A DNA stretch of 64,000 bases from positions 3,065,195 through 3,129,194 of the forward strand of contig NZ_CH672395.1 of NCBI RefSeq assembly GCF_000152985.1, given 5' to 3'. The stretch comes from Leeuwenhoekiella blandensis MED217 (GTDB lineage Bacteria > Bacteroidota > Bacteroidia > Flavobacteriales > Flavobacteriaceae). Under the pieces are notes generated by a model that was given only the letters and a program-made list of their open reading frames with translations, did not search any database and was not told the origin of the DNA. Position numbers and translations under genes: made by a program. This document shows positions 1 through 64,000 of the stretch, in pieces. Position 1 is the first letter of the stretch. The number at the start of each line of letters is the position of its first letter.

Positions 1-1
1 C

Positions 2-1213
2 AATGTGCACGAAGCCGATGGCTTTACCAATTATACCAGCTTTTCGCTTTGGGATACGTATCGTGCGTTGCACCCCTTATTCAATGTATTGCAGCCACAA
101 CGCAATCAGGATATGGTGCAATCTATGATGGTGCATCAGGAACAAAGTGTACATCATATGCTTCCTATCTGGTCGCATTATGCTAATGAAAACTGGTGTA
201 TGATCGGTTATCATTCAGCTTCAGTAATTGCAGATGCTATTGTAAAAGGCAATGCTGATTTTGATCAAAACGCTGCTTTAGACGCTTGTGTGGAGACGGC
301 GCGCGTTCGTTATTTTGACGGTATTGGGGACTATATCGATATGGGCTATGTACCTGAAGATAAAAGTGGTGCTTCGGTATCTAAAACTTTAGAATATGCC
401 TACGATGACTGGGCGATTGCACAAGCTGCTAAGAAATTAGGTCGTGACGAAATCTACAAAGAGTTCATCGAGCGTTCTACGTATTGGAAAAACGTGTACG
501 ATAAATCTATCGGATTTATGCGTCCTAAATTGAGTGACGGAAGCTTTAAAAAAGAGTTTGACGCATTGAACACGCACGGTCAAGGGTTTATTGAAGGAAA
601 CAGTTGGAATTATAGTCTTTATGTTCCTCAAGATCCTGCAGGAATGATCGATCTTATGGGCGGAAAAGAGAAATTCAGTACGCACTTAGATTCGTTATTT
701 ACGATGGAATTGCCAGATAAGTATTTTGAAAATACCGAAGATATTTCGCGTGAAGGAATCATTGGAAACTATGTACACGGTAACGAACCTTCGCATCACG
801 TGGCTTATTTGTACAACTGGACAGACGATGCTTACAAAGCACAGGACAAGATCAGAATGATCTTAAAAGAGAAATATATGACCGGTTCAGATGGGTTGAG
901 TGGTAATGACGATTTTGGTCAAATGAGTGCCTGGTATCTATTCAGCAGTTTAGGATTTTATCCTGTTGCGCCGGGATCTGTAGATTATGCTTTAGGAAGC
1001 CCTGCGGTTAAAGAAGCAACGCTTAACTTAGATAACGGAAATACCTTTAAGGTTGAAGCTAAAAATCAGTCTGAGAAGAATGTATACGTGCGTAAAGTAG
1101 AATTGAACGGTCAAGAACTTACCGAGCCATTCATCACGCACGATCAGGTTATGAACGGTGGAACGCTTACTTTTTATATGAGTAGAAAACCTAATAAGAA
1201 TCTTTATAACTAA
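2..1213 (+). CDS. GH92 alpha-mannosidase, C-terminal part (cut by left edge)
   Basis: This is the C-terminal ~400 residues of a GH92 exo-alpha-mannosidase, a calcium-dependent inverting enzyme that acts on alpha-linked mannose in the periplasm. The frame is open to the left edge, so the true start and signal peptide are outside the window. Counting from the Met at base 5, the family motifs are SFSLWDTYR (residues 13-21), HSASVIADA (70-78), the EGNSW catalytic-acid region with Glu197, GNEPSHH (259-265, metal region), and GNDDFGQMSAWY (300-311) with the catalytic acidic pair. The GFYPV stretch and the C-terminal beta-domain are intact. An SGNH esterase follows after 4 nt and is probably co-transcribed. 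The acid Glu is present here, unlike in the GH92 at 22792-24840. The family is certain; the linkage preference is not. Confidence 0.93.
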   Translation, partial: NVHEADGFTNYTSFSLWDTYRALHPLFNVLQPQRNQDMVQSMMVHQEQSVHHMLPIWSHYANENWCMIGYHSASVIADAIVKGNADFDQNAALDACVETARVRYFDGIGDYIDMGYVPEDKSGASVSKTLEYAYDDWAIAQAAKKLGRDEIYKEFIERSTYWKNVYDKSIGFMRPKLSDGSFKKEFDALNTHGQGFIEGNSWNYSLYVPQDPAGMIDLMGGKEKFSTHLDSLFTMELPDKYFENTEDISREGIIGNYVHGNEPSHHVAYLYNWTDDAYKAQDKIRMILKEKYMTGSDGLSGNDDFGQMSAWYLFSSLGFYPVAPGSVDYALGSPAVKEATLNLDNGNTFKVEAKNQSEKNVYVRKVELNGQELTEPFITHDQVMNGGTLTFYMSRKPNKNLYN

Positions 1214-1217
1214 GTTT

Positions 1218-1910
1218 ATGAGCAAATTTGTCCAACTTTCGGTATGTATAGTTTTTATGGTTTGGGGTAGTATTTTTAAGTCAACGGCACAAGATTGGCC
1301 TAATTTAAAGCGCTATGCCGAAGCCAATGCACAAGTAGATTCAATCTATGCAAAAGAAAACAGAGTGGTCTTTATGGGTAACTCCATTACCGAAGGTTGG
1401 GTCAATAGCGATCCTGATTTCTTTACCAAGAATAACTTCATCGGTCGCGGAATTAGCGGTCAGACCACGCCTCAGATGCTGTTGCGTTTTAGACAGGATG
1501 TGATCGATCTAAATCCCGTGGCGGTAGTGATCCTTGCCGGAACCAACGATATCGCCGGAAATACCGGCCCGATGACTACAGCCCAGATTTTTGACAATAT
1601 GGTTTCTATGGTTGAACTGGCAGAAGCAAATGGCATTGTTCCTATTGTTTCTTCTATTCTTCCTGCGTCTAAATATCCGTGGAAGCCTGAAGTGGATTCC
1701 GTAGGTCCCATTTTAGAACTGAATATGATGCTGAAGTATTACTCCAAAGGAAAAGGCCTGGTATATCTGGATTATTTTTCTGAAATGGTAAATGAAGCAA
1801 ACGGTCTTCCGGAAGCACTTTCTTATGATGGCGTGCATCCTACAGATGAAGGCTATAAAGTGATGGAACCGTTGGCATTAGCAGCGATCAAAGAAGCTTT
1901 AAAGCGCTAA
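1218..1910 (+). CDS. SGNH/GDSL-family esterase, secreted
   Basis: This is a 230-residue SGNH hydrolase, probably a periplasmic carbohydrate or acyl esterase. A signal peptide covers about residues 1-25, ending in STAQ. The blocks are GNSITEGW (54-61) with nucleophile Ser56, GRGISGQ (76-82), AGTND (107-111) with Asn110, and DGVHP (204-208) with Asp204 and His207 as the rest of the catalytic set. The length is normal for single-domain members. The start is 4 nt after the GH92 stop, so the two genes form an operon that ends at the hairpin after 1933. Such small SGNH proteins often sit beside glycosidases and remove acyl groups that block them. The actual substrate cannot be read from the sequence. 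Confidence 0.85.
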   Translation: MSKFVQLSVCIVFMVWGSIFKSTAQDWPNLKRYAEANAQVDSIYAKENRVVFMGNSITEGWVNSDPDFFTKNNFIGRGISGQTTPQMLLRFRQDVIDLNPVAVVILAGTNDIAGNTGPMTTAQIFDNMVSMVELAEANGIVPIVSSILPASKYPWKPEVDSVGPILELNMMLKYYSKGKGLVYLDYFSEMVNEANGLPEALSYDGVHPTDEGYKVMEPLALAAIKEALKR

Positions 1911-1932
1911 GGCTTAACTATAAATTGAAACA

Positions 1933-1970
1933 ACAAAGCCTGCTCGATGAGCAGGCTTTGTTTATTTATT
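1933..1970. terminator. Bidirectional intrinsic terminator between convergent genes
   Basis: A 13-bp perfect stem (1933-1945 with 1949-1961, loop GAT) is built around AAGCCTGCTC/GAGCAGGCTT. T-rich sequence follows on the + side and A-rich sequence precedes it, so it can serve both the SGNH gene (+) and the ROK gene (-). Confidence 0.85.
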
Positions 1971-1979
1971 AATTATGTT

Positions 1980-3107
1980 TTATACAGATTCCTTATATAA
2001 ATTCCTTTTTTCCAAATAATCTAAAGCCAGCGCGTAAGCTCCTAAACAAACCGCCGTACTGGTTCCCAATTTACTTACCCCGATCGCAATACGCTTTTCT
2101 TTGGTATAGACTACCTTTTTAGTGCTAAACGGAACCTCAACTTCAAATTCAGAATCGGCTAAAAAGGCTTTCAACTGCTCCTCATCATCAATATTGAACA
2201 CTTTAGAAATCGCACGCGGCATTCCCTGATCTTCCAGATTATAAATACAACCTGATAGATGCGCTATAATTTTAGGCAGAATAAAGCGTGATGCTCCGGC
2301 AATTCCGCCGCCGATAACAATGGGTCCGTCTACGAGTGCCAAGGCATTTGCCAGCGATTCGGCAGCTGCGACGGCCATCTCTTCAAAGGCATTAATTGCA
2401 GCCTGTTTATTACCTTCTTGCTCTCCGTTGGCTATTTTGAAAATTTCGCGTGGCGAAATCGCCTCTACCTCTCCAGATTGCTCCGCATAAACACGTTGAA
2501 TCGCACGTATACTCACACTTTCTTCTACAACCGTCTTGGGCTTTATAAAATTACGGGTAAGCCAAATTTCGCCTGCGGCAGAATTGTCTCCTTGACAGAT
2601 TTGGTTATTCACCACGATACCGCCTCCAAAGCCGGTTCCCAGAGTAATCCCGATCAAATTCTTATAGGTACGGCTCAAGCCTGCATCAGCAAGGGATTCA
2701 TTGATAAACGGAAGCATCCCGGCTACAGCTTCGCCATAGGCAAAAAGATCTCCGTCATTATTGATCAAAGTCGGGATTTTAAAAATCTCCTCAAGCATTG
2801 GACCTAAAGCTACTCCACCTCTAAATGCAGGTAGATTAACAAGATCTCCTATGATTCCGTTTTTATAATCTGCAGGCCCCGGAAACGCAAAACTTATCGC
2901 GTCGGGCTGATTTCCATCTAAGTTTTCTTTAACCTGATTAAAGCCATCAATAATGGTTTTAAGACAAGTATCTAAGTCATCAGAATGCGATGCTAATGTA
3001 ATAGGCTCTATAATTTCTTTTCCAGATTGTAATGCAGAGAACACAAAATTGGTTCCTCCTGCATCTAGAGTCATAACAATCCGTCGATCAACGTAAATAT
3101 TCTTCAT
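1980..3107 (-). CDS. ROK-family sugar kinase-like protein
   Basis: This 375-residue cytoplasmic ROK-family protein is probably an ATP-dependent hexose kinase; mannose or fructose would fit the context. The phosphate-binding segment DAGGTN is at 15-20, the NNDGD segment at 116-120 puts Asp118 at the catalytic-base position, LGTGFGGGI is at 156-164, and AAGE (177-180) matches the ROK sugar-binding glutamate. The usual GHxxxxxxxxCxCGxxGC zinc motif is absent: after the Glu it continues IWLTRN, with no His and no cysteine cluster. It is therefore a divergent ROK member, and a purely regulatory role cannot be excluded, although there is no N-terminal HTH. Upstream lie a -7-like box and a one-mismatch copy of the TAAAACGTTTTA operator, which link it to the mannoside regulon. 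Confidence 0.8.
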   Translation of the reverse strand: MKNIYVDRRIVMTLDAGGTNFVFSALQSGKEIIEPITLASHSDDLDTCLKTIIDGFNQVKENLDGNQPDAISFAFPGPADYKNGIIGDLVNLPAFRGGVALGPMLEEIFKIPTLINNDGDLFAYGEAVAGMLPFINESLADAGLSRTYKNLIGITLGTGFGGGIVVNNQICQGDNSAAGEIWLTRNFIKPKTVVEESVSIRAIQRVYAEQSGEVEAISPREIFKIANGEQEGNKQAAINAFEEMAVAAAESLANALALVDGPIVIGGGIAGASRFILPKIIAHLSGCIYNLEDQGMPRAISKVFNIDDEEQLKAFLADSEFEVEVPFSTKKVVYTKEKRIAIGVSKLGTSTAVCLGAYALALDYLEKRNLYKESV

Positions 3108-3158
3108 ATTTCGGTTTGTACTCTAAAAACTAATAATAATATCGCCCTGGTGAATCTG

Positions 3159-3184
3159 CAAAGATACACAACTAAAAGGTTTTA
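3159..3184 (-). promoter_or_regulatory. Promoter of ROK gene with variant LacI-type operator
   Basis: On the - strand TATCTTTG (3159-3166) matches the Bacteroidota -7 consensus TAnnTTTG, 52 nt before the ATG. Six nt further upstream is TAAAAGGTTTTA (3173-3184), which differs by one base from the 12-bp palindrome found at five other intergenic sites. Its flanks (AC before, AC after, read on +) also match. No clear -33 TTTG is seen. Confidence 0.6.
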
Positions 3185-3256
3185 CTACACGGAATTCTAT
3201 TAGATTTGATAATACACGCTTTTTATAATTCCTGTTTTAGAAGTTCTGTTTAAGTT

Positions 3257-4072
3257 TTATCGCTTTTGTTCTGCTACAAAGTTGAGCAACAGCGGGAAAG
3301 CAGGATGTGTCATATTATGACCGTAGCCTTGCATCTCGTATTGTTTGATCTTTTCTTGACCGGCAACCTTCATCATTCGGTAGAAATAGGCATTCTCTTC
3401 ATATCTTCCCAGCATTTCCAGCTCGCGATCTCCGGTGATCAAAAGCGTTGGCGGTGCGTCATTGCGTACAAAATAAAGCGGCGCAAATGCATCAATTATT
3501 GGTTGCTCTCCCGGTATCCCACGCTCTGCCCGAATGGTAAAATGGGTGATCGTGTGACCACTAAACGGAATCAGACCTGCGACCTCGTTAGCATCAATAT
3601 CGTATTTAGCGAGTCGGCTTTTATCCATCACACTCATCAGTGCCAAATAGCCTCCTGCAGAATGACCGCTCACAAAAATATTGTTAGGATCGCCCTGATA
3701 TGCCGCTATGTTTTTAAAGGTCCAGGCAATCGCCGCAGTAGCATCTTCAATACAAACCGCAGCTTTGACCTTAGGTGAAAGTCGGTAACCCACTCCTACA
3801 ACGCAGTAGCCTTTTTCTTTTAAGGCTTGCGGAAGTTCCTTCACTCCACCGGTTAGACCGCCGCCGTGAAACCAGACAATTACCGGAACGTCTTTTTTCC
3901 CTTCAGGATAATACACATCTAAGCGGCACTGCTTGTTTCGATATTCGGTTGCTCCTTCAGTATTCTCAGGATAATAAGCAATATTTTGAATGGTTTTATA
4001 GGCCGTTTCCTGTGCAAACGCAGGAACACTAAAAATCATTAACGCTAAAAGAAAGTACTTTTTAAATTTCAT
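3257..4072 (-). CDS. Alpha/beta hydrolase (carboxylesterase type), secreted
   Basis: This 271-residue serine esterase has a signal peptide (about 1-21, ending PAFAQ). The oxyanion-hole motif HGGG is at 69-72 and the nucleophile elbow GHSAG at 136-140 with Ser138. A C-terminal GYGHN supplies the likely catalytic His. This architecture belongs to the hormone-sensitive-lipase/BD-FAE-like esterases, which remove acetyl or feruloyl groups from polysaccharides. It ends 10 nt after GH97 begins the next unit upstream (GH97 stop at 4083), so it is probably the fourth gene of the GH125-GH92-GH97 operon. The substrate is inferred only from this context. Confidence 0.82.
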   Translation of the reverse strand: MKFKKYFLLALMIFSVPAFAQETAYKTIQNIAYYPENTEGATEYRNKQCRLDVYYPEGKKDVPVIVWFHGGGLTGGVKELPQALKEKGYCVVGVGYRLSPKVKAAVCIEDATAAIAWTFKNIAAYQGDPNNIFVSGHSAGGYLALMSVMDKSRLAKYDIDANEVAGLIPFSGHTITHFTIRAERGIPGEQPIIDAFAPLYFVRNDAPPTLLITGDRELEMLGRYEENAYFYRMMKVAGQEKIKQYEMQGYGHNMTHPAFPLLLNFVAEQKR

Positions 4073-4082
4073 AATACTGATT

Positions 4083-6032
4083 TTACTGTGCTTTAGGTTT
4101 AAAAACAGCTGCCCAGCCTCCGTTTCTAACCAAAGTAATGGTTAATGAGTCCTCATTTTTAACTGTACCTCCATTCTTTTTGTAATCCATTCCCTGTCGC
4201 CCGGCATTGATACCGTCTTCAAAGGAGGTCATTTCATACAAAGCTTCAGCATTGAGAAAGTCTAAGTTGATCTCAAACTCTCGTGTATTCTCGACTCCAT
4301 TTGTGATCGCACCGGTGTACCACGTATTGCCTTTTCGCTTTGCGATCACTACATACTCACCAATTTTTGCATCGAGTACCACCGTCTCATCCCAGGTTGT
4401 GGGCACCTGAGTAATAAAGTTGGTACACTCCTTTTCACGAAAATAATTGGTAGGATTGTCAGCCAGCATTTGCAAACCGCTTTCAAAAACCACAAAAAGT
4501 GCCATTTGATAGGCTCGCGTTCCCAGCCCAGCAGAATTTGGTCTACGGCTGTAATACACCTCGGGCTGCATATTGATCATCGCCCCGGGAGTAAAATCCA
4601 TAGGTCCAACGGCATTGCGCATAAATGGCAAGTACAAACTATTTTCTGTGGTGGCGCGTTCCATTTGTTCGAGACCTAGAACGCCCTCGTACGACAACAC
4701 ATTGGGGTATTTAATCTCGAGTCCCGCAGGTTTAAACGAACCGTGAAAATCTACAAACAACTCATGCTTTGCCGCTTCGGCAGCAACACGCTCGTAGAAA
4801 TTTACCATCCACTGGTCGCTGCGATCCATAAAATCGATTTTTACACCGGCGATTCCCCAATCCTGAAACTTTTCAAAAAGCTCAAAATTCTTTTCAACGG
4901 TAAGCCAGGTAAGCCACAGCACAATTTTTACATCGCGCGCTTTGGCATACTCAATCAATTCAAAAAGATCGATATCGGGATTAGGCGTATAAGGATCGGT
5001 CGTCGTTTTTGCCCAACCTTCATCCATAATGATGTACGGAATGTCAAAAGAGGCAGCAAAATCAATAAAATACTTATAGGTTTCTTCGTTAAAACCTGCT
5101 TTAAAATCTACGTTGTACGGCGAAGCGCCATTCCACCATTCCCAGCTCACCTGCCCCGGTTTTAACCAATCGGTATTCTTTAAGGTGTTGGGCGTCGCCA
5201 ATTTGGTGGTTAAAGTATTGGTTAAAATATCGGCATCTTTTGTAGTGATCTGAAAATAGCGCCAAGGAAAATTACGCTTGCCCGAAGTCTTTGCTATGTA
5301 ATTGGCCTCCTTCAAAATTTTGACACTGCGATCCCCGTCATCCCCAAACTCAAGCGGATATAGCGGAAACACTCCTGAAAGTGTATTCGCCTTTTCAGTA
5401 TTGAGGAACATCGCGGGATAATCACTTAGATCTGATTCTGAAATAAGAATGTTTACCATATCACTTTCTAGCAACACCGGCAGCGTAGACATCTTATTTC
5501 CGTCTTTAAATGCTGAAGTTTTAAGATGCGTATACGGGTATTCATACGAAGTTTTAAAGGAAGGCGTTTGCTGAAGATGCGCTGTAAATTCATCAACCAG
5601 ATGCACATCAAAAGTTTCTGAAATCACCTCAACATCACCTTTTTTATCGGTAATGAAGCGGTAAGCGAGACCTTCATTAAATACTCTGAATTCTAGCGAA
5701 AAATCCTCTCTAAATTCGATTATAATGCCGTTATACTCATACTCGAGCATATTGAATTTAAGCGGTACCGCCGGAGCATTTTGCACCTTAGCCTGTGTAG
5801 TTTTTGTAGCCTTTATTTTAGGATTTTGACCTAATGTTTTGTCTTCAAGTTGCAAAGCGGCTTTATTGTTTTGCATTACGACCTGCCCCTTTTTTAAAAC
5901 GCTGTACGCAATCTCATCCTTTACAGAAATCTGAAGCTCCAAATCGCCTTGAGGCGACATCACTTGATACTCCTGACCATAACTCAAGCCCAGACTGAAT
6001 CCAAAAATTAATAATGCTACAACCTGCTTCAT
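4083..6032 (-). CDS. GH97 retaining alpha-glycosidase (alpha-galactosidase-like)
   Basis: This 649-residue GH97 enzyme has a signal peptide ending near residue 20. The N-terminal beta-super-sandwich domain (to about 285) is followed by the (beta/alpha)8 barrel: SWEWWNG (296-302), IIMDEGW (334-340), VKIDFMDRSDQ (397-407) and SYEG (447-450). Asp400 in KIDFMD is at the position of the nucleophile of the retaining branch (BtGH97b-type alpha-galactosidase). The inverting SusB branch uses a glutamate base instead, so a retaining alpha-galactosidase-like activity is favoured; Glu449 is the candidate acid/base. It lies 17 nt downstream of a GH92, in an operon with GH125. This suggests a mannan or glycan substrate with alpha-galactose caps. 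Substrate specificity remains an inference. Confidence 0.88.
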   Translation of the reverse strand: MKQVVALLIFGFSLGLSYGQEYQVMSPQGDLELQISVKDEIAYSVLKKGQVVMQNNKAALQLEDKTLGQNPKIKATKTTQAKVQNAPAVPLKFNMLEYEYNGIIIEFREDFSLEFRVFNEGLAYRFITDKKGDVEVISETFDVHLVDEFTAHLQQTPSFKTSYEYPYTHLKTSAFKDGNKMSTLPVLLESDMVNILISESDLSDYPAMFLNTEKANTLSGVFPLYPLEFGDDGDRSVKILKEANYIAKTSGKRNFPWRYFQITTKDADILTNTLTTKLATPNTLKNTDWLKPGQVSWEWWNGASPYNVDFKAGFNEETYKYFIDFAASFDIPYIIMDEGWAKTTTDPYTPNPDIDLFELIEYAKARDVKIVLWLTWLTVEKNFELFEKFQDWGIAGVKIDFMDRSDQWMVNFYERVAAEAAKHELFVDFHGSFKPAGLEIKYPNVLSYEGVLGLEQMERATTENSLYLPFMRNAVGPMDFTPGAMINMQPEVYYSRRPNSAGLGTRAYQMALFVVFESGLQMLADNPTNYFREKECTNFITQVPTTWDETVVLDAKIGEYVVIAKRKGNTWYTGAITNGVENTREFEINLDFLNAEALYEMTSFEDGINAGRQGMDYKKNGGTVKNEDSLTITLVRNGGWAAVFKPKAQ

Positions 6033-6049
6033 ATTTTAAAATTGTTGTT

Positions 6050-8236
6050 CTAGTTTGTTTTTAAATTAAGCGTTCCGCCTTGCATCAGTTGCTCTTGATC
6101 AATAAAATAACCATCAATCGCTTTGCCATTGTATTGAATTTGCTTCAGGTTTCTTGATGTTCCGGCTTTAGTGATCTCTAAAGAATTTCTACCTAAATTC
6201 CATTTTACGCGATCAAAAACGGGAAGACTTACTAGATACTCATTATCTGCCGGTGACAGCGGATACAATCCGGAAGCTGCAAAAACATACCACGCACTCA
6301 TCTCGCCCGCATCGTCCATTCCGCTAAAGGCCAATCCGGTAGAACCTACCCCATAATAATCTGCTAAAAGCGTATCGATTATGTGCTGGGACTTTTCGGG
6401 CTTATCTATAAAATAATAGGCAAAAGGCGCCTCGTGATCGGGCTGATTTCCGTGGCAATATTGACCTAAAAATCCGCTTACATTGCGTGCGATATGTTTT
6501 GGGTTCCACGGTAAAGTGAATAACGAATCTAACTTTTGCTCAAACGCTTTTTCACTTGGATATAAAGCTACCAAACCTTCCATATCATGCGGAACAAAGA
6601 AAGAAAGCTGCCACGCATTGGCCTCGCGATACATATACTCATAGTACGGATACTCGGCATCAAACGGACTTATAAACGAACCATCAGCCAGCTTACCGCG
6701 CATAAAATGTGTTTCGGGATCAAAGACATTCTTATAATTTTTTGCACGCTCAGCAAGTTCTGAAGCGTGATCCTGATCCTGTAAAGCTTTTGCCAACAGC
6801 GACAAACTGTGATCATCATAAGCATACTCCAGCGTTTTTGAAACTCCTGCTTTTGCTTTGGTTTCTACATGCGGATTTTCAACATCAGGGTCTGAAATAA
6901 AGCCTTTCTCTATATACTCTGCAATATGTGGTCGCGTACCACCTTCTTTATACGCATTGTTTAGAAGAAGTTCGTATGCTTTTTTTACATCAAAATTGGT
7001 TATTCCTTTTCCGTAAGCCTGTGTGACAAAAGGCGCGGCGTGATCTCCATGAAAAAAGGTTGGCATAAATCCGCTGTGAGTTCCTTTATCGATTAACGAC
7101 TGAATGATATCACCGGTAACCTCAGGCGCCAGCAAACTCAATACAACCAATTTGTTGCGATACGTATCCCAAAGCGACGGATTGGTATAATACCGAAATC
7201 CTTTATTTTGAACCGTTCCCTGAGCATCTGTAAACTGTCCATTGTAGTCACTGCGCAAAGCCGGCCATTGCATGCTTCGGTATAATGATGAATAAAAAAG
7301 CTCTTTTTCTTTTCGGCTTCCGCCGGAAACCTGAATTTTTGACAACACAGCATCCCACGTTTTTTCTGCAGCCAGATGTACTTCTTCAAAGGTTTTATTT
7401 CCTATTTCTTGCTGAAGATTTTCACGTGCATTTTCGGCACTTACAAAAGACAAACCGATCTTTAAGCTTACCGGTTTTGGCGAAGCTTTTAAATTTAGAA
7501 GCGCATAGCCTTTATCGGTATTTGGATTCACTTGTTCCAGTTCGCTTATCGCCTCACTGAGCTCCACCGAAAAATACACCTTATCACCGCCCGTACGTTG
7601 AAAACCTTCGAGTGTTTTACGCCCGGTTTGGCGCAGTTGCCACGCATCAACGTGATGATTTGCGCGTCCCAGATCAAACAGAATATTGTGAGCAGCATCG
7701 TCATCAAAAGTATATTTATGAAAACCTGCACGTAAGGTAGTGGTAACCTCAACTTTCACCTTATAATCGTTCAAGTAAACACTGTAATAACCCGCAGAAG
7801 CAGTTTCATCTTCCTTATCAAAAGAAGATTTAAAAGGTGCCGAAGCCTTTTCTGCGATTGGCAAAATCGGAATATGACACAAATTCCAGTGGCCTTTATT
7901 GGTATGTGTAAAGCCCAGAATTTCTTTGTCTTCATATTCGTAGCCGGCGCCGCTTCCATATTGTGTAATAGGACTCAGTTGTACCATTGCATTGGGCAGG
8001 GTTGCACCGGGATAGGTTAGTCCTGCCCAAACACGCCAACCTTCGGGCGGCGTGTACCCTATAAAATCTGGATCTGTAAGCGGTGCTGTACCGTGAAATG
8101 GATTGACATAGGCTACAGGATTTTCTACATATGCCTCTTGTTGTTGCGCTGTTAAAACCTGAGGTATGCTCAACAGCATCACTGCAAAACTGAATAGTAT
8201 TTTCAAACGGAAGGCGCTAGCAAGGTGTTTCATCAA
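6050..8236 (-). CDS. GH92 alpha-mannosidase
   Basis: This is a complete 728-residue GH92 with a signal peptide (about 1-31, ending LTAQ). Early family motifs are VNPFHGT (44-50) and AGYEY (97-101); FTHTNKGHW (109-117) forms part of the mannose site. The catalytic acid is Glu538 in YREANAW, followed by SFFVPHD (545-551). HGNQPDHE (595-602) is the metal region and GMDDAGEMSAWY (639-650) carries the catalytic acidic residues. All key positions are conserved, so an active calcium-dependent exo-alpha-mannosidase is expected. GH125 is 10 nt upstream and GH97 17 nt downstream. The pairing with GH125 is typical of systems that strip alpha-mannans or N-glycan mannose. It is well diverged from the other two GH92 genes, so the three probably split linkages or substrates. 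Confidence 0.95.
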   Translation of the reverse strand: MMKHLASAFRLKILFSFAVMLLSIPQVLTAQQQEAYVENPVAYVNPFHGTAPLTDPDFIGYTPPEGWRVWAGLTYPGATLPNAMVQLSPITQYGSGAGYEYEDKEILGFTHTNKGHWNLCHIPILPIAEKASAPFKSSFDKEDETASAGYYSVYLNDYKVKVEVTTTLRAGFHKYTFDDDAAHNILFDLGRANHHVDAWQLRQTGRKTLEGFQRTGGDKVYFSVELSEAISELEQVNPNTDKGYALLNLKASPKPVSLKIGLSFVSAENARENLQQEIGNKTFEEVHLAAEKTWDAVLSKIQVSGGSRKEKELFYSSLYRSMQWPALRSDYNGQFTDAQGTVQNKGFRYYTNPSLWDTYRNKLVVLSLLAPEVTGDIIQSLIDKGTHSGFMPTFFHGDHAAPFVTQAYGKGITNFDVKKAYELLLNNAYKEGGTRPHIAEYIEKGFISDPDVENPHVETKAKAGVSKTLEYAYDDHSLSLLAKALQDQDHASELAERAKNYKNVFDPETHFMRGKLADGSFISPFDAEYPYYEYMYREANAWQLSFFVPHDMEGLVALYPSEKAFEQKLDSLFTLPWNPKHIARNVSGFLGQYCHGNQPDHEAPFAYYFIDKPEKSQHIIDTLLADYYGVGSTGLAFSGMDDAGEMSAWYVFAASGLYPLSPADNEYLVSLPVFDRVKWNLGRNSLEITKAGTSRNLKQIQYNGKAIDGYFIDQEQLMQGGTLNLKTN

Positions 8237-8246
8237 CTTCTATAAT

Positions 8247-9677
8247 TTAAATCGAATTGAGTAATTCGGGTTTCTCTTGGTAGGTTTTCCATAGGAGTTC
8301 GCCAAACAAAGTATTTGCCCAGGCAAACCAAGAACGGGTAAAATCGGTAGGATCATCTTTATGAAAAGTCTCGTGCATAAATCCTGTCCCGCCGTGTGTA
8401 TTTTTAAGCATTTTAATACACTCTTTGATCTCTGCATCTGAAGTGCTGGTAAGACCTCGCATCGTAATCGCCATCGGCCAGATCATATTCATACCTACGT
8501 GCGGTCCGCCAATACCTTCGGCAGCCGTTCCTTTAAAGAAAAACGGGTTATCTAACGACCAAACAAAATCACGGGTGTTCTGATAAATAGGATCATTTAC
8601 ATCTACCGCATCCAGGTAAGGCAAGGAAAGTAAACTCGGCACATTGGCATCGTCCATCATCAAATGATTGCCAAAACCATCGGTCTCAAAGGCATAAATC
8701 TTACCGTATTTTTCGTGTTCGGTCACGCCATATTTAGCGATCGCCTGTTTAACTTCTGTGGCCAAAGCCTTCAGCTCGTTAGCAAGTTTCGTTTCATCCT
8801 GAAGTGTTTCAACCATTTCTGCAGCTTGATTCAAACTCACCACCGCAAAAAAGTTAGATGGAATCAAAAAGGAATACACCGTCGAGTCATCACTAGGTCT
8901 AAAAGCGCTGCAAATCAGTCCCACCGGTTTTACAGGATAGCCTTTACCACGAAGGAAGCGCGTATCTGTCCCGTTAGAAGTATTTCGACTGAAAGAATAC
9001 GGGTTAGTGCCATCTTTCTCCTGCTGCTCCTTGAAGGTTTTTAAAATGTTCTTGATCGCCACAAGCCATTGCTTATCAAATGGAGCCGTGTCTCCGGTTG
9101 TTTTCCAATAGTTGTATGCGAGACGAATGGGATAGCATAAAGAATCGATCTCATATTTACGCTCATGCACTCCCGGAAGCATATCGGTATTATCAGACGT
9201 CCACTCCCCTTTTTTCTCCGGATCGTCATAGAATGCGTTGGCATAAGGATCTTTTAAGATCTGACGTGTTTGCCTATTGATCACACCGGCAATAAGGTTT
9301 TTCAGGTCTTTATCTTCGTCTGCAAATTGCATATACGGCCATACTTGAGCCGAACTATCCCGCAACCACATAGCATCAATATCACCAGTGATCACATACG
9401 TATCTGGCGCTCCTTTATAGGTTGAATAGGTAACCGTGGTATCTAGCGTATTTGGAAAACAGTTGTTGAATAACCAAGTCAACTCCTCATCATTGACATT
9501 TTTTGAGAATTTTTTGATCGCCTTCTCGATGGCTTTACTCTCAAAATTACGCGCACCTTCGGGCACACGTACGGTTGGAAATTTTTTACAAACAGTATTT
9601 GCAAAAATACCTGTAGGATTAATCATGGTTAAACCCCCTGCCATCGCAGTATTTTGAATAAACTTTCTTCTTTGCAT
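8247..9677 (-). CDS. GH125 exo-alpha-1,6-mannosidase
   Basis: This 476-residue GH125 (DUF1237) enzyme is a metal-independent inverting exo-alpha-1,6-mannosidase. The N-terminus MQRRKFIQ followed by a small hydrophobic stretch resembles a Tat-type signal, so folded export to the periplasm is likely. Landmarks are DAMWLRDSSAQ (101-111), EIDSLCYPI (176-184) with Asp178 as a catalytic carboxylate, LMMDDANVP (339-347), GMNMIWP (395-401), and GFMHETF (432-438) with Glu436 as the second catalytic residue. The length is typical of the family. It is the first gene of a - strand operon (GH125, GH92, GH97, esterase) and has a perfect TAAAACGTTTTA operator about 92 nt upstream of its start. Confidence 0.95.
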   Translation of the reverse strand: MQRRKFIQNTAMAGGLTMINPTGIFANTVCKKFPTVRVPEGARNFESKAIEKAIKKFSKNVNDEELTWLFNNCFPNTLDTTVTYSTYKGAPDTYVITGDIDAMWLRDSSAQVWPYMQFADEDKDLKNLIAGVINRQTRQILKDPYANAFYDDPEKKGEWTSDNTDMLPGVHERKYEIDSLCYPIRLAYNYWKTTGDTAPFDKQWLVAIKNILKTFKEQQEKDGTNPYSFSRNTSNGTDTRFLRGKGYPVKPVGLICSAFRPSDDSTVYSFLIPSNFFAVVSLNQAAEMVETLQDETKLANELKALATEVKQAIAKYGVTEHEKYGKIYAFETDGFGNHLMMDDANVPSLLSLPYLDAVDVNDPIYQNTRDFVWSLDNPFFFKGTAAEGIGGPHVGMNMIWPMAITMRGLTSTSDAEIKECIKMLKNTHGGTGFMHETFHKDDPTDFTRSWFAWANTLFGELLWKTYQEKPELLNSI

Positions 9678-9768
9678 TTTAGAACTATTAATCTGCTTCG
9701 AGGGCTGATTTTACCTAAGTAAACCTGCTCAAAGCGAAAACGTTATCATTTTACACAGTGAAAATAAG

Positions 9769-9780
9769 TAAAACGTTTTA
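9769..9780. promoter_or_regulatory. TAAAACGTTTTA palindromic operator upstream of GH125 operon
   Basis: This is a perfect 12-bp palindrome with a central CG, typical of LacI-family operators. It lies 92 nt before the GH125 ATG. A half-site AAAACGTT occurs at 9737-9744. On the - strand a weak -7-like TCGCTTTG covers 9730-9737. Confidence 0.65.
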
Positions 9781-9867
9781 GTTATTCAAGAAATAATTAA
9801 GAATAAATTCATTTTCAAATCGAAAATTTATTTGTGAAAAGTTGAATGAGAAATTAGCTTTAAATAA

Positions 9868-9900
9868 AAAGCCACCTACTGAAATCACATAGGTGGCTTT
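9868..9900 (-). terminator. Terminator of the SusC-SusD-lipoprotein operon
   Basis: An 11-bp stem AAAGCCACCTA/TAGGTGGCTTT (9868-9878 with 9890-9900) has an 11-nt loop. Read on the - strand it is followed by a T-rich run. It lies 55 nt after the stop of the discoidin lipoprotein gene, which separates the SusCD operon from the GH125 operon. Confidence 0.8.
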
Positions 9901-9954
9901 GGCTAAATAAAAGACTTTCAAATAAATATCAGGTCTTTGTACTCGTATATTTAG

Positions 9955-10755
9955 TTAGAACGGAAGCAAAAAGAGTCTCCATTCTGTCATTTGAAACAAA
10001 CTACTTCCGCCATTACTCGTAATATCGAGGCGATAGTACTTATATGCTGTATTGTTATCAAAATAGAATTCGCGAGTCTGGGTACGGTCTGAAAATCTGT
10101 AATCTTCTCTGCTATCAAGCGTGGTCCAGGTTTCACCATCTTGCGAACCTTGAATCTCCCAATCTTGTGGGTCTCGCCCAGGCGCATCATTTCCTGATGT
10201 AAATGAGTAATACCCTGCAACAATAGGCTCTTCAAATTCTAGATTGATCCAGAAAGGCGTTACAAAACCAGAAAGATATTTGGTGGTCAAATCACCGTCT
10301 ATCAGTTTTGTTGAACCTTCACGTCCTTCTGCCCCACCGCTGTATTCGCGGTTTACGCTAATCGTACTTTGATCTGTAATATCAACCGGAGGACCTGCGA
10401 TCACTTTTACCGGTGCAGTAGCTGTAAGTGAATTGTCATCTGCTGCTGTGATACGCAATAAAGTTTCTCCAGATCCGGTTGCTGTAAGTGTTACCGATTT
10501 ATCTTCATTCATCTGCAAATCTGCAACGCTGGGATCTTCTACTTCCCAAATATAATCGCGTTGCGGAACCACATTAGGTTCAAAAGTTGCAGTAACATCA
10601 AGCGAATTTCCTGATTCTAATAAAATGATATCATAATTATCAAGATTAACGCCGTTCTCTACAATAGCATCAAACTCTCTTCTTCCTTCGCAAGATGAAA
10701 CTGCTACCAGAAGAAAAAGCAATGCCGGTTTTATATACTTTAAAATTGTTTTCAT
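9955..10755 (-). CDS. Surface lipoprotein with discoidin (F5/8 type C) domain, probable surface glycan-binding protein
   Basis: This 266-residue lipoprotein has a lipobox ending at Cys22 (VSSC), followed by acidic and charged residues compatible with surface export. Residues ~40-125 look like a bacterial Ig-like (BIG2-type) domain, with VTLTATGSGETLLRITA near 90-105. Residues ~135-266 form a discoidin-like carbohydrate-binding domain: TKLIDGDLTTKYLSG, WEIQGSQDGETW, and a closing YKYYRLDITSN...TEWRL segment. It follows susD by 10 nt, where surface glycan-binding proteins of PULs are normally encoded. It probably captures the mannoside at the cell surface. There is no catalytic motif. Confidence 0.85.
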   Translation of the reverse strand: MKTILKYIKPALLFLLVAVSSCEGRREFDAIVENGVNLDNYDIILLESGNSLDVTATFEPNVVPQRDYIWEVEDPSVADLQMNEDKSVTLTATGSGETLLRITAADDNSLTATAPVKVIAGPPVDITDQSTISVNREYSGGAEGREGSTKLIDGDLTTKYLSGFVTPFWINLEFEEPIVAGYYSFTSGNDAPGRDPQDWEIQGSQDGETWTTLDSREDYRFSDRTQTREFYFDNNTAYKYYRLDITSNGGSSLFQMTEWRLFLLPF

Positions 10756-10765
10756 AATGTTCTAT

Positions 10766-12385
10766 TTAGTATCCAGGATTCTGAACAAGATTAGGATTAG
10801 CTTGTAATTGTCTGAAAGGAATAGGATAAAGCGTAAGATTAGGATCTCCTGAAGGATCATGATCCCACCAAGAACCTGTGGTAAATTCACCAAATCGAAT
10901 AAGGTCTGTACGACGCATACCTTCAAAGATGAACTCTCTACCACGCTCTGCAAGGAGTTCGCTCATAGTGAGCGAAGTTGTGGTATAGGCCTCCTCAGCC
11001 CAGTCTTCTTCAGTGAAGTAACGCATTTTACTTTCATTGATAAGGTCTACAGCCTCTTGCGTAGCATTACCTCCGTTTAATCGCATCAAGGCTTCCGCTT
11101 TATTAAAATAAAGTTCTGTAAGTCTGTAAACCACATAATCACCTTCTAAATAATTAGGATCATCTTGTGTTCCTGAACGGTATTTATGAAAACGCGCACC
11201 ACTATTCTCTTCTCCGTCGGTCATAGAACCTTCACCGGTTTGTCCCTCTGTATTTCTACGAATGTTGTTTACATAAACAAAAGGCTGCCCGTTATACTCT
11301 TCAGACCCCAAAATAGGCTCGTCTGTTCCTAATTTGTATTGAGGTCCAAACAAGAACCATTCTTGCTTACGAATGTCATTTTCTTTGTAGGCGTTAAATG
11401 CTGTAGGAATCACTACAAAAGCATTGTTACCGCTATAATTAACATCTAGCGCTGCGGTCATATTTGAGAATCCCATATAGAAGGATCTCCAGTCATAACC
11501 GAAATCATTTTGACGGCTGAATGGAAACTGAAAGATATTCTCAGGAGAATCTTCGTTGGTATTATTAAAAGGTCCTAATGGGTCTTGATCTAAAGCGATC
11601 TCACCGGTTAAAGAACCTCCTTCTCCTGAAATAACCTTATCTGCATATGTGATACTTTCTTCCCATCTAGGAGTACCAGACCACACTTCTGCATTTAAGT
11701 ACAACTCAGATAAAATCGAATATCCAACAGCTCTACTCATACGTCCTATAAGTTGTGGTGAAAGCGGCTGAAGCTTTTCTACATTATCTAACAATTCCTG
11801 CTCGATAAAAGCAAAAACTTCTTCTTGAGAAGCAGTCTCCGGATTATTAGGAACCCCCACTGTAGTTACAATAGGCACATTACCCCACATATCCATTATT
11901 TTCATATAATGATAGGCGCGCAATACTTTTGCTTCTGCAACAATCGATGCCAGACGCTCTGGAGTTACTCCAATAGTTTCTGCATCTACAGCTTCGATAC
12001 TTTCTATCGCTGTATTTACAAAGCCGAGACCGGTCCACATCAATCTCCAAGCATTATTTAAACGCCCCTCTTGCGGTGTCCACGTATGATAATGCTGTCG
12101 TATATGATCTGCATTATCATAACCGTGACGCCCTTTTTGAGGCCAAGCGGTTTGATCTGCAGACAGCTCGTTATGATAGTAATATCCATTTTGCCCAGAC
12201 CAAGCCAGCCACGCCTGCATATGCGTAAACGGTCTTAAATTGGCCTGTACCAGTTCTAATTCGGTTTTATAAAAATTTGATTCTGAAAGTTCTGAATATG
12301 TAGTTTCTTCAAGATCTGTACATCCGATAGTCAATAACATTCCCATCGCACATGCAGCTTTCTGAAATAAGTTTATCTTCTTCAT
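10766..12385 (-). CDS. susD: SusD/RagB-family surface glycan-binding lipoprotein
   Basis: This 539-residue SusD-family lipoprotein forms the lid of the SusC transporter. The lipobox ends at Cys22 (LTIGC). The TPR-rich fold is indicated by SEAKVLRAYHYMKIMDMWG, about residues 155-175, a signature of the family, by PLSPQLIGRMSRAVGYSILSELYL, and by the C-terminal LLAERGREFIFEGMRRTDLIRFG block that precedes YPIPFRQLQANPNL. It lies 10 nt downstream of susC. The ligand is inferred to be an alpha-mannose-containing glycan because the rest of the locus encodes GH92 and GH125. Confidence 0.95.
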   Translation of the reverse strand: MKKINLFQKAACAMGMLLTIGCTDLEETTYSELSESNFYKTELELVQANLRPFTHMQAWLAWSGQNGYYYHNELSADQTAWPQKGRHGYDNADHIRQHYHTWTPQEGRLNNAWRLMWTGLGFVNTAIESIEAVDAETIGVTPERLASIVAEAKVLRAYHYMKIMDMWGNVPIVTTVGVPNNPETASQEEVFAFIEQELLDNVEKLQPLSPQLIGRMSRAVGYSILSELYLNAEVWSGTPRWEESITYADKVISGEGGSLTGEIALDQDPLGPFNNTNEDSPENIFQFPFSRQNDFGYDWRSFYMGFSNMTAALDVNYSGNNAFVVIPTAFNAYKENDIRKQEWFLFGPQYKLGTDEPILGSEEYNGQPFVYVNNIRRNTEGQTGEGSMTDGEENSGARFHKYRSGTQDDPNYLEGDYVVYRLTELYFNKAEALMRLNGGNATQEAVDLINESKMRYFTEEDWAEEAYTTTSLTMSELLAERGREFIFEGMRRTDLIRFGEFTTGSWWDHDPSGDPNLTLYPIPFRQLQANPNLVQNPGY

Positions 12386-12395
12386 CTTCTAAATA

Positions 12396-15300
12396 TTAAA
12401 AGTTAACATTAACACCTGCAGTTACGGTAACTGTTCTCGGGTAGAAGTTTCTTGTGTCTATCCCCGGATAAAGTCCTGTATCTTGAACTTCTGGATCGCG
12501 ACCGGTATAACCGGTAAAGGTTGCCAGGTTTCTCGCACTACCAAAGAGGCGCAACGCGCTAAACGGACTGTTCTCTCCCAAATTGAAGTTATAGCCTAAA
12601 GTAAGGTTGTCTAACTTTATGAAGTTTCCGTTCTCAAGGTAGTAGTCTGAATATTGTGGCGCTTCGGTAATATTGCTATACTGTCCTAAAGCAGAAGTAA
12701 GCACGTTACCCGGCAATAAGCTTGGGTTACCATAAAAAAGGTCAACCGTGTTTAGAATATCGTATTTGAATTTACCACGTAGAAGAATGGTGAGATCAAA
12801 GTTCTTGTATTTAAACGTATTGGTTAACGAAGCATAATACTTAGGCAAACCATTACCTATGATCGCCTTATCCTCTTCGGTCATATCGCTTGCGCGACCA
12901 ATTGTACCGTCTGCTTTATGGAATAACCATTTGCCATCAACAGTAAAACCTACAAAGCGTTTTCCGTAGAAATTTCCTATTGGGCCACCTTCGGTATTTC
13001 TAATGGCAGAACCTAGGTTACCTGGGTTTCCAATATTTCCTCCAAACAATTCACTTACCGAGAAGATCTGATTTGAAAGTGTAGTAAGCTCATTGTTTTG
13101 ATAACTTCCTACAAAATCAACATTCCATTTAAAATCGCCTTCATCAAATACACGGTAGCTAAGCGCAAGTTCTAAACCATTATTGGTAATATTTCCTACG
13201 TTAGTATAAATACTTCCTTGAACAAACGGAGGTTGTGGCACGTCATAACTCAACAATAAGTCTTCTGTACGGCGCGTATAGTAATCTATAGATCCGCTTA
13301 GTTTATTGAACCAGAAACCAAAATCAAGACCGATGTTAAATTCCTTTTTGGTTTCCCATTTAAGATCTGGATTAGGGTTTTTAACCGGCCCATACGTTTG
13401 ATAATAGGTAGCACCATCGGCTCCATCTAAAAAGACAGGATATTTACCTCCTGTTCCCAGCGTCACAATAGATTGGTAATTTGGAATCCCTTGATTACCG
13501 GTAACACCAAAACCTGCACGCAGCTTAAGGTTGTTTACCCAGCTTGCACCTTCCATAAAGTTTTCGTCAGAAATCAACCAAGCTCCAGAGATCGCAGGGA
13601 AACTCGCCCATTTATTATTGGCTCCAAAACGCGAGGAACCTTCGTGACGCACAGATGCCTGTAAGAAGTAACGATCGAGGTAGTTGTAGCTTAAACGTGT
13701 AAAGTAGGCAATAAGCGTATTGTCTTCTTTAAAACTAGACATATTTGGCCTTGGTAGATCAATATCGGTGATCGCGTTACCCGCACCAAAATTCCAGTCC
13801 TCAAAACCATCTGTGGTGAAACCACTGTTATCCATAGAATAATTCTCGGTAGCCGAATACTGATAACTATACCCACCAAGCAATTCAAAACTGTGCTCCG
13901 CAATTTCGGTTGAATACGTAATCGTAGGCTCTACTGTTTGTGTAAAGTCTAAATGACTTCCTTTATAAGCATAACCGGTTCCAAAATATGGGCTACCCGA
14001 ATTGTATTGCTGGTAATCTTGAGTAGAACGATAGTAACGGTCATCCCAAGAATTTCTCTGATACGAACCAAATACCGAAGCTATCAAGCCCTTAGTAATC
14101 TCATAACTCAACTTTGCATCACCAGAAAAGGTAAGTTGTTTACGCTGGTTGAAGCGGTTTGCATATTCAGAAAACGGGTTATAACCATTTTCTGGCTGGT
14201 AATAACCATAACGCCCTTCATTATAAAGAACCCCTTCTTCTGAAGTATTGAAAGGTGCAAAAATTGGCGCAGTCGGATTCCAATCGGTTACGATACCAAA
14301 TTGCCCACCACCTAAAAGGTTGGCGTCATTGATATTTACCACAGCACTTGATGAAAAAGTCAATTTATCATCAAGACCTGTCTGGTTAAAACTTGCTCGT
14401 ATACCAAACTGCTCGCGACTGTTCTCTAAAGCAATACCTTCTGAGTCTTTATAATATAATGAAGCCCTGTAGTTGCTCGTTTCATTTCCACCAGAAGCAA
14501 CAAAGTTGTGATATTGTGTAAGATTTGACTCGTTAACCAATGCATCAAAAATATCTGTAGATGCTCCTAGATCATTGTTTTCTCCAATGATTCCATCTGC
14601 AATTGCAGCTCTAAACTGTTCTGCAGATAAGAAATCTGGCTTACGGTTAACATAGTCACGTGATACAAAGGATGAATAATTAAAGGTGCTTTTTCCTTTC
14701 TTTCCTTTTTTGGTGGTAATTAAAATTACCCCGTTAGTTCCTCGTGTACCATAAATTGCAGCAGCAGCACCATCCTTTAATACATCAAAGGATTCGATAT
14801 CATTTTGCTGTAACAGATCTAAATTACCTCCCGGTATACCGTCGATAACGATAAGCGGCGAAGTCGAACCTGTAATAGAGGTTACCCCACGAAGTTGAAT
14901 CGCTGTTCCACCATTTGGATTATTACCTCCGGCACGTGTGATTTGAAGACCGGCTACTTTACCCTGAATCAATTCAACCGGAGAGGACACCTGCCCTTGA
15001 TTAAAATCTTCTGTCTCTACTTTAGAAACAGCAGTAGATACTGCTTTACGCTCTTGAGAACCATAACCTATTAGAACCACCTCATCCAGTGATTCCTCAT
15101 TAGATTCCATCGTTATCGTAAATGCATTTTGAGAACCCACAGTTTGTTCAACACTCGTCATCCCTACATAGGAGAATACCAGTACTGCATCGTTTGAAGC
15201 AACGTCGATGCTAAAGTTTCCATCAAAATCGGTCGCTACTCCATTGGTAGTTCCTTTCTCTTGAACCGTAACTCCCGGCAGAGGCATTCCTCCGGGATCT

Positions 15301-15410
15301 GTAACGGTTCCTGTCACCGTTTTTCCACCTTGAGCATAGAGCGTATGTGGTGAGCTCATACCTAGCGCAAGGAAAAAAACCAGAATAAATCTTGTAAATG
15401 TTTTGTACAT
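12396..15410 (-). CDS. susC: SusC/RagA-family TonB-dependent outer-membrane transporter
   Basis: This 1004-residue TonB-dependent transporter is the first gene of the susC-susD-lipoprotein operon. It has a signal peptide (about 1-26). A carboxypeptidase-like beta-sandwich domain follows (~30-110; VTGTVTDPGGMPLPGVTV and GNFSIDV), then a TonB-box region, the plug (VLIGYGSQERKAVSTAVSKV; SFDVLKDGAAAAIYGTRGTNGVI), and the beta-barrel ending in an aromatic-terminated strand (VNVNF). It imports oligosaccharides into the periplasm together with SusD. No anti-sigma-type extension (FecR/STN) is present, so control by a soluble regulator fits. Two TAAAACGTTTTA operators lie 80-113 nt upstream. Confidence 0.96.
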   Translation of the reverse strand: MYKTFTRFILVFFLALGMSSPHTLYAQGGKTVTGTVTDPGGMPLPGVTVQEKGTTNGVATDFDGNFSIDVASNDAVLVFSYVGMTSVEQTVGSQNAFTITMESNEESLDEVVLIGYGSQERKAVSTAVSKVETEDFNQGQVSSPVELIQGKVAGLQITRAGGNNPNGGTAIQLRGVTSITGSTSPLIVIDGIPGGNLDLLQQNDIESFDVLKDGAAAAIYGTRGTNGVILITTKKGKKGKSTFNYSSFVSRDYVNRKPDFLSAEQFRAAIADGIIGENNDLGASTDIFDALVNESNLTQYHNFVASGGNETSNYRASLYYKDSEGIALENSREQFGIRASFNQTGLDDKLTFSSSAVVNINDANLLGGGQFGIVTDWNPTAPIFAPFNTSEEGVLYNEGRYGYYQPENGYNPFSEYANRFNQRKQLTFSGDAKLSYEITKGLIASVFGSYQRNSWDDRYYRSTQDYQQYNSGSPYFGTGYAYKGSHLDFTQTVEPTITYSTEIAEHSFELLGGYSYQYSATENYSMDNSGFTTDGFEDWNFGAGNAITDIDLPRPNMSSFKEDNTLIAYFTRLSYNYLDRYFLQASVRHEGSSRFGANNKWASFPAISGAWLISDENFMEGASWVNNLKLRAGFGVTGNQGIPNYQSIVTLGTGGKYPVFLDGADGATYYQTYGPVKNPNPDLKWETKKEFNIGLDFGFWFNKLSGSIDYYTRRTEDLLLSYDVPQPPFVQGSIYTNVGNITNNGLELALSYRVFDEGDFKWNVDFVGSYQNNELTTLSNQIFSVSELFGGNIGNPGNLGSAIRNTEGGPIGNFYGKRFVGFTVDGKWLFHKADGTIGRASDMTEEDKAIIGNGLPKYYASLTNTFKYKNFDLTILLRGKFKYDILNTVDLFYGNPSLLPGNVLTSALGQYSNITEAPQYSDYYLENGNFIKLDNLTLGYNFNLGENSPFSALRLFGSARNLATFTGYTGRDPEVQDTGLYPGIDTRNFYPRTVTVTAGVNVNF

Positions 15411-15477
15411 AATTGTTTCTTGTTTCTGGAATTTTAAATTCCCATTAATTGAAGTTTTTAAGTATTAATAATTTTCG

Positions 15478-15523
15478 CAAACGTTAAAGTAAAACGTTTT
15501 AGCAATTATAATAAAACGTTTTA
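15478..15523. promoter_or_regulatory. Paired TAAAACGTTTTA operators in the susC/GMC divergent promoter region
   Basis: Two exact 12-bp palindromes occupy 15490-15501 and 15512-15523. Their centres are 22 bp apart, close to two helical turns. On the - strand AACGTTTG (15478-15485) is a near-match to the -7 box of susC. The 257-bp gap also has to contain the promoter of the divergent GMC gene, so both operons may be co-regulated. Confidence 0.7.
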
Positions 15524-15667
15524 CTAAAATTGCATTGAAAGTAAATAATTTTACATAAATTAACATAAATTGCAGTTTTTGTAACCCATTTACAGAATTC
15601 TACAGTTTTTAACACCTTTTACACCAGTTAACTGAAAATAATTTAAAAAATTTATCAAGCTTTTTCC

Positions 15668-17386
15668 ATGCAAATAAAAGAATCTTCAAAAATGTATGAT
15701 GTCATCATCGTGGGCTCTGGTGCCGGCGGCGGTATGGCAACAAAAGTTTTGGCTGATGCCGGACTCAAAGTAGCAGTGGTTGAAGCAGGACCTCATTTTG
15801 ATCCTGCAGATCCTAAACAGCGTACCCAACTCAAATGGCCCTATGAATCTCCCAGACGTGGTGCCTCTAACCGTAGACCTTTTGGAGATTTTGATAGTGC
15901 CTACGGTGGCTGGGAAATTGAAGGCGAACCTTACACTCAAAAAGATGGAACCCAATTCGACTGGTTTCGATCTCGAATGCTAGGCGGGCGTACCAATCAC
16001 TGGGGACGTATTTCACTGCGTTTTGGTGAGCGCGATTTTAAACATAAAAGCTATGACGGGCACGGCGATGATTGGCCTATAAGCTATGAAGATGTAAAAC
16101 CTTACTATGATAAGGTAGATAAGCTGATTGGCGTTTTTGGAACTAAAGAAAACATTGAAAACGAGCCTGATGGCTTTTTCTTACCTCCGCCAAAACCCAG
16201 ATTACACGAACTTTTCTATATCAAAGGAGCGCGTAAATCTAACATTCCTGTAATTCCATCACGTATGTCTATGCTTACCAAAAAGCTCAACGACGATCGT
16301 GGTATTTGCTTTTATTGTGGGCAATGTTCCCGTGCCTGTGCGGTGTATGCCGATTTTTCTGCAGGGACTTGTTTGATCTTTCCGGCGCAAAAGAGCGGCG
16401 GTCAGGTAGACCTTTTTGTCAACGCAATGGTGCGCGAAGTGACTACAAATGATGAAGGAAAAGCTACCGGAGTTTCATATATCAGTAAAGATGATCGTAA
16501 AGAATATAAACTGAAAGGACGCATTGTCGTGCTTGCAGCTTCGGCTTGTAGTTCGGCACGAATTTTATTGAATTCTAAAAGTGAGCAACACCCTAACGGA
16601 TTAGGAAATAGCAGCGATATGGTAGGCCGTTATCTGCACGATTCTACCGGTGCCAGCAGATCTGCATTCATTCCAGACTTGATGAATCGCGATACGTATA
16701 ATGAAGATGGTGTAGGCGGAATGCACGTATACACACCGTGGTGGGGCGACAATAAAAAGCTGAATTTCCCGCGTGGTTATCATATTGAAGTTTGGGGTGG
16801 TCTTGGAATGCCGAGCTACGGTTTCGGCTTTAACCCTAATGATCTCAACCGTTTCTTCAATCAAAAAGTGGGTGGTTATGGAAACAGTTTACGTTCAGAT
16901 ATTAAAAAATATTACGGTTCTACCATTGGTATGGCAGGTCGCGGTGAGTCTATCGCGATGAAAGGTAATTATTGCGAGATCGACCCAACCACGGTTGATG
17001 AGTTTGGGATCCCGGTATTGCGTTTCAACTATAAATGGTCTGAATATGAAGTGAATCAAGCCAAACACATGAATGATACTTTTGAAGAAATTGTGCACAA
17101 TATGGGTGGAACGATGCTTCAGGATGCACCTTCCAAAGAATCAAATTACGGTCTTGAAAATCCGGGCCGAATCATTCACGAGGTGGGAACAACCCGTATG
17201 GGAAGCGATCCTAAAACTTCTGTAGTTAATGAATTTCAGCAGTTACACGATGTAGATAACGTCTTTATCGTAGATGCCGGACCGTTTGTTTCTCAAGCTG
17301 ATAAAAACCCGACCTGGACCATTCTTGCGCTTTCGTGGAGAGCTTCAGATTATATTATTGAACAATTAAAACAGCAAAACATCTAA
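15668..17386 (+). CDS. GMC-family FAD-dependent sugar oxidoreductase (large subunit)
   Basis: This 572-residue GMC oxidoreductase is probably a periplasmic sugar or glycoside dehydrogenase. The FAD-binding VIIVGSGAGGG is at about 12-22. MLGGRTNHWGR is near 105-115. A cysteine-rich stretch, CFYCGQCSRAC, is near 217-227. The C-terminal HEVGTTRMG and NPTWT motifs carry the active-site His and the GMC signature. It has no signal peptide of its own, while the next gene (3 nt later) encodes a small subunit with a twin-arginine-like signal; such pairs are exported together. An alternative start is the Met at 15692. The pairing matches gluconate 2-dehydrogenase and glucoside 3-dehydrogenase systems. 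Electron acceptor and substrate are not evident. Confidence 0.87.
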   Translation: MQIKESSKMYDVIIVGSGAGGGMATKVLADAGLKVAVVEAGPHFDPADPKQRTQLKWPYESPRRGASNRRPFGDFDSAYGGWEIEGEPYTQKDGTQFDWFRSRMLGGRTNHWGRISLRFGERDFKHKSYDGHGDDWPISYEDVKPYYDKVDKLIGVFGTKENIENEPDGFFLPPPKPRLHELFYIKGARKSNIPVIPSRMSMLTKKLNDDRGICFYCGQCSRACAVYADFSAGTCLIFPAQKSGGQVDLFVNAMVREVTTNDEGKATGVSYISKDDRKEYKLKGRIVVLAASACSSARILLNSKSEQHPNGLGNSSDMVGRYLHDSTGASRSAFIPDLMNRDTYNEDGVGGMHVYTPWWGDNKKLNFPRGYHIEVWGGLGMPSYGFGFNPNDLNRFFNQKVGGYGNSLRSDIKKYYGSTIGMAGRGESIAMKGNYCEIDPTTVDEFGIPVLRFNYKWSEYEVNQAKHMNDTFEEIVHNMGGTMLQDAPSKESNYGLENPGRIIHEVGTTRMGSDPKTSVVNEFQQLHDVDNVFIVDAGPFVSQADKNPTWTILALSWRASDYIIEQLKQQNI

Positions 17387-17389
17387 ACC

Positions 17390-18103
17390 ATGGATAGAAG
17401 AGATAGTTTAAAATCGATGTTTTTAGGTTCGTTAGGAACCGGACTTTTACTCACCGGGTGTGATCCTAATCTTGGCGAAAAGGAAGTTGAAATCGCGAAA
17501 GCTGCTGAAGATTATTTTGGCCGTACACCTGAAGAACTTGAACTTATTGAAAAGCTACAATCAGAGCAGTTTTTTAGAGAACACGAGATGGACACGTTGA
17601 ATGTTTTATGTGCGCTTATTTTACCTGCAAATGAGGAATACGGAAGCGCTACAGATGCCGGTGTTCCAGACTTTCTTGAATTTATTGTAAAAGATATGCC
17701 GTATTTACAAACGCCCATACGTGGTGGTTTGATGTGGCTGGATCATACTTCTAATTTAGAATACAACACTGAATTTAAAAGTGCTTCGGAAGAAAATCAG
17801 AAAGCTATTTTAGATACGATTGCATTTCCTGATCCCGAAAAACCCAGCTGGGAACAACCGGTACAAGTACAGTTCTTTAGCTTGATGCGTAACCTAACGA
17901 TGACCGGTTATTATACTTCAGAAATGGGAATTAAAGATCTGGACTACAAAGGAAATCAACCCAATATCTGGGATGGCGTTCCTGAAGAAGTTTTGCAGAA
18001 ACACGGCGTTAGCTACGATCCCGAATGGATCGCAAAATGTGTTGACCAAAGTCAGCGTGGCGTCACCGCCGAATGGGATGACGACGGGAATTTGATTACC
18101 TAA
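17390..18103 (+). CDS. Gluconate 2-dehydrogenase subunit 3-family protein (small subunit of the GMC enzyme)
   Basis: This 237-residue member of the gluconate 2-dehydrogenase subunit 3 family starts MDRRDSLK. A hydrophobic stretch follows, ending LLLTGC, so it is either a Tat substrate or a Tat-dependent lipoprotein. The family domain (about 60-170) contains LNVLCALILPANEEYGSA and GVPDFLEF. It begins 3 nt after the GMC stop and is the expected hitchhiker partner that carries the cofactor-loaded large subunit across the membrane. A strong hairpin terminator follows directly. Together with the downstream Gfo/Idh/MocA and DUF1080 genes it suggests an oxidative glycoside pathway. Confidence 0.85.
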   Translation: MDRRDSLKSMFLGSLGTGLLLTGCDPNLGEKEVEIAKAAEDYFGRTPEELELIEKLQSEQFFREHEMDTLNVLCALILPANEEYGSATDAGVPDFLEFIVKDMPYLQTPIRGGLMWLDHTSNLEYNTEFKSASEENQKAILDTIAFPDPEKPSWEQPVQVQFFSLMRNLTMTGYYTSEMGIKDLDYKGNQPNIWDGVPEEVLQKHGVSYDPEWIAKCVDQSQRGVTAEWDDDGNLIT

Positions 18104-18123
18104 AAACAGGCTATAAATCAACA

Positions 18124-18160
18124 AAAAAACCTCCTAAAAACAGGAGGTTTTTTATTTCTA
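18124..18160. terminator. Intrinsic terminator after the GMC operon
   Basis: A 12-bp perfect stem AAAAAACCTCCT/AGGAGGTTTTTT (18124-18135 with 18142-18153) has a 6-nt loop. T and A runs on both sides allow it to act in either direction, between the + GMC operon and the - parE gene. Confidence 0.88.
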
Positions 18161-18176
18161 ATTACTTTCGGTAGAA

Positions 18177-18476
18177 TCAAATTCTATCTTTAATATTCAT
18201 CCTCTGATGTAAAATTCTTACTATTTCAACAGTATTGGTATCATCTTTTCGGTAGAAAATAGTGTGAGATTCGATGACACTTATCCTGTAGTGCTTTCTC
18301 AAATGCCCAACAGACTTTCCCGTCATAAAATTAGCAGCAATAAATTCAATGCGATCTATTAAAAAGTTGTAGTAATTATCAGCTTGCTCTTTTGACCATT
18401 TATGAAAGGTATGTACCCAGATATGCTCTAAATCTTCAATCGCTTGTTGACTTATACGATATCTGGCCTCACTCAT
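18177..18476 (-). CDS. parE: ParE/RelE-superfamily toxin
   Basis: This 99-residue toxin of the ParE branch has the family pattern: an N-terminal YRISQQAIEDLEHIW helix, a TGKSVGHLRKHYRISVIESH beta segment, and a closing IFYRKDDTNTVEIVRILHQRM. ParE toxins inhibit DNA gyrase. Its start codon overlaps the antitoxin stop as ATGA (18473-18476), so translation is coupled and the antitoxin is made first. Length and gene order are standard. The pair sits between two halves of a sugar-metabolism block and may stabilise this region. Confidence 0.87.
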   Translation of the reverse strand: MSEARYRISQQAIEDLEHIWVHTFHKWSKEQADNYYNFLIDRIEFIAANFMTGKSVGHLRKHYRISVIESHTIFYRKDDTNTVEIVRILHQRMNIKDRI

Positions 18477-18715
18477 AAATACTTCTTGTGTAAAGCTTCA
18501 AGTTTTTTTTCAGAATCAAAATCATCAACAAAACCACTCTGCTCCCCCGCCTCTAAAGCTTTAATCAATTCACGTTCTTTAAGTTCCTCATGTTCAAATA
18601 AGCGTAATGCAGATCTGATTACTTCACTTACCGAACTATAGCGCCCCGATTTTACTTCTTCATTTACAAAATCTTCAAAATGACTCCCCAATGAAATTGA
18701 CGTATTCTTTCCCAT
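18473..18715 (-). CDS. parD: ParD-family antitoxin (ribbon-helix-helix)
   Basis: This 80-residue antitoxin has an N-terminal ribbon-helix-helix DNA-binding domain (SISLGSHFEDFVNEEVKSG and SSVSEVIRSALRLFE). Its charged C-terminal tail (about 45-80; ELIKALEAGEQSGFVDDFD) is expected to wrap around ParE. It overlaps parE by 4 nt. ParD proteins repress their own promoter, and an inverted repeat (18739-18753) just upstream of the start is a good candidate operator. Confidence 0.88.
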   Translation of the reverse strand: MGKNTSISLGSHFEDFVNEEVKSGRYSSVSEVIRSALRLFEHEELKERELIKALEAGEQSGFVDDFDSEKKLEALHKKYL

Positions 18716-18738
18716 TTTTTTGATATTTTAAATAAAAG

Positions 18739-18753
18739 TACCAACTTTTGGTA
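18739..18753. promoter_or_regulatory. Inverted repeat upstream of parD, candidate autoregulatory operator
   Basis: TACCAA-CTT-TTGGTA is a perfect 6-bp inverted repeat 24-38 nt before the parD ATG. That is where a ParD ribbon-helix-helix dimer would be expected to bind and repress the operon. Confidence 0.5.
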
Positions 18754-18768
18754 TCGCAACCAAATGTT

Positions 18769-19956
18769 CTATATCGAATGCTCAGGGTTCCATTTAACGA
18801 CTTCATTCTTCAGCATCGAGTCAATAGCCATTTGCACGCAGATTGCGGTATTGGCTCCGGTTTTTAGGTCAGAAATCGGTTTGCTGTTATTTTTGATCGC
18901 GTCTCTAAAGTCCATTAAAGCCTGCTTGCTAGGATCTGCGTGGGTAAATTCAAACGGAATTCCCTTTCCTGCTTCCCAAGGTATTGTAGCCCCCGCGACA
19001 CCATCAACCTCAGCGCGCTTTTTTGTATAATTCCCTTCCGGATAAAACCAGCCATTTACATAGTCTAAAATGATGGTTCCCTTGTCACCCATTACCTTGA
19101 TCTGATAATCGTCCTTCGCATTGGTCGTTAAACAAGTAAAGGTCGCCTCTACTCCACTGGGATACGAAAATAAATGGTGTACATTATCAAAGGTTTCTCT
19201 ACCGTCTTTCCAATAATCAATACCGCCGGTACCAAAAACCTGCGAGGGTGTTTCTCCTAAAACCCAATTGGTAAAGTCGATCTGGTGAGAACACAATTCA
19301 GCGGTCAATCCGCCGGAATATTCGCGATACATACGCCAGTTGATCATACGCTCCAGCTCTGGTTCGGGGACGGGTCGTCGCCAGTTTCCGCTGCGATTCC
19401 ATTGACATTCAAAAGCAGTGATCTCGCCTATTTTTCCATCTTTAATCAAATCAACTACGTGCGTATACAAACGCGAACTGTGGTACTGATGTCCGGTTTG
19501 AAAAACCAAATTTCCCTGAGCCGCATCAACAACATCCAACACGGCATCATAACCTTTTGCCATTGTTTTTTCGCCATACACGTGCTTTCCGGCGGCAAGC
19601 GCATCAAGTTCAATCTGAGCATGTGTGCTGAAAGGCGTAGCCACCAAAACCGCATCAATACTTTTATCTTCGAGCAATTTTCGATAATCGGTATAGGCTT
19701 TTGCTGAATCTCCCGCGCGCTTAATTCCGTTAGCTAACCGAAACGGAATAACATCACAACAGGCTGCCACTTCAATCCCTTCAATATCTTTCATCACCGA
19801 AATTAAACCGCCACCGCGATCGCCGGTTCCTATCACACCAATGCGTATTGGTGCACTTGAACCCACATATTTATTAATATAAGCAAACCCCGGACTAGCA
19901 GAAGATACCGCCGCTGCTGCCAGACTACTCTTGATCACAAAATCTCTACGTTTCAT
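18769..19956 (-). CDS. Gfo/Idh/MocA-family oxidoreductase, Tat-exported
   Basis: This 395-residue NAD(P)-dependent oxidoreductase of the Gfo/Idh/MocA family begins MKRRDFVIKSS with a hydrophobic stretch to ~26, a twin-arginine-type signal that implies a periplasmic enzyme with tightly bound cofactor. The Rossmann motif IRIGVIGTGDRGGG is at 37-50. The catalytic lysine motif appears as GEKTMAK near 129-135 (EKT instead of the usual EKP). The C-terminal alpha/beta domain contains ELCSHQIDFTNW with the likely catalytic His. It is last in a three-gene - operon with a second Gfo/Idh/MocA gene and a DUF1080 lipoprotein. In Bacteroides such genes interconvert glycosides and 3-keto-glycosides. That role is an inference here. 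Confidence 0.85.
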   Translation of the reverse strand: MKRRDFVIKSSLAAAAVSSASPGFAYINKYVGSSAPIRIGVIGTGDRGGGLISVMKDIEGIEVAACCDVIPFRLANGIKRAGDSAKAYTDYRKLLEDKSIDAVLVATPFSTHAQIELDALAAGKHVYGEKTMAKGYDAVLDVVDAAQGNLVFQTGHQYHSSRLYTHVVDLIKDGKIGEITAFECQWNRSGNWRRPVPEPELERMINWRMYREYSGGLTAELCSHQIDFTNWVLGETPSQVFGTGGIDYWKDGRETFDNVHHLFSYPSGVEATFTCLTTNAKDDYQIKVMGDKGTIILDYVNGWFYPEGNYTKKRAEVDGVAGATIPWEAGKGIPFEFTHADPSKQALMDFRDAIKNNSKPISDLKTGANTAICVQMAIDSMLKNEVVKWNPEHSI

Positions 19957-19962
19957 AGTCTC

Positions 19963-21300
19963 TTAAATTTTTGGTTCCCAATTAGGAGCGTACTCGCGTC
20001 CCCAAAGTTGCATCGCTTCCCGATCATAAATGCGACCTGATTTAGCATCAATATCAAAACCGCGCCCTACACGGTACGCCATATTTGCATAATGCACCAT
20101 CGCCATACTTACCGAAGCATCTTCAATAGGTGCTTTTAAAGTTTCTTTACCGCGAATAGCCTCAAAAAAGTTTACCATATGCGCTGTCGAAGAGTCGCCA
20201 CCTCCGCCGAGTGCGAGTCCGCTTTCTGCGGTTTCTTCACTTTGTTTGATCACTTTTCCGCTGCGGTCCATAAGCACATAGTTAGAACGATCTACCAAAA
20301 CCGAACCTTCGGTACCAAAAATCAATGTACCACGACCGCGACCATAGGTATTGTAACCGTTTCGGCTTTTTCCGTCCCAATTGATCACTTTATCATCGTC
20401 GAATTTGAACGTGGCATACATCGTATCATACATTTCCCAACCGTCATTCTTGAAATGGCGTTTTTCAGCTTGCACCTCAGCATAATTAGGAAACTCAACG
20501 CCCAAAGCCCATCGTGCGATGTCGAGTTCGTGCGTAGCATTATTTCCGGTTTCTGCGGTACCGTAATTCCAGCCGTACCAATGCCAGTTGTAATCCCAGG
20601 TTTCGCTGGTATAGGCTCTGCGCGGAGCAGGCCCTTGCCAAAGCTCCCAATCTAATCCGGTAGGTACAGCTGCCTGTTTTTGCACCGGTGTTTCCCCACG
20701 TGTATTGGAATAAAAAGCCACCGCTTTGTATACATCGCCAATCACGCCTTTATGAATTTGATCTATGATCTCTATGGTATGCAACGAGGAACGCTGTTGG
20801 TTCCCCATCTGCACGCGTTTGTCAAACTTTTTTGCCGCTGCAACCAGGAGTTCATTTTCATTCATATTGTGGCTGCACGGCTTCTCGACATAGACATGTT
20901 TACCCGCTTTCAAGGCCATAATAGAACCTGGTGTGTGCCAATGATCTGGTGTGGCATTTACGAGAATATCTACCTCCTTATCTTCGATCACTTTGCGAAT
21001 ATCATTTTCTAATGCCGGTGTGTAATCAATATGTTCTTTAAAATTCTTAAGCGCGTTCAACCGGCTTTTTTCCATCACATCGCAGAGGTAGAGTAATCGT
21101 ACATTAGACTCCTTGCGGGCGATGGGTGCATAATAGGCGCCCAAACGTCTGCCTAATCCCGCGACCGCAACATTTAGCCGATCATTAGCACCTATGATGT
21201 TGCGATAACTGCTGGCAGCCATTCCCATTGTGGTGTTGCTCAAGGCTAAAGCGGTACCGCCCAAAATTGATTTGTTGATAAACGATCTACGTGTTGTCAT
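19963..21300 (-). CDS. Gfo/Idh/MocA-family oxidoreductase, Tat-exported (second copy)
   Basis: This 445-residue family member has a twin-arginine-like N-terminus (MTTRRSFINKSILGG). It contains the nucleotide-binding LNVAVAGLGRRLGAYY (42-57), the intact EKP motif (VEKPCSHN, near 140), and NATHELDIARWALG, whose His is the likely catalytic residue. It is only distantly similar to the neighbour at 18769-19956 and contains an extra aromatic-rich loop (YNWHWYGWNYG). It sits 6 nt upstream of that gene and 1 nt downstream of the DUF1080 gene, so the three are co-translated. It is probably a periplasmic glycoside or sugar oxidoreductase; substrate unknown. Confidence 0.85.
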   Translation of the reverse strand: MTTRRSFINKSILGGTALALSNTTMGMAASSYRNIIGANDRLNVAVAGLGRRLGAYYAPIARKESNVRLLYLCDVMEKSRLNALKNFKEHIDYTPALENDIRKVIEDKEVDILVNATPDHWHTPGSIMALKAGKHVYVEKPCSHNMNENELLVAAAKKFDKRVQMGNQQRSSLHTIEIIDQIHKGVIGDVYKAVAFYSNTRGETPVQKQAAVPTGLDWELWQGPAPRRAYTSETWDYNWHWYGWNYGTAETGNNATHELDIARWALGVEFPNYAEVQAEKRHFKNDGWEMYDTMYATFKFDDDKVINWDGKSRNGYNTYGRGRGTLIFGTEGSVLVDRSNYVLMDRSGKVIKQSEETAESGLALGGGGDSSTAHMVNFFEAIRGKETLKAPIEDASVSMAMVHYANMAYRVGRGFDIDAKSGRIYDREAMQLWGREYAPNWEPKI

Positions 21301-21301
21301 A

Positions 21302-22678
21302 CTACAATACTTTGATTTTGATGTTTTTAAATGCTACGCGATCTCCGTGATCTTGCAATAGAATATTCCCTTTTTCAAAAGTGCCGAAGCCGGGCCAATC
21401 TTTGTATTTACTCTCTTCAACCAATTGTAAAAACGCATCACTGCCTCGGTCATATTCCAATACTTTCACGTCGTTTAAATAATGCTCTACGTGCTTGTTT
21501 TTACTAACGATTCGAGCTGTATTCCATTCACCGATAGGATTTACCGGTTTATTAGGATCTGCCTGAATCAGATCGTATAAAGATGCTAGTGTGCGGCTTC
21601 CCTCGTGATTGCCCAGCTTGGCATCGGGATGGTGCGCATCGTCAAGAATCTGGTATTCTAAACCTATTGAAGAACCTTCGCCTTTGTTCAATTCGGTATC
21701 TACATAATATTTGATCCCGCTGTTGGCGCCTTCTGTAATTTTGAAATCTATTTTAAGTTCAAAATCCTGATACTGCTCTGTGGTCACGATATCGCCACCG
21801 GCAGCTGATTCTTCACCTCCGGTGGAAAGCACGATGAGTTCGCCGTCTTCAATGACCCATCCCTTTTCAGGAAAATGATCGAGTTTTCCTCCGCGCCATC
21901 CTTCGGTAGTTTTTCCATCCCAAAGCAATTGCCACCCAGATGCTACTTCTGCTTGTGTCAGATTATTTTTAGTATTGAAAGCAGGCAAGCTCATTTGTTT
22001 ACTGTATTGCTGCGGATTCTCTGTAATGATCTTAATGTTCTTCCATCTAATTTCCTTTCCGGGTTCATCCTCTGCGCCTATCGCGTGCACTTGTAATGCA
22101 ATAAATCCTGAAGCGGTCTGGTCATCTACCAGATGCGCCGCTTCTACGCCATTGATCCAGGTTTTTAACGTATCACCCAAAGCTTCCACACGGTAATGAT
22201 TCCATTCATTTTGCTTGAAAGCCTGTTGTGCTTTAGGATTGTTCTCTAATGAATACAACCAACCTCTGCGGGCTTCATCATAAATACCAGCACTCCAAGC
22301 ACGCTCTGAAGGATCGATTTCTATCTGATAGCCGTGCACGCGTCCATTCCTAAACTTTGGCGTACTAAGGCTGCGTATTTGAATACCGCTATTCATCGAA
22401 GGATCAACTTTATAATCCAATTCCATAATAAAATCTCCATAATCCTGTGTCGTTGTAAGAAACGAATTGGGCGTATTCGCCACAGTGGTCCCAACTATTT
22501 CATCACCTTCTATGCGATACGCTGCTTTACCATTGAGTTGTTTCCAACCGTCGAGTGAAGTCCCATTAAACAAGCTTTGCCAAGGTTCGTCTGCCGTTTC
22601 TGATTCATTTTTACAGCCTGTAAAAACCAGCAAACCTAGTGCTGACAAGACTAAATACTTAAATACTATAGTATTCAT
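21302..22678 (-). CDS. Tandem DUF1080 (3-keto-disaccharide hydrolase-type) lipoprotein
   Basis: This 458-residue lipoprotein (lipobox ending at Cys22, VFTGC) has two DUF1080 domains in tandem. Domain 1 spans about 32-220 ([25 protein letters not shown]). Domain 2 spans about 245-458 ([47 protein letters not shown]). The family has a concanavalin-like fold, and members have been shown to cleave 3-keto-glycosides. Here it leads an operon with two Tat-exported Gfo/Idh/MocA enzymes. This matches an oxidise, cleave, reduce scheme for glycosides that classical hydrolases handle poorly. The domain assignment is firm; activity of each repeat is unknown. Confidence 0.85.
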
Positions 22679-22751
22679 AAATACGGTTTATTAATTAACT
22701 GTTAGTTATACGTTTAAATATACGCAATCGATATAGCATACGACTAAAAAA

Positions 22752-22783
22752 ATAGCGAGACTTCAATTAAGAAGCCCCGCTAT
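22752..22783 (-). terminator. Intrinsic terminator after the 22792-24840 GH92 gene
   Basis: On the - strand a 13-bp stem (ATAGCGGGGCTTC with GAAGTCTCGCTAT, two G-U pairs) with a 6-nt loop is followed by seven T. It lies directly after the GH92 stop and isolates the DUF1080 operon. Confidence 0.85.
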
Positions 22784-22791
22784 CACACACA

Positions 22792-24840
22792 CTAGTTTAA
22801 TTCAACTTTTGATATAAACTTATCTTTGGTCCCCCAATCTTCATTGGGCGTAGCTGCTGTTTCGATGATCAAGTTTCCGCCGGAAGTCAACTCTTCATGC
22901 GTGAGCCAATTTCGGTTTAAAGCCTTTCCATTAAGGGTCACCGATTTCACATAGAAATGCTCCTTGTTATAATTTTTTACTGAAATACTGAAAGTTTTAC
23001 CTGGGGCAAGATTCAGTTTTACTTCTTTAAAAATAGGTGCTGTTAGATAGTAAACCGGACTTCCCACATTTGCCACCGAAAGCCCCATACTGTGAAGCAC
23101 AAACCACGAAGACATCGTTCCTGCATCATCATCCATCGTACGCAAGTAGGCTTTGGGTTTGTTCTGATAAATGCGGCCCACATAAGGATCTATCCCTTTG
23201 CTGTTGTCGTTAAAGTAGGTTTGCACCACGGTATCCAAAAGAATTTCTCTAAAGAGCTTTTGTGATTTCCAAGGCTGGCTGGTCGCATTGTACAATCCCG
23301 GAACTTGCAAATCTGGCTGATTGGCGTGATTGTAATTAAACTCTTCAAAAAACTGGTCTAATTGGTTCTCAAAAGTTTCGGCACCACCTGCCAATTCTTG
23401 TAACCCGTTTACATCCCAAGGCACAAACCAGCGGTATTGCCAGATCGTCCCTTGATACAAGCCACGTGCTTGCATTCGATCTACATCACTTTTTGACAGA
23501 TCTTTAAAATCTTTATCCCAATAGGCTTTATAATCTAAAGCTTTATCTAGATACTTTTTACTCGCTGTTTGGTCACCTGTCGCTTTGAGGATTTCACTCA
23601 TCGCCCAGAGATCGTAAGACGACTCTAAAGCTTTATCAGGAGCGCCAAAATCTAAATGATCTGCTTCATAAAGCAGTGAATCTTTGATAGCTTCAAAATC
23701 GACGTCATAGCCTTTTTTATAAGCGTCGAGTAACACCACCATCGCGTGTTCTGTGCGTACCGTAGGTGAAGTCTCGTGCTCTGTAGCCCAATTCTTTTTC
23801 CCAAAACGGTATAAATTGGCAATACTGGTCGTGATATCCTGATAAACTTCAGGATGCGCTAACGATAAAAACGGCAACTGCTCGCGGTAATTATCCCAAA
23901 TCGCCCAACCATTATAGACTTTATAATCCTCATTTTGCACAGAACCATCTGTGGCTCTAAACGTGCCGTCTTCTTCGGAAACTAAAAACGGAGATTGCGC
24001 AGTTCGATACAACAGCGAGTAGAATAATTGCAGGCGATCTTTTTCACCAGAAACTTCAATGGTGTTCAAATAAGCATTCCAACTTGCGGAAGCCTTTCCT
24101 TTTAAAGTCTCAAAATCATCTGAAGTAATGCGTTTTTTAGCGTAGCCTTCATTTACTGAAGAAAAACCTACCTGAACTTCAGCAGCATCCCCCAAACCTT
24201 TTACCATCAATTGGTGCTCCCCTACGTTCTGAATCTGAGCTTCTTCCGGTAATTTAATCGCATAATAAATGCGATAGGTTCCGGCGTGGCAGGTAGTTTT
24301 GGTGTCCATATATCCTGAGATCAAGTTGCGACGTATCTCGTGTGTTTCAGCAACAAAACGATTACTCAGCGCAAAAGAAAGGTCGATATACAGTCCGCTA
24401 TTCGCATTAGGAAAGCTGTATTGATGCATCCCTAAATTTTGGGCTACGGTGAGTTTGGCGTCAATTCCATTTTCAAAATTCACATGGTAAAAACCGGGAA
24501 CTGCATCTTGCGTTTTTTTGATAAGCTTGGTACTTACTTCTGCATTTAAAATGGGTTTAATGAGAATATTACCACCGCTACCTGTACAGCCCACACCTTC
24601 CATTCGGGTATGTGTAAAACCGTCAAACTGCTTTGCATAATACTCGTAACCCGTATGTTGATGCGGATTGGTTTGCGGGCCTAAATTCATCATATTGAAC
24701 GGCGTAGTCGCCGATGGAGACATCTGCCCGTGGTCACCGCTGGTTCCCAAAAACACATTGACATAATCTGTTAATGACTCTTGCGCAACGCTCGTAAAGG
24801 CCAATACTAAAGTAAAAAGTACCGCTATATAATTTTTCAT
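22792..24840 (-). CDS. GH92-family protein with Gln replacing the catalytic acid (possible mannosyl-phosphate type)
   Basis: This complete 682-residue GH92 has a signal peptide ending near residue 20. The landmarks are VNVFLGTSGDHGQMSPSA (27-44), GFTHTRMEGVGCTGSGG (74-90), WAIWDNYRE (312-320), FVPWD (472-476), and MDDDAGTMSSWF (569-580) with the acidic catalytic residues Asp570-572. At the catalytic-acid position, where the other two GH92 proteins in this window have Glu (EGNSW, EANAW), this one has Gln463 (YQGTIW, codon CAA at 23452-23454). In the family this exchange has been described in an enzyme that releases mannose from mannose-1-phospho-6-mannose, where a good leaving group removes the need for an acid. 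The MFS gene lies 46 nt upstream, probably in one transcript. Inactivity or binding only is the alternative. Confidence 0.9.
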   Translation of the reverse strand: MKNYIAVLFTLVLAFTSVAQESLTDYVNVFLGTSGDHGQMSPSATTPFNMMNLGPQTNPHQHTGYEYYAKQFDGFTHTRMEGVGCTGSGGNILIKPILNAEVSTKLIKKTQDAVPGFYHVNFENGIDAKLTVAQNLGMHQYSFPNANSGLYIDLSFALSNRFVAETHEIRRNLISGYMDTKTTCHAGTYRIYYAIKLPEEAQIQNVGEHQLMVKGLGDAAEVQVGFSSVNEGYAKKRITSDDFETLKGKASASWNAYLNTIEVSGEKDRLQLFYSLLYRTAQSPFLVSEEDGTFRATDGSVQNEDYKVYNGWAIWDNYREQLPFLSLAHPEVYQDITTSIANLYRFGKKNWATEHETSPTVRTEHAMVVLLDAYKKGYDVDFEAIKDSLLYEADHLDFGAPDKALESSYDLWAMSEILKATGDQTASKKYLDKALDYKAYWDKDFKDLSKSDVDRMQARGLYQGTIWQYRWFVPWDVNGLQELAGGAETFENQLDQFFEEFNYNHANQPDLQVPGLYNATSQPWKSQKLFREILLDTVVQTYFNDNSKGIDPYVGRIYQNKPKAYLRTMDDDAGTMSSWFVLHSMGLSVANVGSPVYYLTAPIFKEVKLNLAPGKTFSISVKNYNKEHFYVKSVTLNGKALNRNWLTHEELTSGGNLIIETAATPNEDWGTKDKFISKVELN

Positions 24841-24886
24841 TAAGAAGGCTTCAGTGGTTATTCTTTAAAGTTAGGATTTAGCAACA

Positions 24887-26206
24887 TTAAACTGTTTCGG
24901 CAATGTTATGTTTTCTATGAATCCAGACTCCGTAGATCGCGATAAGCGTAAAACAAAGCACCGGCAGTAAGAACGAAAGGTTCATTTCAGAAAGGCCTAA
25001 AACGGTGATATCGTTAACACCAACGCCACCAAGGTCGATAATCATTCCTTGAAGTTTTGGTAAAAGCGCGCCACCTACAATGGCCATAACCAAACCTGCG
25101 GCACCAATTTTTGATTGATCTTCTTTTAAACCCTCTAAAGCGATCCCATAAATCGTAGGGAACATTACCGAAAGGAACAAGGATACCATCACTAAACTAT
25201 AGAGTCCTACGGTTCCCTCTAAAATCACAGCTCCTAAGGTGAATACCCCACCAAGAGCTGAAAAATAGCTCAGGAGTTTCCCTGAACTCATAAACTTGAG
25301 CAAATAGGTACCTATAGCACGCCCCACGGTGAACAAAACAAAAGCTCCTAATTGATAATTTGCAGCGGTAGAACTGGAAATTCCTTTAGACTCGGCATAT
25401 TGATAAATATAGGTCCAGCAGCCAATTTGTGCGCCCATATACAGCACCAGAGAAAGTACTCCGAGCGTATATTTCTTATTTTTAAAAAGCTCTGCAAAAG
25501 TATCTTTAACACTAGGTATTTCCCCATCTCCTTTAGCCTGAGGCATTTTATTTACGGCGATAAGAATCAAGATCGCTAAAACAACCAGACCTAAGATCAC
25601 GTATGGATTACGAATTACCATAAGATCTGCAGATTTGATCAATAACTTTTGTGCTTCGGGCAGAGCCGAAAAGTTCTCAACATCATCAGACTGCAATAGA
25701 TCAAGTACAAAAAACTTTGCCGCGAGTAAGCCTACGATCAACCCTACGGGATTAAAAGCCTGTGCTAAGTTCAAACGTTGGGTTGCCGTTTTTTGATCAC
25801 CCATCGCTAAGATGTAAGGGTTTGCTGTAGTCTCTAAAAATGCCAGACCAAAGGTTAGAATATACAAGCCCAAACAGAAAAACCAGAAAAGTCCTGTAGT
25901 TGCTGCGGGATAAAATAATAAGGCGCCGCCGGCGTAGAGCGTGAGACCAACCAGAACTCCAGATTTGTACGAGAACTTACGTACAAATAAAGCGGCCGGA
26001 AGCGCCATGCAAAAATATCCTCCGTAAAAAGCCATCTGTACCCAGGCGGCTTGTGAATTGGACAACTCTAACACCTTTTTAAAAGCCTGAACCATAGGAT
26101 CTGTAACCGCATTTGCAAAACCCCAAAGGGCAAATAACGAGGTCACCAAAATAAAAGGAAGTAGTAATTTTTTAGGTACAACCGGAGTTGCTTGCGTTTT
26201 ATTCAT
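24887..26206 (-). CDS. FucP-type sugar:H+ symporter (MFS)
   Basis: This 439-residue inner-membrane transporter of the FHS/FucP branch of the major facilitator superfamily has about 12 hydrophobic segments. Diagnostic motifs are FALWGFANAVTDPMVQAFK (20-38) and AFLETTANPYILAMGD (about 120-137), both characteristic of fucose and glucose/galactose symporters of this branch. It probably imports the monosaccharide released by the adjacent GH92, most likely mannose. An exact TAAAACGTTTTA operator lies 132 nt upstream, as for the mannoside genes. Substrate is inferred from context, as members of this family also take fucose, galactose or N-acetylglucosamine. Confidence 0.88.
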   Translation of the reverse strand: MNKTQATPVVPKKLLLPFILVTSLFALWGFANAVTDPMVQAFKKVLELSNSQAAWVQMAFYGGYFCMALPAALFVRKFSYKSGVLVGLTLYAGGALLFYPAATTGLFWFFCLGLYILTFGLAFLETTANPYILAMGDQKTATQRLNLAQAFNPVGLIVGLLAAKFFVLDLLQSDDVENFSALPEAQKLLIKSADLMVIRNPYVILGLVVLAILILIAVNKMPQAKGDGEIPSVKDTFAELFKNKKYTLGVLSLVLYMGAQIGCWTYIYQYAESKGISSSTAANYQLGAFVLFTVGRAIGTYLLKFMSSGKLLSYFSALGGVFTLGAVILEGTVGLYSLVMVSLFLSVMFPTIYGIALEGLKEDQSKIGAAGLVMAIVGGALLPKLQGMIIDLGGVGVNDITVLGLSEMNLSFLLPVLCFTLIAIYGVWIHRKHNIAETV

Positions 26207-26311
26207 TATAAACTATTTGAATCTGTGCTTTTTAAAATCATCGCACTACACAATCGTTGTAGTACAAGAATTCTAAATTTTAAAACTTTTTATACTTGTT
26301 TGCTTTTTAAC

Positions 26312-26370
26312 GAAAACGATCTCGATATCGTTTTCACTAAAACGTTTTACTTTTGTAAATCTAAACGTTT
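26312..26370. promoter_or_regulatory. Operator cluster upstream of the MFS-GH92 operon
   Basis: An exact TAAAACGTTTTA palindrome lies at 26338-26349. It is flanked by an inverted repeat with 9-bp arms, GAAAACGAT/ATCGTTTTC (26312-26320 and 26327-26335), and by AAACGTTT (26363-26370). The three centres are spaced about 20 and 23 bp apart. The sequence after the exact site (ACTTTTGT) is the same as at 29001-29019. Confidence 0.6.
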
Positions 26371-26442
26371 TTCTTTAAATCAAAAATTAAATGTTGAAGC
26401 TTGATTTAAATATGCTGTTCTAAGATCAAAGTTCTATAGTGA

Positions 26443-27267
26443 TCAAGGCTTGAAATAAGCATCAAAAAACAGCAAATGATACTTGATCGCATCCCGCCAA
26501 ACATCCCACGTATGACCACCGGGCGTAGTTAAAAATCGGTGCGGAATATTCATATACTCCAGTTTGTTATGAAGTTTTACATTGGCATCATAAAAGAAAT
26601 CTGCCGTCCCGCAACTAATTATGAGTTGTAAGGCATTGGGCGTTAACAATGATGTCATATTGATCACGCTATTGGCTTCCCAACGTTCTTGATGCGCTGC
26701 ATATGTTCCCAAATATTCTGAAATTTCCCAGTTATTTGGAAAGGGTGTAATGTCTACGCCTCCACTCATACTTCCCACAGCGCCAAAAACATCCTGATGT
26801 TTAAAAGCCAGATACAACGCACCGTGACCGCCCATACTCAAGCCGGTAATGGCTCTTCCGGTTCGGTCTTTTATGGTATTGTAGGTCTTGTCTATCCACA
26901 CCACTAATTCTTCAGCTACATAAGTCTCATATTGACTTTCAGGTTTTATCTCGCTGTCAAAATACCAACTGTTATAATTTCCGTCAGGACTCACAAAAAT
27001 CATCTGATACGTGTCTGCCAATTCCAGCAATTGTGGAGCTCGCTTTGGCCACTCGGTATAATTTCCGGAATGGCCGTGGAGCAAATAAACCACAGGATAT
27101 TCTTTTGAGGTATCGTAAGCATCTGGAGTTATAACCATTGCTTTAATGTCTTTATTCATCGCAGCGCTGTGCGTGGTAACCGTTTCTAATTTACCTGCAT
27201 ACGTAAGCGTAGAGATAAGCAAAAACAAAGCTAGAATGACTTCACGTATACTTCTCATACTTTTCAA
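26443..27267 (-). CDS. Esterase D-type alpha/beta hydrolase, secreted
   Basis: This 274-residue PF00756-type (esterase D/feruloyl esterase) hydrolase has a signal peptide (~1-24). VVYLLHGHSGN (59-69) forms the oxyanion region, ITGLSMGGHGALY (near 140-152) contains the GLSMGG nucleophile elbow, and GGHTWDVWRDA (near 250-260) supplies the catalytic His. The length is that of stand-alone CE1-like enzymes. It lies 9 nt downstream of the sulfatase gene and is expected to be co-transcribed with it. It probably removes acyl groups from glycans in the periplasm. S-formylglutathione hydrolase is the alternative family function but is unlikely for a secreted protein. Confidence 0.84.
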   Translation of the reverse strand: MKSMRSIREVILALFLLISTLTYAGKLETVTTHSAAMNKDIKAMVITPDAYDTSKEYPVVYLLHGHSGNYTEWPKRAPQLLELADTYQMIFVSPDGNYNSWYFDSEIKPESQYETYVAEELVVWIDKTYNTIKDRTGRAITGLSMGGHGALYLAFKHQDVFGAVGSMSGGVDITPFPNNWEISEYLGTYAAHQERWEANSVINMTSLLTPNALQLIISCGTADFFYDANVKLHNKLEYMNIPHRFLTTPGGHTWDVWRDAIKYHLLFFDAYFKP

Positions 27268-27276
27268 ATTTTCAAA

Positions 27277-28989
27277 TTAATTCGGGAATACATCTGTTGC
27301 CTTGGCCATAGTATTCCATTCTTCTTGCATCGCTTTTAAACGCTCAGGATATTTTGCTGCGAGATTATTCATTTCTGTACGATCTTCTTTCAGATTATAC
27401 AATTCCCAATCTGCATTACCGTCAAGCTTAACGAGTTTCCAATCGCCCTGACGTAAGGCTGCTGCACCAAAATGCTCCCAAAATAGCGTTTCATTAATCG
27501 GTGCTTCTTCTGTATTTGTAAAAGCCGAAACCATACTTTCTCCCATATACGGGTCGATCGTATTTCCATTGAATTCCTCCGGATAAGTCGCTCCTGAAAG
27601 CTCCAATAAGGTAGGCATAATATCAATAATATGCGCTGCCTGTGATTTCACAATGCCCTGTTCTTTGATTCCTGCCGGCCAGTGTACAATGAAAGGCGAA
27701 GTGATTCCACCTTCATAAACGCGGGCCTTCCAGTATCTAAACGGAGTGTTGGCCACATTTGCCCAAACCGGACCAATACCAGACATCACTGTTTCTGGTC
27801 CCGGAAGATGTTCTTCACTTTTCTTTACAGGATAGTGAATTTCGCGCCCATCACGTGTTTCTGAAGGACGGTCAAAACCAATGCCGTATTGTGAAGGACG
27901 CTCAGAACTTGCCCCATTGTCTGACATAAACATAATTACGGTATTATCAAGTTGGCCGGTTGCTTCCAACTTGTCAATGAGTTTCCCGATGTTTTGATCC
28001 ATTCGATCAATCATTGCGGCGTGAACCGCCATCGCACGGGAATCCCAGTTTTCATTCTCATTTTCTGCCCACTTCAAGTCGGGAAACATAAACTCAGAAA
28101 GTTTGGTTGTGTCTCCTTTAAAAATACCTTTCTCAATAAGTTTTTTATAGCGTTCTTCTCTAATTTTTTGCCAGCCTTCGTCGTAGACCTGCTCATACTT
28201 CTTGATTTCTTCCTCGGGTGCCATTAAGGGCCAATGCGGTGCACAATGGGCCACATAAAGAAAAAAGGGCTTTTCTTCTCTTACAAAATGGTCAACATAA
28301 GCAACGGCAGAATCGCCGATGGCATCAGTATAGTAGAAATCTTTTGGAACCTCTTTTACCGGCTCTGTACCATTTACCAAAGCAAACGGATCAAAATAAT
28401 CTACCACTCCCCAAATGTTTCCGTAGTATTTATCAAAACCACGCGCTGTAGGATAGGTATCTAAATCTGAAAACGTTTCCTTTTCTGTCTGATGATTTAA
28501 CCACTCGAGCTGCTCATTTCCACCCAAATTTTCTGTTGGTGAAACGTGCCACTTCCCCACCATTCCGGTTTGATAGCCGGCAGTTTTTAAAACTTCAGCT
28601 AGGGTTACGGTTTGTTCATCAAGTCGACCTCGATATCCCGGAAGGTTACGATCCATCGTCATCTGACCTATCCCCGCCTGATGCGGATATTGCCCGGTGA
28701 GTAATGCCGCGCGAGAAGGGCAACATCTCGACGTGTTATAAAAGGCATTGAAGCGTAAGCCATTTTCTGCAAGACCATTCAAGGCCGGAGTATCTACTTC
28801 CCCACCGTAACAGCCTAGATCTGAAAAACCTAGATCGTCTGCCATAATTACTACAATATTGGGTTTTTGTGGTGTTTCTAAAGCAGTCTGATTTTCAGAA
28901 GCCGAATCATTTTTACAATTGATGAAGAAAAGTGAAAGTGTAGAAAAAAGACAAATCTTTCTACCTAATGGTTGTATCTGGTGTAACAT
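27277..28989 (-). CDS. Type I sulfatase (formylglycine-dependent), lipoprotein
   Basis: This 570-residue S1-family sulfatase has a lipobox ending at Cys25 (FFINC). Metal-binding ADD is at 50-52. The formylglycine motif CCPSR (89-93) has Cys89 as the residue to be converted, followed by AALLTGQ. MVGKWHVS and FMSDNGAS are the other family signatures. Maturation requires a formylglycine-generating enzyme or anSME, which is not encoded in the window. It is the first gene of a two-gene operon with an esterase. A TAAAACGTTTTA operator sits only 11 nt upstream of its ATG. That placement puts it in the same regulon as the mannosidases and suggests a sulfated alpha-mannoside, or another sulfated marine glycan, as substrate. 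Confidence 0.92.
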   Translation of the reverse strand: MLHQIQPLGRKICLFSTLSLFFINCKNDSASENQTALETPQKPNIVVIMADDLGFSDLGCYGGEVDTPALNGLAENGLRFNAFYNTSRCCPSRAALLTGQYPHQAGIGQMTMDRNLPGYRGRLDEQTVTLAEVLKTAGYQTGMVGKWHVSPTENLGGNEQLEWLNHQTEKETFSDLDTYPTARGFDKYYGNIWGVVDYFDPFALVNGTEPVKEVPKDFYYTDAIGDSAVAYVDHFVREEKPFFLYVAHCAPHWPLMAPEEEIKKYEQVYDEGWQKIREERYKKLIEKGIFKGDTTKLSEFMFPDLKWAENENENWDSRAMAVHAAMIDRMDQNIGKLIDKLEATGQLDNTVIMFMSDNGASSERPSQYGIGFDRPSETRDGREIHYPVKKSEEHLPGPETVMSGIGPVWANVANTPFRYWKARVYEGGITSPFIVHWPAGIKEQGIVKSQAAHIIDIMPTLLELSGATYPEEFNGNTIDPYMGESMVSAFTNTEEAPINETLFWEHFGAAALRQGDWKLVKLDGNADWELYNLKEDRTEMNNLAAKYPERLKAMQEEWNTMAKATDVFPN

Positions 28990-29000
28990 GTTTAAAAAAC

Positions 29001-29012
29001 TAAAACGTTTTA
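29001..29012. promoter_or_regulatory. TAAAACGTTTTA operator upstream of the sulfatase gene
   Basis: This exact 12-bp palindrome lies 11 nt before the sulfatase start. Together with its flanks (AC before, ACTTTTGT after, read on +) about 20 bases are identical to the site at 26338. Its position over the leader suggests repression. Confidence 0.65.
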
Positions 29013-29040
29013 CTTTTGTTGTAAATGTATTCTTTTCAAA

Positions 29041-29079
29041 TCAAAAAATCAGGATTCCCGTTTTAGAAAATCCTGATTT
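29041..29079 (-). terminator. Terminator of the GH2 gene
   Basis: An 11-bp stem AAATCAGGATT/AATCCTGATTT (29046-29056 with 29069-29079) has a 12-nt loop and, on the - strand, a following T6. It ends the GH2 transcript before the sulfatase promoter. Confidence 0.82.
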
Positions 29080-29104
29080 CCAATTTTAAATGTTATGCTG
29101 AAGC

Positions 29105-30913
29105 CTATTCATTAAGCGCATTGATCACTTCGGTATTGATCTTATTAACGCGCTTGACATCTAACTTATCTATATCGCGATCGTAAGTCATTAAACCGTT
29201 AATCTCTCCTTCTACATCGGTAGTTTGTGTGTAGATCGCTCCAGAGAATCCGGCGCTTACAAGTTCTTTCAGCTTTTCTGCATAAGCTACATATTCATCA
29301 GTTACCTCTTTTGAGTTATTGAATTTTACATAACCCCAATTGTTTCCGGTTTTCCAAAGATGTCCTTCCAGTGGAAGTCCGATTCCTCCATACTCTCCTA
29401 TTACATTCACACGATTGGCATCGTACAAATACATATTAGGCGCAGGATAATGGTGTAAATCCAGAATGTCACCGGTCTGGAAGAAATTACCTCCACTAGC
29501 AGAATTTACCAAACGAGAAGGATCATATTCATTGGTCCAATCTGTAATTTCAACAGTCTTGAATTGCCCCCAAGATTCATTAAATGGCACCCAGATCACG
29601 ATACTTGGATATGAATAGAGATAATCCATTATTTCTTTCCACTCTTTACGGTAGATCGCTTCTGATTGCGCGCTGCGCTCAAACTCGTTTCCTTTATGGT
29701 AATCGCGATTTTGCCAGTCGTGCGAATTATCACCGTTAGGCATATCCTGCCAAACTAAAATACCCAAACGATCACAGTGCGTATACCAGCGTGCAGGCTC
29801 CACTTTCACGTGTTTACGTATCATATTATAACCGTATTCTTTGGTTTTTACAATATCGTATTTAAGCGCCTCATCAGTTGGTGCGGTGTATAAACCGTCA
29901 GGCCACCAACCTTGATCAAGCGGACCAAACTGAAAGTAATCCTTATTATTCAGTTGCATACGCATAATGCCTTTATCATCTCTTTTCTTAGAGATCTTAC
30001 GCATTGCGAAATAACCCTCAACCGCATCCTGAGTCTTTCCGTGGTCTAGAAGTGTGATTTTAGTATCGTATAAAAACGGAGATTCTGGCGACCATAATTT
30101 AGCATCCGGAACAGCCATCACAATAGGTTCACCAACGGCTGCCTTAGTGGTTGCAAGGGTTTTATTTCCGTCAAGAATACTAACCTCAACAACATCACCG
30201 TATGTAGTTCCTGCAGCGGCCACTTCAAAAGAGATCGTGCTTTGATCAATATCTGGAGTCGTGTGTACCTCTTCGATATGCTTTTTACTCACAGGCTCTA
30301 ACCAAACCGTTTGCCAAATCCCGGTTACCGGTGTGTACCAGATTCCGTCAGGATTTTTCACTTGCTTTCCTCTGGGTTGAGGACCGTCGCTGGTAGGATC
30401 CTAAACCTTAACGGTGAGCTCTTGTTTTCCGCTCTTTAAAAACGGACTAATATCAAATGAGAATGGCGTAAACCCTCCGGTATGCGAACCTATTTTCACT
30501 CCGTTCAACCAAACTTCGGTTTCCCAATCAACCGCACCAAAATGCAATACTACTTCTTTATTCTTCCAATTTGAAGGAACTGTAAATTCTCGGTTATACC
30601 ATACCTCTTGATCTGCACCCACTTCTTTCATCACGCCAGAAAGACTTGACTCTACCGGAAAGGGTACCAAAATTTCTCCATCAAAACTTTTAGGAGCAGC
30701 AGCTCCTTTTTTCTGAATACTATATTCCCAAAGACCATTTAGGTTTTGCCAAGCATCACGCTCCATAATTGGCCGTGGATATTCTGGCAACACGTTATTG
30801 ACATCAATTTGGGACGCCCATTTGGTTTTGATCTTGTCTCCGGCCGGTTTCCACTGTGCCGTGAGTGTCGATGTAGCAAAAGCCAAAATGGCTAAAACTT
30901 TAATTTTTTTCAT
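29105..30913 (-). pseudogene. GH2 glycoside hydrolase interrupted by an in-frame TAG
   Basis: This GH2 gene spans 603 codons with a single internal amber codon (30401-30403, codon 171). Both sides are in the same frame and the protein sequence continues without a gap: VKV-stop-DPTSDGPQPRGKQVKNPDG. GH2 relatives normally have Trp at this point (VWDPT), so a TGG-to-TAG change is the simplest explanation. Residues 1-20 form a signal peptide. The jelly-roll domain precedes the stop. After it, in full-length numbering, come the acid/base Glu446 (PFNESWG) and the nucleophile Glu507 (IGEYGG), with no other damage. It could be a recent nonsense mutation, a sequencing error, or a readthrough product. 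Reinitiation at the GTG at 30361 would give a protein lacking a signal peptide and the sugar-binding domain. Substrate unknown (beta-galactosidase or beta-glucuronidase type). Confidence 0.85.
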
Positions 30914-30947
30914 CTTAAATACTAGGATTAAAATGGACGTCTCTATA

Positions 30948-30965
30948 AATTACAACGTTGTAATT
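30948..30965. promoter_or_regulatory. 18-bp perfect palindrome in the GH2/HTCS intergenic region
   Basis: AATTACAACGTTGTAATT is a perfect 18-bp palindrome 35 nt upstream of the GH2 ATG and about 200 nt upstream of the regulator gene. It has a CG centre as in LacI-type operators but arms different from TAAAACGTTTTA, so a separate regulator is likely. The rest of this 254-bp gap is AT-rich without other obvious signals. Confidence 0.5.
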
Positions 30966-31167
30966 CTGAAGAACACCATACATTTGTTTTTCAAAGTACG
31001 TTATAGAATCACCTAATTTTATCAGGATTTCGTATCAATTTGGTATTAAATTCATTCAAAATCAGCATATTTTTAAATTTCACGGGTATTGTGAGACGAT
31101 ATGTTGAGATGCTGAACTGTATTATTGTTTTGATAGCTGTATCTTTTAACCCATAAATATTCAGGTT

Positions 31168-34100
31168 TTGAAATACATTATTTATTCGCTTTTTTCACTC
31201 CTATTTTCGACGCAACTGCTCTTAGGTCAGGACTACTATTTTGAACATTACACGGTAGAAAACGGTTTGTCGCACAACACCGTTTTGTCTTCCCTTCAGG
31301 ATTCTAAAGGATTTTTATGGTTTGGGACCAAAGATGGTCTCAATCGCTTTGACGGATATGCCTTCAAACGATTTCAGAATAAACCCAATGATCAAAAGCA
31401 TTTATTAGGAAATTATGTAGAATCGCTTTTAGAGTACGACGGCAATATTTATGCAGGAACAGATAATGGTTTATTTAGATACGATTATAAACTTGAGAAT
31501 TTCACTTTATTAGAGGGAACCGAAGACATCATCATTCAAGACCTGGAGTACGATGGCGACGGTAATATCTGGTACATTGGTAATGGTACGCTTTATAAAT
31601 ACGACACAGCAAACCATAAAACCTCAGACTTTCCTACCAGCAATTATTTTGTTGCGACCAAACTCTTAAAAACTCCTGATGATGGCATTATTGTTTCCAG
31701 CCTTGACGAGTTGTACCGCTATGACCCGACTGACGCGAGTTTTAAACATTTAGGCTTTCATATAGACAACATCGAGCTTTCGGCATTTAACATCAATAAA
31801 TTATTGATGCTTGATGAGCGCACCATATTGATGGGTACGCACAATTTTGGAGTACTGGCTTTTGATTTAAAAACCAAAGAATCACGCCCGTTCCTTCCGG
31901 TTGAAAATCCGTTTTACATTCACGATCTGGTGCTAAAAAACGATGATGAGCTATGGGTTGCTTCAGAATCAGGAATTCATATTTTCAACATCAAAACTAA
32001 AGCTTATACCAATCTCAAAAAAAACATCAGTGACCGTTATGCGCTTTCAGACAATGCAGTCTATACGTTAACTGTAGATAATAATGGTGGCGTTTGGGCG
32101 GGAACCTATTTTGGCGGAATTAATTATTTCGCACCTGCGTATCGCTTCTTTAAAAAATACTTTCCAAAACCCGGTCAAAATGCCATCGTAGGTAATGCGG
32201 TAAGAGAAATTAAAGAGGACCAAAACGGGATGTTGTGGATAGGTACCGAAGATAACGGAATGAGTAAATACAACCCTAAAACAGACCGTTTTACCAACTT
32301 TAAGTCAAAAGAGGATGGCGGTATTTTAACGCATCACAACATACACGCTTTGATGCCTGATGGTGACCGTATTTGGGTAAGCTTTTTTGATAACGGGATT
32401 GATGTTATCGACATTAATACCAATCGCGTACTCAAACATTACCAAGTTGGTAATTTAGGGAAAGAGCGCAATAATTTTGTATTCTCCCTCATCAAGAGCA
32501 GTAGCGGTCGAATTTACGCGGCAACCGTACGGGGTGTAAAATATTATGACCCTAAAACCGATAGCTTTATCCTTTGTGATCAGTTTCCTGAAAATTATCA
32601 TTATACCTCTTTTATAGAAGATCATAATGGCGTGTTATGGGCCGGATCCTATTGGGCTGGCTTGTACTACTACAATCCAAAAACCGGAGAAAAAGGCTAT
32701 TATCAAGAAGAAAATGCACAAGATAAAACCATAAGTCATAATCATATTAACGGAATCTTTGAAGATGATACGCAGCGCCTATGGGTTACTACTGAAAGCG
32801 GACTCAATCTATTTAATCCACAAACCGAAACTTTTGAAACCTTCACCACAAAAGATGGATTTCCCAGTAATGTGTTTTATGCCATCGTCGAAGATGATAA
32901 GGGTAATTTATGGGCAACCACTGCCAATGGACTCACCGCTTTTGACCCGGAACTTAAAGGCATTAAAACCTTTACCAAAGCTCAGGGGCTTTTAGGAAAT
33001 CAATTCAATTACAATAGTATTCATAAAGATGAACAAGGTCGCATTTACGCAGGTAGCGTTAATGGAATGATACGCTTTGATCCTGCCAGTTTTATCCAAG
33101 ATGCTCATAAAGCACCCTTATATTTGACAGGCTTGCAGATCAACAATAAAGAGATCGCTGTGCAAGAAGAAGGTGATATTCTACTTGAGTCTATGGCGAG
33201 TCTTGACAAACTTGTTTTAGGGCCAGAGGACTCCTCGTTTAGTATTGATTTTGCTGCGTTAGATTATACAGCGCCAGAAATGACGCGCTATTGGTACAAA
33301 CTCGATGGCTTGTCTAATGACTGGATCGATCTGGGAAATAACAACACGGTACATTTTACAAAACTGAATCCCGGCAATTACACCTTAAAAGTTAAAGCGC
33401 GTAACAGTAACGGTGTCTGGAGCGAAGAAAGCAAACCACTTGCTATAGAGATCCTGCCTCCTTTTTACCTTACCAATCTTGCTTTTGTGTGTTATGTTGT
33501 TTTTGCGATTTTAGGCATTGTAGCCGTTTTTAGAGTTTACCATTTATACCTCGCCCGTAAAAATAACCGAAGAATCAAGCAAGCCAACGACAAAAAAGAA
33601 AAAGAAGTATACCAGGCTAAAATTGAATTTTTCACCAATATCTCACACGAGATTCGCACACCACTAACGCTTATAAAAAGTCCGTTAGAGAAAATTCTTA
33701 AGTACAAAGATGCTTATCCGGAAATCGCCGATAATCTAAAAATCATGAACAAGAATACCAACCGTATTCTTAACCTGGTGAATCAGCTACTCGATTTTAG
33801 AAAGACCGAAATTGAAAATATGAGCCTCTCTTTTGTAAAGACCGATGTGAGCCAGTTGGTACACAAAACCCAAAGTCGCTTTACCGAAGCAATAGCTGAT
33901 AAGGAAATGCAACTTCATCTTGATCTCGCATCTGACGTTAATGCAATTGTTGATCCTGAGGCTCTGAAAAAAATATTGAGTAACCTGATGAGTAACGCAA
34001 TCAAATATGGTGAAAAGCATATTTATCTTCAACTGGAAAAGACCGAAACAGACTTTAGCATCATTGTAAAAAATGACGGATACTTGATTCCCGAGACGAT

Positions 34101-35130
34101 GAAGCAAAAGATTTTTGAACCTTTTTATCGCTTATCTGAAGGACAAAATCAGGCAGGTACCGGGATTGGTTTGTCTCTGGCACATTCGCTTAGCGAGATG
34201 CACGACGGCAGCCTAAAACTTCAAACAAAGAACGATGGCTTAAATACTTTTGTCGTTACGCTTCCGCTGCATCAAAAGAAACATTTTGAACTCTTCGATC
34301 CTAAATCAGAAACCGAAGAACCTCTTAAAACTCCCGAAAAACCGGTTAAACCTTCCGCAGAAACAAAACCTGTGGTAATTGTAGCAGAAGATAATCAAGA
34401 CCTCCGGGAATTTGTGACCAAAGAACTTCAAGAAACCTATCAGGTTTACGCCGCTCCCAATGGTGAAATAGCTTTACAATTGCTTGAAGAGCATAGTGCG
34501 CATCTGGTAATTAGTGATATTGCAATGCCTGTAAAAGACGGCTTTACCTTGTGCCGTGAAGTAAAGACCAATATAGAAACCAGTCATATCCCTGTGATTC
34601 TACTCACTTCAAAAAATGCGCTTTCGGCTAAAATTGAAGGTCTTGAGTCTGGTGCAGATGCCTATGTAGGCAAACCCTTCTCGGTAGATTTCCTAAAGAA
34701 ACAAGTGGCGAACCTCATCGAGAATCGCAAGCACATTATGCAGCATTATGCGACTTCTCCTCTAGCGCATATGCGCAGTATGGCCAATACCAAAACAGAC
34801 GACGCTTTCATCAAAAAACTAGATGAGACTATTGCCAATAATATGGCCGACTCTAATTTGAATGTTGAAACTCTGGCCGAAATCATGCATATGAGTCGTT
34901 CTACCTTGTATCGCAAAATTGCCGAAATCACTAATTTAAGTCCGAACGAACTCATCAATATCTCCCGCCTTAAAAAGGCCGCAGAACTGCTCAAAACCGA
35001 GAATTACAAGATTTATGAAGTTGCAGAAATCGTAGGTTATAATTCGGCTACGAGTTTTGGTCGTAACTTTCAGAAACAATTTCAAATGACGCCATCAGAA
35101 TATGTTAACAGCAATCAATCTATTCTATAA
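31168..35130 (+). CDS. Hybrid two-component system regulator (HTCS)
   Basis: This 1320-residue one-protein sensor-regulator of the type that controls Bacteroidota PULs starts with a signal peptide (~1-20). The periplasmic sensor consists of two-component propeller repeats (first: GLSHNTVLSSLQDSKGFLWF near 33-52, with repeated LWIGT/LWVTT-like units). A Y_Y_Y domain (~700-770) and a transmembrane helix near 775-795 follow. Then come the histidine kinase (FFTNISHEIRTP with His827), the ATPase domain (GTGIGLSLAHS), a receiver domain (VISDIAMP with Asp1117; GADAYVGKPF) and a C-terminal AraC-type HTH (about 1230-1315). The start is TTG; an in-frame TAA at 31147 and no ATG before it leave no better choice. 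It lies divergent to GH2 and ends at a shared terminator. Confidence 0.95.
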   Translation: MKYIIYSLFSLLFSTQLLLGQDYYFEHYTVENGLSHNTVLSSLQDSKGFLWFGTKDGLNRFDGYAFKRFQNKPNDQKHLLGNYVESLLEYDGNIYAGTDNGLFRYDYKLENFTLLEGTEDIIIQDLEYDGDGNIWYIGNGTLYKYDTANHKTSDFPTSNYFVATKLLKTPDDGIIVSSLDELYRYDPTDASFKHLGFHIDNIELSAFNINKLLMLDERTILMGTHNFGVLAFDLKTKESRPFLPVENPFYIHDLVLKNDDELWVASESGIHIFNIKTKAYTNLKKNISDRYALSDNAVYTLTVDNNGGVWAGTYFGGINYFAPAYRFFKKYFPKPGQNAIVGNAVREIKEDQNGMLWIGTEDNGMSKYNPKTDRFTNFKSKEDGGILTHHNIHALMPDGDRIWVSFFDNGIDVIDINTNRVLKHYQVGNLGKERNNFVFSLIKSSSGRIYAATVRGVKYYDPKTDSFILCDQFPENYHYTSFIEDHNGVLWAGSYWAGLYYYNPKTGEKGYYQEENAQDKTISHNHINGIFEDDTQRLWVTTESGLNLFNPQTETFETFTTKDGFPSNVFYAIVEDDKGNLWATTANGLTAFDPELKGIKTFTKAQGLLGNQFNYNSIHKDEQGRIYAGSVNGMIRFDPASFIQDAHKAPLYLTGLQINNKEIAVQEEGDILLESMASLDKLVLGPEDSSFSIDFAALDYTAPEMTRYWYKLDGLSNDWIDLGNNNTVHFTKLNPGNYTLKVKARNSNGVWSEESKPLAIEILPPFYLTNLAFVCYVVFAILGIVAVFRVYHLYLARKNNRRIKQANDKKEKEVYQAKIEFFTNISHEIRTPLTLIKSPLEKILKYKDAYPEIADNLKIMNKNTNRILNLVNQLLDFRKTEIENMSLSFVKTDVSQLVHKTQSRFTEAIADKEMQLHLDLASDVNAIVDPEALKKILSNLMSNAIKYGEKHIYLQLEKTETDFSIIVKNDGYLIPETMKQKIFEPFYRLSEGQNQAGTGIGLSLAHSLSEMHDGSLKLQTKNDGLNTFVVTLPLHQKKHFELFDPKSETEEPLKTPEKPVKPSAETKPVVIVAEDNQDLREFVTKELQETYQVYAAPNGEIALQLLEEHSAHLVISDIAMPVKDGFTLCREVKTNIETSHIPVILLTSKNALSAKIEGLESGADAYVGKPFSVDFLKKQVANLIENRKHIMQHYATSPLAHMRSMANTKTDDAFIKKLDETIANNMADSNLNVETLAEIMHMSRSTLYRKIAEITNLSPNELINISRLKKAAELLKTENYKIYEVAEIVGYNSATSFGRNFQKQFQMTPSEYVNSNQSIL

Positions 35131-35132
35131 AA

Positions 35133-35160
35133 AAAGCCCGGAAATCCGGGCTTTGTAAAT
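35133..35160. terminator. Bidirectional terminator between HTCS and the RG esterase operon
   Basis: A 10-bp GC-rich stem AAAGCCCGGA/TCCGGGCTTT (35133-35142 with 35145-35154), flanked by A and T runs, lies between the stops of two convergent genes. Confidence 0.85.
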
Positions 35161-35178
35161 GCTTTTGAGGCTTAATAA

Positions 35179-36690
35179 CTATTCGTCTTTTTTGATAAAA
35201 ATGTAATCCCGTAACTCCGACTGGCGTAAGCCTTCGATCAATTCTGCTACGGTGAGCGCATTTAATTTTGCTCCGTCGTGACTCGTGTGCGTATGATCAT
35301 CCGGGAAAAACTCAGCTACTTTTTCTTTACCCATAGCTTCGTATTTCTGAGCTACCGCTTCATTTAGATTTAAGAAATGTCCGCCGGCCTGATCTACTGC
35401 TTCTTTAGCCCATTTCACATAGGATTCGGTTGGGCGTTCCACCTTTCCGTTAGGCCATTCGTTACGCGGAATCATACTCAATACGATTGGTGTAGCTCCG
35501 GCTGCTTCGGTCTCTTTGATGTATTGTTTCATATACCAGCCGTAGGTATGCACGGTTTCGATACCTGTACTATCGCGCTGGACGTCTTGAGTTTCATCAC
35601 CCATCCCTTTTAGAGAACCCCGATATTTAGGCTGATCTACACGCCCGCCATCATTATGCCCAAATTGCATCAACACAAAATCTCCGGGTTCTAAACGCTC
35701 TTTCACTTCATCCCAAAGCCCTTCGTATCTAAAAGTACGGCTGCTTCTTCCGCCTCGCGCTTTATTATAAACGGTCATTCTGGTCGTGTCTACATGCTGT
35801 GAAAAATACACACCCCAACCTACTTTACCGTCCTGGCCGTTGCTGGCCACTGTAGAATCTCCGATGATGAACAAATTGCGCTTTCGCGGAAGCGTGATCT
35901 CAGGATTTTCAAGCACATATTCTTTTAACGAATTATCACTTTCCTGAAGTCCTTCTGCGATCAAAGAAGCTGCTAAAACCGCTCCTTTAGCCGAAGTATG
36001 CGTGTGGTCCCGCTTGTAAAAAAGGTTTCCGGTTACTGCATCTTCACCTTGAGCTTCCATTGCAGAAGCCATTTTATCATTAAGATTGATGAAAGTTACT
36101 CCCTCTTCTTCAGCGATTTGTTTTGCCCAACCGCCATAGCTTTTATCATTACGCGGTACTTGACCATCCTTCCAGTCATTGCGCGGAATTGGCGCCATAA
36201 CTACAGGAATAGCTCCTTTAGCCTTTGCTTCGGTAACCACTTTACGAATGTACCAGCCATAACTGTGTACAACTTCATGCTCACCGGTAAGCATATTGTC
36301 TATTTCTTCAGTTTCTTCGCCGGTTCCTTTGATGGTTCCGCGTGCGCGAGAATCATCATTAAGCGCTCCGCTATCGTTATGTCCAAACTGAATCAACACA
36401 TAGTCACCTTTTTGTAAACTGTCTAACACCGGCTGCCAAAGCCCTTTGCTTTGAAAGGTACGACTGCTCGTCCCACCCAAAGCGTGATTTGCTACCTTAA
36501 CTTTTGTGGTATCTAAAAACTGACCAATAAAATCGCCCCAGCCCCAAAGACCGCCATCTCCTTTACCGCTTCCATTTTTAACTGTAGAATCACCCACGCA
36601 ATACACGGTAGGTTGTTGCGCTTGCGCAGTGTCACAACTCGTAAAAAGTACTGCTGAAAAAAGCACTAAAAATGCTGAAAGTATTCTCAT
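35179..36690 (-). CDS. Tandem-domain rhamnogalacturonan acetylesterase (two CE12-type SGNH domains)
   Basis: This 503-residue lipoprotein (lipobox ending at Cys19, LFTSC) contains two consecutive SGNH esterase domains of the CE12/rhamnogalacturonan acetylesterase type. Domain 1 (about 28-250) has GDST with Ser35, FGHND with Asn105, and DHTHTS with Asp228 and His231. Domain 2 (about 270-500) has IGDST with Ser279, FGHND with Asn346, and a DDHTHTS block near the end. Both catalytic sets look complete. CE12 enzymes remove acetyl groups from galacturonic acid in RG-I so that lyases and hydrolases can act. It is the last gene of a four-gene operon, 8 nt after the GH2 gene. The internal duplication is unusual, as most members have one domain. 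Confidence 0.9.
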   Translation of the reverse strand: MRILSAFLVLFSAVLFTSCDTAQAQQPTVYCVGDSTVKNGSGKGDGGLWGWGDFIGQFLDTTKVKVANHALGGTSSRTFQSKGLWQPVLDSLQKGDYVLIQFGHNDSGALNDDSRARGTIKGTGEETEEIDNMLTGEHEVVHSYGWYIRKVVTEAKAKGAIPVVMAPIPRNDWKDGQVPRNDKSYGGWAKQIAEEEGVTFINLNDKMASAMEAQGEDAVTGNLFYKRDHTHTSAKGAVLAASLIAEGLQESDNSLKEYVLENPEITLPRKRNLFIIGDSTVASNGQDGKVGWGVYFSQHVDTTRMTVYNKARGGRSSRTFRYEGLWDEVKERLEPGDFVLMQFGHNDGGRVDQPKYRGSLKGMGDETQDVQRDSTGIETVHTYGWYMKQYIKETEAAGATPIVLSMIPRNEWPNGKVERPTESYVKWAKEAVDQAGGHFLNLNEAVAQKYEAMGKEKVAEFFPDDHTHTSHDGAKLNALTVAELIEGLRQSELRDYIFIKKDE

Positions 36691-36698
36691 ATCTATAA

Positions 36699-39560
36699 TT
36701 ATTTAAAGTCTACATCTGTTCTAAAGTCAAACCAAAGTTTCATCGAGATCCCGTCGTCACCACTTTTGATCCTAATATTTGAAGGCTGACTGCTAGGACC
36801 TTGTTGCGATAAAGGTTTAAAGGCACGTTGCCCCGGAATCTCATACATAAAAGAGATATTCCCCGGAGGAAATGAAGGCTGAAAATGACTGCCTCTAAAT
36901 CCGTTTTGAGCTTCATCTGGTGTAAATAAACGCAAGAATAATTTATCGCTCTCGCTAAACACCTTAAAGCTATTGTCTCCTGCCTGAAGATTTCCAGCAA
37001 GGAAATTTGCATAAAACCCTTTAAACTCCGGGTAAATCATATTTTCAAAACTCTCTCCTGTAATGGTAGTGTTGTATTCTTTTTCCCAGATACCGTACTC
37101 AATACCTTGTAAGCGATTACGCCACGTGTGATAAGGCCCGCGACCAAATAGTGTTATGCCTTCAACGCCTTCTTCAGGAAAGTCAAAGGTGATCCCAAAT
37201 TTGTCGATATCGCCTTCATAAAATGCCCCGTCAAAACCACTGTTGCGACCTGCATTTTTAAGTGCAATCATTTCCATATGTACACGGCCATCAGGATACA
37301 TCGTCCAGGTAATGTGATCTATCCCACCGTTATAATCTATTCGGCAAACTGCATTCTTATCCTCCTGGGTTAAGGTAACCTTTTCTACTTCAGCTTTCAT
37401 CCCAATGGGTTTGGGACCGTTTACAAAAGGAATATTCCTTTTTTGGCTGTTTACTTCTGTGATATACCCTGTTTTGGTATTCAGTTTTAAGGTGACTTTT
37501 TCACTTTTTAAAGTAACCAGATTTTCTTCTTGTGTAGCTTTCGCCGATTTCTTAACCGCTTCTTGATAGATCAACTTATCAGCAAAATAATCTGCTTTAT
37601 GTATCGCCCAAGTCCAGGTATAAATCTCACGCCCATGCTGATCTGTTGCTGTAATTTCAAGCCAATCTCCTTTAAAGAAATCCGCTGCTACCGGCATTGT
37701 GATCTTTCGGGTTTCTCCGGGTACGGCATCCGGAAGATCGATCGCTCCAGAAGTTACAACCGTCGCCTTGGTATTGGGATTGTACATTGTTTCGGCTCCG
37801 GCTTCCATCACCCGATAATCCATTTTCACCGTATTCAGGTTGGTAAATAAATACGCATTGGTGACAAGGAAACTTCCGTCAAAGGTTTCTGTGATTGCTT
37901 TCGGTTTAAATTGTACAGGTGCCCAAACTTCTTTCACCGTATAAAAACTGCCTTCTTTCTCCCGATGCGGACCTAAAACACCATCGGAAGCAAGGTTGCC
38001 TTTGGAGTCAAATTTCTCTTCGCCGGTCCAGTCGGTTCTCAGCACAGCTTCATCGCTATATACCCACATAAATCCCCCGGCAAACAACGGACTTTCACTA
38101 TAATGTTCCCAGAAATCTTTGAGTCCCGCTCCTATCCCGTTGTCATAAGTTCCGTGCATAAATTCGGTAGGAAAAAACACATTCTCTCCACTTCCAAAGC
38201 GATGCACACCGGTTAGATAGGTTGGATAATGATGCGTGTCCCAACCGTTATAATCAGACCACGGATGGATTACAATTCGGTTTTGCGGGTCGTGTTGTTG
38301 AAAGTCGTCGTCCAGTTCGTAGTTCCATCCGCCTTCATTTCCCTGATCCCAAATGATCACCGAAGGATGGTTTACATCACGATCTACCATTTCTTGAACC
38401 AATTGCGTTCCTGTTTTGGTATCGTACCCATTCTGCCAACCGGCGAGTTCGTCGAGCACAAAAAGTCCTAAAGAATCACAGGCTGCCAGAAAATGATCAT
38501 CAGGCGGATAATGGAAACGCACTGCGTTCATATTCATATCCTTGATCAGGTTTACATCCATCACGCTGATGCGTTTACTGGTACTGCGGCCACCTTCCGG
38601 CCAAAAGCTGTGACGGTTAATTCCTTTCATCACGATCTTGGTTCCGTTCAGGTAAATACCGTCACGTTTTCTAAAATCTAAGGTTCTAAAACCAATGCGT
38701 TCTGAAACTTCATGCACGGTTTTCCCATTTTTTTGTAATTCCAGTTTCAGCGTATATAAATTAGGATTTTCAGGATCCCAAAGTTTTACGTCGCTCCATT
38801 GTGTAGCGATGGTTTGCTCTGTTTCGGCAGTTAGGTCAATGGTTTTTACCTCAAAAGTTTCATTCCCTTCTAACGGATGCAACGAGGCAAGGATTTTTAG
38901 ATTTTCTGAAGGATTCACCAAATCGACAACAGCTTTTAGACTGCCATCCATTTGCGCATCAACTGCAATATGATCAATATGTGTTTGTGGTTTTACCTCG
39001 AGCCAAACCGGGCGATAAATCCCGCCAAACAGCCACCAATCGGCCTTTCGCTCTGCGTTATTAACGCTTCCAATTTCTGAGTGTTTCCAAACGTGAACCT
39101 CTAAGATATTCTCTTCTCCAAACTTCAGAAACTCTGTAATATCATATTCAAACTCATAGAAACCTCCGTGATGTTTAGGTCCCACGACTTCTCCATTCAC
39201 TTTCACTTCGGTATCGGTCATCACACCTCCAAAATGAATAGTAACAAGCTGTCCTTTTGCTGAAGCCGGCATTTCAAAATCAAGCTTATAAAAACCTTCT
39301 TCTTTACTCGGTTCATCTTGCTCCAATTCTTTATACCACCTACCGTAAGTATACTCACCAAACCCTTGTAATTCCCATTGTGAGGGAACTTCTATGGTAG
39401 ACCATTTACCGCTGTTATTACCTTCAGAAACTTTAAAATCCCAGGTTTTAGGATGTTCAAAATCGGGACCCGAAAGCATTATTTTATCGGTTTGCTGAGC
39501 AAAAACAAAGGTGCTCGTCGCCAGTAAAAAGATAGAAAATAAGCGTGTTTTTAAATTCAT
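36699..39560 (-). CDS. GH2 beta-galactosidase-like glycoside hydrolase
   Basis: This 953-residue secreted GH2 (signal peptide 1-21) has an N-terminal jelly-roll (~35-195), Ig-like domain, TIM barrel (~295-570), and a C-terminal domain resembling beta-galactosidase small-chain domains (~690-950; MYPDGRVHMEM, LFGRGPYHTWRNRLQG). The acid/base is Glu409 in DQGNEGG. Glu466 in FFPTEF is the nucleophile candidate. The length and the domain 5-like C-terminus fit large beta-galactosidases. It is flanked by RG acetylesterases in one operon (18 nt and 8 nt spacers), which suggests trimming of galactan or other side chains on RG-I. The exact sugar is not determined. Confidence 0.92.
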   Translation of the reverse strand: MNLKTRLFSIFLLATSTFVFAQQTDKIMLSGPDFEHPKTWDFKVSEGNNSGKWSTIEVPSQWELQGFGEYTYGRWYKELEQDEPSKEEGFYKLDFEMPASAKGQLVTIHFGGVMTDTEVKVNGEVVGPKHHGGFYEFEYDITEFLKFGEENILEVHVWKHSEIGSVNNAERKADWWLFGGIYRPVWLEVKPQTHIDHIAVDAQMDGSLKAVVDLVNPSENLKILASLHPLEGNETFEVKTIDLTAETEQTIATQWSDVKLWDPENPNLYTLKLELQKNGKTVHEVSERIGFRTLDFRKRDGIYLNGTKIVMKGINRHSFWPEGGRSTSKRISVMDVNLIKDMNMNAVRFHYPPDDHFLAACDSLGLFVLDELAGWQNGYDTKTGTQLVQEMVDRDVNHPSVIIWDQGNEGGWNYELDDDFQQHDPQNRIVIHPWSDYNGWDTHHYPTYLTGVHRFGSGENVFFPTEFMHGTYDNGIGAGLKDFWEHYSESPLFAGGFMWVYSDEAVLRTDWTGEEKFDSKGNLASDGVLGPHREKEGSFYTVKEVWAPVQFKPKAITETFDGSFLVTNAYLFTNLNTVKMDYRVMEAGAETMYNPNTKATVVTSGAIDLPDAVPGETRKITMPVAADFFKGDWLEITATDQHGREIYTWTWAIHKADYFADKLIYQEAVKKSAKATQEENLVTLKSEKVTLKLNTKTGYITEVNSQKRNIPFVNGPKPIGMKAEVEKVTLTQEDKNAVCRIDYNGGIDHITWTMYPDGRVHMEMIALKNAGRNSGFDGAFYEGDIDKFGITFDFPEEGVEGITLFGRGPYHTWRNRLQGIEYGIWEKEYNTTITGESFENMIYPEFKGFYANFLAGNLQAGDNSFKVFSESDKLFLRLFTPDEAQNGFRGSHFQPSFPPGNISFMYEIPGQRAFKPLSQQGPSSQPSNIRIKSGDDGISMKLWFDFRTDVDFK

Positions 39561-39578
39561 AAAGTGGTTATTAGATTT

Positions 39579-40868
39579 TTAATTTCCGTCAGGTTTTAAA
39601 GCTTCAAACAAGCTGCTGAAGGGTATGGTATACGTTTCTGGACTGTTGGGTCTTTTAGGATTGTATTTTGGGGTATCTTCTGCGATATAATTTTTCAATT
39701 CTGAATCACTCGCTCTTAGTCCACTCACAACCGCAAGGGCAACTTCATTAGCGCCAAAATTGCTAAAATGCGTATTATCTTCAAGTTCATCACTTTGCCC
39801 CGGAAACATATTTGCAGCATACTGTACAAAGGCTTTTCTAGATAATTGTGGCCCCCAGGATTCATACATTTTGGTGGTCATTTTTGTAAGATCTATCAAC
39901 GTGACCGCTTCCTTTTTGGCTACTTTTCGCATAGCATCGGGAAATTCGCCGTGCGTAGGCGCTAATTCTTTACCGTCAAAAGCTCTGCGCTGTGTGGGTG
40001 TGATAAGTATAGGAATACCTCCTTTTTCTTTAATGCGCTGAATAAAATCGGTCATTATTTCGGTATAAAGACCATAGGCACCACCACCCTCGCCCTTGAT
40101 CTTTTCATCATTATGACCAAACTCGATGATCACAAAATCATCAGCTTTCAACTGGCTCAAGACCTTATCGATTCGACTTCCTCTAAAAGATGCCAGTGAA
40201 GCACCCGAAGAAGCTTGATTGGCAACAGCGATCTCCTCGTTTAAATAGGCCGTTATAAATTGCCCCCAAGATGCCCAAGGCTCCAGATCTTGATCTGTCA
40301 CGGTAGAATCTCCTACCAAAAATAAAGTTCTGGCATCTGCACTTTCAATAGTAACAGACTGTACCGTACTTGTTCCCAAAAACTCTAAAGTGAGTTTGTG
40401 ATCCCAATCTAATTTTACGAGTTCGCGGTCTTTCAGTTTTACTTTCTTCCCGGTTTCAATGATCGGGTTAAAAGCACTTACGATAAACGACTGCGTAACC
40501 TCATCTTTAGTAGTTATCTGTTCCTGCGGAATAAATAAGCGCTTAGATTCTGCTTTTACCGTCATTTCGGTATTTTTTCCTGATAAAGTTACGGTAACCT
40601 TATAATTTCCTTCAGGAAGAGCTACCGAAAAGTAAACAGGAATACCCGCTGTAAAACCTTGCTCCTGCATAGCTACGCGATAGGCGGTACCAAAATCAAA
40701 GCCATAGCGCATATCTGAATTAAAGGGCAAAGCCGTTCCTACATAAGTTGCTTCAGGCAGGTGTTGCTCTTGGCCAAAATCAAAAACCTTTTTGATCTGT
40801 TGTGCCTGTACGTTTATTTGTAAACTCAAGAACACCATTACTATAAGGAACCTGTTTATCTTTTTCAT
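39579..40868 (-). CDS. Rhamnogalacturonan acetylesterase (CE12-type) with N-terminal beta-sandwich
   Basis: This is a 429-residue secreted enzyme with a signal peptide (1-22). Residues ~25-175 form a beta-sandwich (FDFGQ, GNYKVTVTLSG, LTLEFLG), probably a carbohydrate-binding or structural module common in this subfamily. The SGNH domain (181-429) carries GDST with Ser188, FGHND with Asn253, and a C-terminal DNTHFSNFGA with the Asp/His pair. It probably deacetylates RG-I in the periplasm. It is second in the operon, 3 nt after the sialate-O-acetylesterase-like gene, and only distantly similar to the tandem enzyme downstream, so three different acetylesterases are made from one transcript. Confidence 0.9.
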   Translation of the reverse strand: MKKINRFLIVMVFLSLQINVQAQQIKKVFDFGQEQHLPEATYVGTALPFNSDMRYGFDFGTAYRVAMQEQGFTAGIPVYFSVALPEGNYKVTVTLSGKNTEMTVKAESKRLFIPQEQITTKDEVTQSFIVSAFNPIIETGKKVKLKDRELVKLDWDHKLTLEFLGTSTVQSVTIESADARTLFLVGDSTVTDQDLEPWASWGQFITAYLNEEIAVANQASSGASLASFRGSRIDKVLSQLKADDFVIIEFGHNDEKIKGEGGGAYGLYTEIMTDFIQRIKEKGGIPILITPTQRRAFDGKELAPTHGEFPDAMRKVAKKEAVTLIDLTKMTTKMYESWGPQLSRKAFVQYAANMFPGQSDELEDNTHFSNFGANEVALAVVSGLRASDSELKNYIAEDTPKYNPKRPNSPETYTIPFSSLFEALKPDGN

Positions 40869-40871
40869 CTT

Positions 40872-42386
40872 TTATAATTTATGCATTGTAGGCTGCGGCC
40901 AATCATCTGTTCTATAGGGTGATGCCGGTAAATCGTGAGCATTAAACAAAAGTACTTCAGGGCTGTTTTTCCAACCGAACCTCACAGCCTTAGGTTGCTC
41001 CACCGCTTTGCTAAAGACAACTAGATGATCATTTTCTATTTGCGCTTCGGCCTTATAAAAAACACCATCGGCACCTGCAATCTCAAGGTCTTTTAAGGCA
41101 TCTCCTTTAATATTCAGCCCATTACTGTGCTTAAAATAGATTTCGATCACTGCATCTTTGATCAAGTAATGATCATAAAGCGGGCCAGAAAACGCGATAT
41201 TCTTGGAGTAGGTATTGGCTAACGCCCAAGAGGCAAGCCGTTTACCTATAGGTTTTTTATTGCGGGGATGTATATCTTTTGGGTTGCCGTGATCTGCGCT
41301 TACGACCATTCCGCTATTTGGAATACGGTTTAAGGCCAGAAGTTGAGCTTCTCGTATTTCAGGAGTCTGCCCATGATGCGGTGCGATTTGCACATAGTAA
41401 AACGGAAAATCTCCTTGCTCCCACAGGTCTCGCCAATTTTTTACCATTGCCGGAAATAAACTGCGGTATTGATAGGCGCGATCTGCGTTGCTTTCGCCCT
41501 GATACCAAATAGCACCTTTAATTTTATAGTTCAAAAGCGGATGAATCATCGCATTATACAAGACGTAGGGAGCTTTATTTGCTTCTGCTTTTTTGGGTTT
41601 TTCAGGTGGCGTTGTCCCTGCTTGTTGTGCGCTATTGTACGCTGCTAAAGCTTGTTTATATGCGTGTTGCTTCAGCTCCTCTCTGTCTAAAATAGGCTGA
41701 AAATCTGGGTGCTGCTCCAACACCTCTTTTTGCATCCAGGATTCTACTTTTGTACCACCCCAAGACGAACTGATCAAACCTACAGGTACCTCAAGATCTT
41801 CAAGAAGATCACGCCCAAAAAAATAAGCTACAGCTGAAAAATCTGCAGCAGTTTCTGGAGTGCACTGTTGCCAATGTCCCTTAACATCAAGAAGCGGTTC
41901 TTGTGCTGCTGCAGTAGCCACTGTAAATAGTCTAAGATTGGGCAATTGAGCTTGAGCGATTTCCTTTTCAGAATCAATAATCCCGGTGCGCCAGGAGCTT
42001 CGTGCATCTTTCCCTAGAGGAAAAAACATATTAGACTGCCCTGAGCATAGCCAGACTTCTCCCAGCATCACGTCTTGCAATTCGATGCTATCTTCACCCG
42101 AAATTTTGATTGAATATGGTCCGCCAGCTGTAACCGTAGCCACATTTACAGACCAGTTTCCTGAATTATCTGCGGTGGCCTCCAACGCCTCTGCCTGCCA
42201 ACCAACCTGAATCTGGATTTTTTGGTTAGGAGCGCTCCATCCCCATAAGGTAACGTTTGCGTTCTGCTGCAAAACCATATGATCCCCAACTAATGCGGGA
42301 AGTCGCAGCTGTGCGCTAGCAAAACAGCAAATAAAAAAACAAGAAGCAACGAGTACAAGTCGTAATTTTTGGCAAAAATGCATCAT
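40872..42386 (-). CDS. Sialate O-acetylesterase-like (SASA) carbohydrate esterase
   Basis: This 504-residue secreted SGNH-superfamily esterase of the SASA/DUF303 family has a signal peptide ~1-26. An N-terminal beta-sandwich is followed by WLCSGQSNM (112-120, with the nucleophile Ser in GQSN), SWGGTKVESWM, and IWYQGESN. The C-terminal DIHPRNK contains the catalytic His region. Despite the family name, relatives act on acetylated plant or algal glycans, and the operon with two CE12-type esterases and GH2 points to acetylated RG-I. It is the first gene of the operon. The 18-bp box at 42433-42450 and a -7-like element lie just upstream. Confidence 0.9.
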   Translation of the reverse strand: MMHFCQKLRLVLVASCFFICCFASAQLRLPALVGDHMVLQQNANVTLWGWSAPNQKIQIQVGWQAEALEATADNSGNWSVNVATVTAGGPYSIKISGEDSIELQDVMLGEVWLCSGQSNMFFPLGKDARSSWRTGIIDSEKEIAQAQLPNLRLFTVATAAAQEPLLDVKGHWQQCTPETAADFSAVAYFFGRDLLEDLEVPVGLISSSWGGTKVESWMQKEVLEQHPDFQPILDREELKQHAYKQALAAYNSAQQAGTTPPEKPKKAEANKAPYVLYNAMIHPLLNYKIKGAIWYQGESNADRAYQYRSLFPAMVKNWRDLWEQGDFPFYYVQIAPHHGQTPEIREAQLLALNRIPNSGMVVSADHGNPKDIHPRNKKPIGKRLASWALANTYSKNIAFSGPLYDHYLIKDAVIEIYFKHSNGLNIKGDALKDLEIAGADGVFYKAEAQIENDHLVVFSKAVEQPKAVRFGWKNSPEVLLFNAHDLPASPYRTDDWPQPTMHKL

Positions 42387-42405
42387 ACAAATTGATAATT
42401 CTGCC

Positions 42406-42450
42406 TAAAAATACAATGCCCTTTTAAGTAAGGCATCCTGTACTGTTCTG
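42406..42450 (-). promoter_or_regulatory. Promoter and GntR-type box of the RG esterase/GH2 operon
   Basis: On the - strand CAGAACAGTACAGGATGC (42433-42450) is separated by exactly 19 nt from TATTTTTA (42406-42413), a one-mismatch -7 element. The same box, spacing and -7-like sequence occur before the rhamnose operon. The box occupies the place of the -33 element. Confidence 0.65.
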
Positions 42451-42484
42451 ATAAGCGTATTGATTACAGTTATTTAAAAACTAC

Positions 42485-43531
42485 TTATACCGAGTTGCGC
42501 TCGATATACTTAAAAACGTTCTTTACTTTTTCCTTTTTATTCTTGAGCACCATATAAGCAGCCGTCTCTCCCATTGCCTTAAAATCTGTACTGATCACCG
42601 TGATGCCAAGCAATTCTTTAAGCGGCGTTTCATTATAAGAGATCACGCCAACATCTTTACCCATAGTCAGGTTGCGCTCACGTATTTGACGCACCAGATT
42701 TACAAGATCCATTTCTTCAATAGTAATATAGACGTCTTTGCCTTCAAACTCCATATCTTCATAAATCTCGTTTAGAATTTCATATTCAAAATCATATTGC
42801 ATACAAAATTGTCTAAACCCGTGTAGAATGCGTCGTGGATAAGGATGACTGAGTTTCTCGGGATAAACCAATATCAGTTTTTCATACTTCTTTAGTTTCT
42901 CTTTCCCCTCGATCAAGGCATTGTAAATATCCTCCTTAAAATCTTGATAAATAGAACCGTAGTTCCCTTTTATCTCTGGTTTTGTATTGTCTACCATCAA
43001 CAATTGATCTTTGGGAATACGCTCGATCGCTTTTAAAACTTCAGGAGTAAAACTGACGTGATTAAAATCGTTATCCTTAAAATGAGGCATGATAACATAA
43101 TAGTTATACGCCCCCAGATTCTTCTCTATCGCATTCACAAACAACGACTCTTCACAATGATAGATGTATAGGTTAACGTGCGCATTAACGCCTAAGGTGT
43201 TCACAAAATGATTAAAGATCATCATCTTGTAAGAGCTGGGCTTGTTCACTAAAAAGAATACATTGATCTTAGAGATCAATTCGGTTTTTGCGGTGTAATA
43301 CCCTTTTCCTTTAACCGAAATAATCACCTTCCGCTCTTTAAGAATCTTATACGCTTTCTCTACCGTATCTCTACTCAAATAGGCAGACTCGCTCAATTCA
43401 TTAATCGATGGGATCTTCTCTCCTATTTTTAATTTCCCCTTGGCAACATCATCAATAATCGAATCAACAATTTGCTTGTATTTGGGTATACGGGAGTCTT
43501 CATTAATACTAATGTGAACATTTTGAGACAT
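42485..43531 (-). CDS. GntR-family transcriptional regulator with periplasmic-binding-like ligand domain
   Basis: This ~348-residue regulator has an N-terminal winged-helix GntR domain (IPKYKQIVDSIIDDVAKG, IPSINELSESAYLSRDTVEKAYKILKERK, GKGYY). A C-terminal type 1 periplasmic-binding-like sugar-sensing domain follows (LLMVDNTKPE, DVGVISYNETPLKELLGITVIST). The ATG at 43531 (MSQNVHIS) is preferred; the frame stays open to a TTG at 43576, but that extension is not like the family. The domain layout is that of FucR-type regulators of Bacteroidota sugar operons. It lies between the rhamnose operon and the RG esterase operon, and both have the same 18-bp box. The ligand is probably L-rhamnose or a rhamnose-derived metabolite. 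Confidence 0.88.
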   Translation of the reverse strand: MSQNVHISINEDSRIPKYKQIVDSIIDDVAKGKLKIGEKIPSINELSESAYLSRDTVEKAYKILKERKVIISVKGKGYYTAKTELISKINVFFLVNKPSSYKMMIFNHFVNTLGVNAHVNLYIYHCEESLFVNAIEKNLGAYNYYVIMPHFKDNDFNHVSFTPEVLKAIERIPKDQLLMVDNTKPEIKGNYGSIYQDFKEDIYNALIEGKEKLKKYEKLILVYPEKLSHPYPRRILHGFRQFCMQYDFEYEILNEIYEDMEFEGKDVYITIEEMDLVNLVRQIRERNLTMGKDVGVISYNETPLKELLGITVISTDFKAMGETAAYMVLKNKKEKVKNVFKYIERNSV

Positions 43532-43605
43532 AATGCGATAAGCGTGTGTTTGTTTGTGTTTTGTAAAACTAATCAAAAGATTAGCGTATTAAAAGATTTA
43601 TGTTG

Positions 43606-43650
43606 CAGTACAGCACAGGATGCTATCCTATTTGTTAACATCTATTTTTG
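43606..43650 (+). promoter_or_regulatory. Promoter and GntR-type box of the rhamnose operon
   Basis: CAGTACAGCACAGGATGC (43606-43623) is followed after exactly 19 nt by TATTTTTG (43643-43650), a full match to the TAnnTTTG -7 box. The ATG is 31 nt further on. The box is 16/18 identical to the one before the RG esterase operon and contains CAG at 5-bp intervals. Confidence 0.7.
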
Positions 43651-43681
43651 AAACAGATGCTTTAACCTTTACAAACTAAAA

Positions 43682-45778
43682 ATGGAAAAAACTTTTAGCC
43701 ACGTAGATTATCTTTGGGATGAACAAAAGGCGGCAGAATTAGGCGACGATCAGGTTGCTTTATTCTTATACCGCTCAAACATCCTTGGCGCAGATTTAAG
43801 AATAACAAATTACGGCGGCGGTAATACCAGCTGTAAAACCATAGAGAAAGACCCTCTTACCAATGAAGATGTAGAAGTAATGTGGGTAAAAGGTTCTGGT
43901 GGAGATATAGGAACTTTAACCAGACAAGGTATTGCAGGCCTTTATACAGAGCGTCTGAGAAATCTTAAAAATGTTTACGGCGGTCTCGAAGATGAAGACC
44001 GTATGGTTGGGCTTTTTAATCATTGTATTTATGATTTAGACTCGAAAGCACCTTCTATTGATACGCCACTTCACGGATTACTTCCTTTTGCACACATCGA
44101 TCACCTGCATCCTGATGCACTTATTGCCATTGCTGCAGCTGAAGATAGTGAGAAAATCACCAAAGAAATTTGGGGAGATACAATGGGTTGGGTGCCTTGG
44201 CAACGTCCGGGATTTGACCTTGGTCTTCAACTGGAAAAATGCCTGAATGAAAACCCTGGAATACGCGGAATTGTTTTAGGAAGCCACGGACTTTTTACGT
44301 GGGGAGATACTTCTTATGAGTGCTATATCAATAGCCTTGAAGTGATCGAAAAAGCTTCTTCTTATATTGAGAAAAAGGTAAAAGAAAACGGAAGCGTGTT
44401 TGGTGGGCAAAAAATTGAAAGTTTACCGGCAGATCAGCGTAAAGATCAGGCTGCTAAATTAATGCCACTTCTACGCGGACTTGCTTCTTCTGAAAACCGA
44501 ATGATAGGTCATTTTACTGATAGTGACACAGTACTTCAGTTTATCAACAGCAATGATCTTGATAAATTAGCTCCAATGGGAACTTCGTGCCCAGACCACT
44601 TTTTGCGCACCAAGATTCAACCATTGATCTTAGACTTAGATAAAGATGCAGATCTTGACGATACCGAAGCGGTGCTAGCTAAATTAGAACCTTCTTTTGA
44701 ACAATACCGTCAAGAATATAAAGACTATTACGAAAGCTGCAAACACGATAACAGCCCGGCGATGCGTGATCCTAACCCTGTGATCATCATTTTTCCGGGA
44801 GTGGGAATGTTCAGCTTTGCTAAAAATAAACAAACCACACGTGTAGCAAGCGAATTCTACATCAACGCGATTAACGTAATGCGTGGTGCAGAAGCGATTA
44901 CCAGCTACACTTCATTACCACGCCAAGAGGCATTTGACATCGAATATTGGTTGCTTGAAGAAGCAAAATTGCAACGTATGCCTAAAGAGCAACCCCTTTC
45001 TCGTAAAGTAGCTTTAGTTACCGGTGCTGCCGGCGGAATTGGTAAAGCGATCGCAGATAAACTTGTTGCTGAAGGTGCCAATGTGGTACTTACCGATATG
45101 AGCGACGAAGCCTTAAAAGAAGCTGTTGCGACGTATAAAAAAGATCAAGTTGCCGGTGCCGTTTGTGACGTTACCAGCGAAGAAGCGATTAAAAAAGCCT
45201 ACAAAGAAGCTTGTTTAGCCTTTGGTGGTGTAGATATTGTAATTCACTCTGCGGGATTAGCAATTTCTAAAGCTTTAGAAGACACCACTCAAAAAGATTG
45301 GGATTTATTACAGAATGTGCTTGTTAAAGGGCAATTCTTAATGGCTCAGGAAGGTGTTGCGATTATGCGCAAGCAAGGCTTAGGCGGTGATATTGTGAAT
45401 ATCGCAAGTAAAAACGGACTTGTTTCAGGACCTAATAACGTGGGTTATGGTACTGCAAAAGCCGCTCAACAACATATGACACGTTTACTCGCAGCAGAAT
45501 TAGGCAGTGATAAAATACGTGTAAATACCGTAAACCCTGATGGTGTTATTGTAGGTAGCAAAATCTGGGAAGGAGCTTGGGCTGAAGGTCGTGCAAAAGC
45601 GTACGGCATAGAAGTCAAAGATTTACCTGCACACTATGCAAAACGCAATTTGCTTAATGAGATCATCCTGCCAGATGATATAGCAGATGGAGTTTTTGCT
45701 TGTGTGGGCGTACTGCAAAAAAGTACCGGAAATACCATCAATGTTGACGGTGGTATGGCTAATGCTTTTGTACGCTAA
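43682..45778 (+). CDS. rhaEW: Bifunctional L-rhamnulose-1-phosphate aldolase / L-lactaldehyde dehydrogenase
   Basis: This 698-residue cytoplasmic fusion protein has an N-terminal class II aldolase-type domain (about 15-430; NYGGGNTSCK, HTPLHG-like DTPLHGLLPFAHIDHLHPD) that splits L-rhamnulose-1-phosphate into DHAP and L-lactaldehyde. The C-terminal short-chain dehydrogenase domain has TGAAGGIG (447-454) and the catalytic Tyr589-x-x-x-Lys593 in YGTAK, and oxidises lactaldehyde to L-lactate. The size and order match known RhaEW enzymes. It is the first gene of the operon, followed by isomerase, kinase and lactate dehydrogenase. The promoter carries the shared 18-bp box. It replaces the separate RhaD and AldA enzymes of enterobacteria. 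Confidence 0.93.
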   Translation: MEKTFSHVDYLWDEQKAAELGDDQVALFLYRSNILGADLRITNYGGGNTSCKTIEKDPLTNEDVEVMWVKGSGGDIGTLTRQGIAGLYTERLRNLKNVYGGLEDEDRMVGLFNHCIYDLDSKAPSIDTPLHGLLPFAHIDHLHPDALIAIAAAEDSEKITKEIWGDTMGWVPWQRPGFDLGLQLEKCLNENPGIRGIVLGSHGLFTWGDTSYECYINSLEVIEKASSYIEKKVKENGSVFGGQKIESLPADQRKDQAAKLMPLLRGLASSENRMIGHFTDSDTVLQFINSNDLDKLAPMGTSCPDHFLRTKIQPLILDLDKDADLDDTEAVLAKLEPSFEQYRQEYKDYYESCKHDNSPAMRDPNPVIIIFPGVGMFSFAKNKQTTRVASEFYINAINVMRGAEAITSYTSLPRQEAFDIEYWLLEEAKLQRMPKEQPLSRKVALVTGAAGGIGKAIADKLVAEGANVVLTDMSDEALKEAVATYKKDQVAGAVCDVTSEEAIKKAYKEACLAFGGVDIVIHSAGLAISKALEDTTQKDWDLLQNVLVKGQFLMAQEGVAIMRKQGLGGDIVNIASKNGLVSGPNNVGYGTAKAAQQHMTRLLAAELGSDKIRVNTVNPDGVIVGSKIWEGAWAEGRAKAYGIEVKDLPAHYAKRNLLNEIILPDDIADGVFACVGVLQKSTGNTINVDGGMANAFVR

Positions 45779-45803
45779 TTTTAATTGAATTGTTTTTAAT
45801 TAT

Positions 45804-45843
45804 CAGAAACTCCAGATTCTGTTTTTAGTCTCAGGAGTTTCTG
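45804..45843 (+). other. Stem-loop between rhaEW and rhaI
   Basis: A perfect 10-bp stem CAGAAACTCC/GGAGTTTCTG (45804-45813 with 45834-45843) has a 20-nt loop in the 95-nt gap. Only a weak T-run follows, so partial termination or mRNA processing is more likely than a full stop of transcription. Confidence 0.55.
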
Positions 45844-45873
45844 TTAATTTAATATCCTCCAAAATTGTCTTCC

Positions 45874-47154
45874 ATGAATATCGAAACACAACAACTACAA
45901 GATCTCAACGCAAAAAACCTTTCTACTCATAAATCCCAATTCGATTTCCTAACTCAAACGTTGTCGAAATCTAACATTGATGTTAATCAGGTTATTCAAA
46001 AATTAGCCGATTTTCAAGTGGCGATTCCTAGCTGGGCATTAGGGGCCGGTGGAACCCGCTTCGGAAGATTCTCTTACGGAGGAGAACCTGCTTCTTTAGA
46101 GCAAAAGATTGAAGACATCGGGCTTATTCATAAGCTTACCCAAACCGCAGGAGCTGTTTCATTACACATTCCTTGGGATGTGCCTGAGGATTATAATGCG
46201 ATAAAAGAACTCGCTGCGATCAACAAGATCAAGTTTGATGCGGTAAACAGCAACACCTTTCAGGATCAAAAAAATCAAAAGGAAACCTATAAGTACGGTT
46301 CGCTGAGTAATACCAGTGCCGCTGTACGTGAGCAGGCAATTGCGCACAACAAAGAAGTTGTAGAGATCGGAAATAAACTAGGATCAAAAAGCTTAACCGT
46401 TTGGTTGGCTGACGGGGCTTCTTTTCCCGGGCAAAACAACTTTCAAACTGCATTAACCCATACCCAAAACAGCTTGATCTCGATCTATGAAGATATGCCG
46501 GCTGATTGGAAAATGTTTATCGAGTATAAACCTTATGAGCCGTACTTCTACAGTACCGTTATTCAAGATTGGGGAACCTCGTTAATGCTTGCTAACGGTT
46601 GTGGTGAACGCGCCTATACCTTGGTAGATTTAGGACACCACCTTCCAAACACCAATATCGAACAAATTGTTTCCATTCTTATGCTGAAAGGAAAACTTGG
46701 TGGTTTTCATTTTAACGACAGTAAATATGGTGATGACGATATCACCGTAGGAAGCATTAAGCCTTATGCACTCTTCCTCATCTTTAACGAGTTGGTTTAC
46801 GGAATGCAAAACAATCCACAAAACCCGGAATTGGGTTGGATGATCGATGCGAGTCATAACCTCAAAGATCCGCTTGAAGATTTGATTCAATCGCTTGAAG
46901 CGATTCAAGAAGCCTACGCAAAAGCGCTCTTGATCGATCAAGATGCTTTACGAGCTGCCCAAGAAAATAACGATGTTACCTTGTGTCAGGAGATTTTACA
47001 AACCGCTTACCGCACAGACGTACGCCCATTGGTTCAGGAGGCGCGTCTAAAAACCGGCGGAGCGCTTAATCCTATTGCAGCCTATCGCGAACTAGGTGTG
47101 CGTGATGCGCTTATTAAAACCAGAGGTAAAAACACAGTGGCAACGGGACTATAA
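45874..47154 (+). CDS. rhaI: L-rhamnose isomerase
   Basis: This 426-residue cytoplasmic isomerase converts L-rhamnose to L-rhamnulose. It belongs to the RhaI (Pseudomonas stutzeri-type) group of TIM-barrel isomerases, not to the E. coli RhaA type. WALGAGGTRFGRF (about 54-66) is followed by HIPWD, SLTVWLADGASFPGQ, FIEYKPYEP, VDLGHHLPNTN and FHFNDSKYGDDD; the last four contain the Glu, His and Asp metal ligands. The ATG at 45874 (MNIETQQL) is preferred to the TTG at 45865. It ends 17 nt before the kinase. Together with rhaEW and rhaB it completes the phosphorylating rhamnose pathway. Confidence 0.93.
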   Translation: MNIETQQLQDLNAKNLSTHKSQFDFLTQTLSKSNIDVNQVIQKLADFQVAIPSWALGAGGTRFGRFSYGGEPASLEQKIEDIGLIHKLTQTAGAVSLHIPWDVPEDYNAIKELAAINKIKFDAVNSNTFQDQKNQKETYKYGSLSNTSAAVREQAIAHNKEVVEIGNKLGSKSLTVWLADGASFPGQNNFQTALTHTQNSLISIYEDMPADWKMFIEYKPYEPYFYSTVIQDWGTSLMLANGCGERAYTLVDLGHHLPNTNIEQIVSILMLKGKLGGFHFNDSKYGDDDITVGSIKPYALFLIFNELVYGMQNNPQNPELGWMIDASHNLKDPLEDLIQSLEAIQEAYAKALLIDQDALRAAQENNDVTLCQEILQTAYRTDVRPLVQEARLKTGGALNPIAAYRELGVRDALIKTRGKNTVATGL

Positions 47155-47171
47155 ACTGCAAGCAAGAGTTA

Positions 47172-48545
47172 ATGAAGAAGACAGTTACGGCAGTATTTGA
47201 TATCGGAAAAACCAACAAGAAATTCTTTCTTTTTGACGACGAGTTTCAAGAGGTTTATCGTGAATACGTTCAGTTTGATGAAATCACAGATGAAGACGGG
47301 CATCCTACCGAAGATCTTTCAGCACTTCGCGATTGGTTAAAAACGGTTTTTGACCGCATGCTTAAAACTGAAAAGTATGAGATCAAAGCCATAAATTTCT
47401 CTTCATACGGGGCAAGTCTCGTGCATTTGGATGAAAATCGCGATGTGATTTTCCCTTTGTATAATTATACGAAATCGATTCCACAAAATATCATTGATAG
47501 CTTTTACGAGAAATACGGTCCAGAGGCAGATTTTCATCAGAAGACAGGTTCGTCTAGCTCGGGAATGCTCAACGCCGGGATGCAACTCTACTGGTTGAAA
47601 AACACCAAGCCTGAAGTATTTAAAAAAATCAGGTATTCGTTGCACTTACCGCAATATTTAAGTTTTGTGTTTACAGGAATTCCGTTGAGCGAGTACACCA
47701 GTATAGGCTGCCATACTTCACTTTGGGATTTTGAAAAAAGAGATTACCACGACTGGGTTTATGCCGAAAACTTAGATCAGATCCTCCCTCCTATCGTTTC
47801 TACCGAAACGAGCATCAATATGAATTATAACGGCAAACGTATTAAAATTGGCGTGGGTATTCATGACAGTTCGGCGGCTTTGCTTCCGTATGTACGCAGC
47901 CTTAAAAATCAATTCATTTTGATCTCGACCGGAACGTGGAGTATCGCGCTCAACCCATTTGTAGAGCGTACGTTGAGCAAAAAAGACGTTGCAGATGATT
48001 GTATCAATTATATGCGCATCAATGGTAAACCGGTTAAATCGGCACGCTTATTTTTGGGCAATGAATACAGCATTCAGGTTAAAAAACTAACCGAGTATTA
48101 TCAGGTAGATAAGGACTATCACAAGACCGTAAAATTTGATCCTGAAATTCATTACGAGATCGTTAAAGAATTTGAGAAAATCTTCAAATGGGAATCTATT
48201 GAAGATCCTGAAATGCCTGAAGAAACCCATTTGCGCTACACCTCTTTTGATCACGCTTATCATCATTTGATGATGGAACTCGTACTACTACAGGTAGAGA
48301 GCATCAAAAGTGCAAAAGGGAATATGACTATCGAAAAACTCTTTGTTGACGGTGGTTTCAGCGATAACGATATTTATATTCATTTGTTATCGCATCATTT
48401 CAGAACTATGGAATTGCGCACTACAGACTCCTCGCTGGGATCTGCCTTAGGCGCAGCAATTTGTATCTCTGACACCCAACTGAACTCTAAATTTTTAAAG
48501 AAAAATTATTCGATGAAAAAGCATATTCCTTTCATCGCTAAATAA
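47172..48545 (+). CDS. rhaB: L-rhamnulokinase-like FGGY carbohydrate kinase
   Basis: This 457-residue FGGY kinase is expected to phosphorylate L-rhamnulose to L-rhamnulose-1-phosphate. The N-terminal ATP-binding segment FDIGKTNKKFFLFD is at 9-22. GIHDSSAALLPY carries the catalytic Asp region, STGTWSIAL the second phosphate loop, and FVDGGFSDNDIY and SSLGSALGAA the C-terminal ATP site. The length is slightly below that of enterobacterial RhaB (about 490), as is usual for the Bacteroidota type. Its place between isomerase and lactate dehydrogenase supports the rhamnulokinase role; sequence alone would also allow a fuculokinase-like activity. Confidence 0.87.
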   Translation: MKKTVTAVFDIGKTNKKFFLFDDEFQEVYREYVQFDEITDEDGHPTEDLSALRDWLKTVFDRMLKTEKYEIKAINFSSYGASLVHLDENRDVIFPLYNYTKSIPQNIIDSFYEKYGPEADFHQKTGSSSSGMLNAGMQLYWLKNTKPEVFKKIRYSLHLPQYLSFVFTGIPLSEYTSIGCHTSLWDFEKRDYHDWVYAENLDQILPPIVSTETSINMNYNGKRIKIGVGIHDSSAALLPYVRSLKNQFILISTGTWSIALNPFVERTLSKKDVADDCINYMRINGKPVKSARLFLGNEYSIQVKKLTEYYQVDKDYHKTVKFDPEIHYEIVKEFEKIFKWESIEDPEMPEETHLRYTSFDHAYHHLMMELVLLQVESIKSAKGNMTIEKLFVDGGFSDNDIYIHLLSHHFRTMELRTTDSSLGSALGAAICISDTQLNSKFLKKNYSMKKHIPFIAK

Positions 48546-48550
48546 CTACT

Positions 48551-49702
48551 ATGGCTAACTCCTTTGACACTGCATATCCATCGGTTGATGATTTACGCTC
48601 CAAAGCAAAAAAGCGCGTTCCTGCATTTGCTTTTGAATATCTGGATGGTGGTTGTAATGAAGATGTAAGCATACAACGCAACACTTCAGAAATACGCGAC
48701 GTACAGCTACAGCCGCGTTACCTCAACAATTACGGACAAAGTTCGACAAAGACCAAAGTACTCGGGATGGAATTTGATGCGCCTTTTGGTATCGCTCCAG
48801 TGGGTTTACAAGGGCTGATGTGGCCTAATTCTCCCGCGATCTTAGCCAAAGCAGCGCATAAAAATAACATTCCGTTTATTTTGAGTACGGTAACCACAAT
48901 GAATATTGAAAAGGCAAGCGAACTTACCGAAGGAAATGCGTGGTTTCAGTTGTACAATCCTGTTGAAGATGCGGTGCGCAATGATATTATAGATCGAGCC
49001 GAGGCTGCCGGTTGTCCCGTTTTAGTCCTGCTGTGCGATGTACCGACTTTTGGTTACAGACCACGAGATTTTAGAAATGGGCTCGCACTTCCGCCAAAGA
49101 TGTCTGCCAAGAATATTATGCAGATTTTGGGTAAACCTACTTGGGCGTTCAACACGCTTAAACACGGTCAACCAACTTTTGAAAACTTAAAACCATATAC
49201 GCCGGAAGGTTTAAATCTGAAACAACTCGGCGCGTTTATGGACCGTACTTTTTCAGGAAAACTCAACGAAGATAAAATAAAACCCATCCGCGATCGCTGG
49301 AAAGGAAAACTAGTACTCAAAGGTGTACAATCGTTGCAAGACACTCAGGATGCCATAAGAATGGGCTTTGACGGGATCATTGTTTCTAACCACGGTGGCC
49401 GCCAACTAGATGCTGCTCAATCTACTATCAATTCATTAAAAGAAATCGCAGCCAACTACGGTGATCAAATTGAAGTGATGATGGACAGCGGTTTACGCTC
49501 TGGGCCAGATATCGCTCGTGCGATGGCTTGCGGTGCAAAATTCACCTTTATGGGGCGCTCCTTTATGTACGGCTGTGGTGCTCTAGGTAACAAAGGTGGT
49601 GAGCATACCATCGGGATGCTCAAAACCCAATTCAAACAAGTGATGGATCAATTGGTGTGTGAGCGCGTTGAAGATCTACCCAAACATTTAATAACCTCCT
49701 AA
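48551..49702 (+). CDS. lldD: FMN-dependent L-lactate dehydrogenase (alpha-hydroxy acid dehydrogenase)
   Basis: This 383-residue FMN-dependent alpha-hydroxy acid dehydrogenase has FEYLDGG (near 29-35), FGIAPVG (near 78-84), the active-site block SNHGGRQLD with catalytic His281 and the substrate-binding Arg, and DSGLRSGPDIARAMACGA for FMN phosphate binding. It starts 5 nt after rhaB. In the operon context it oxidises the L-lactate made by RhaEW to pyruvate and feeds electrons to the respiratory chain. That completes rhamnose conversion to DHAP and pyruvate. Glycolate or mandelate oxidase activity is the generic alternative. Confidence 0.9.
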   Translation: MANSFDTAYPSVDDLRSKAKKRVPAFAFEYLDGGCNEDVSIQRNTSEIRDVQLQPRYLNNYGQSSTKTKVLGMEFDAPFGIAPVGLQGLMWPNSPAILAKAAHKNNIPFILSTVTTMNIEKASELTEGNAWFQLYNPVEDAVRNDIIDRAEAAGCPVLVLLCDVPTFGYRPRDFRNGLALPPKMSAKNIMQILGKPTWAFNTLKHGQPTFENLKPYTPEGLNLKQLGAFMDRTFSGKLNEDKIKPIRDRWKGKLVLKGVQSLQDTQDAIRMGFDGIIVSNHGGRQLDAAQSTINSLKEIAANYGDQIEVMMDSGLRSGPDIARAMACGAKFTFMGRSFMYGCGALGNKGGEHTIGMLKTQFKQVMDQLVCERVEDLPKHLITS

Positions 49703-49704
49703 CT

Positions 49705-51132
49705 ATGTCGCAATACAATCAAGAAGAAGAAACTATAGAGGAAATCGCCGGTGGTGAATTTGAACGCCAGGCGGTGCCTCAATCCAGACTACAAAGTTGG
49801 AAGGCATTTTTAGGAATGTACGCCGGAGAGCACGCTGCAGGTACCGAATTTGTAATCGGCCCGTTATTCCTTACTACGGGAGTAAGCGCTTTTGACCTTA
49901 TCGTTGGGCTACTCATTGGGAACTTAATGGCGGTGTTGAGCTGGCGTTTTTTAACGGCAGAGATCGGAACCAAGTTTCGATATACGCTGTATTTTCATTT
50001 GGAAAAAATCTGCGGAAAACGTTTAGTAACCGCTTACAATCTTGCTAATGGTGTACTTTTCTGTTTTCTAGCAGGGGCGATGATCACGGTTTCGGCTACA
50101 GCCGTTGGGATTCCGTTTGATATGGAAATGCCCAAACTCACCGATACCACTCCTAACAGTCTTACTTGGGTGATCATTGTAATCGCTATTGGTGCTGTGA
50201 TTTCCATAATTGCCGCAAAAGGATATCAAACCGTAGCAAAAGCTGCAAACTGGATGTCTCCGGTGATCGTGCTGGCGTTTATCGCTTGTGGCGTGGTAGC
50301 GTTGATTCAGTTAGATGTACACAGCTTTACTGACTTTTGGAATATTTGGGGAGAAGGCAGCGAACCTTTTCCGGGGCAAATAAAATATACGTTCTGGCAC
50401 GTTGTGCTATGGTCGTGGTTTGCTAATGCTGCGATGCATATTGGGATGTCTGACCTCTCTGTTTTCCGCTTTGCGAAAAAACCAAGCGCAGGCTGGACGA
50501 CCGCCGGTGGAATCTACATAGGGCATTATGTTGCCTGGATCGCGGCAGCATTATTATATGCTGTTTATTTAAAATCACCAGAAGCTCAAGCGATGCTGGC
50601 AGGCGGTGAGGCACCGTCAGTAGCTCCGGGACCTTTAGCTAATAATGCTATTGGAATTTTTGGAATTATTGCTGTCATTCTCGCAGGATGGACGACTGCA
50701 AACCCAACCATCTATCGCGCCGGACTTGCATTTCAAGCCATTATGCCAAAGGTTTCAACTTTTTGGGTCACCATAATCGCAGGATCTGTAGCGACGATTG
50801 CAGGTTTATTTCCTGCTTTTGCAATGAAATTATTAGGTTTCGTAGCACTTTATGGATTCATTCTTGCCCCGATTGGAGCGATAATCGTATTTGATCATTT
50901 CTTTGGTAAGGCTGCGGGAATTCAACCGTTTTATGCTGAAAAGACCGGGGTAAAATTCAACTGGGCAGTATTTGGTGCTTGGGCATTAAGCTTTGGTGTC
51001 TTTTATTTTATCTCAGTTCAGTATGATGTATTCTTATCCTTCCTAACCTTACCGGCCTGGATAAGCTGCGGAATTCTGTTTTTAATTTTCAGTAAATTTT
51101 ATCAAACAAAAACTGCTCCTGTGAGCACTTAA
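49705..51132 (+). CDS. NCS1/cytosine permease-like transporter, candidate L-rhamnose (or lactate) carrier
   Basis: This 475-residue inner-membrane protein has about 12 hydrophobic segments. It begins with a soluble acidic stretch, then GMYAGEHAAGTEFVIGP (about 33-49) and VGLLIGNLMAVLSWRF, which resemble the first helices of nucleobase:cation symporter-1 (cytosine permease-like) proteins. FGIIAVILAGWTTANPT (near 313-330) is another family-like segment. It starts 2 nt after lldD and is the last gene of the rhamnose operon, followed by a terminator. No RhaT or rhamnose ABC system is present. The position suggests transport of rhamnose or of the lactate produced, not of pyrimidines. The family call is fairly safe; the substrate is inference. 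Confidence 0.8.
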   Translation: MSQYNQEEETIEEIAGGEFERQAVPQSRLQSWKAFLGMYAGEHAAGTEFVIGPLFLTTGVSAFDLIVGLLIGNLMAVLSWRFLTAEIGTKFRYTLYFHLEKICGKRLVTAYNLANGVLFCFLAGAMITVSATAVGIPFDMEMPKLTDTTPNSLTWVIIVIAIGAVISIIAAKGYQTVAKAANWMSPVIVLAFIACGVVALIQLDVHSFTDFWNIWGEGSEPFPGQIKYTFWHVVLWSWFANAAMHIGMSDLSVFRFAKKPSAGWTTAGGIYIGHYVAWIAAALLYAVYLKSPEAQAMLAGGEAPSVAPGPLANNAIGIFGIIAVILAGWTTANPTIYRAGLAFQAIMPKVSTFWVTIIAGSVATIAGLFPAFAMKLLGFVALYGFILAPIGAIIVFDHFFGKAAGIQPFYAEKTGVKFNWAVFGAWALSFGVFYFISVQYDVFLSFLTLPAWISCGILFLIFSKFYQTKTAPVST

Positions 51133-51228
51133 AGTATAACGCTTAGGTAAACTACCTCAGGGCAAGCCAAGGAGTTTAACCCTTTGGCGGTGCCAATAAA
51201 GCGTAAACAATAATTATTTGTGTGTGTA

Positions 51229-51266
51229 AATGGTCGTCAATCTCGCAGGTGGCGGCCATTTCTTTT
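51229..51266 (+). terminator. Terminator of the rhamnose operon
   Basis: A 10-bp stem (51229-51238 with 51251-51260, two G-U pairs, AATGGTCGTC/GGCGGCCATT) with a 12-nt loop is followed by TCTTTTT. A second, imperfect hairpin around GCCAAGG...CCTTTGGC lies upstream at about 51163-51194. Confidence 0.75.
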
Positions 51267-51283
51267 TGATAACCCATTACAAA

Positions 51284-51328
51284 ACAGGTAGGAACAGGAT
51301 ACGTTTTCTATAAAGATTATTAATATTG
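51284..51328 (+). promoter_or_regulatory. Promoter and weaker GntR-type box before the GH28 operon
   Basis: CAGGTAGGAACAGGATAC (51285-51302) matches the rhamnose-operon box at 12 of 18 positions, with the ACAGGAT core intact. It is followed after 18 nt by TAATATTG (51321-51328), a one-mismatch -7 element. The start codon is at 51353, so the leader would be short. Confidence 0.5.
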
Positions 51329-51352
51329 TTTTGTCGATTTCACCAGAACTCC

Positions 51353-52828
51353 ATGAGATACTTTTCTACATTTTTCTTGCTGAGCATACTCCTTACTGCA
51401 AGCTGTAAAAACACTTCAGAAAATAACACTTCAGAAACAACCTCTTCTGAGCCGGAATGGATCAGTCAAGTGGGCGCGAATGACCTTGAATTCAATGAAA
51501 AAGTTTTCTATGTAAATGACTACGATGCTATTGCAGACGGGAGCGCATTAACCACCACCGCTATTCAACAAGCCATAGACGCTGCAGCAGCAAACGGAGG
51601 CGGCACGGTCACGTTCAAGCCGGGAACTTATCTTAGCGGTTCAATTTTTATTAAGGAAAATGTACACTTTAATATTCCGGAAGGTGTAGCCATTTTGGGT
51701 AGCGAGTCTATTGAAGATTACCCCGAGATCGATACACGCGTTGCCGGTATCGAAATGAAATGGCCTGCTGCACTCATCAACGTTTTAGATCAAAAAAACG
51801 TTACAATTGATGGTGAAGGACTGGTGGACGGCCAGGGAAAAGTCTATTGGGACTATTATTGGAACTTACGCGAAGAATATGAACCCAAAGGTTTACGCTG
51901 GATCGTAGATTATGATGCCAAACGCCCACGTACCTTCTTACTTCAAAATGCTGAAAATGTATTTCTAAAAGACCTCAATATTCAGCGCGCCGGATTTTGG
52001 ACGGTACAAGTACTCTATTCCAACCACATTACAGTAGACGGCTTGACCATTCGAAACAATATTGGCGGTCACGGCCCCAGTACCGATGGGATCGATATTG
52101 ACAGTTCAAAATATATTTTAGTTCAAAACTGCGATATCGATTGCAACGATGATAACTTTTGTCTAAAAGCAGGACGCGATTGGGACGGACTTCGGGTAGA
52201 TCGTCCTACCGAATATGTGGTGATCAGAGATTGTATCGCTCTTGCAGGGTCTGGCTTAACGACCATAGGTAGTGAGACAAGTGGAGATATTCGGCACGTA
52301 TTTGTTTCCAATATTCAAGGAAAAGGAACCAAAACCGGACTCAAAATAAAATCAGCAACCAACCGAGGCGGAACCGTAGAAGACATTCATATGCAAAATA
52401 TCAAGATGGATAGCGTAGGGACCTTTATGCAAGTTTCGATGAACTGGAATCCTTCGTACAGCTATTCTAAATTACCGGAGGGCTATGATTACGATTCCAT
52501 CCCAAAACGCTGGAAAACCCTACTCGAAGAAGTTACGCCTCCAGAAAAAGGAATCCCAACGTTTAAAGATATTAGCATTTCAAACATCGAGGTTCAAGGC
52601 GCCAAACGCGCGATCTACGTGAACGGAATGGAAACTTCTACAGTAAGCAATATTCAACTGACTGATGTACATATTGCTGCACAGGAAGCCGGTCAAATAA
52701 CGTACAGTAAAGATTGGACCCTTGACAATGTGAGTCTCAATATCGCCGATGGTTCTACGCTAACAATAGAAAATGCACCTGGCGTTGAATTCCCTAATAC
52801 CCTATACATCGCCAATGATGAAGATTAA
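51353..52828 (+). CDS. GH28 pectinase (rhamnogalacturonan hydrolase/polygalacturonase family)
   Basis: This 491-residue lipoprotein (lipobox ending at Cys18, LTASC) starts at the ATG at 51353; the open frame extends to a TTG at 51326 without support. It has a right-handed beta-helix. STDGIDI (243-249) gives catalytic Asp245 and NDDNFCLKAG (265-274) gives Asp266 and Asp267. The third canonical element GHG is replaced by AGSG (298-301), with Ser300 in place of His, and the RIK motif appears as LKIKS. Loss of this His is known in rhamnogalacturonan hydrolases of GH28, which fits the rhamnose and PL11 context. It heads a five-gene operon. An RG hydrolase or an exo-acting galacturonidase are the likely activities. 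Confidence 0.9.
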   Translation: MRYFSTFFLLSILLTASCKNTSENNTSETTSSEPEWISQVGANDLEFNEKVFYVNDYDAIADGSALTTTAIQQAIDAAAANGGGTVTFKPGTYLSGSIFIKENVHFNIPEGVAILGSESIEDYPEIDTRVAGIEMKWPAALINVLDQKNVTIDGEGLVDGQGKVYWDYYWNLREEYEPKGLRWIVDYDAKRPRTFLLQNAENVFLKDLNIQRAGFWTVQVLYSNHITVDGLTIRNNIGGHGPSTDGIDIDSSKYILVQNCDIDCNDDNFCLKAGRDWDGLRVDRPTEYVVIRDCIALAGSGLTTIGSETSGDIRHVFVSNIQGKGTKTGLKIKSATNRGGTVEDIHMQNIKMDSVGTFMQVSMNWNPSYSYSKLPEGYDYDSIPKRWKTLLEEVTPPEKGIPTFKDISISNIEVQGAKRAIYVNGMETSTVSNIQLTDVHIAAQEAGQITYSKDWTLDNVSLNIADGSTLTIENAPGVEFPNTLYIANDED

Positions 52829-52829
52829 T

Positions 52830-55331
52830 ATGAAATTGAACTTTCTAAGTTACCTCGCTTTTTTCCTCTGTATTTTTCAGTTCACTGCCGCCTGCTCTCA
52901 AGCTGCAAATCATTTTGAGCTGGTAACAGAACGTCAAAAAGTAAGTATTATTTATGATAAAGACGGAGTTGCACTTGATTCTATTGCAGCACACTTACTT
53001 GCAAAAGATATTGAACGCGTAAGTGGATATTTGCCTCAGGTAACTACTGCTATAAATTCGGTATCTGGAAACGCAATCGTTATAGGTAGTCAAGCCTCTG
53101 ATTTGATACAAAGCTTTTCAGAAGCAACCACCCCAAAACAAGAAGCTTGGGAAAGCTATACCCTTAAACTTGTAAAACCGAAAAGTAGCCCAATCAAAAA
53201 TGCTTTGGTTATTGCAGGCGCAGATGCCCGAGGAACCGCTTACGGCGTGTTTGATATTTCAGAAAAAATTGGCGTTTCTCCTTGGTACTGGTGGGCTGAC
53301 GTAGTTCCTGAAAAGCAAGAAGAATTAACACTTGAAGTCAGTTCATTTCAGTCTAAAAGTCCACAAGTAAAATACCGTGGTATTTTTCTTAACGATGAAG
53401 ATTGGGGGTTGCAACCTTGGGCTGAGCATACCTTTGAACCCGAAACCGGTGATATAGGACCTAAAACCTACGCAAAGATCTTCGAGTTATTGCTACGCCT
53501 AAAAGCCAATGCGATTTGGCCGGCGATGCACCCCAGCACCAAAGCCTTTTTTCACTATCCGGGTAATCTAAAAATAGCCGAAAACTATGAGATCGTTTTA
53601 GGCTCTTCTCACGCCGAGCCGATGCTACGCAACAATGTTGACGAATGGGATCACGATACGATGGGGGATTTTAACTATTTCAGCAATAAAGAAAAAGTGC
53701 TCAAGTATTGGGAAGATCGCGTAGAAGAAGCTCAAAACGCCAACGGTATTTACACCGTGGGAATGCGAGGCGTTCACGACAGCGGAATGGCGGGCGCAAA
53801 AAGCACGGAAGACGCGGCTAATATCCTAAATCAAATCATTCAGGATCAGCGAAAACTTTTACAAAAGCACGTTGGGAATCCAGAGGAAATCCCACAAGTA
53901 TTTACCGTTTATAAGGAAGTGCTGGATGTTTATGAATATGGTCTGGAGCTTCCTGAAGACATAACCCTGATGTGGACCGACGACAACTACGGCTACATCC
54001 GCCGACTTAGTAACGCTGAAGAACGCAAGCGCAGCGGCGGAAGCGGAGTATATTATCACGCTTCGTATTGGGGAAGACCGCACGATTATCTCTGGTTGAG
54101 CACCACACACCCGGCACTTATTAGAGAAGAAATGCTCAAGGCCTACGACACCGGTGCAGACAAGATCTGGATTCTTAATGTGGGCGATCTTAAACCTGCA
54201 GAATACAATATGCAGTTTTTTATGGATCTCGCTTTTGATCCCGAATCCTTTAGAAAACCGGATAGCTATAAGCAGCATATGACCGATTTCTATGAAGGAA
54301 TCTTTGGAAGTGATCTAGGAGCCGAAATTAGCAGCCTGCGTGAAACCTATTATGACCTCGCCTGGCTCAGAAAACCTGAGTTTATGGGATGGAGTCAAAC
54401 CGAACCTACACGTCCTACACATTTGACAGCATTTAGTTTAGAAGAAGAAAACCCACAACGACGTGCTGCCTATCAACACTTGGAACAAGAGGTTGCTACG
54501 CTTAGCAATACCATTGAAGATGCACAGCAAGACGCTTGGTTTCAGCTTGTGGCCTATCCTATTTTGGGCGCTTCAGCAATGAATCAGAAATATTTATATC
54601 GGGATTTAGCGAGTTTCAATACGAAACAGAATCCAGAACTAACGCAAAACTATCAGGATTCCATCGCGCTAAAACAACAGCAGATTCAGGAGCTTACCAA
54701 AAAGTACAATACCCAGATCGCTGGTGGGAAATGGAATCGTATGATGCACAGTGCGCCACGCGGTTTACCGGTTTACAAAGTACCCGATGCCGTACTTGCT
54801 GATGAAGAAGCCGTTCAAAAATATCCAAAACCCGTGATCTCAAGAAAACTGGCTAACTTTTCTAATGCAGAAAATTTTGAAGAAGGCTTTCCGCAGGAAT
54901 TAACCGGTTTGGGATATTCTAAAACCGCATTACAACTCGCACCGGCTACTCATAACGCCTACTCCGCTACTGCTTTTACAGAGAATCCGGTCTTACACTT
55001 TGACATGGAACTGGAGCAAACTATAGCAGAGGCAACCCTTACGCTAACAGCTGTTCCCAATCATCCGATTACCGGTGAGCAAAAGTTACGCCTTGGCGTT
55101 CAATGGGATGATCTACCGGTAGAGATCCTTAATTTTGAAACCCACGGAAGAAGCGAAACCTGGAAGATCAATGTATTACGTAATCAGGCGCGCGCCTCAT
55201 TAAACCTGAAAGAACTCAATGCCGGCAAACATCAATTAAAGCTTTTTGTTATTGATCCCGGCGTGCTCCCGGATTATTTCACCATAACTCAAGCAAATCA
55301 AAAGATTCCCTATACCTTTTCAAATCAATAA
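52830..55331 (+). CDS. GH115 alpha-glucuronidase
   Basis: This 833-residue lipoprotein (lipobox TAAC within the first 25 residues) uses the ATG at 52830, 2 nt after the GH28 stop; earlier in-frame Met codons at 52815 and 52818 overlap GH28 and are less likely. The family core is clear: GTAYGVFDISEKIGVSPWYWWADV, FLNDEDWGLQPWAEHTFEPE, ANAIWPAMHP and LGSSHAEPMLRN in the N-terminal half, and YHASYWGRPHDYLWL and WILNVGDLKPAEYN in the barrel. A C-terminal all-beta domain follows. GH115 enzymes release alpha-1,2-linked (4-O-methyl)glucuronic acid from xylan or arabinogalactan side chains. In this operon, side chains of RG-I or arabinogalactan are the probable target. Confidence 0.93.
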   Translation: MKLNFLSYLAFFLCIFQFTAACSQAANHFELVTERQKVSIIYDKDGVALDSIAAHLLAKDIERVSGYLPQVTTAINSVSGNAIVIGSQASDLIQSFSEATTPKQEAWESYTLKLVKPKSSPIKNALVIAGADARGTAYGVFDISEKIGVSPWYWWADVVPEKQEELTLEVSSFQSKSPQVKYRGIFLNDEDWGLQPWAEHTFEPETGDIGPKTYAKIFELLLRLKANAIWPAMHPSTKAFFHYPGNLKIAENYEIVLGSSHAEPMLRNNVDEWDHDTMGDFNYFSNKEKVLKYWEDRVEEAQNANGIYTVGMRGVHDSGMAGAKSTEDAANILNQIIQDQRKLLQKHVGNPEEIPQVFTVYKEVLDVYEYGLELPEDITLMWTDDNYGYIRRLSNAEERKRSGGSGVYYHASYWGRPHDYLWLSTTHPALIREEMLKAYDTGADKIWILNVGDLKPAEYNMQFFMDLAFDPESFRKPDSYKQHMTDFYEGIFGSDLGAEISSLRETYYDLAWLRKPEFMGWSQTEPTRPTHLTAFSLEEENPQRRAAYQHLEQEVATLSNTIEDAQQDAWFQLVAYPILGASAMNQKYLYRDLASFNTKQNPELTQNYQDSIALKQQQIQELTKKYNTQIAGGKWNRMMHSAPRGLPVYKVPDAVLADEEAVQKYPKPVISRKLANFSNAENFEEGFPQELTGLGYSKTALQLAPATHNAYSATAFTENPVLHFDMELEQTIAEATLTLTAVPNHPITGEQKLRLGVQWDDLPVEILNFETHGRSETWKINVLRNQARASLNLKELNAGKHQLKLFVIDPGVLPDYFTITQANQKIPYTFSNQ

Positions 55332-55341
55332 AGCACTGACT

Positions 55342-57213
55342 ATGAAAATCAAATGCACTCCCTACCTGTTGCTTTTAATATCCGTTTTAACCTACACCAG
55401 CTGTACCTCACAGCGCCTGATGGAAAATCTTGATCGAGGCGTTATAGTGATTCCGCAAGAAGATCAATCTGCAGTAATCAGTTGGAGGGTTTTAGGTACA
55501 GACCCGGATGAACTTAACTTCAACTTGTACCGCCAGTCTGGTGACGAAATGCCCCAGCAATTGAATACCAAACCTATTTCTGGAAGTACTTTTTTTATAG
55601 ATACCAATGCCGATTGGTCTAAGAAAAATACCTGGTATGTCGCTTCTATTTTAGATGGAAAAGAAACTAAAGAATCTGGTGCATTCAGTATTGAAGCAAA
55701 TGCCGAGCACAAACCCTATTTAAGTATTCCACTTCAAACTCCGGATGGCTACGCTCCCGGTGATGCCAGCACCGCAGACCTTGACGGAGACGGGCAATAC
55801 GAGTTGGTTATTCATCAAATGGGAATGGGACACGACAACTCCCATCGCGGACTAACAGACGATCCTATTTTTCAGGCTTACGAGTTGTCTGGCGAGTTGT
55901 TATGGGAAATAAACCTTGGAAAAAACATTCGGGAAGGAGCGCATTATACACAGTTTTTGGTCTACGATTTTGACAGCGATGGTAAAGCCGAAATGGTTTG
56001 CAAAACAGCAGATGGCACCACTGATGCATTAGGTAATGTCATTGGAGATCCGGAAGCCGACTGGCGCGATACCGATGAAAAAAGTAGAACCTACGGAAAG
56101 ATCCTAAAAGGACCGGAATACCTAACCGTTTTTGACGGTCAAACCGGGAAAGCACTTGCCACTACCGATTATATCGCACCCCGTGGCGACATCAGCAAGT
56201 GGGGTGGTCACGGCGGAAACGGCGGAAACGACAATACCGGAAATCGCGTAGATCGCTTTACCGCTTGTGTGGCCTATTTAGATGGGATTCACCCAAGTTT
56301 TGTGATGGGACGAGGCTATTATGGTCGTACCGTTCTTGCTGCTTTTGATTTTAAAAATGGTGAGATCACCTCGCGCTGGGTATTTGACAGTGAAAACCGG
56401 GAAAATCCGTATTCAGGACAAGGAAATCATAACCTCTCGGTTGCAGATGCTGATGCCGATGGTAAAGACGAGATCATCTTTGGCGCGATGGCTGTTGATG
56501 ATGATGGCACAGGAATGTATTCCACCGGTTTTAGACACGGTGACGCGATTCATGTAAGCGATCTGGATCCCGATGTTCCAGGCTTAGAACGTTTTGGAAT
56601 ACACGAGATCGAAGACGGTACCAAAGGCCCTGGGATTGCCCTCTTTTCGATAAAAGACGGAACCGTTTTATACACCGCCGAACCCAATCGCGATATTGGT
56701 CGCGGCGTAGCAGCCAATATAGACACCACCCGCGTAGGTGCGCAAATGTGGTGGCTGGGCTCGCGCGACTTACACGACATCAAAGGAAATGTAATAGGTA
56801 AAGCACCACGGGCTACTAACTTCCTGATCTGGTGGGATGGCGATTTTAGCCGCGAACTTTTAGACCGTACTTACATCGCAAAATATGGAAAAGGAATGCT
56901 CTTTAATGCCGATGGTGCTACGTGGTCAAGAGGGAGTAAAGCAACGCCTTCCTTAAGTGCTGATATTCTTGGAGATTGGCGCGAAGAATTGCTCCTCCCA
57001 AGTAAAGAGGGTGACGAGATGCGCATCTACACTACCACCATTCCGACCACGCACCGTATGTATACCTTGATGCACGATCCGCAATACCGCTTAAGCATCG
57101 CTTGGCAAAATGTAGGATACAATCAACCGCCGCACACCGGTTTTTATATGGGCTATGGAATGAAAAAAGCTCCAAAACCAAACATAAAATTGATTCCGGA
57201 AACTATAGACTGA
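55342..57213 (+). CDS. PL11 rhamnogalacturonan lyase
   Basis: This 623-residue lipoprotein (lipobox ending at Cys21, YTSC) of polysaccharide lyase family 11 cuts the RG-I backbone by beta-elimination. The N-terminal beta-domain (LDRGVIVI, SWRVLGTDP) is followed by an eight-bladed propeller with calcium-binding repeats: STADLDGDGQYELV, VYDFDSDGKAEMVCKTADGT, SVADADADGKDEIIFGA and LSADILGDWREELLLPS. The ending WQNVGYNQPPHTGFYMG is typical of the family. Length and motifs match YesW/YesX-type enzymes. It starts 10 nt after GH115. It is the strongest single indicator that RG-I is the substrate of this region. Confidence 0.95.
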   Translation: MKIKCTPYLLLLISVLTYTSCTSQRLMENLDRGVIVIPQEDQSAVISWRVLGTDPDELNFNLYRQSGDEMPQQLNTKPISGSTFFIDTNADWSKKNTWYVASILDGKETKESGAFSIEANAEHKPYLSIPLQTPDGYAPGDASTADLDGDGQYELVIHQMGMGHDNSHRGLTDDPIFQAYELSGELLWEINLGKNIREGAHYTQFLVYDFDSDGKAEMVCKTADGTTDALGNVIGDPEADWRDTDEKSRTYGKILKGPEYLTVFDGQTGKALATTDYIAPRGDISKWGGHGGNGGNDNTGNRVDRFTACVAYLDGIHPSFVMGRGYYGRTVLAAFDFKNGEITSRWVFDSENRENPYSGQGNHNLSVADADADGKDEIIFGAMAVDDDGTGMYSTGFRHGDAIHVSDLDPDVPGLERFGIHEIEDGTKGPGIALFSIKDGTVLYTAEPNRDIGRGVAANIDTTRVGAQMWWLGSRDLHDIKGNVIGKAPRATNFLIWWDGDFSRELLDRTYIAKYGKGMLFNADGATWSRGSKATPSLSADILGDWREELLLPSKEGDEMRIYTTTIPTTHRMYTLMHDPQYRLSIAWQNVGYNQPPHTGFYMGYGMKKAPKPNIKLIPETID

Positions 57214-57218
57214 TCGAG

Positions 57219-60200
57219 ATGTACGCCAATAAAACAACACGCTTTCTTAAACCAATCTTTATCCTGTTTTTAGCAGGAATTAGCTGGAAGGGATTAGGTC
57301 AGCAAAAACAGGAATATTGGCATAACAAATCCAGAACAATTCATTACAAACCGGAAGGAAACGCTTTTGTCCTGGTAAATGGTTCTCGAAAATTCAATCG
57401 TGCCCTGTATGGTACCAATACCGGTTTTAGAGTAGAAACCGGTGACCTGCCGGAATTTGCATTGTACCTGCCCGGAATGGGTGGAAATTTCAAACTGGGA
57501 ATTTCTAAAGAAACAGAATCCAAATGGATCACTGAAGCCGATAGTATTACAACTAAATATACTCCCGGAATGATGGAGTACGAAATCCATGATGCACTCT
57601 TAGGCAACGGTTTTTTTAAACTTACGGTTTTGGCTTCAGCAGAAACAGAAGGATTTCTTTTAAAAGTTGAAGAACATAATATTCCCGAAGCTGTTGGTCT
57701 TCATTGGCTTTTTGGCGGTGCCAGCGGAAAGAAATTTCATCGTGATGGTGATATCGGTGCAGATCCGGAATCGGTATTTTATCTACAACCGGAATATGCC
57801 CGGCACAATTCTTATGATCTCAAAGAAAACGGATTTACCCTTCAGTTCAACTGGGATGCAAAAAGTCAAACCAATAAAAAAACACTGACCGCCGCTGTTC
57901 CTGAAGGACAACTGAATTTAGGCAGTGCTCACGCTATTCAAAATCCCAATACTCTTCAACGAGCTACATTAGATTCTCTTCCTGTCATTTATGGAACGGT
58001 CGACAGATCAGCCGCGAAAACCTATTATTGGAACATTGAGCATACGACAGGCGATACTTCTGATAAAGTATTAAGCAGTGCTTCAGCCTTTAAAAAAGCA
58101 AGCTTCAAAGCAGACACTTTAGCAAACAGAATAAAACTGAATACTCCTGATCCATATCTCAATACCTTAGGTGGCACACTGGCTACAGCGGCAGATGCCA
58201 TCTGGGAAGATCCTGCTTTTTTACACGGTGCCGTAGCCTGGCGGATGCATCTCAACGCATGGCGCGGGGCCTACAATGCAGATGTGTTAGGTTGGCACGA
58301 TCGCGCTAAAACGCATTTTAAAAGCTACGGAAATTCTCAAGTGCTCGAACCCGAACGCGGACCTGTGGTACTTGACAGCAGTCGTAACTTTGCCCGACAG
58401 AAAGAGGTTTTGGGTACGGCAATGTTCAGTAAAGGTTATATCAGCAGGCACCCCAACCGCAATGATCGCGCCCATCACTATGATATGAATCTGGTTTTTA
58501 TAGACCAGCTCCTTACCTATTTCAACTGGAACGACGATCCCGAGTTTTTAGAGGAAATCTTTCCGGTGATCGAACGGCATTTGGCTTGGGAAAAGCGCAA
58601 CTACGACACCAACGATGATGGTTTGTATGATGCTTATGCGGCCATCTGGGCAAGTGACGCCCTGCAATACAGTGGAGGCGCGGTTACCTATACTTCGGCT
58701 TATAATTATCGTGCGAATACTTTAGCAGCAAAGCTGGCGGCGCGTTTAGGAAAAGATCCACAAGCTTATTTAGATGAAGCGGAAAAGATAAAAAATGCCA
58801 TTCAGCAAAAATTATGGCTTCCGGATCAAGGGGTGTATGCCGAATACCAAGATGCTTTGGGCAATGAATTACTTCACAAGTCTCCTGGGATTTGGACGGT
58901 GTATCACGCCATCGATAAAGGCGTGCCGAATGCATTTCAACAGCAGCAAGCCTTACATTATATTCAAAAGGAAATTCCGCATATTCCGGTGCAGGCAGAA
59001 GGGCTTCCGCACGAAGATCTCGAATTGGTTTCCACCACAAACTGGCAACCCTACACCTGGTCTGTAAACAATGTAGCACTTGCAGAAAACCTCAACACTG
59101 CACTGGCCTTCTGGCAAGGTGGAAATCCTGAAGCAGGTTTTAAACTTTTTGAGAGCGCTCTGGTGGAGAGTATGTATTTAGGTGCATCACCGGGTGGCTT
59201 TCAGCAGTTATCCTTTTATGATGCAATTCGAGGGGAATTGTATCGGGATTTTGCCGACCCTATCGGTGTGGCTTCGCGCGCCTTGGTAGAAGGACTTTTT
59301 GGTATTCAACCCAATCTTTTAGAGCACAAACTAAAAATAAAACCAGGTTTTCCTGAAGAATGGGATCACGCCAGTCTCAATCTTCCTGATCTTGATGTAG
59401 CTTTCAAAAAAACAGGAAACACCACAACGTATACGATTACTAATAAATTTAAAACCGATTTAGATCTGGAGCTGGAATTGAGCCTCAATACCACAGCTAT
59501 CAAAGCAGTTTTAGTCAATGGAAATTCGGTGAATTATCAACTGGTCGCTGAAGCCATTGGTAAACCGAAAATTTTAATTCCGGCGGGGATTCATAAAAAC
59601 TATACCATTCACGTCGCTACTGAAGGCACTACGCCTGAAAGACTTCTGAACAAGGCTTTTTATACACAAGGAGCAGCTTTTAAACTCAAATCAAATAAAG
59701 CTGAATTACTCGAACTTAAAGATCCGCAGCAGGTTTTGATAAACCCAGAACGTGCAACACATCAATTGACCGCGCAGATCGCTTCTGCAACGGGAAACAA
59801 AATGCTTTTTGTAAAGCTGAAACAGAACGACGTGACGTGGTGGCAACCGATAGAAATTGAAGTAAAACCGAAATTTCAAATCCTATCTACACAACTGGAA
59901 AACGACCATTTGGCGATAACCATTCAAAATAATACCGATGCACAGGTTTCCGGTGATTTAGCGATCAACCATAAAGCTGCGCAACAGATAAGTTTCAAAG
60001 CTAAAGAATCAGCAACCATAATATTGGCACTAGCGGAATGCCTTCCGGGAACAAACCTGCTTGAGCTGAGCTTTGCTTCCGGAGAAAAAATTCAGCTACC
60101 ATTTACCAATTGGGATATTCCGAACTCCAGCAGAAAGCAGCAAACGATGCCAAACATCAGTAGCTTTTTTAATGCACGTGTAGACGAAATATTTCAGCAG

Positions 60201-60866
60201 CAGTATTTGAGTCCGCGCCCCCAATCTCCTACCCTGCAACTCCCTACTACCGGCGTTGGCAATTGGTGTTATCCCAATGTCGCTGAGGATATTCATCTGG
60301 ACGATTCCGGACTTCGCAAGGCTTCCAAATCCGGAGTTTTTAAGGGATCTAATGGAATCCTTTACGCAACGCCTTCAGAAGAAAATGCGCTCAATATCGC
60401 ATTCACCTCAAAATGGAACAACTATCCAGATTCGATCACTATTCCGCTTAAAGGCAAAGCATCCCACGCCTATTTGGTGATGGCAGGAACCACCAACCCG
60501 ATGCAAACCCAACTGGTCAATGGCACAGTAACTGTCACCTATTCCGATGGAACTACCGCGGTTTTAGAACTTAAAAACCCTGAAAACTGGTGGCCTATCG
60601 AGCAGGATTATTATACAGACGGTTATGCCTTCACCACCGGCGCACCCAAACCACCTCGGGTCATTTTTAAAACCGGCGAGATCACACGTTATTTTAAAGA
60701 CTATACAAACATTCACGGCTTTACCAATTACGGAATCGATGGCGGCGCAGGAACGATTCTCGACCTTCCGCTTGACCCGCAAAAAACATTAGAAAAACTA
60801 ACGCTCGAAGCTCGGGCCAATGATGTGATCATCGGGCTGATGAGTATCACATTATTGAAACCATAA
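57219..60866 (+). CDS. DUF4450 protein with (alpha/alpha)6-barrel, candidate RG-I-active glycosidase
   Basis: This 1215-residue secreted protein has an N-terminal signal ending near residue 28; the ATG at 57219, 5 nt after PL11, is chosen because the longer frame overlaps PL11. Residues ~35-250 look like the DUF4450 beta-sandwich (GNAFVLVNGSRKFNRALYG; YLPGMGGNFKLGI). A six-hairpin barrel follows at ~335-730 (WRMHLNAWRGAYNADVLGW; YDTNDDGLYDAYAAIWASDA; SAYNYRANTLAAKLA). The C-terminal beta domains (~750-1215) end in FTNYGIDGGAGTILDLPL. Acidic residues in the DTNDDGLYD and EGLPHEDLEL segments are candidate catalytic groups. No characterised activity is known to me. The operon points to an RG-I or arabinogalactan side-chain exo-enzyme. 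Confidence 0.78.
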   Translation: MYANKTTRFLKPIFILFLAGISWKGLGQQKQEYWHNKSRTIHYKPEGNAFVLVNGSRKFNRALYGTNTGFRVETGDLPEFALYLPGMGGNFKLGISKETESKWITEADSITTKYTPGMMEYEIHDALLGNGFFKLTVLASAETEGFLLKVEEHNIPEAVGLHWLFGGASGKKFHRDGDIGADPESVFYLQPEYARHNSYDLKENGFTLQFNWDAKSQTNKKTLTAAVPEGQLNLGSAHAIQNPNTLQRATLDSLPVIYGTVDRSAAKTYYWNIEHTTGDTSDKVLSSASAFKKASFKADTLANRIKLNTPDPYLNTLGGTLATAADAIWEDPAFLHGAVAWRMHLNAWRGAYNADVLGWHDRAKTHFKSYGNSQVLEPERGPVVLDSSRNFARQKEVLGTAMFSKGYISRHPNRNDRAHHYDMNLVFIDQLLTYFNWNDDPEFLEEIFPVIERHLAWEKRNYDTNDDGLYDAYAAIWASDALQYSGGAVTYTSAYNYRANTLAAKLAARLGKDPQAYLDEAEKIKNAIQQKLWLPDQGVYAEYQDALGNELLHKSPGIWTVYHAIDKGVPNAFQQQQALHYIQKEIPHIPVQAEGLPHEDLELVSTTNWQPYTWSVNNVALAENLNTALAFWQGGNPEAGFKLFESALVESMYLGASPGGFQQLSFYDAIRGELYRDFADPIGVASRALVEGLFGIQPNLLEHKLKIKPGFPEEWDHASLNLPDLDVAFKKTGNTTTYTITNKFKTDLDLELELSLNTTAIKAVLVNGNSVNYQLVAEAIGKPKILIPAGIHKNYTIHVATEGTTPERLLNKAFYTQGAAFKLKSNKAELLELKDPQQVLINPERATHQLTAQIASATGNKMLFVKLKQNDVTWWQPIEIEVKPKFQILSTQLENDHLAITIQNNTDAQVSGDLAINHKAAQQISFKAKESATIILALAECLPGTNLLELSFASGEKIQLPFTNWDIPNSSRKQQTMPNISSFFNARVDEIFQQQYLSPRPQSPTLQLPTTGVGNWCYPNVAEDIHLDDSGLRKASKSGVFKGSNGILYATPSEENALNIAFTSKWNNYPDSITIPLKGKASHAYLVMAGTTNPMQTQLVNGTVTVTYSDGTTAVLELKNPENWWPIEQDYYTDGYAFTTGAPKPPRVIFKTGEITRYFKDYTNIHGFTNYGIDGGAGTILDLPLDPQKTLEKLTLEARANDVIIGLMSITLLKP

Positions 60867-60870
60867 AAAG

Positions 60871-63024
60871 ATGAAAAATACATTCTGGATCACCACAATC
60901 GTTTTGGCCTTATGCCTCATCGGATGCAAAAAGGGACAACATACAGAGGAAACCGAAAATACCGCTATAGACCGAAAAGCGGTCGTTACCAGGCACAACG
61001 TGCACATTTCTGGAGTAGATACGCTTGCTTCGTTAACTGTGGGCAACGGCGCTTTTGCGTTTACAACAGATGTCACGGGACTGCAAAGCTTTCCGGAGTA
61101 TTATCAAAGAGGAATCCCTTTAGGAACCTTATCTGAATGGGGTTGGAATGCAAAACCTAATGACCAGGGGTATTCCTTTGAAGAAACCTTAAAAGACTAT
61201 GATCAAAACGGAAGAAAAGTATCGTATTCCACGCAGATAAAAACCCCGCAACACGCCAAGGAAGCTGTTGAATTTTTTCGGTCAAACCCGCATCGGGTAC
61301 ATTTGGGAAATCTGGGGTTTGAACTCACCAAAAAGGATGGAACTCCGGTAAAACCGGAAGACCTCAGCGATATTGATCAAACCTTAGATTTATGGACGGG
61401 AATGCTCACCAGTTCGTTTGCTGTAGAAGGTATTCCTGTAGAAGTTAAAACGGCGAGCGCTCCAGAAAGTGACGCGATCGCCGTTCAGGTAAATTCAGCC
61501 TTGATTGCAAGTGGCCAACTTAAAATACGCTTACGTTTTGCGGCTCCAACAGCTGCCTGGACCGATTATGGAACACAGTGGGAGAATCCGGAGCAGTATA
61601 AAAGTCGTATAGCAGCACAAGACGATACTTCAGCCGTGATCGCACGTCAGTTGGATTCACTCAAGTATAAGGTTGCTTTAAATTGGGAAGGAACGGCTAC
61701 AGTTTCTAAGAAGGAAGCACACTATTTTCTCGTGGAACCTACAGCAGACCAAATCGCATTAACCTGCACGTTTGCGGATACCGAACCGAAAGAAAACAGC
61801 TCTACCGAAAGCATATTTAAAAATAGCGCAACAGCTTGGGAAAGCTATTGGTCTGATGGCGGAATCGTAGATTTCTCAGGAAGTACCGATCCGCGAGCAA
61901 ATGAACTCGAGCGTCGTGTAGTGCTCTCCCAATATCTGACCAAAGCGCAAACCGCCGGAAAAATGCCACCGCAAGAAACCGGGCTTACGTATAACAGTTG
62001 GTATGGAAAGCCGCATCTGGAAATGCATTGGTGGCACGGGGTGCACTACGCACTTTGGGGCAGACCTCAATATTTAGAAAACACCTTAAACTGGTATGAA
62101 ACTGCCTTTGATAACGCCAAAGCACTGGCGGAACGCCAGGGATTTAAAGGTGCGCGCTGGCAAAAAATGACTGATCCTTATGGCGAAGAAGGTCCTTCGT
62201 CTGTAGGTGCTTTTTTGGTTTGGCAACAACCGCATTTCATCACCTTTGCCGAATTACTTTATCGCGCCGATACTAGCGAAGCAACGCTCAACAAATACAA
62301 AGAACGCGTTTTTGCTACCGCAGAATTTATGGCTTCATTTCCCGATTATGATAAAGAAAATGATTGCTATGTATTGGGGCCACCGGTAATTCCTGCACAG
62401 GAACGTTTTGAAAAAACCGAGACCTTCAATCCAACCTACGAACTCGCGTATTGGAATTGGGCACTCAAAACTGCTTCAGCATGGAAAGAACGCGCTGGCG
62501 AATCGGTTCCTGAGCAATGGACGGAGGTTCTGGAAAAACTTTCGGCATTGCCGGTTCAGGAGGATTATTATTTGGCCACGGAAAGTGCTACAGACTCGTA
62601 TACCAATCCGGAGTTTTTAACTGATCATCCTTCGGTTTTTGGGGCTTATGGGATGCTCCCGGAAACGTCTATGCTCAACAAGGCCACGATGCGCAATACG
62701 TTTGATAAAGTTTGGGAGGTATGGATCTGGGAAGATACCTGGGGGTGGGATTTCCCGATGACAGCGATGACCGCTGCACGATTGGGAATGCCTGAAAAAG
62801 CCATTGATGCGCTCTTTATGGATGTACAAACCAACACCTATCTAAAAAATGGTCACAATTACCAAGAAGAACGTTTAACGCTATATATGCCTGGTAATGG
62901 CGGTTTACTCACTGCGGTGGCGATGATGTGCGCAGGTTGGGATGGTGCAGAAACTAAAAACCCCGGCTTCCCAAAAGACGGCAGCTGGAACGTAAAATGG
63001 GAAGGCCTTGAACCGTTTTTTTAA
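60871..63024 (+). CDS. Six-hairpin (distantly GH65-like) glycosidase candidate, lipoprotein
   Basis: This 717-residue lipoprotein (lipobox ending at Cys19, LIGC) has an N-terminal beta-sandwich (~40-330; HNVHISGVDTLASLTVGNGAFAFT) and a six-hairpin barrel (~345-690). Notable segments are SWYGKPHLEMHWWHGVHYALWG (in two parts: SWYGKPHLEMH and WWHGVHYALWGR), GARWQKMTDPYGEE, PTYELAYWNWAL, and EVWIWEDTWGWDFPMTAM. The overall plan resembles GH65-type enzymes, but similarity is distant and I cannot name an activity. Acidic residues in the PTYELAYW and EDTWGWD segments are possible catalytic groups. It is the last gene of the GH28-GH115-PL11-DUF4450 operon (4 nt spacer). Confidence 0.7.
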   Translation: MKNTFWITTIVLALCLIGCKKGQHTEETENTAIDRKAVVTRHNVHISGVDTLASLTVGNGAFAFTTDVTGLQSFPEYYQRGIPLGTLSEWGWNAKPNDQGYSFEETLKDYDQNGRKVSYSTQIKTPQHAKEAVEFFRSNPHRVHLGNLGFELTKKDGTPVKPEDLSDIDQTLDLWTGMLTSSFAVEGIPVEVKTASAPESDAIAVQVNSALIASGQLKIRLRFAAPTAAWTDYGTQWENPEQYKSRIAAQDDTSAVIARQLDSLKYKVALNWEGTATVSKKEAHYFLVEPTADQIALTCTFADTEPKENSSTESIFKNSATAWESYWSDGGIVDFSGSTDPRANELERRVVLSQYLTKAQTAGKMPPQETGLTYNSWYGKPHLEMHWWHGVHYALWGRPQYLENTLNWYETAFDNAKALAERQGFKGARWQKMTDPYGEEGPSSVGAFLVWQQPHFITFAELLYRADTSEATLNKYKERVFATAEFMASFPDYDKENDCYVLGPPVIPAQERFEKTETFNPTYELAYWNWALKTASAWKERAGESVPEQWTEVLEKLSALPVQEDYYLATESATDSYTNPEFLTDHPSVFGAYGMLPETSMLNKATMRNTFDKVWEVWIWEDTWGWDFPMTAMTAARLGMPEKAIDALFMDVQTNTYLKNGHNYQEERLTLYMPGNGGLLTAVAMMCAGWDGAETKNPGFPKDGSWNVKWEGLEPFF

Positions 63025-63208
63025 GTCGCATTACGACATAAATCAATTCATAGTTGTAGAAAGCTTCAAAAGATAGGAGCGATAGCGAAGTAGATCGGAG
63101 TTGATTCTTGAAGCATCTTTGATGAGATGTTGAAACAGGTTCAGCCTGACGATTCATAAAACCTAAGTGTTAGCGCGCGATTGTATCGTGTGCTTGTACT
63201 TATAAATA
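63025..63208. other. Structured intergenic region between convergent genes
   Basis: This 184-bp non-coding stretch contains GCTTCAA/TTGAAGC inverted arms (63063-63069 and 63108-63114). It also has a short hairpin GTTGAA-ACAGG-TTCAGC (63129-63145) of the kind seen in intergenic repeat elements of Flavobacteriaceae. Only one copy is in the window, so repeat status is not shown. Confidence 0.35.
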
Positions 63209-64000
63209 TCATTTATCGAGAAACGCTTCCTGAATCGCTTTCAATTCATCAGTAGAAACTTGTATCGCAGTACCGTGACGTATGCCGTCAGGAAAAGAAA
63301 CCTGATCAGAAATATCAGTCCAATTCTTTAAGTCGGTTGACTGTACAGCACCATATTGATGTTCTGTATATTTATCAAAATACACCAACCACTTGCCATC
63401 CTTCTGAATAGCGGTAGGACCTTCTGCCCAATATTTACCGGTGATGGGAGCGCTCGCTTCAGTATAAGGTCCGGTTAAATTTTGTGCTGTAGCAACCTTG
63501 AGGTTCTTACGTGCAGGTTCGCGGGTTTCATCTTTTAAGAACATCACATACTGTGATCCATCCCATTGAATCGTCGCGTCTATAGAATTAAAACCGGGTT
63601 CATACAGGACTTTGGCCTTTGAAAACTCTTTAAAATCTTTGGTAATGGTGTAATACATTCTGTGATTATAACCGGCATCTTTTTCAGATTGCGTTTCCGG
63701 GAACAGGCCGGGGATGGTGGTCGCCCAGTAGATCATATATTCATCATTTTGCGCATCATAGGTAATTTCCGGAGCCCAACAGTTGCGTGCGGTTTCCTCG
63801 TGTTGCATCACCGGGATGAGTTGCTGCTCAGACCAGTTGATCAAATCTTTAGAAGAAGCATAACCAATTCCACGTTCCGTCCAACCCGTGGTCCACACCA
63901 TATGATAGACGCCATCGCCACCTTTGATCACGGCTGGATCGCGCATTAATTTTTGCTCGCCAACTTCAGGCGTAAGAATCGATTGGTCATCATTCAACGA
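63209..64000 (-). CDS. GH43-like beta-propeller glycosidase, C-terminal part (cut by right edge)
   Basis: At least 263 residues of a five-bladed beta-propeller glycosidase of the GH43 type are visible. The frame is open to the right edge, so the N-terminus and probable signal peptide are missing. The catalytic triad is visible: RDPAVI with the general-base Asp, NSIDATI with the pKa-modulating Asp, and AEGPTAI with the general-acid Glu. Blade motifs are GIGYASSKDLINWS, CWAPEITYD and TDLKNWTD. Members act on arabinan, xylan or galactan, any of which could be RG-I side chains. It is convergent with the GH28 operon and so belongs to a transcription unit beyond the window. The assignment to GH43 rather than GH117-like propellers is probable, not certain. 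Confidence 0.8.
   Translation of the reverse strand, partial: SLNDDQSILTPEVGEQKLMRDPAVIKGGDGVYHMVWTTGWTERGIGYASSKDLINWSEQQLIPVMQHEETARNCWAPEITYDAQNDEYMIYWATTIPGLFPETQSEKDAGYNHRMYYTITKDFKEFSKAKVLYEPGFNSIDATIQWDGSQYVMFLKDETREPARKNLKVATAQNLTGPYTEASAPITGKYWAEGPTAIQKDGKWLVYFDKYTEHQYGAVQSTDLKNWTDISDQVSFPDGIRHGTAIQVSTDELKAIQEAFLDK

Follow-up and report, generated by a model that had tools for sequence, protein, structure and literature searches.

An 18-bp box that recurs at two promoters of the Leeuwenhoekiella stretch analysed here (64,000 nucleotides, hereafter the window) is probably the directional operator of the adjoining AraR-type GntR regulator, through which this protein would bring about ligand-dependent, class II-type activation of a rhamnose and rhamnose-polymer regulon. 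The initial annotation had described the box and attributed it to one regulator; the activator role is a claim that it did not make and that we draw from the fixed gap between box and -7 element. The elements concerned are the following.

42406..42413, - strand: -7 element of the esterase/GH2 operon, TATTTTTA
42414..42432, - strand: spacer of the esterase/GH2 promoter, 19 nt
42433..42450, - strand: Rha box 2, CAGAACAGTACAGGATGC, esterase/GH2 operon promoter, 27.1 bits
42485..43531, - strand: GntR-family regulator, 348 aa, GntR helix-turn-helix and periplasmic-binding-like sensor, proposed box binder
43606..43623, + strand: Rha box 1, CAGTACAGCACAGGATGC, rhaEW operon promoter, 27.7 bits
43624..43642, + strand: spacer of the rhaEW promoter, 19 nt, unconserved sequence
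43643..43650, + strand: -7 element of the rhaEW operon, TATTTTTG
51285..51302, + strand: third box (weak), CAGGTAGGAACAGGATAC, before the GH28-PL11 operon, 13.8 bits

Boxes 1 and 2 are identical at 16 of 18 positions and each lies exactly 19 nt before TATTTTT(G/A), as first annotated. They are the sole matches in the window at up to 3 mismatches, and none of 100 dinucleotide shuffles of the window contained two matches. The genes of the locus are listed below.

31168-35130: hybrid two-component protein
35179..36690, - strand: candidate rhamnogalacturonan acetylesterase, a GDSL esterase matched in two stretches
36699..39560, - strand: GH2 enzyme
39579..40868, - strand: GDSL esterase; in 8 sister loci it adjoins GntR and the SASA gene is missing
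40872..42386, - strand: SASA-type carbohydrate esterase (PF03629), first gene after box 2
43682..45778, + strand: rhaEW, bifunctional rhamnulose-1-phosphate aldolase/dehydrogenase (NF006191, NF006189 and TIGR02632 above cut-off)
45877..47154, + strand: rhaI-like L-rhamnose isomerase (TIGR02629, E 2e-148, below cut-off)
47172..48545, + strand: candidate rhamnulokinase, an FGGY sugar kinase (scores far below the cut-offs of the rhamnulokinase models)
48551..49702, + strand: FMN-dependent L-lactate dehydrogenase-like protein (below NCBIfam cut-off)
49705..51132, + strand: transporter-like protein, 475 aa, candidate rhamnose permease (no Pfam or NCBIfam match)
51353..52828, + strand: GH28, rhamnogalacturonase/polygalacturonase-like
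52773..55331, + strand: GH115
55342..57213, + strand: PL11 rhamnogalacturonan lyase

In relatives, the consensus is CAGtACAGtACAGGATAS, followed by 19 nt free of sequence preference and then TAnnTTTG. Loci whose labels span 18 genera share the box and its 19-nt gap, and so do Chryseobacterium/Epilithonimonas and a few other Bacteroidota. A set of 120 distinct sites, which had been chosen for presence of the -7, reads CAG-n-ACAG-n-ACAGGATAS, 19 positions of little or no information, and TAnnTTTG. The gap itself was examined without selection on it, in 80 loci picked by the GntR protein alone and with a box threshold of at least 16 bits. These loci held 85 boxes, against 0 in the same sequences reversed; the -7 stood at gap 19 for 70 of the 85 and at any other single gap for 3 or fewer, and with the strict form TAnnTTTG the gap was 19 in 36 of 38. 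Where TAnnTT stands at gap 19 (77 boxes), identity was 31% in the spacer versus 77% in the box. When the gap was left open in a search of 60 genomes, 26 of 43 matches shared one gap of the 31 allowed, and 2 of these 26 fell in a genome without a GntR protein of this type.

Conservation before orthologous genes, a check that the initial annotation had called for, was borne out within the genus, where all 11 rha loci scanned carry the box (up to 4 mismatches) ahead of rhaEW, nine of them with TAnnTTT at gap 19; the two remaining loci, both of one genome (G007), carry TATATTCG and TAATTTGT at the -7 position. Of the 37 GntR-chosen loci that lacked a box with gap 19, 17 were traced to rhaEW, and 17 of the 18 rhaEW genes so reached had a box of at least 16 bits, gap 19 and a -7, while the 18th had a weak box. 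A loss of the box in Chryseobacterium proved to be apparent only: in 14 Chryseobacterium/Epilithonimonas genomes, rhaEW lies farther from GntR than the flank had reached, and the box is there. In a phylum-wide sample of 26 rhaEW-upstream regions, taken by position, 7 were box-like with gap 19, 3 had another gap or no -7 at 19, and 16 had no box.

The placement of the box is that of a class II-type site, overlapping the -35/-33 region at a single fixed distance from the core promoter. In a flavobacterium with mapped transcription starts the -7 element covers -12 to -5 (PMC9723704), and therefore the box would lie at about -49 to -32, with its centre at about -40.5. The earlier statement that the box replaces the -33 element agrees with this geometry. 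A comparison of -33 sequences says little here: among other TAnnTTTG promoters, 7 of 50 have a TTG 17-24 nt upstream of the -7, versus 0 of 48 box promoters, but in the latter the box itself occupies most of the stretch. We envisage that the GntR protein recognises a directly repeated CAGnA unit, at steps of 5 and 10 bp and with CAGGATAS at the end, that the bound box substitutes for the sigma-A -33 element, and that GntR would then help RNA polymerase start at TAnnTTTG, its activity being set by a rhamnose-derived ligand in the LacI-like sensor domain.

The description of the CAG repeats as unlike a palindromic operator was upheld by the comparative data: the self-similarity of the box reaches r 0.69 at shifts of 5 and 10, and its best inverted value is 0.53. 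In this the box departs from the palindromic operator of the GntR family and of AraR-type members. According to PMC4494728, the typical motif of the family is palindromic, but a few GntR proteins are known with direct repeats, so the departure is compatible with a GntR-family binder.

The regulator itself combines an N-terminal winged helix-turn-helix (PF00392, 46.7 bits versus a cut-off of 27) with a C-terminal LacI/GalR-like sensor (PF13377, 29.3 bits versus a cut-off of 26.5), the two domains that define the AraR type, and the AraR helix-turn-helix is found among its PDB sequence matches. Its predicted structure has a mean pLDDT of 84, and among PDB folds the model comes closest to LacI/RbsR-type regulators (E about 1e-10, TM about 0.45). 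B. subtilis AraR shares the pairing of GntR helix-turn-helix and LacI/GalR-like sensor; it is a repressor by its PDB name, whereas here a directional direct repeat stands at a single fixed distance from the -7.

Several other known systems invite comparison. The GntR regulator of alginate genes in Zobellia galactanivorans, named AusR, is a case of flavobacterial GntR control of a polysaccharide system, and is reportedly a repressor, as the title of the paper has it. FucR of B. thetaiotaomicron also acts as a repressor. E. coli FadR sits near -40 at fabA and differs from the present regulator in its sensor domain, its palindromic site and its phylum. The likeness is that FadR, of the GntR superfamily, is an activator as well as a repressor (PMC3460868). 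According to PMC3878776, FucR, also of the GntR family, controls fucose use in Bacteroidota but has a single target operon. RhaR of B. thetaiotaomicron is a positive regulator of rhamnose catabolism from the same phylum (PMC3878776, PMC3870299) but belongs to the AraC family and has a single target operon (PMC3878776). No GntR-type rhamnose regulator of Bacteroidota was found among the titles and abstract openings that searches of the open-licence literature listed, and the word GntR occurs 0 times in the main text of PMC3870299.

As an ordinary repressor, GntR would sit on the box, block polymerase at the -33 region and be released by a rhamnose derivative, a reading that we hold to be unlikely. 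GntR-family proteins are mostly repressors, the box does overlap the -33 position, and a galactose-linked sister clade seems to have just such a layout. This clade, to which distant GntR proteins (36-48% identity) led, has a different box, a 10-bp direct repeat similar in kind, in 27 of 30 loci; its gaps vary from 7 to 33, with 13 of 16 clustered at 16-21. A repressor, however, has no need of a single exact distance, yet that is what the 70 of 85 boxes at gap 19 and the little-conserved spacer display. Fixed spacing and a box in the -33 place would also suit an alternative sigma factor that reads the box directly as a -35-type element, but we rejected this very improbable reading because the -7 is of the sigma-A type, TAnnTTTG. 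Moreover, a length of 18 bp is unusual in a -35 element, and the F. psychrophilum motifs ascribed to such factors in PMC9723704 differ, though TAnnTTGY is close.

It is also rather improbable that GntR merely travels with the cluster and that the true binder is a different regulator, be it the hybrid two-component protein, an AraC protein or the LacI-family protein encoded at the end of the uronate operon. Direct repeats one turn apart beside a promoter suit AraC-type domains, the family of the positive regulator RhaR, and the uronate operon does end in that LacI-family gene. The site, however, tracks GntR: among 149 genomes of the family it is present in 29 of 33 with GntR versus 14 of 116 without (Fisher 3e-16), and each of the latter 14 contributes 1 or 2 matches, 19 in total, near the background given by the 15 control matches in that group. 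Of the 4 GntR genomes without a site, three have a GntR that is 42-44% identical, and in the fourth (G084) it is 61%; two GntR paralogue loci of one genome (L057 and L058 of G014) have no box at 4 mismatches. Two sister genomes without GntR have no box before kduI, and the GntR sister clade owns a 10-bp direct repeat. Because GntR (E <= 1e-50) is present in 24 of 29 rhaEW genomes of the phylum sample and the two genes mostly co-occur, co-occurrence alone cannot single out GntR as the binder; together with adjacency and the sister-clade motif, it supports GntR as the putative binder.

We somewhat favour a broader form of the activator reading, in which the GntR/LacI-sensor hybrid would be a dedicated class II activator that replaces the Bacteroidota -33, with a directional direct-repeat operator at a constant 19 nt ahead of the -7, and would govern one rhamnose regulon (RG-I, ulvan-like, uronate) across Flavobacteriales and beyond, the galactose sister clade having kept a repressor-like layout.

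The genes behind the box comprise rhamnose catabolism, RG-I/pectin breakdown, alpha-rhamnosidase, SusC, sulfatase, uronate catabolism and FBPase. In many genomes a site precedes genes of rhamnose catabolism; among 86 first genes after boxes, 18 match the RhaEW class II aldolase domain (one gene counted twice) and 2 match RhaM, and in two loci (L165 and L167) the first gene encodes a protein whose N-terminus closely resembles the 475-aa transporter-like protein. The link of polymer cutting, deacetylation and rhamnose use made in the initial annotation thus holds in the comparative data, as does the shared box; that one regulator, GntR, effects it is putative. The set is also wider than first proposed, adding uronate catabolism, a second PL11 operon, SusC, sulfatases, alpha-rhamnosidase and FBPase. 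Among the 10 genomes of the genus that carry GntR, 7 have a box before galacturonate catabolism and 3 have none, and in one genus genome the uronate box stands at gap 18. One regulon would unite RG-I cutting, deacetylation and rhamnose catabolism, with galacturonate catabolism in those seven genomes, and the sulfatase and SusC operons of relatives fit ulvan-like polymers.

In marine and soil Bacteroidota, polysaccharide loci are for the most part treated singly, with control ascribed to a local hybrid two-component system, SusR or an anti-sigma factor. The sequences suggest that one sugar-sensing protein switches on the genes for breaking down rhamnose-containing plant or algal polymers together in many related bacteria. 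Because the box is recognisable in sequence and stands at a fixed distance from the -7, the rhamnose regulon can be listed in a new genome, and where the substrate of a locus (sulfatase, SusC, GH families) is unknown, the box would predict whether it is a polymer with rhamnose. The rhamnose clade (fixed gap) and the galactose clade (variable gap) form a clean pair for testing shifts between repression and activation by one sugar-regulator family at a promoter with a weak -33 element.

The third copy described by the initial annotation is present before the GH28-PL11 operon, at gap 18 to a -7-like TAATATTG (51321-51328). Its score is the third best in the window, versus 27.7 and 27.1 bits for boxes 1 and 2, and falls inside the shuffled range (one-strand maxima of 6.9 to 19.6 in 20 single-base shuffles). 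The same variant, CAGGTARGRRCAGGATRC, occurs upstream of GH28 in two sister species with a poor -7 fit: one (L041) has TATTTTAC at gap 19, and no -7 was recognised in the other (L042). Membership of this site in the regulon is weakly supported. A separate match with 2 mismatches (G000:C1:1310178, L009 8179-8196) was treated as chance; it lies inside an ORF (6711-8354) on the opposite strand.

The two boxes that the initial annotation had described, each 19 nt ahead of a -7 element, are found exactly where it had put them, with the GntR gene between them as it had also stated:

43606-43623, + strand: box 1, CAGTACAGCACAGGATGC, then 19 nt, then TATTTTTG
42433-42450, - strand: box 2, CAGAACAGTACAGGATGC, then 19 nt, then TATTTTTA
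42485-43531, - strand: GntR protein of 348 aa with a periplasmic-binding-like sensor domain

The boxes are identical at 16 of 18 positions, and nothing else in the window matches with 3 or fewer mismatches; two matches in the same shuffled sequence occurred in 0 of 100 shuffles. Behind box 1 lie rhaEW (rhamnulose-1-phosphate aldolase/dehydrogenase), rhamnose isomerase-like, FGGY kinase and L-lactate dehydrogenase-like genes and a transporter-like gene without a family match; behind box 2 lie genes for a SASA esterase, a GDSL esterase, GH2 and a second GDSL esterase. The third site proposed ahead of the GH28-PL11 operon (51285-51302, + strand) is weak: it scores 13.8 bits and has a gap of 18, and its variant sequence recurs in two sister species, but with a poor -7 element there. 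An AlphaFold model of the GntR protein (mean pLDDT 84, pTM 0.65) has LacI/RbsR-type regulators as its fold matches (E about 1e-10, TM about 0.45).

The gap of 19 nt is constrained, not inherited. When the box core was searched in 60 relatives with any gap from 6 to 36, 26 of the 43 matches, counted from listed coordinates, all had the window's own gap; two of the 26 come from a genome without such a GntR (G019). Across 120 distinct sites, a set selected for having the -7 element, information resides in the 18 box positions, is little or none over the next 19, and returns at TAnnTTTG. A gap-independent test used 80 named loci picked by GntR protein alone, with a box matrix that carries no -7 information, although its training drew in part on the genera tested. 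These loci (857 kb) gave 85 box matches, and the same sequences read backwards gave 0. The box is present in 51 of the 80 loci and is joined by a -7 element at gap 19 in 43, spanning 18 genus labels plus one MAG without a genus. Seventy of the 85 matches have gap 19 and any other gap has at most 3 (one pair of matches overlaps); with strict TAnnTTTG required, gap 19 accounts for 36 of 38. For the 77 boxes followed by TAnnTT at gap 19, identity is 77% in the box versus 31% in the spacer.

The 29 box-less loci include 23 labelled Chryseobacterium and 2 Weeksellaceae MAGs, and rhaEW falls outside the retrieved flank in those whose genes were displayed. Follow-up covered 17 of the 37 loci in which no box with gap 19 had been found, 14 of them Chryseobacterium or Epilithonimonas. 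Here the motif search upstream of rhaEW orthologs that the initial annotation had suggested recovered a box of at least 16 bits, 19 nt and a -7 element at 17 of 18 rhaEW genes; at the 18th the box is degenerate (8.7 bits), followed by 19 nt and then TACTTTTG. The 14 Chryseobacterium/Epilithonimonas promoters are 98% identical in the box and 68% in the spacer. Across a phylum sample of 198 genomes, rhaEW (E <= 1e-180) occurs in 29, of which 24 have a GntR relative (E <= 1e-50). Among 26 rhaEW-upstream regions of this sample, box-like sites at gap 19 occur in 7 (scoring at least 15 bits in 5), boxes with a different gap or no -7 element at 19 in 3, and no box site in 16; as we read them, several site-less regions should hold no promoter because another gene ends closely upstream. 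Two extra regions from another search gave one weak site at gap 19 and none, respectively.

Within the L. blandensis genome, a scan at up to 3 mismatches returned 11 matches, and a reversed-pattern control 0. Apart from boxes 1 and 2, one lies 12.5 kb beyond the window end:

L010 (locus beyond the window) 12540-12557, - strand: additional box, then exactly 19 nt, then TAATTTAT

This box precedes a DUF6250 gene, whose product may be RG-I-related, and a second PL11 rhamnogalacturonan lyase gene (together L010 9904-12557, 9.9-12.6 kb beyond the window end). The longest reading frame of the first gene (11796-12569, GTG start) would take in the box, and we read the gene as starting at a later ATG. 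Another site, G000:C1:1045817, came from a pattern that included the gap and -7 element; behind it lie kduI, an SDR gene, uxaC, a PfkB-type kinase, KDPG aldolase, a TRAP transporter, a mannitol-dehydrogenase-type gene and altronate dehydratase, among which we read kduD, kdgK and uxaB. The RG-I backbone is made of two sugars, rhamnose and galacturonate.

These associations extend through Leeuwenhoekiella, to which genomes were assigned via matching named records. The GntR gene is present in 9 of 12 other genus genomes, and rhaEW is preceded by a box (up to 4 mismatches) in 11 of 11 rha loci, with TAnnTTT at gap 19 in 9. Eight of these loci carry GDSL and GH2 genes across from rhaEW, on the other side of GntR; that side has a box (up to 4 mismatches) in 6 of 8 and TAnnTTT at gap 19 in 4. 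The uronate box (at least 16 bits) occurs in 7 of 10 GntR-positive genus genomes, the gap in one of them being 18; neither of the 2 GntR-negative genomes possessing kduI has it. One sister species (G004) has two GntR-rha loci, their GntR proteins 84-85% identical to that of the window.

Two comparisons bear on the predicted reader of the box. In 149 family genomes, with GntR scored at E <= 1e-70, the pattern of box core, 21 nt and TAnnTTT (at most 1 mismatch) was found in 29 of 33 GntR genomes (124 sites versus 8 in the control), against 14 of 116 genomes without GntR (19 versus 15; Fisher p = 3e-16). Three of the four GntR genomes without the pattern have a GntR of 42-44% identity; the fourth, G084, has one of 61%, yet no site with the exact gap. 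Sister GntR proteins of a galactose-linked clade (37-39% identical), whose neighbours we read as galK/galT/galM, have a different, strong box, ACTRGTAGGnnCTRGTAGG, at 27 of 30 loci; it too is a 10-bp direct repeat, and we found no earlier description of this operator. That two clades of one family have two different direct repeats argues that GntR reads the box. The galactose box stands at a variable 7-33 nt from TAnnTTTG (16-21 in 13 of 16), whereas the rhamnose clade keeps a single gap, which argues that the rhamnose-clade protein would contact RNA polymerase.

The -7 box of F. psychrophilum spans -12 to -5 (PMC9723704). A box ending 19 nt ahead of such an element lies at -49 to -32, centred at about -40.5, in the place expected of the -33 element. 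Class II activators occupy this position. We infer activation from this geometry, and the predicted ligand from gene content. PMC3870299 gives AraC, DeoR and LacI families for rhamnose regulators, and its main text does not contain the word GntR. A few GntR proteins are known to have direct repeats, according to PMC4494728; we found this regulon described nowhere in the open-licence literature searched.

An ORF follows 112 of the 120 sites, and first genes were scanned behind 86, after dropping boxes within an ORF, starts more than 200 nt away and proteins under 90 aa. They encode the class II aldolase domain of RhaEW (18, one gene counted twice), SusC-type plug (12), GDSL esterase (7), sulfatase (6), alpha-L-rhamnosidase, KduI and GH2 (4 each), and FBPase, L-rhamnose mutarotase, CCG domain and SASA (2 each). 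Boxes within an ORF of at least 150 aa number 21 of 120; chance will account for some. The transporter-like 475-aa protein of the rha operon (49705-51132) matches no Pfam or NCBIfam family; in two other genomes (L165 and L167) the first gene behind its own box has a closely similar N-terminal sequence, making the protein a candidate member of an undescribed rhamnose permease family. We place the two FBPase genes of the Pfam scan at L172 4581-5585 and L056 8548-9546, each behind a box-like site with 2 mismatches in the core, where they would tie rhamnose use to gluconeogenesis. Boxes also mark sulfatase and SusC operons in several relatives (L129, L169, L176 and others), as ulvan or other sulfated rhamnose polymers would lead one to expect.
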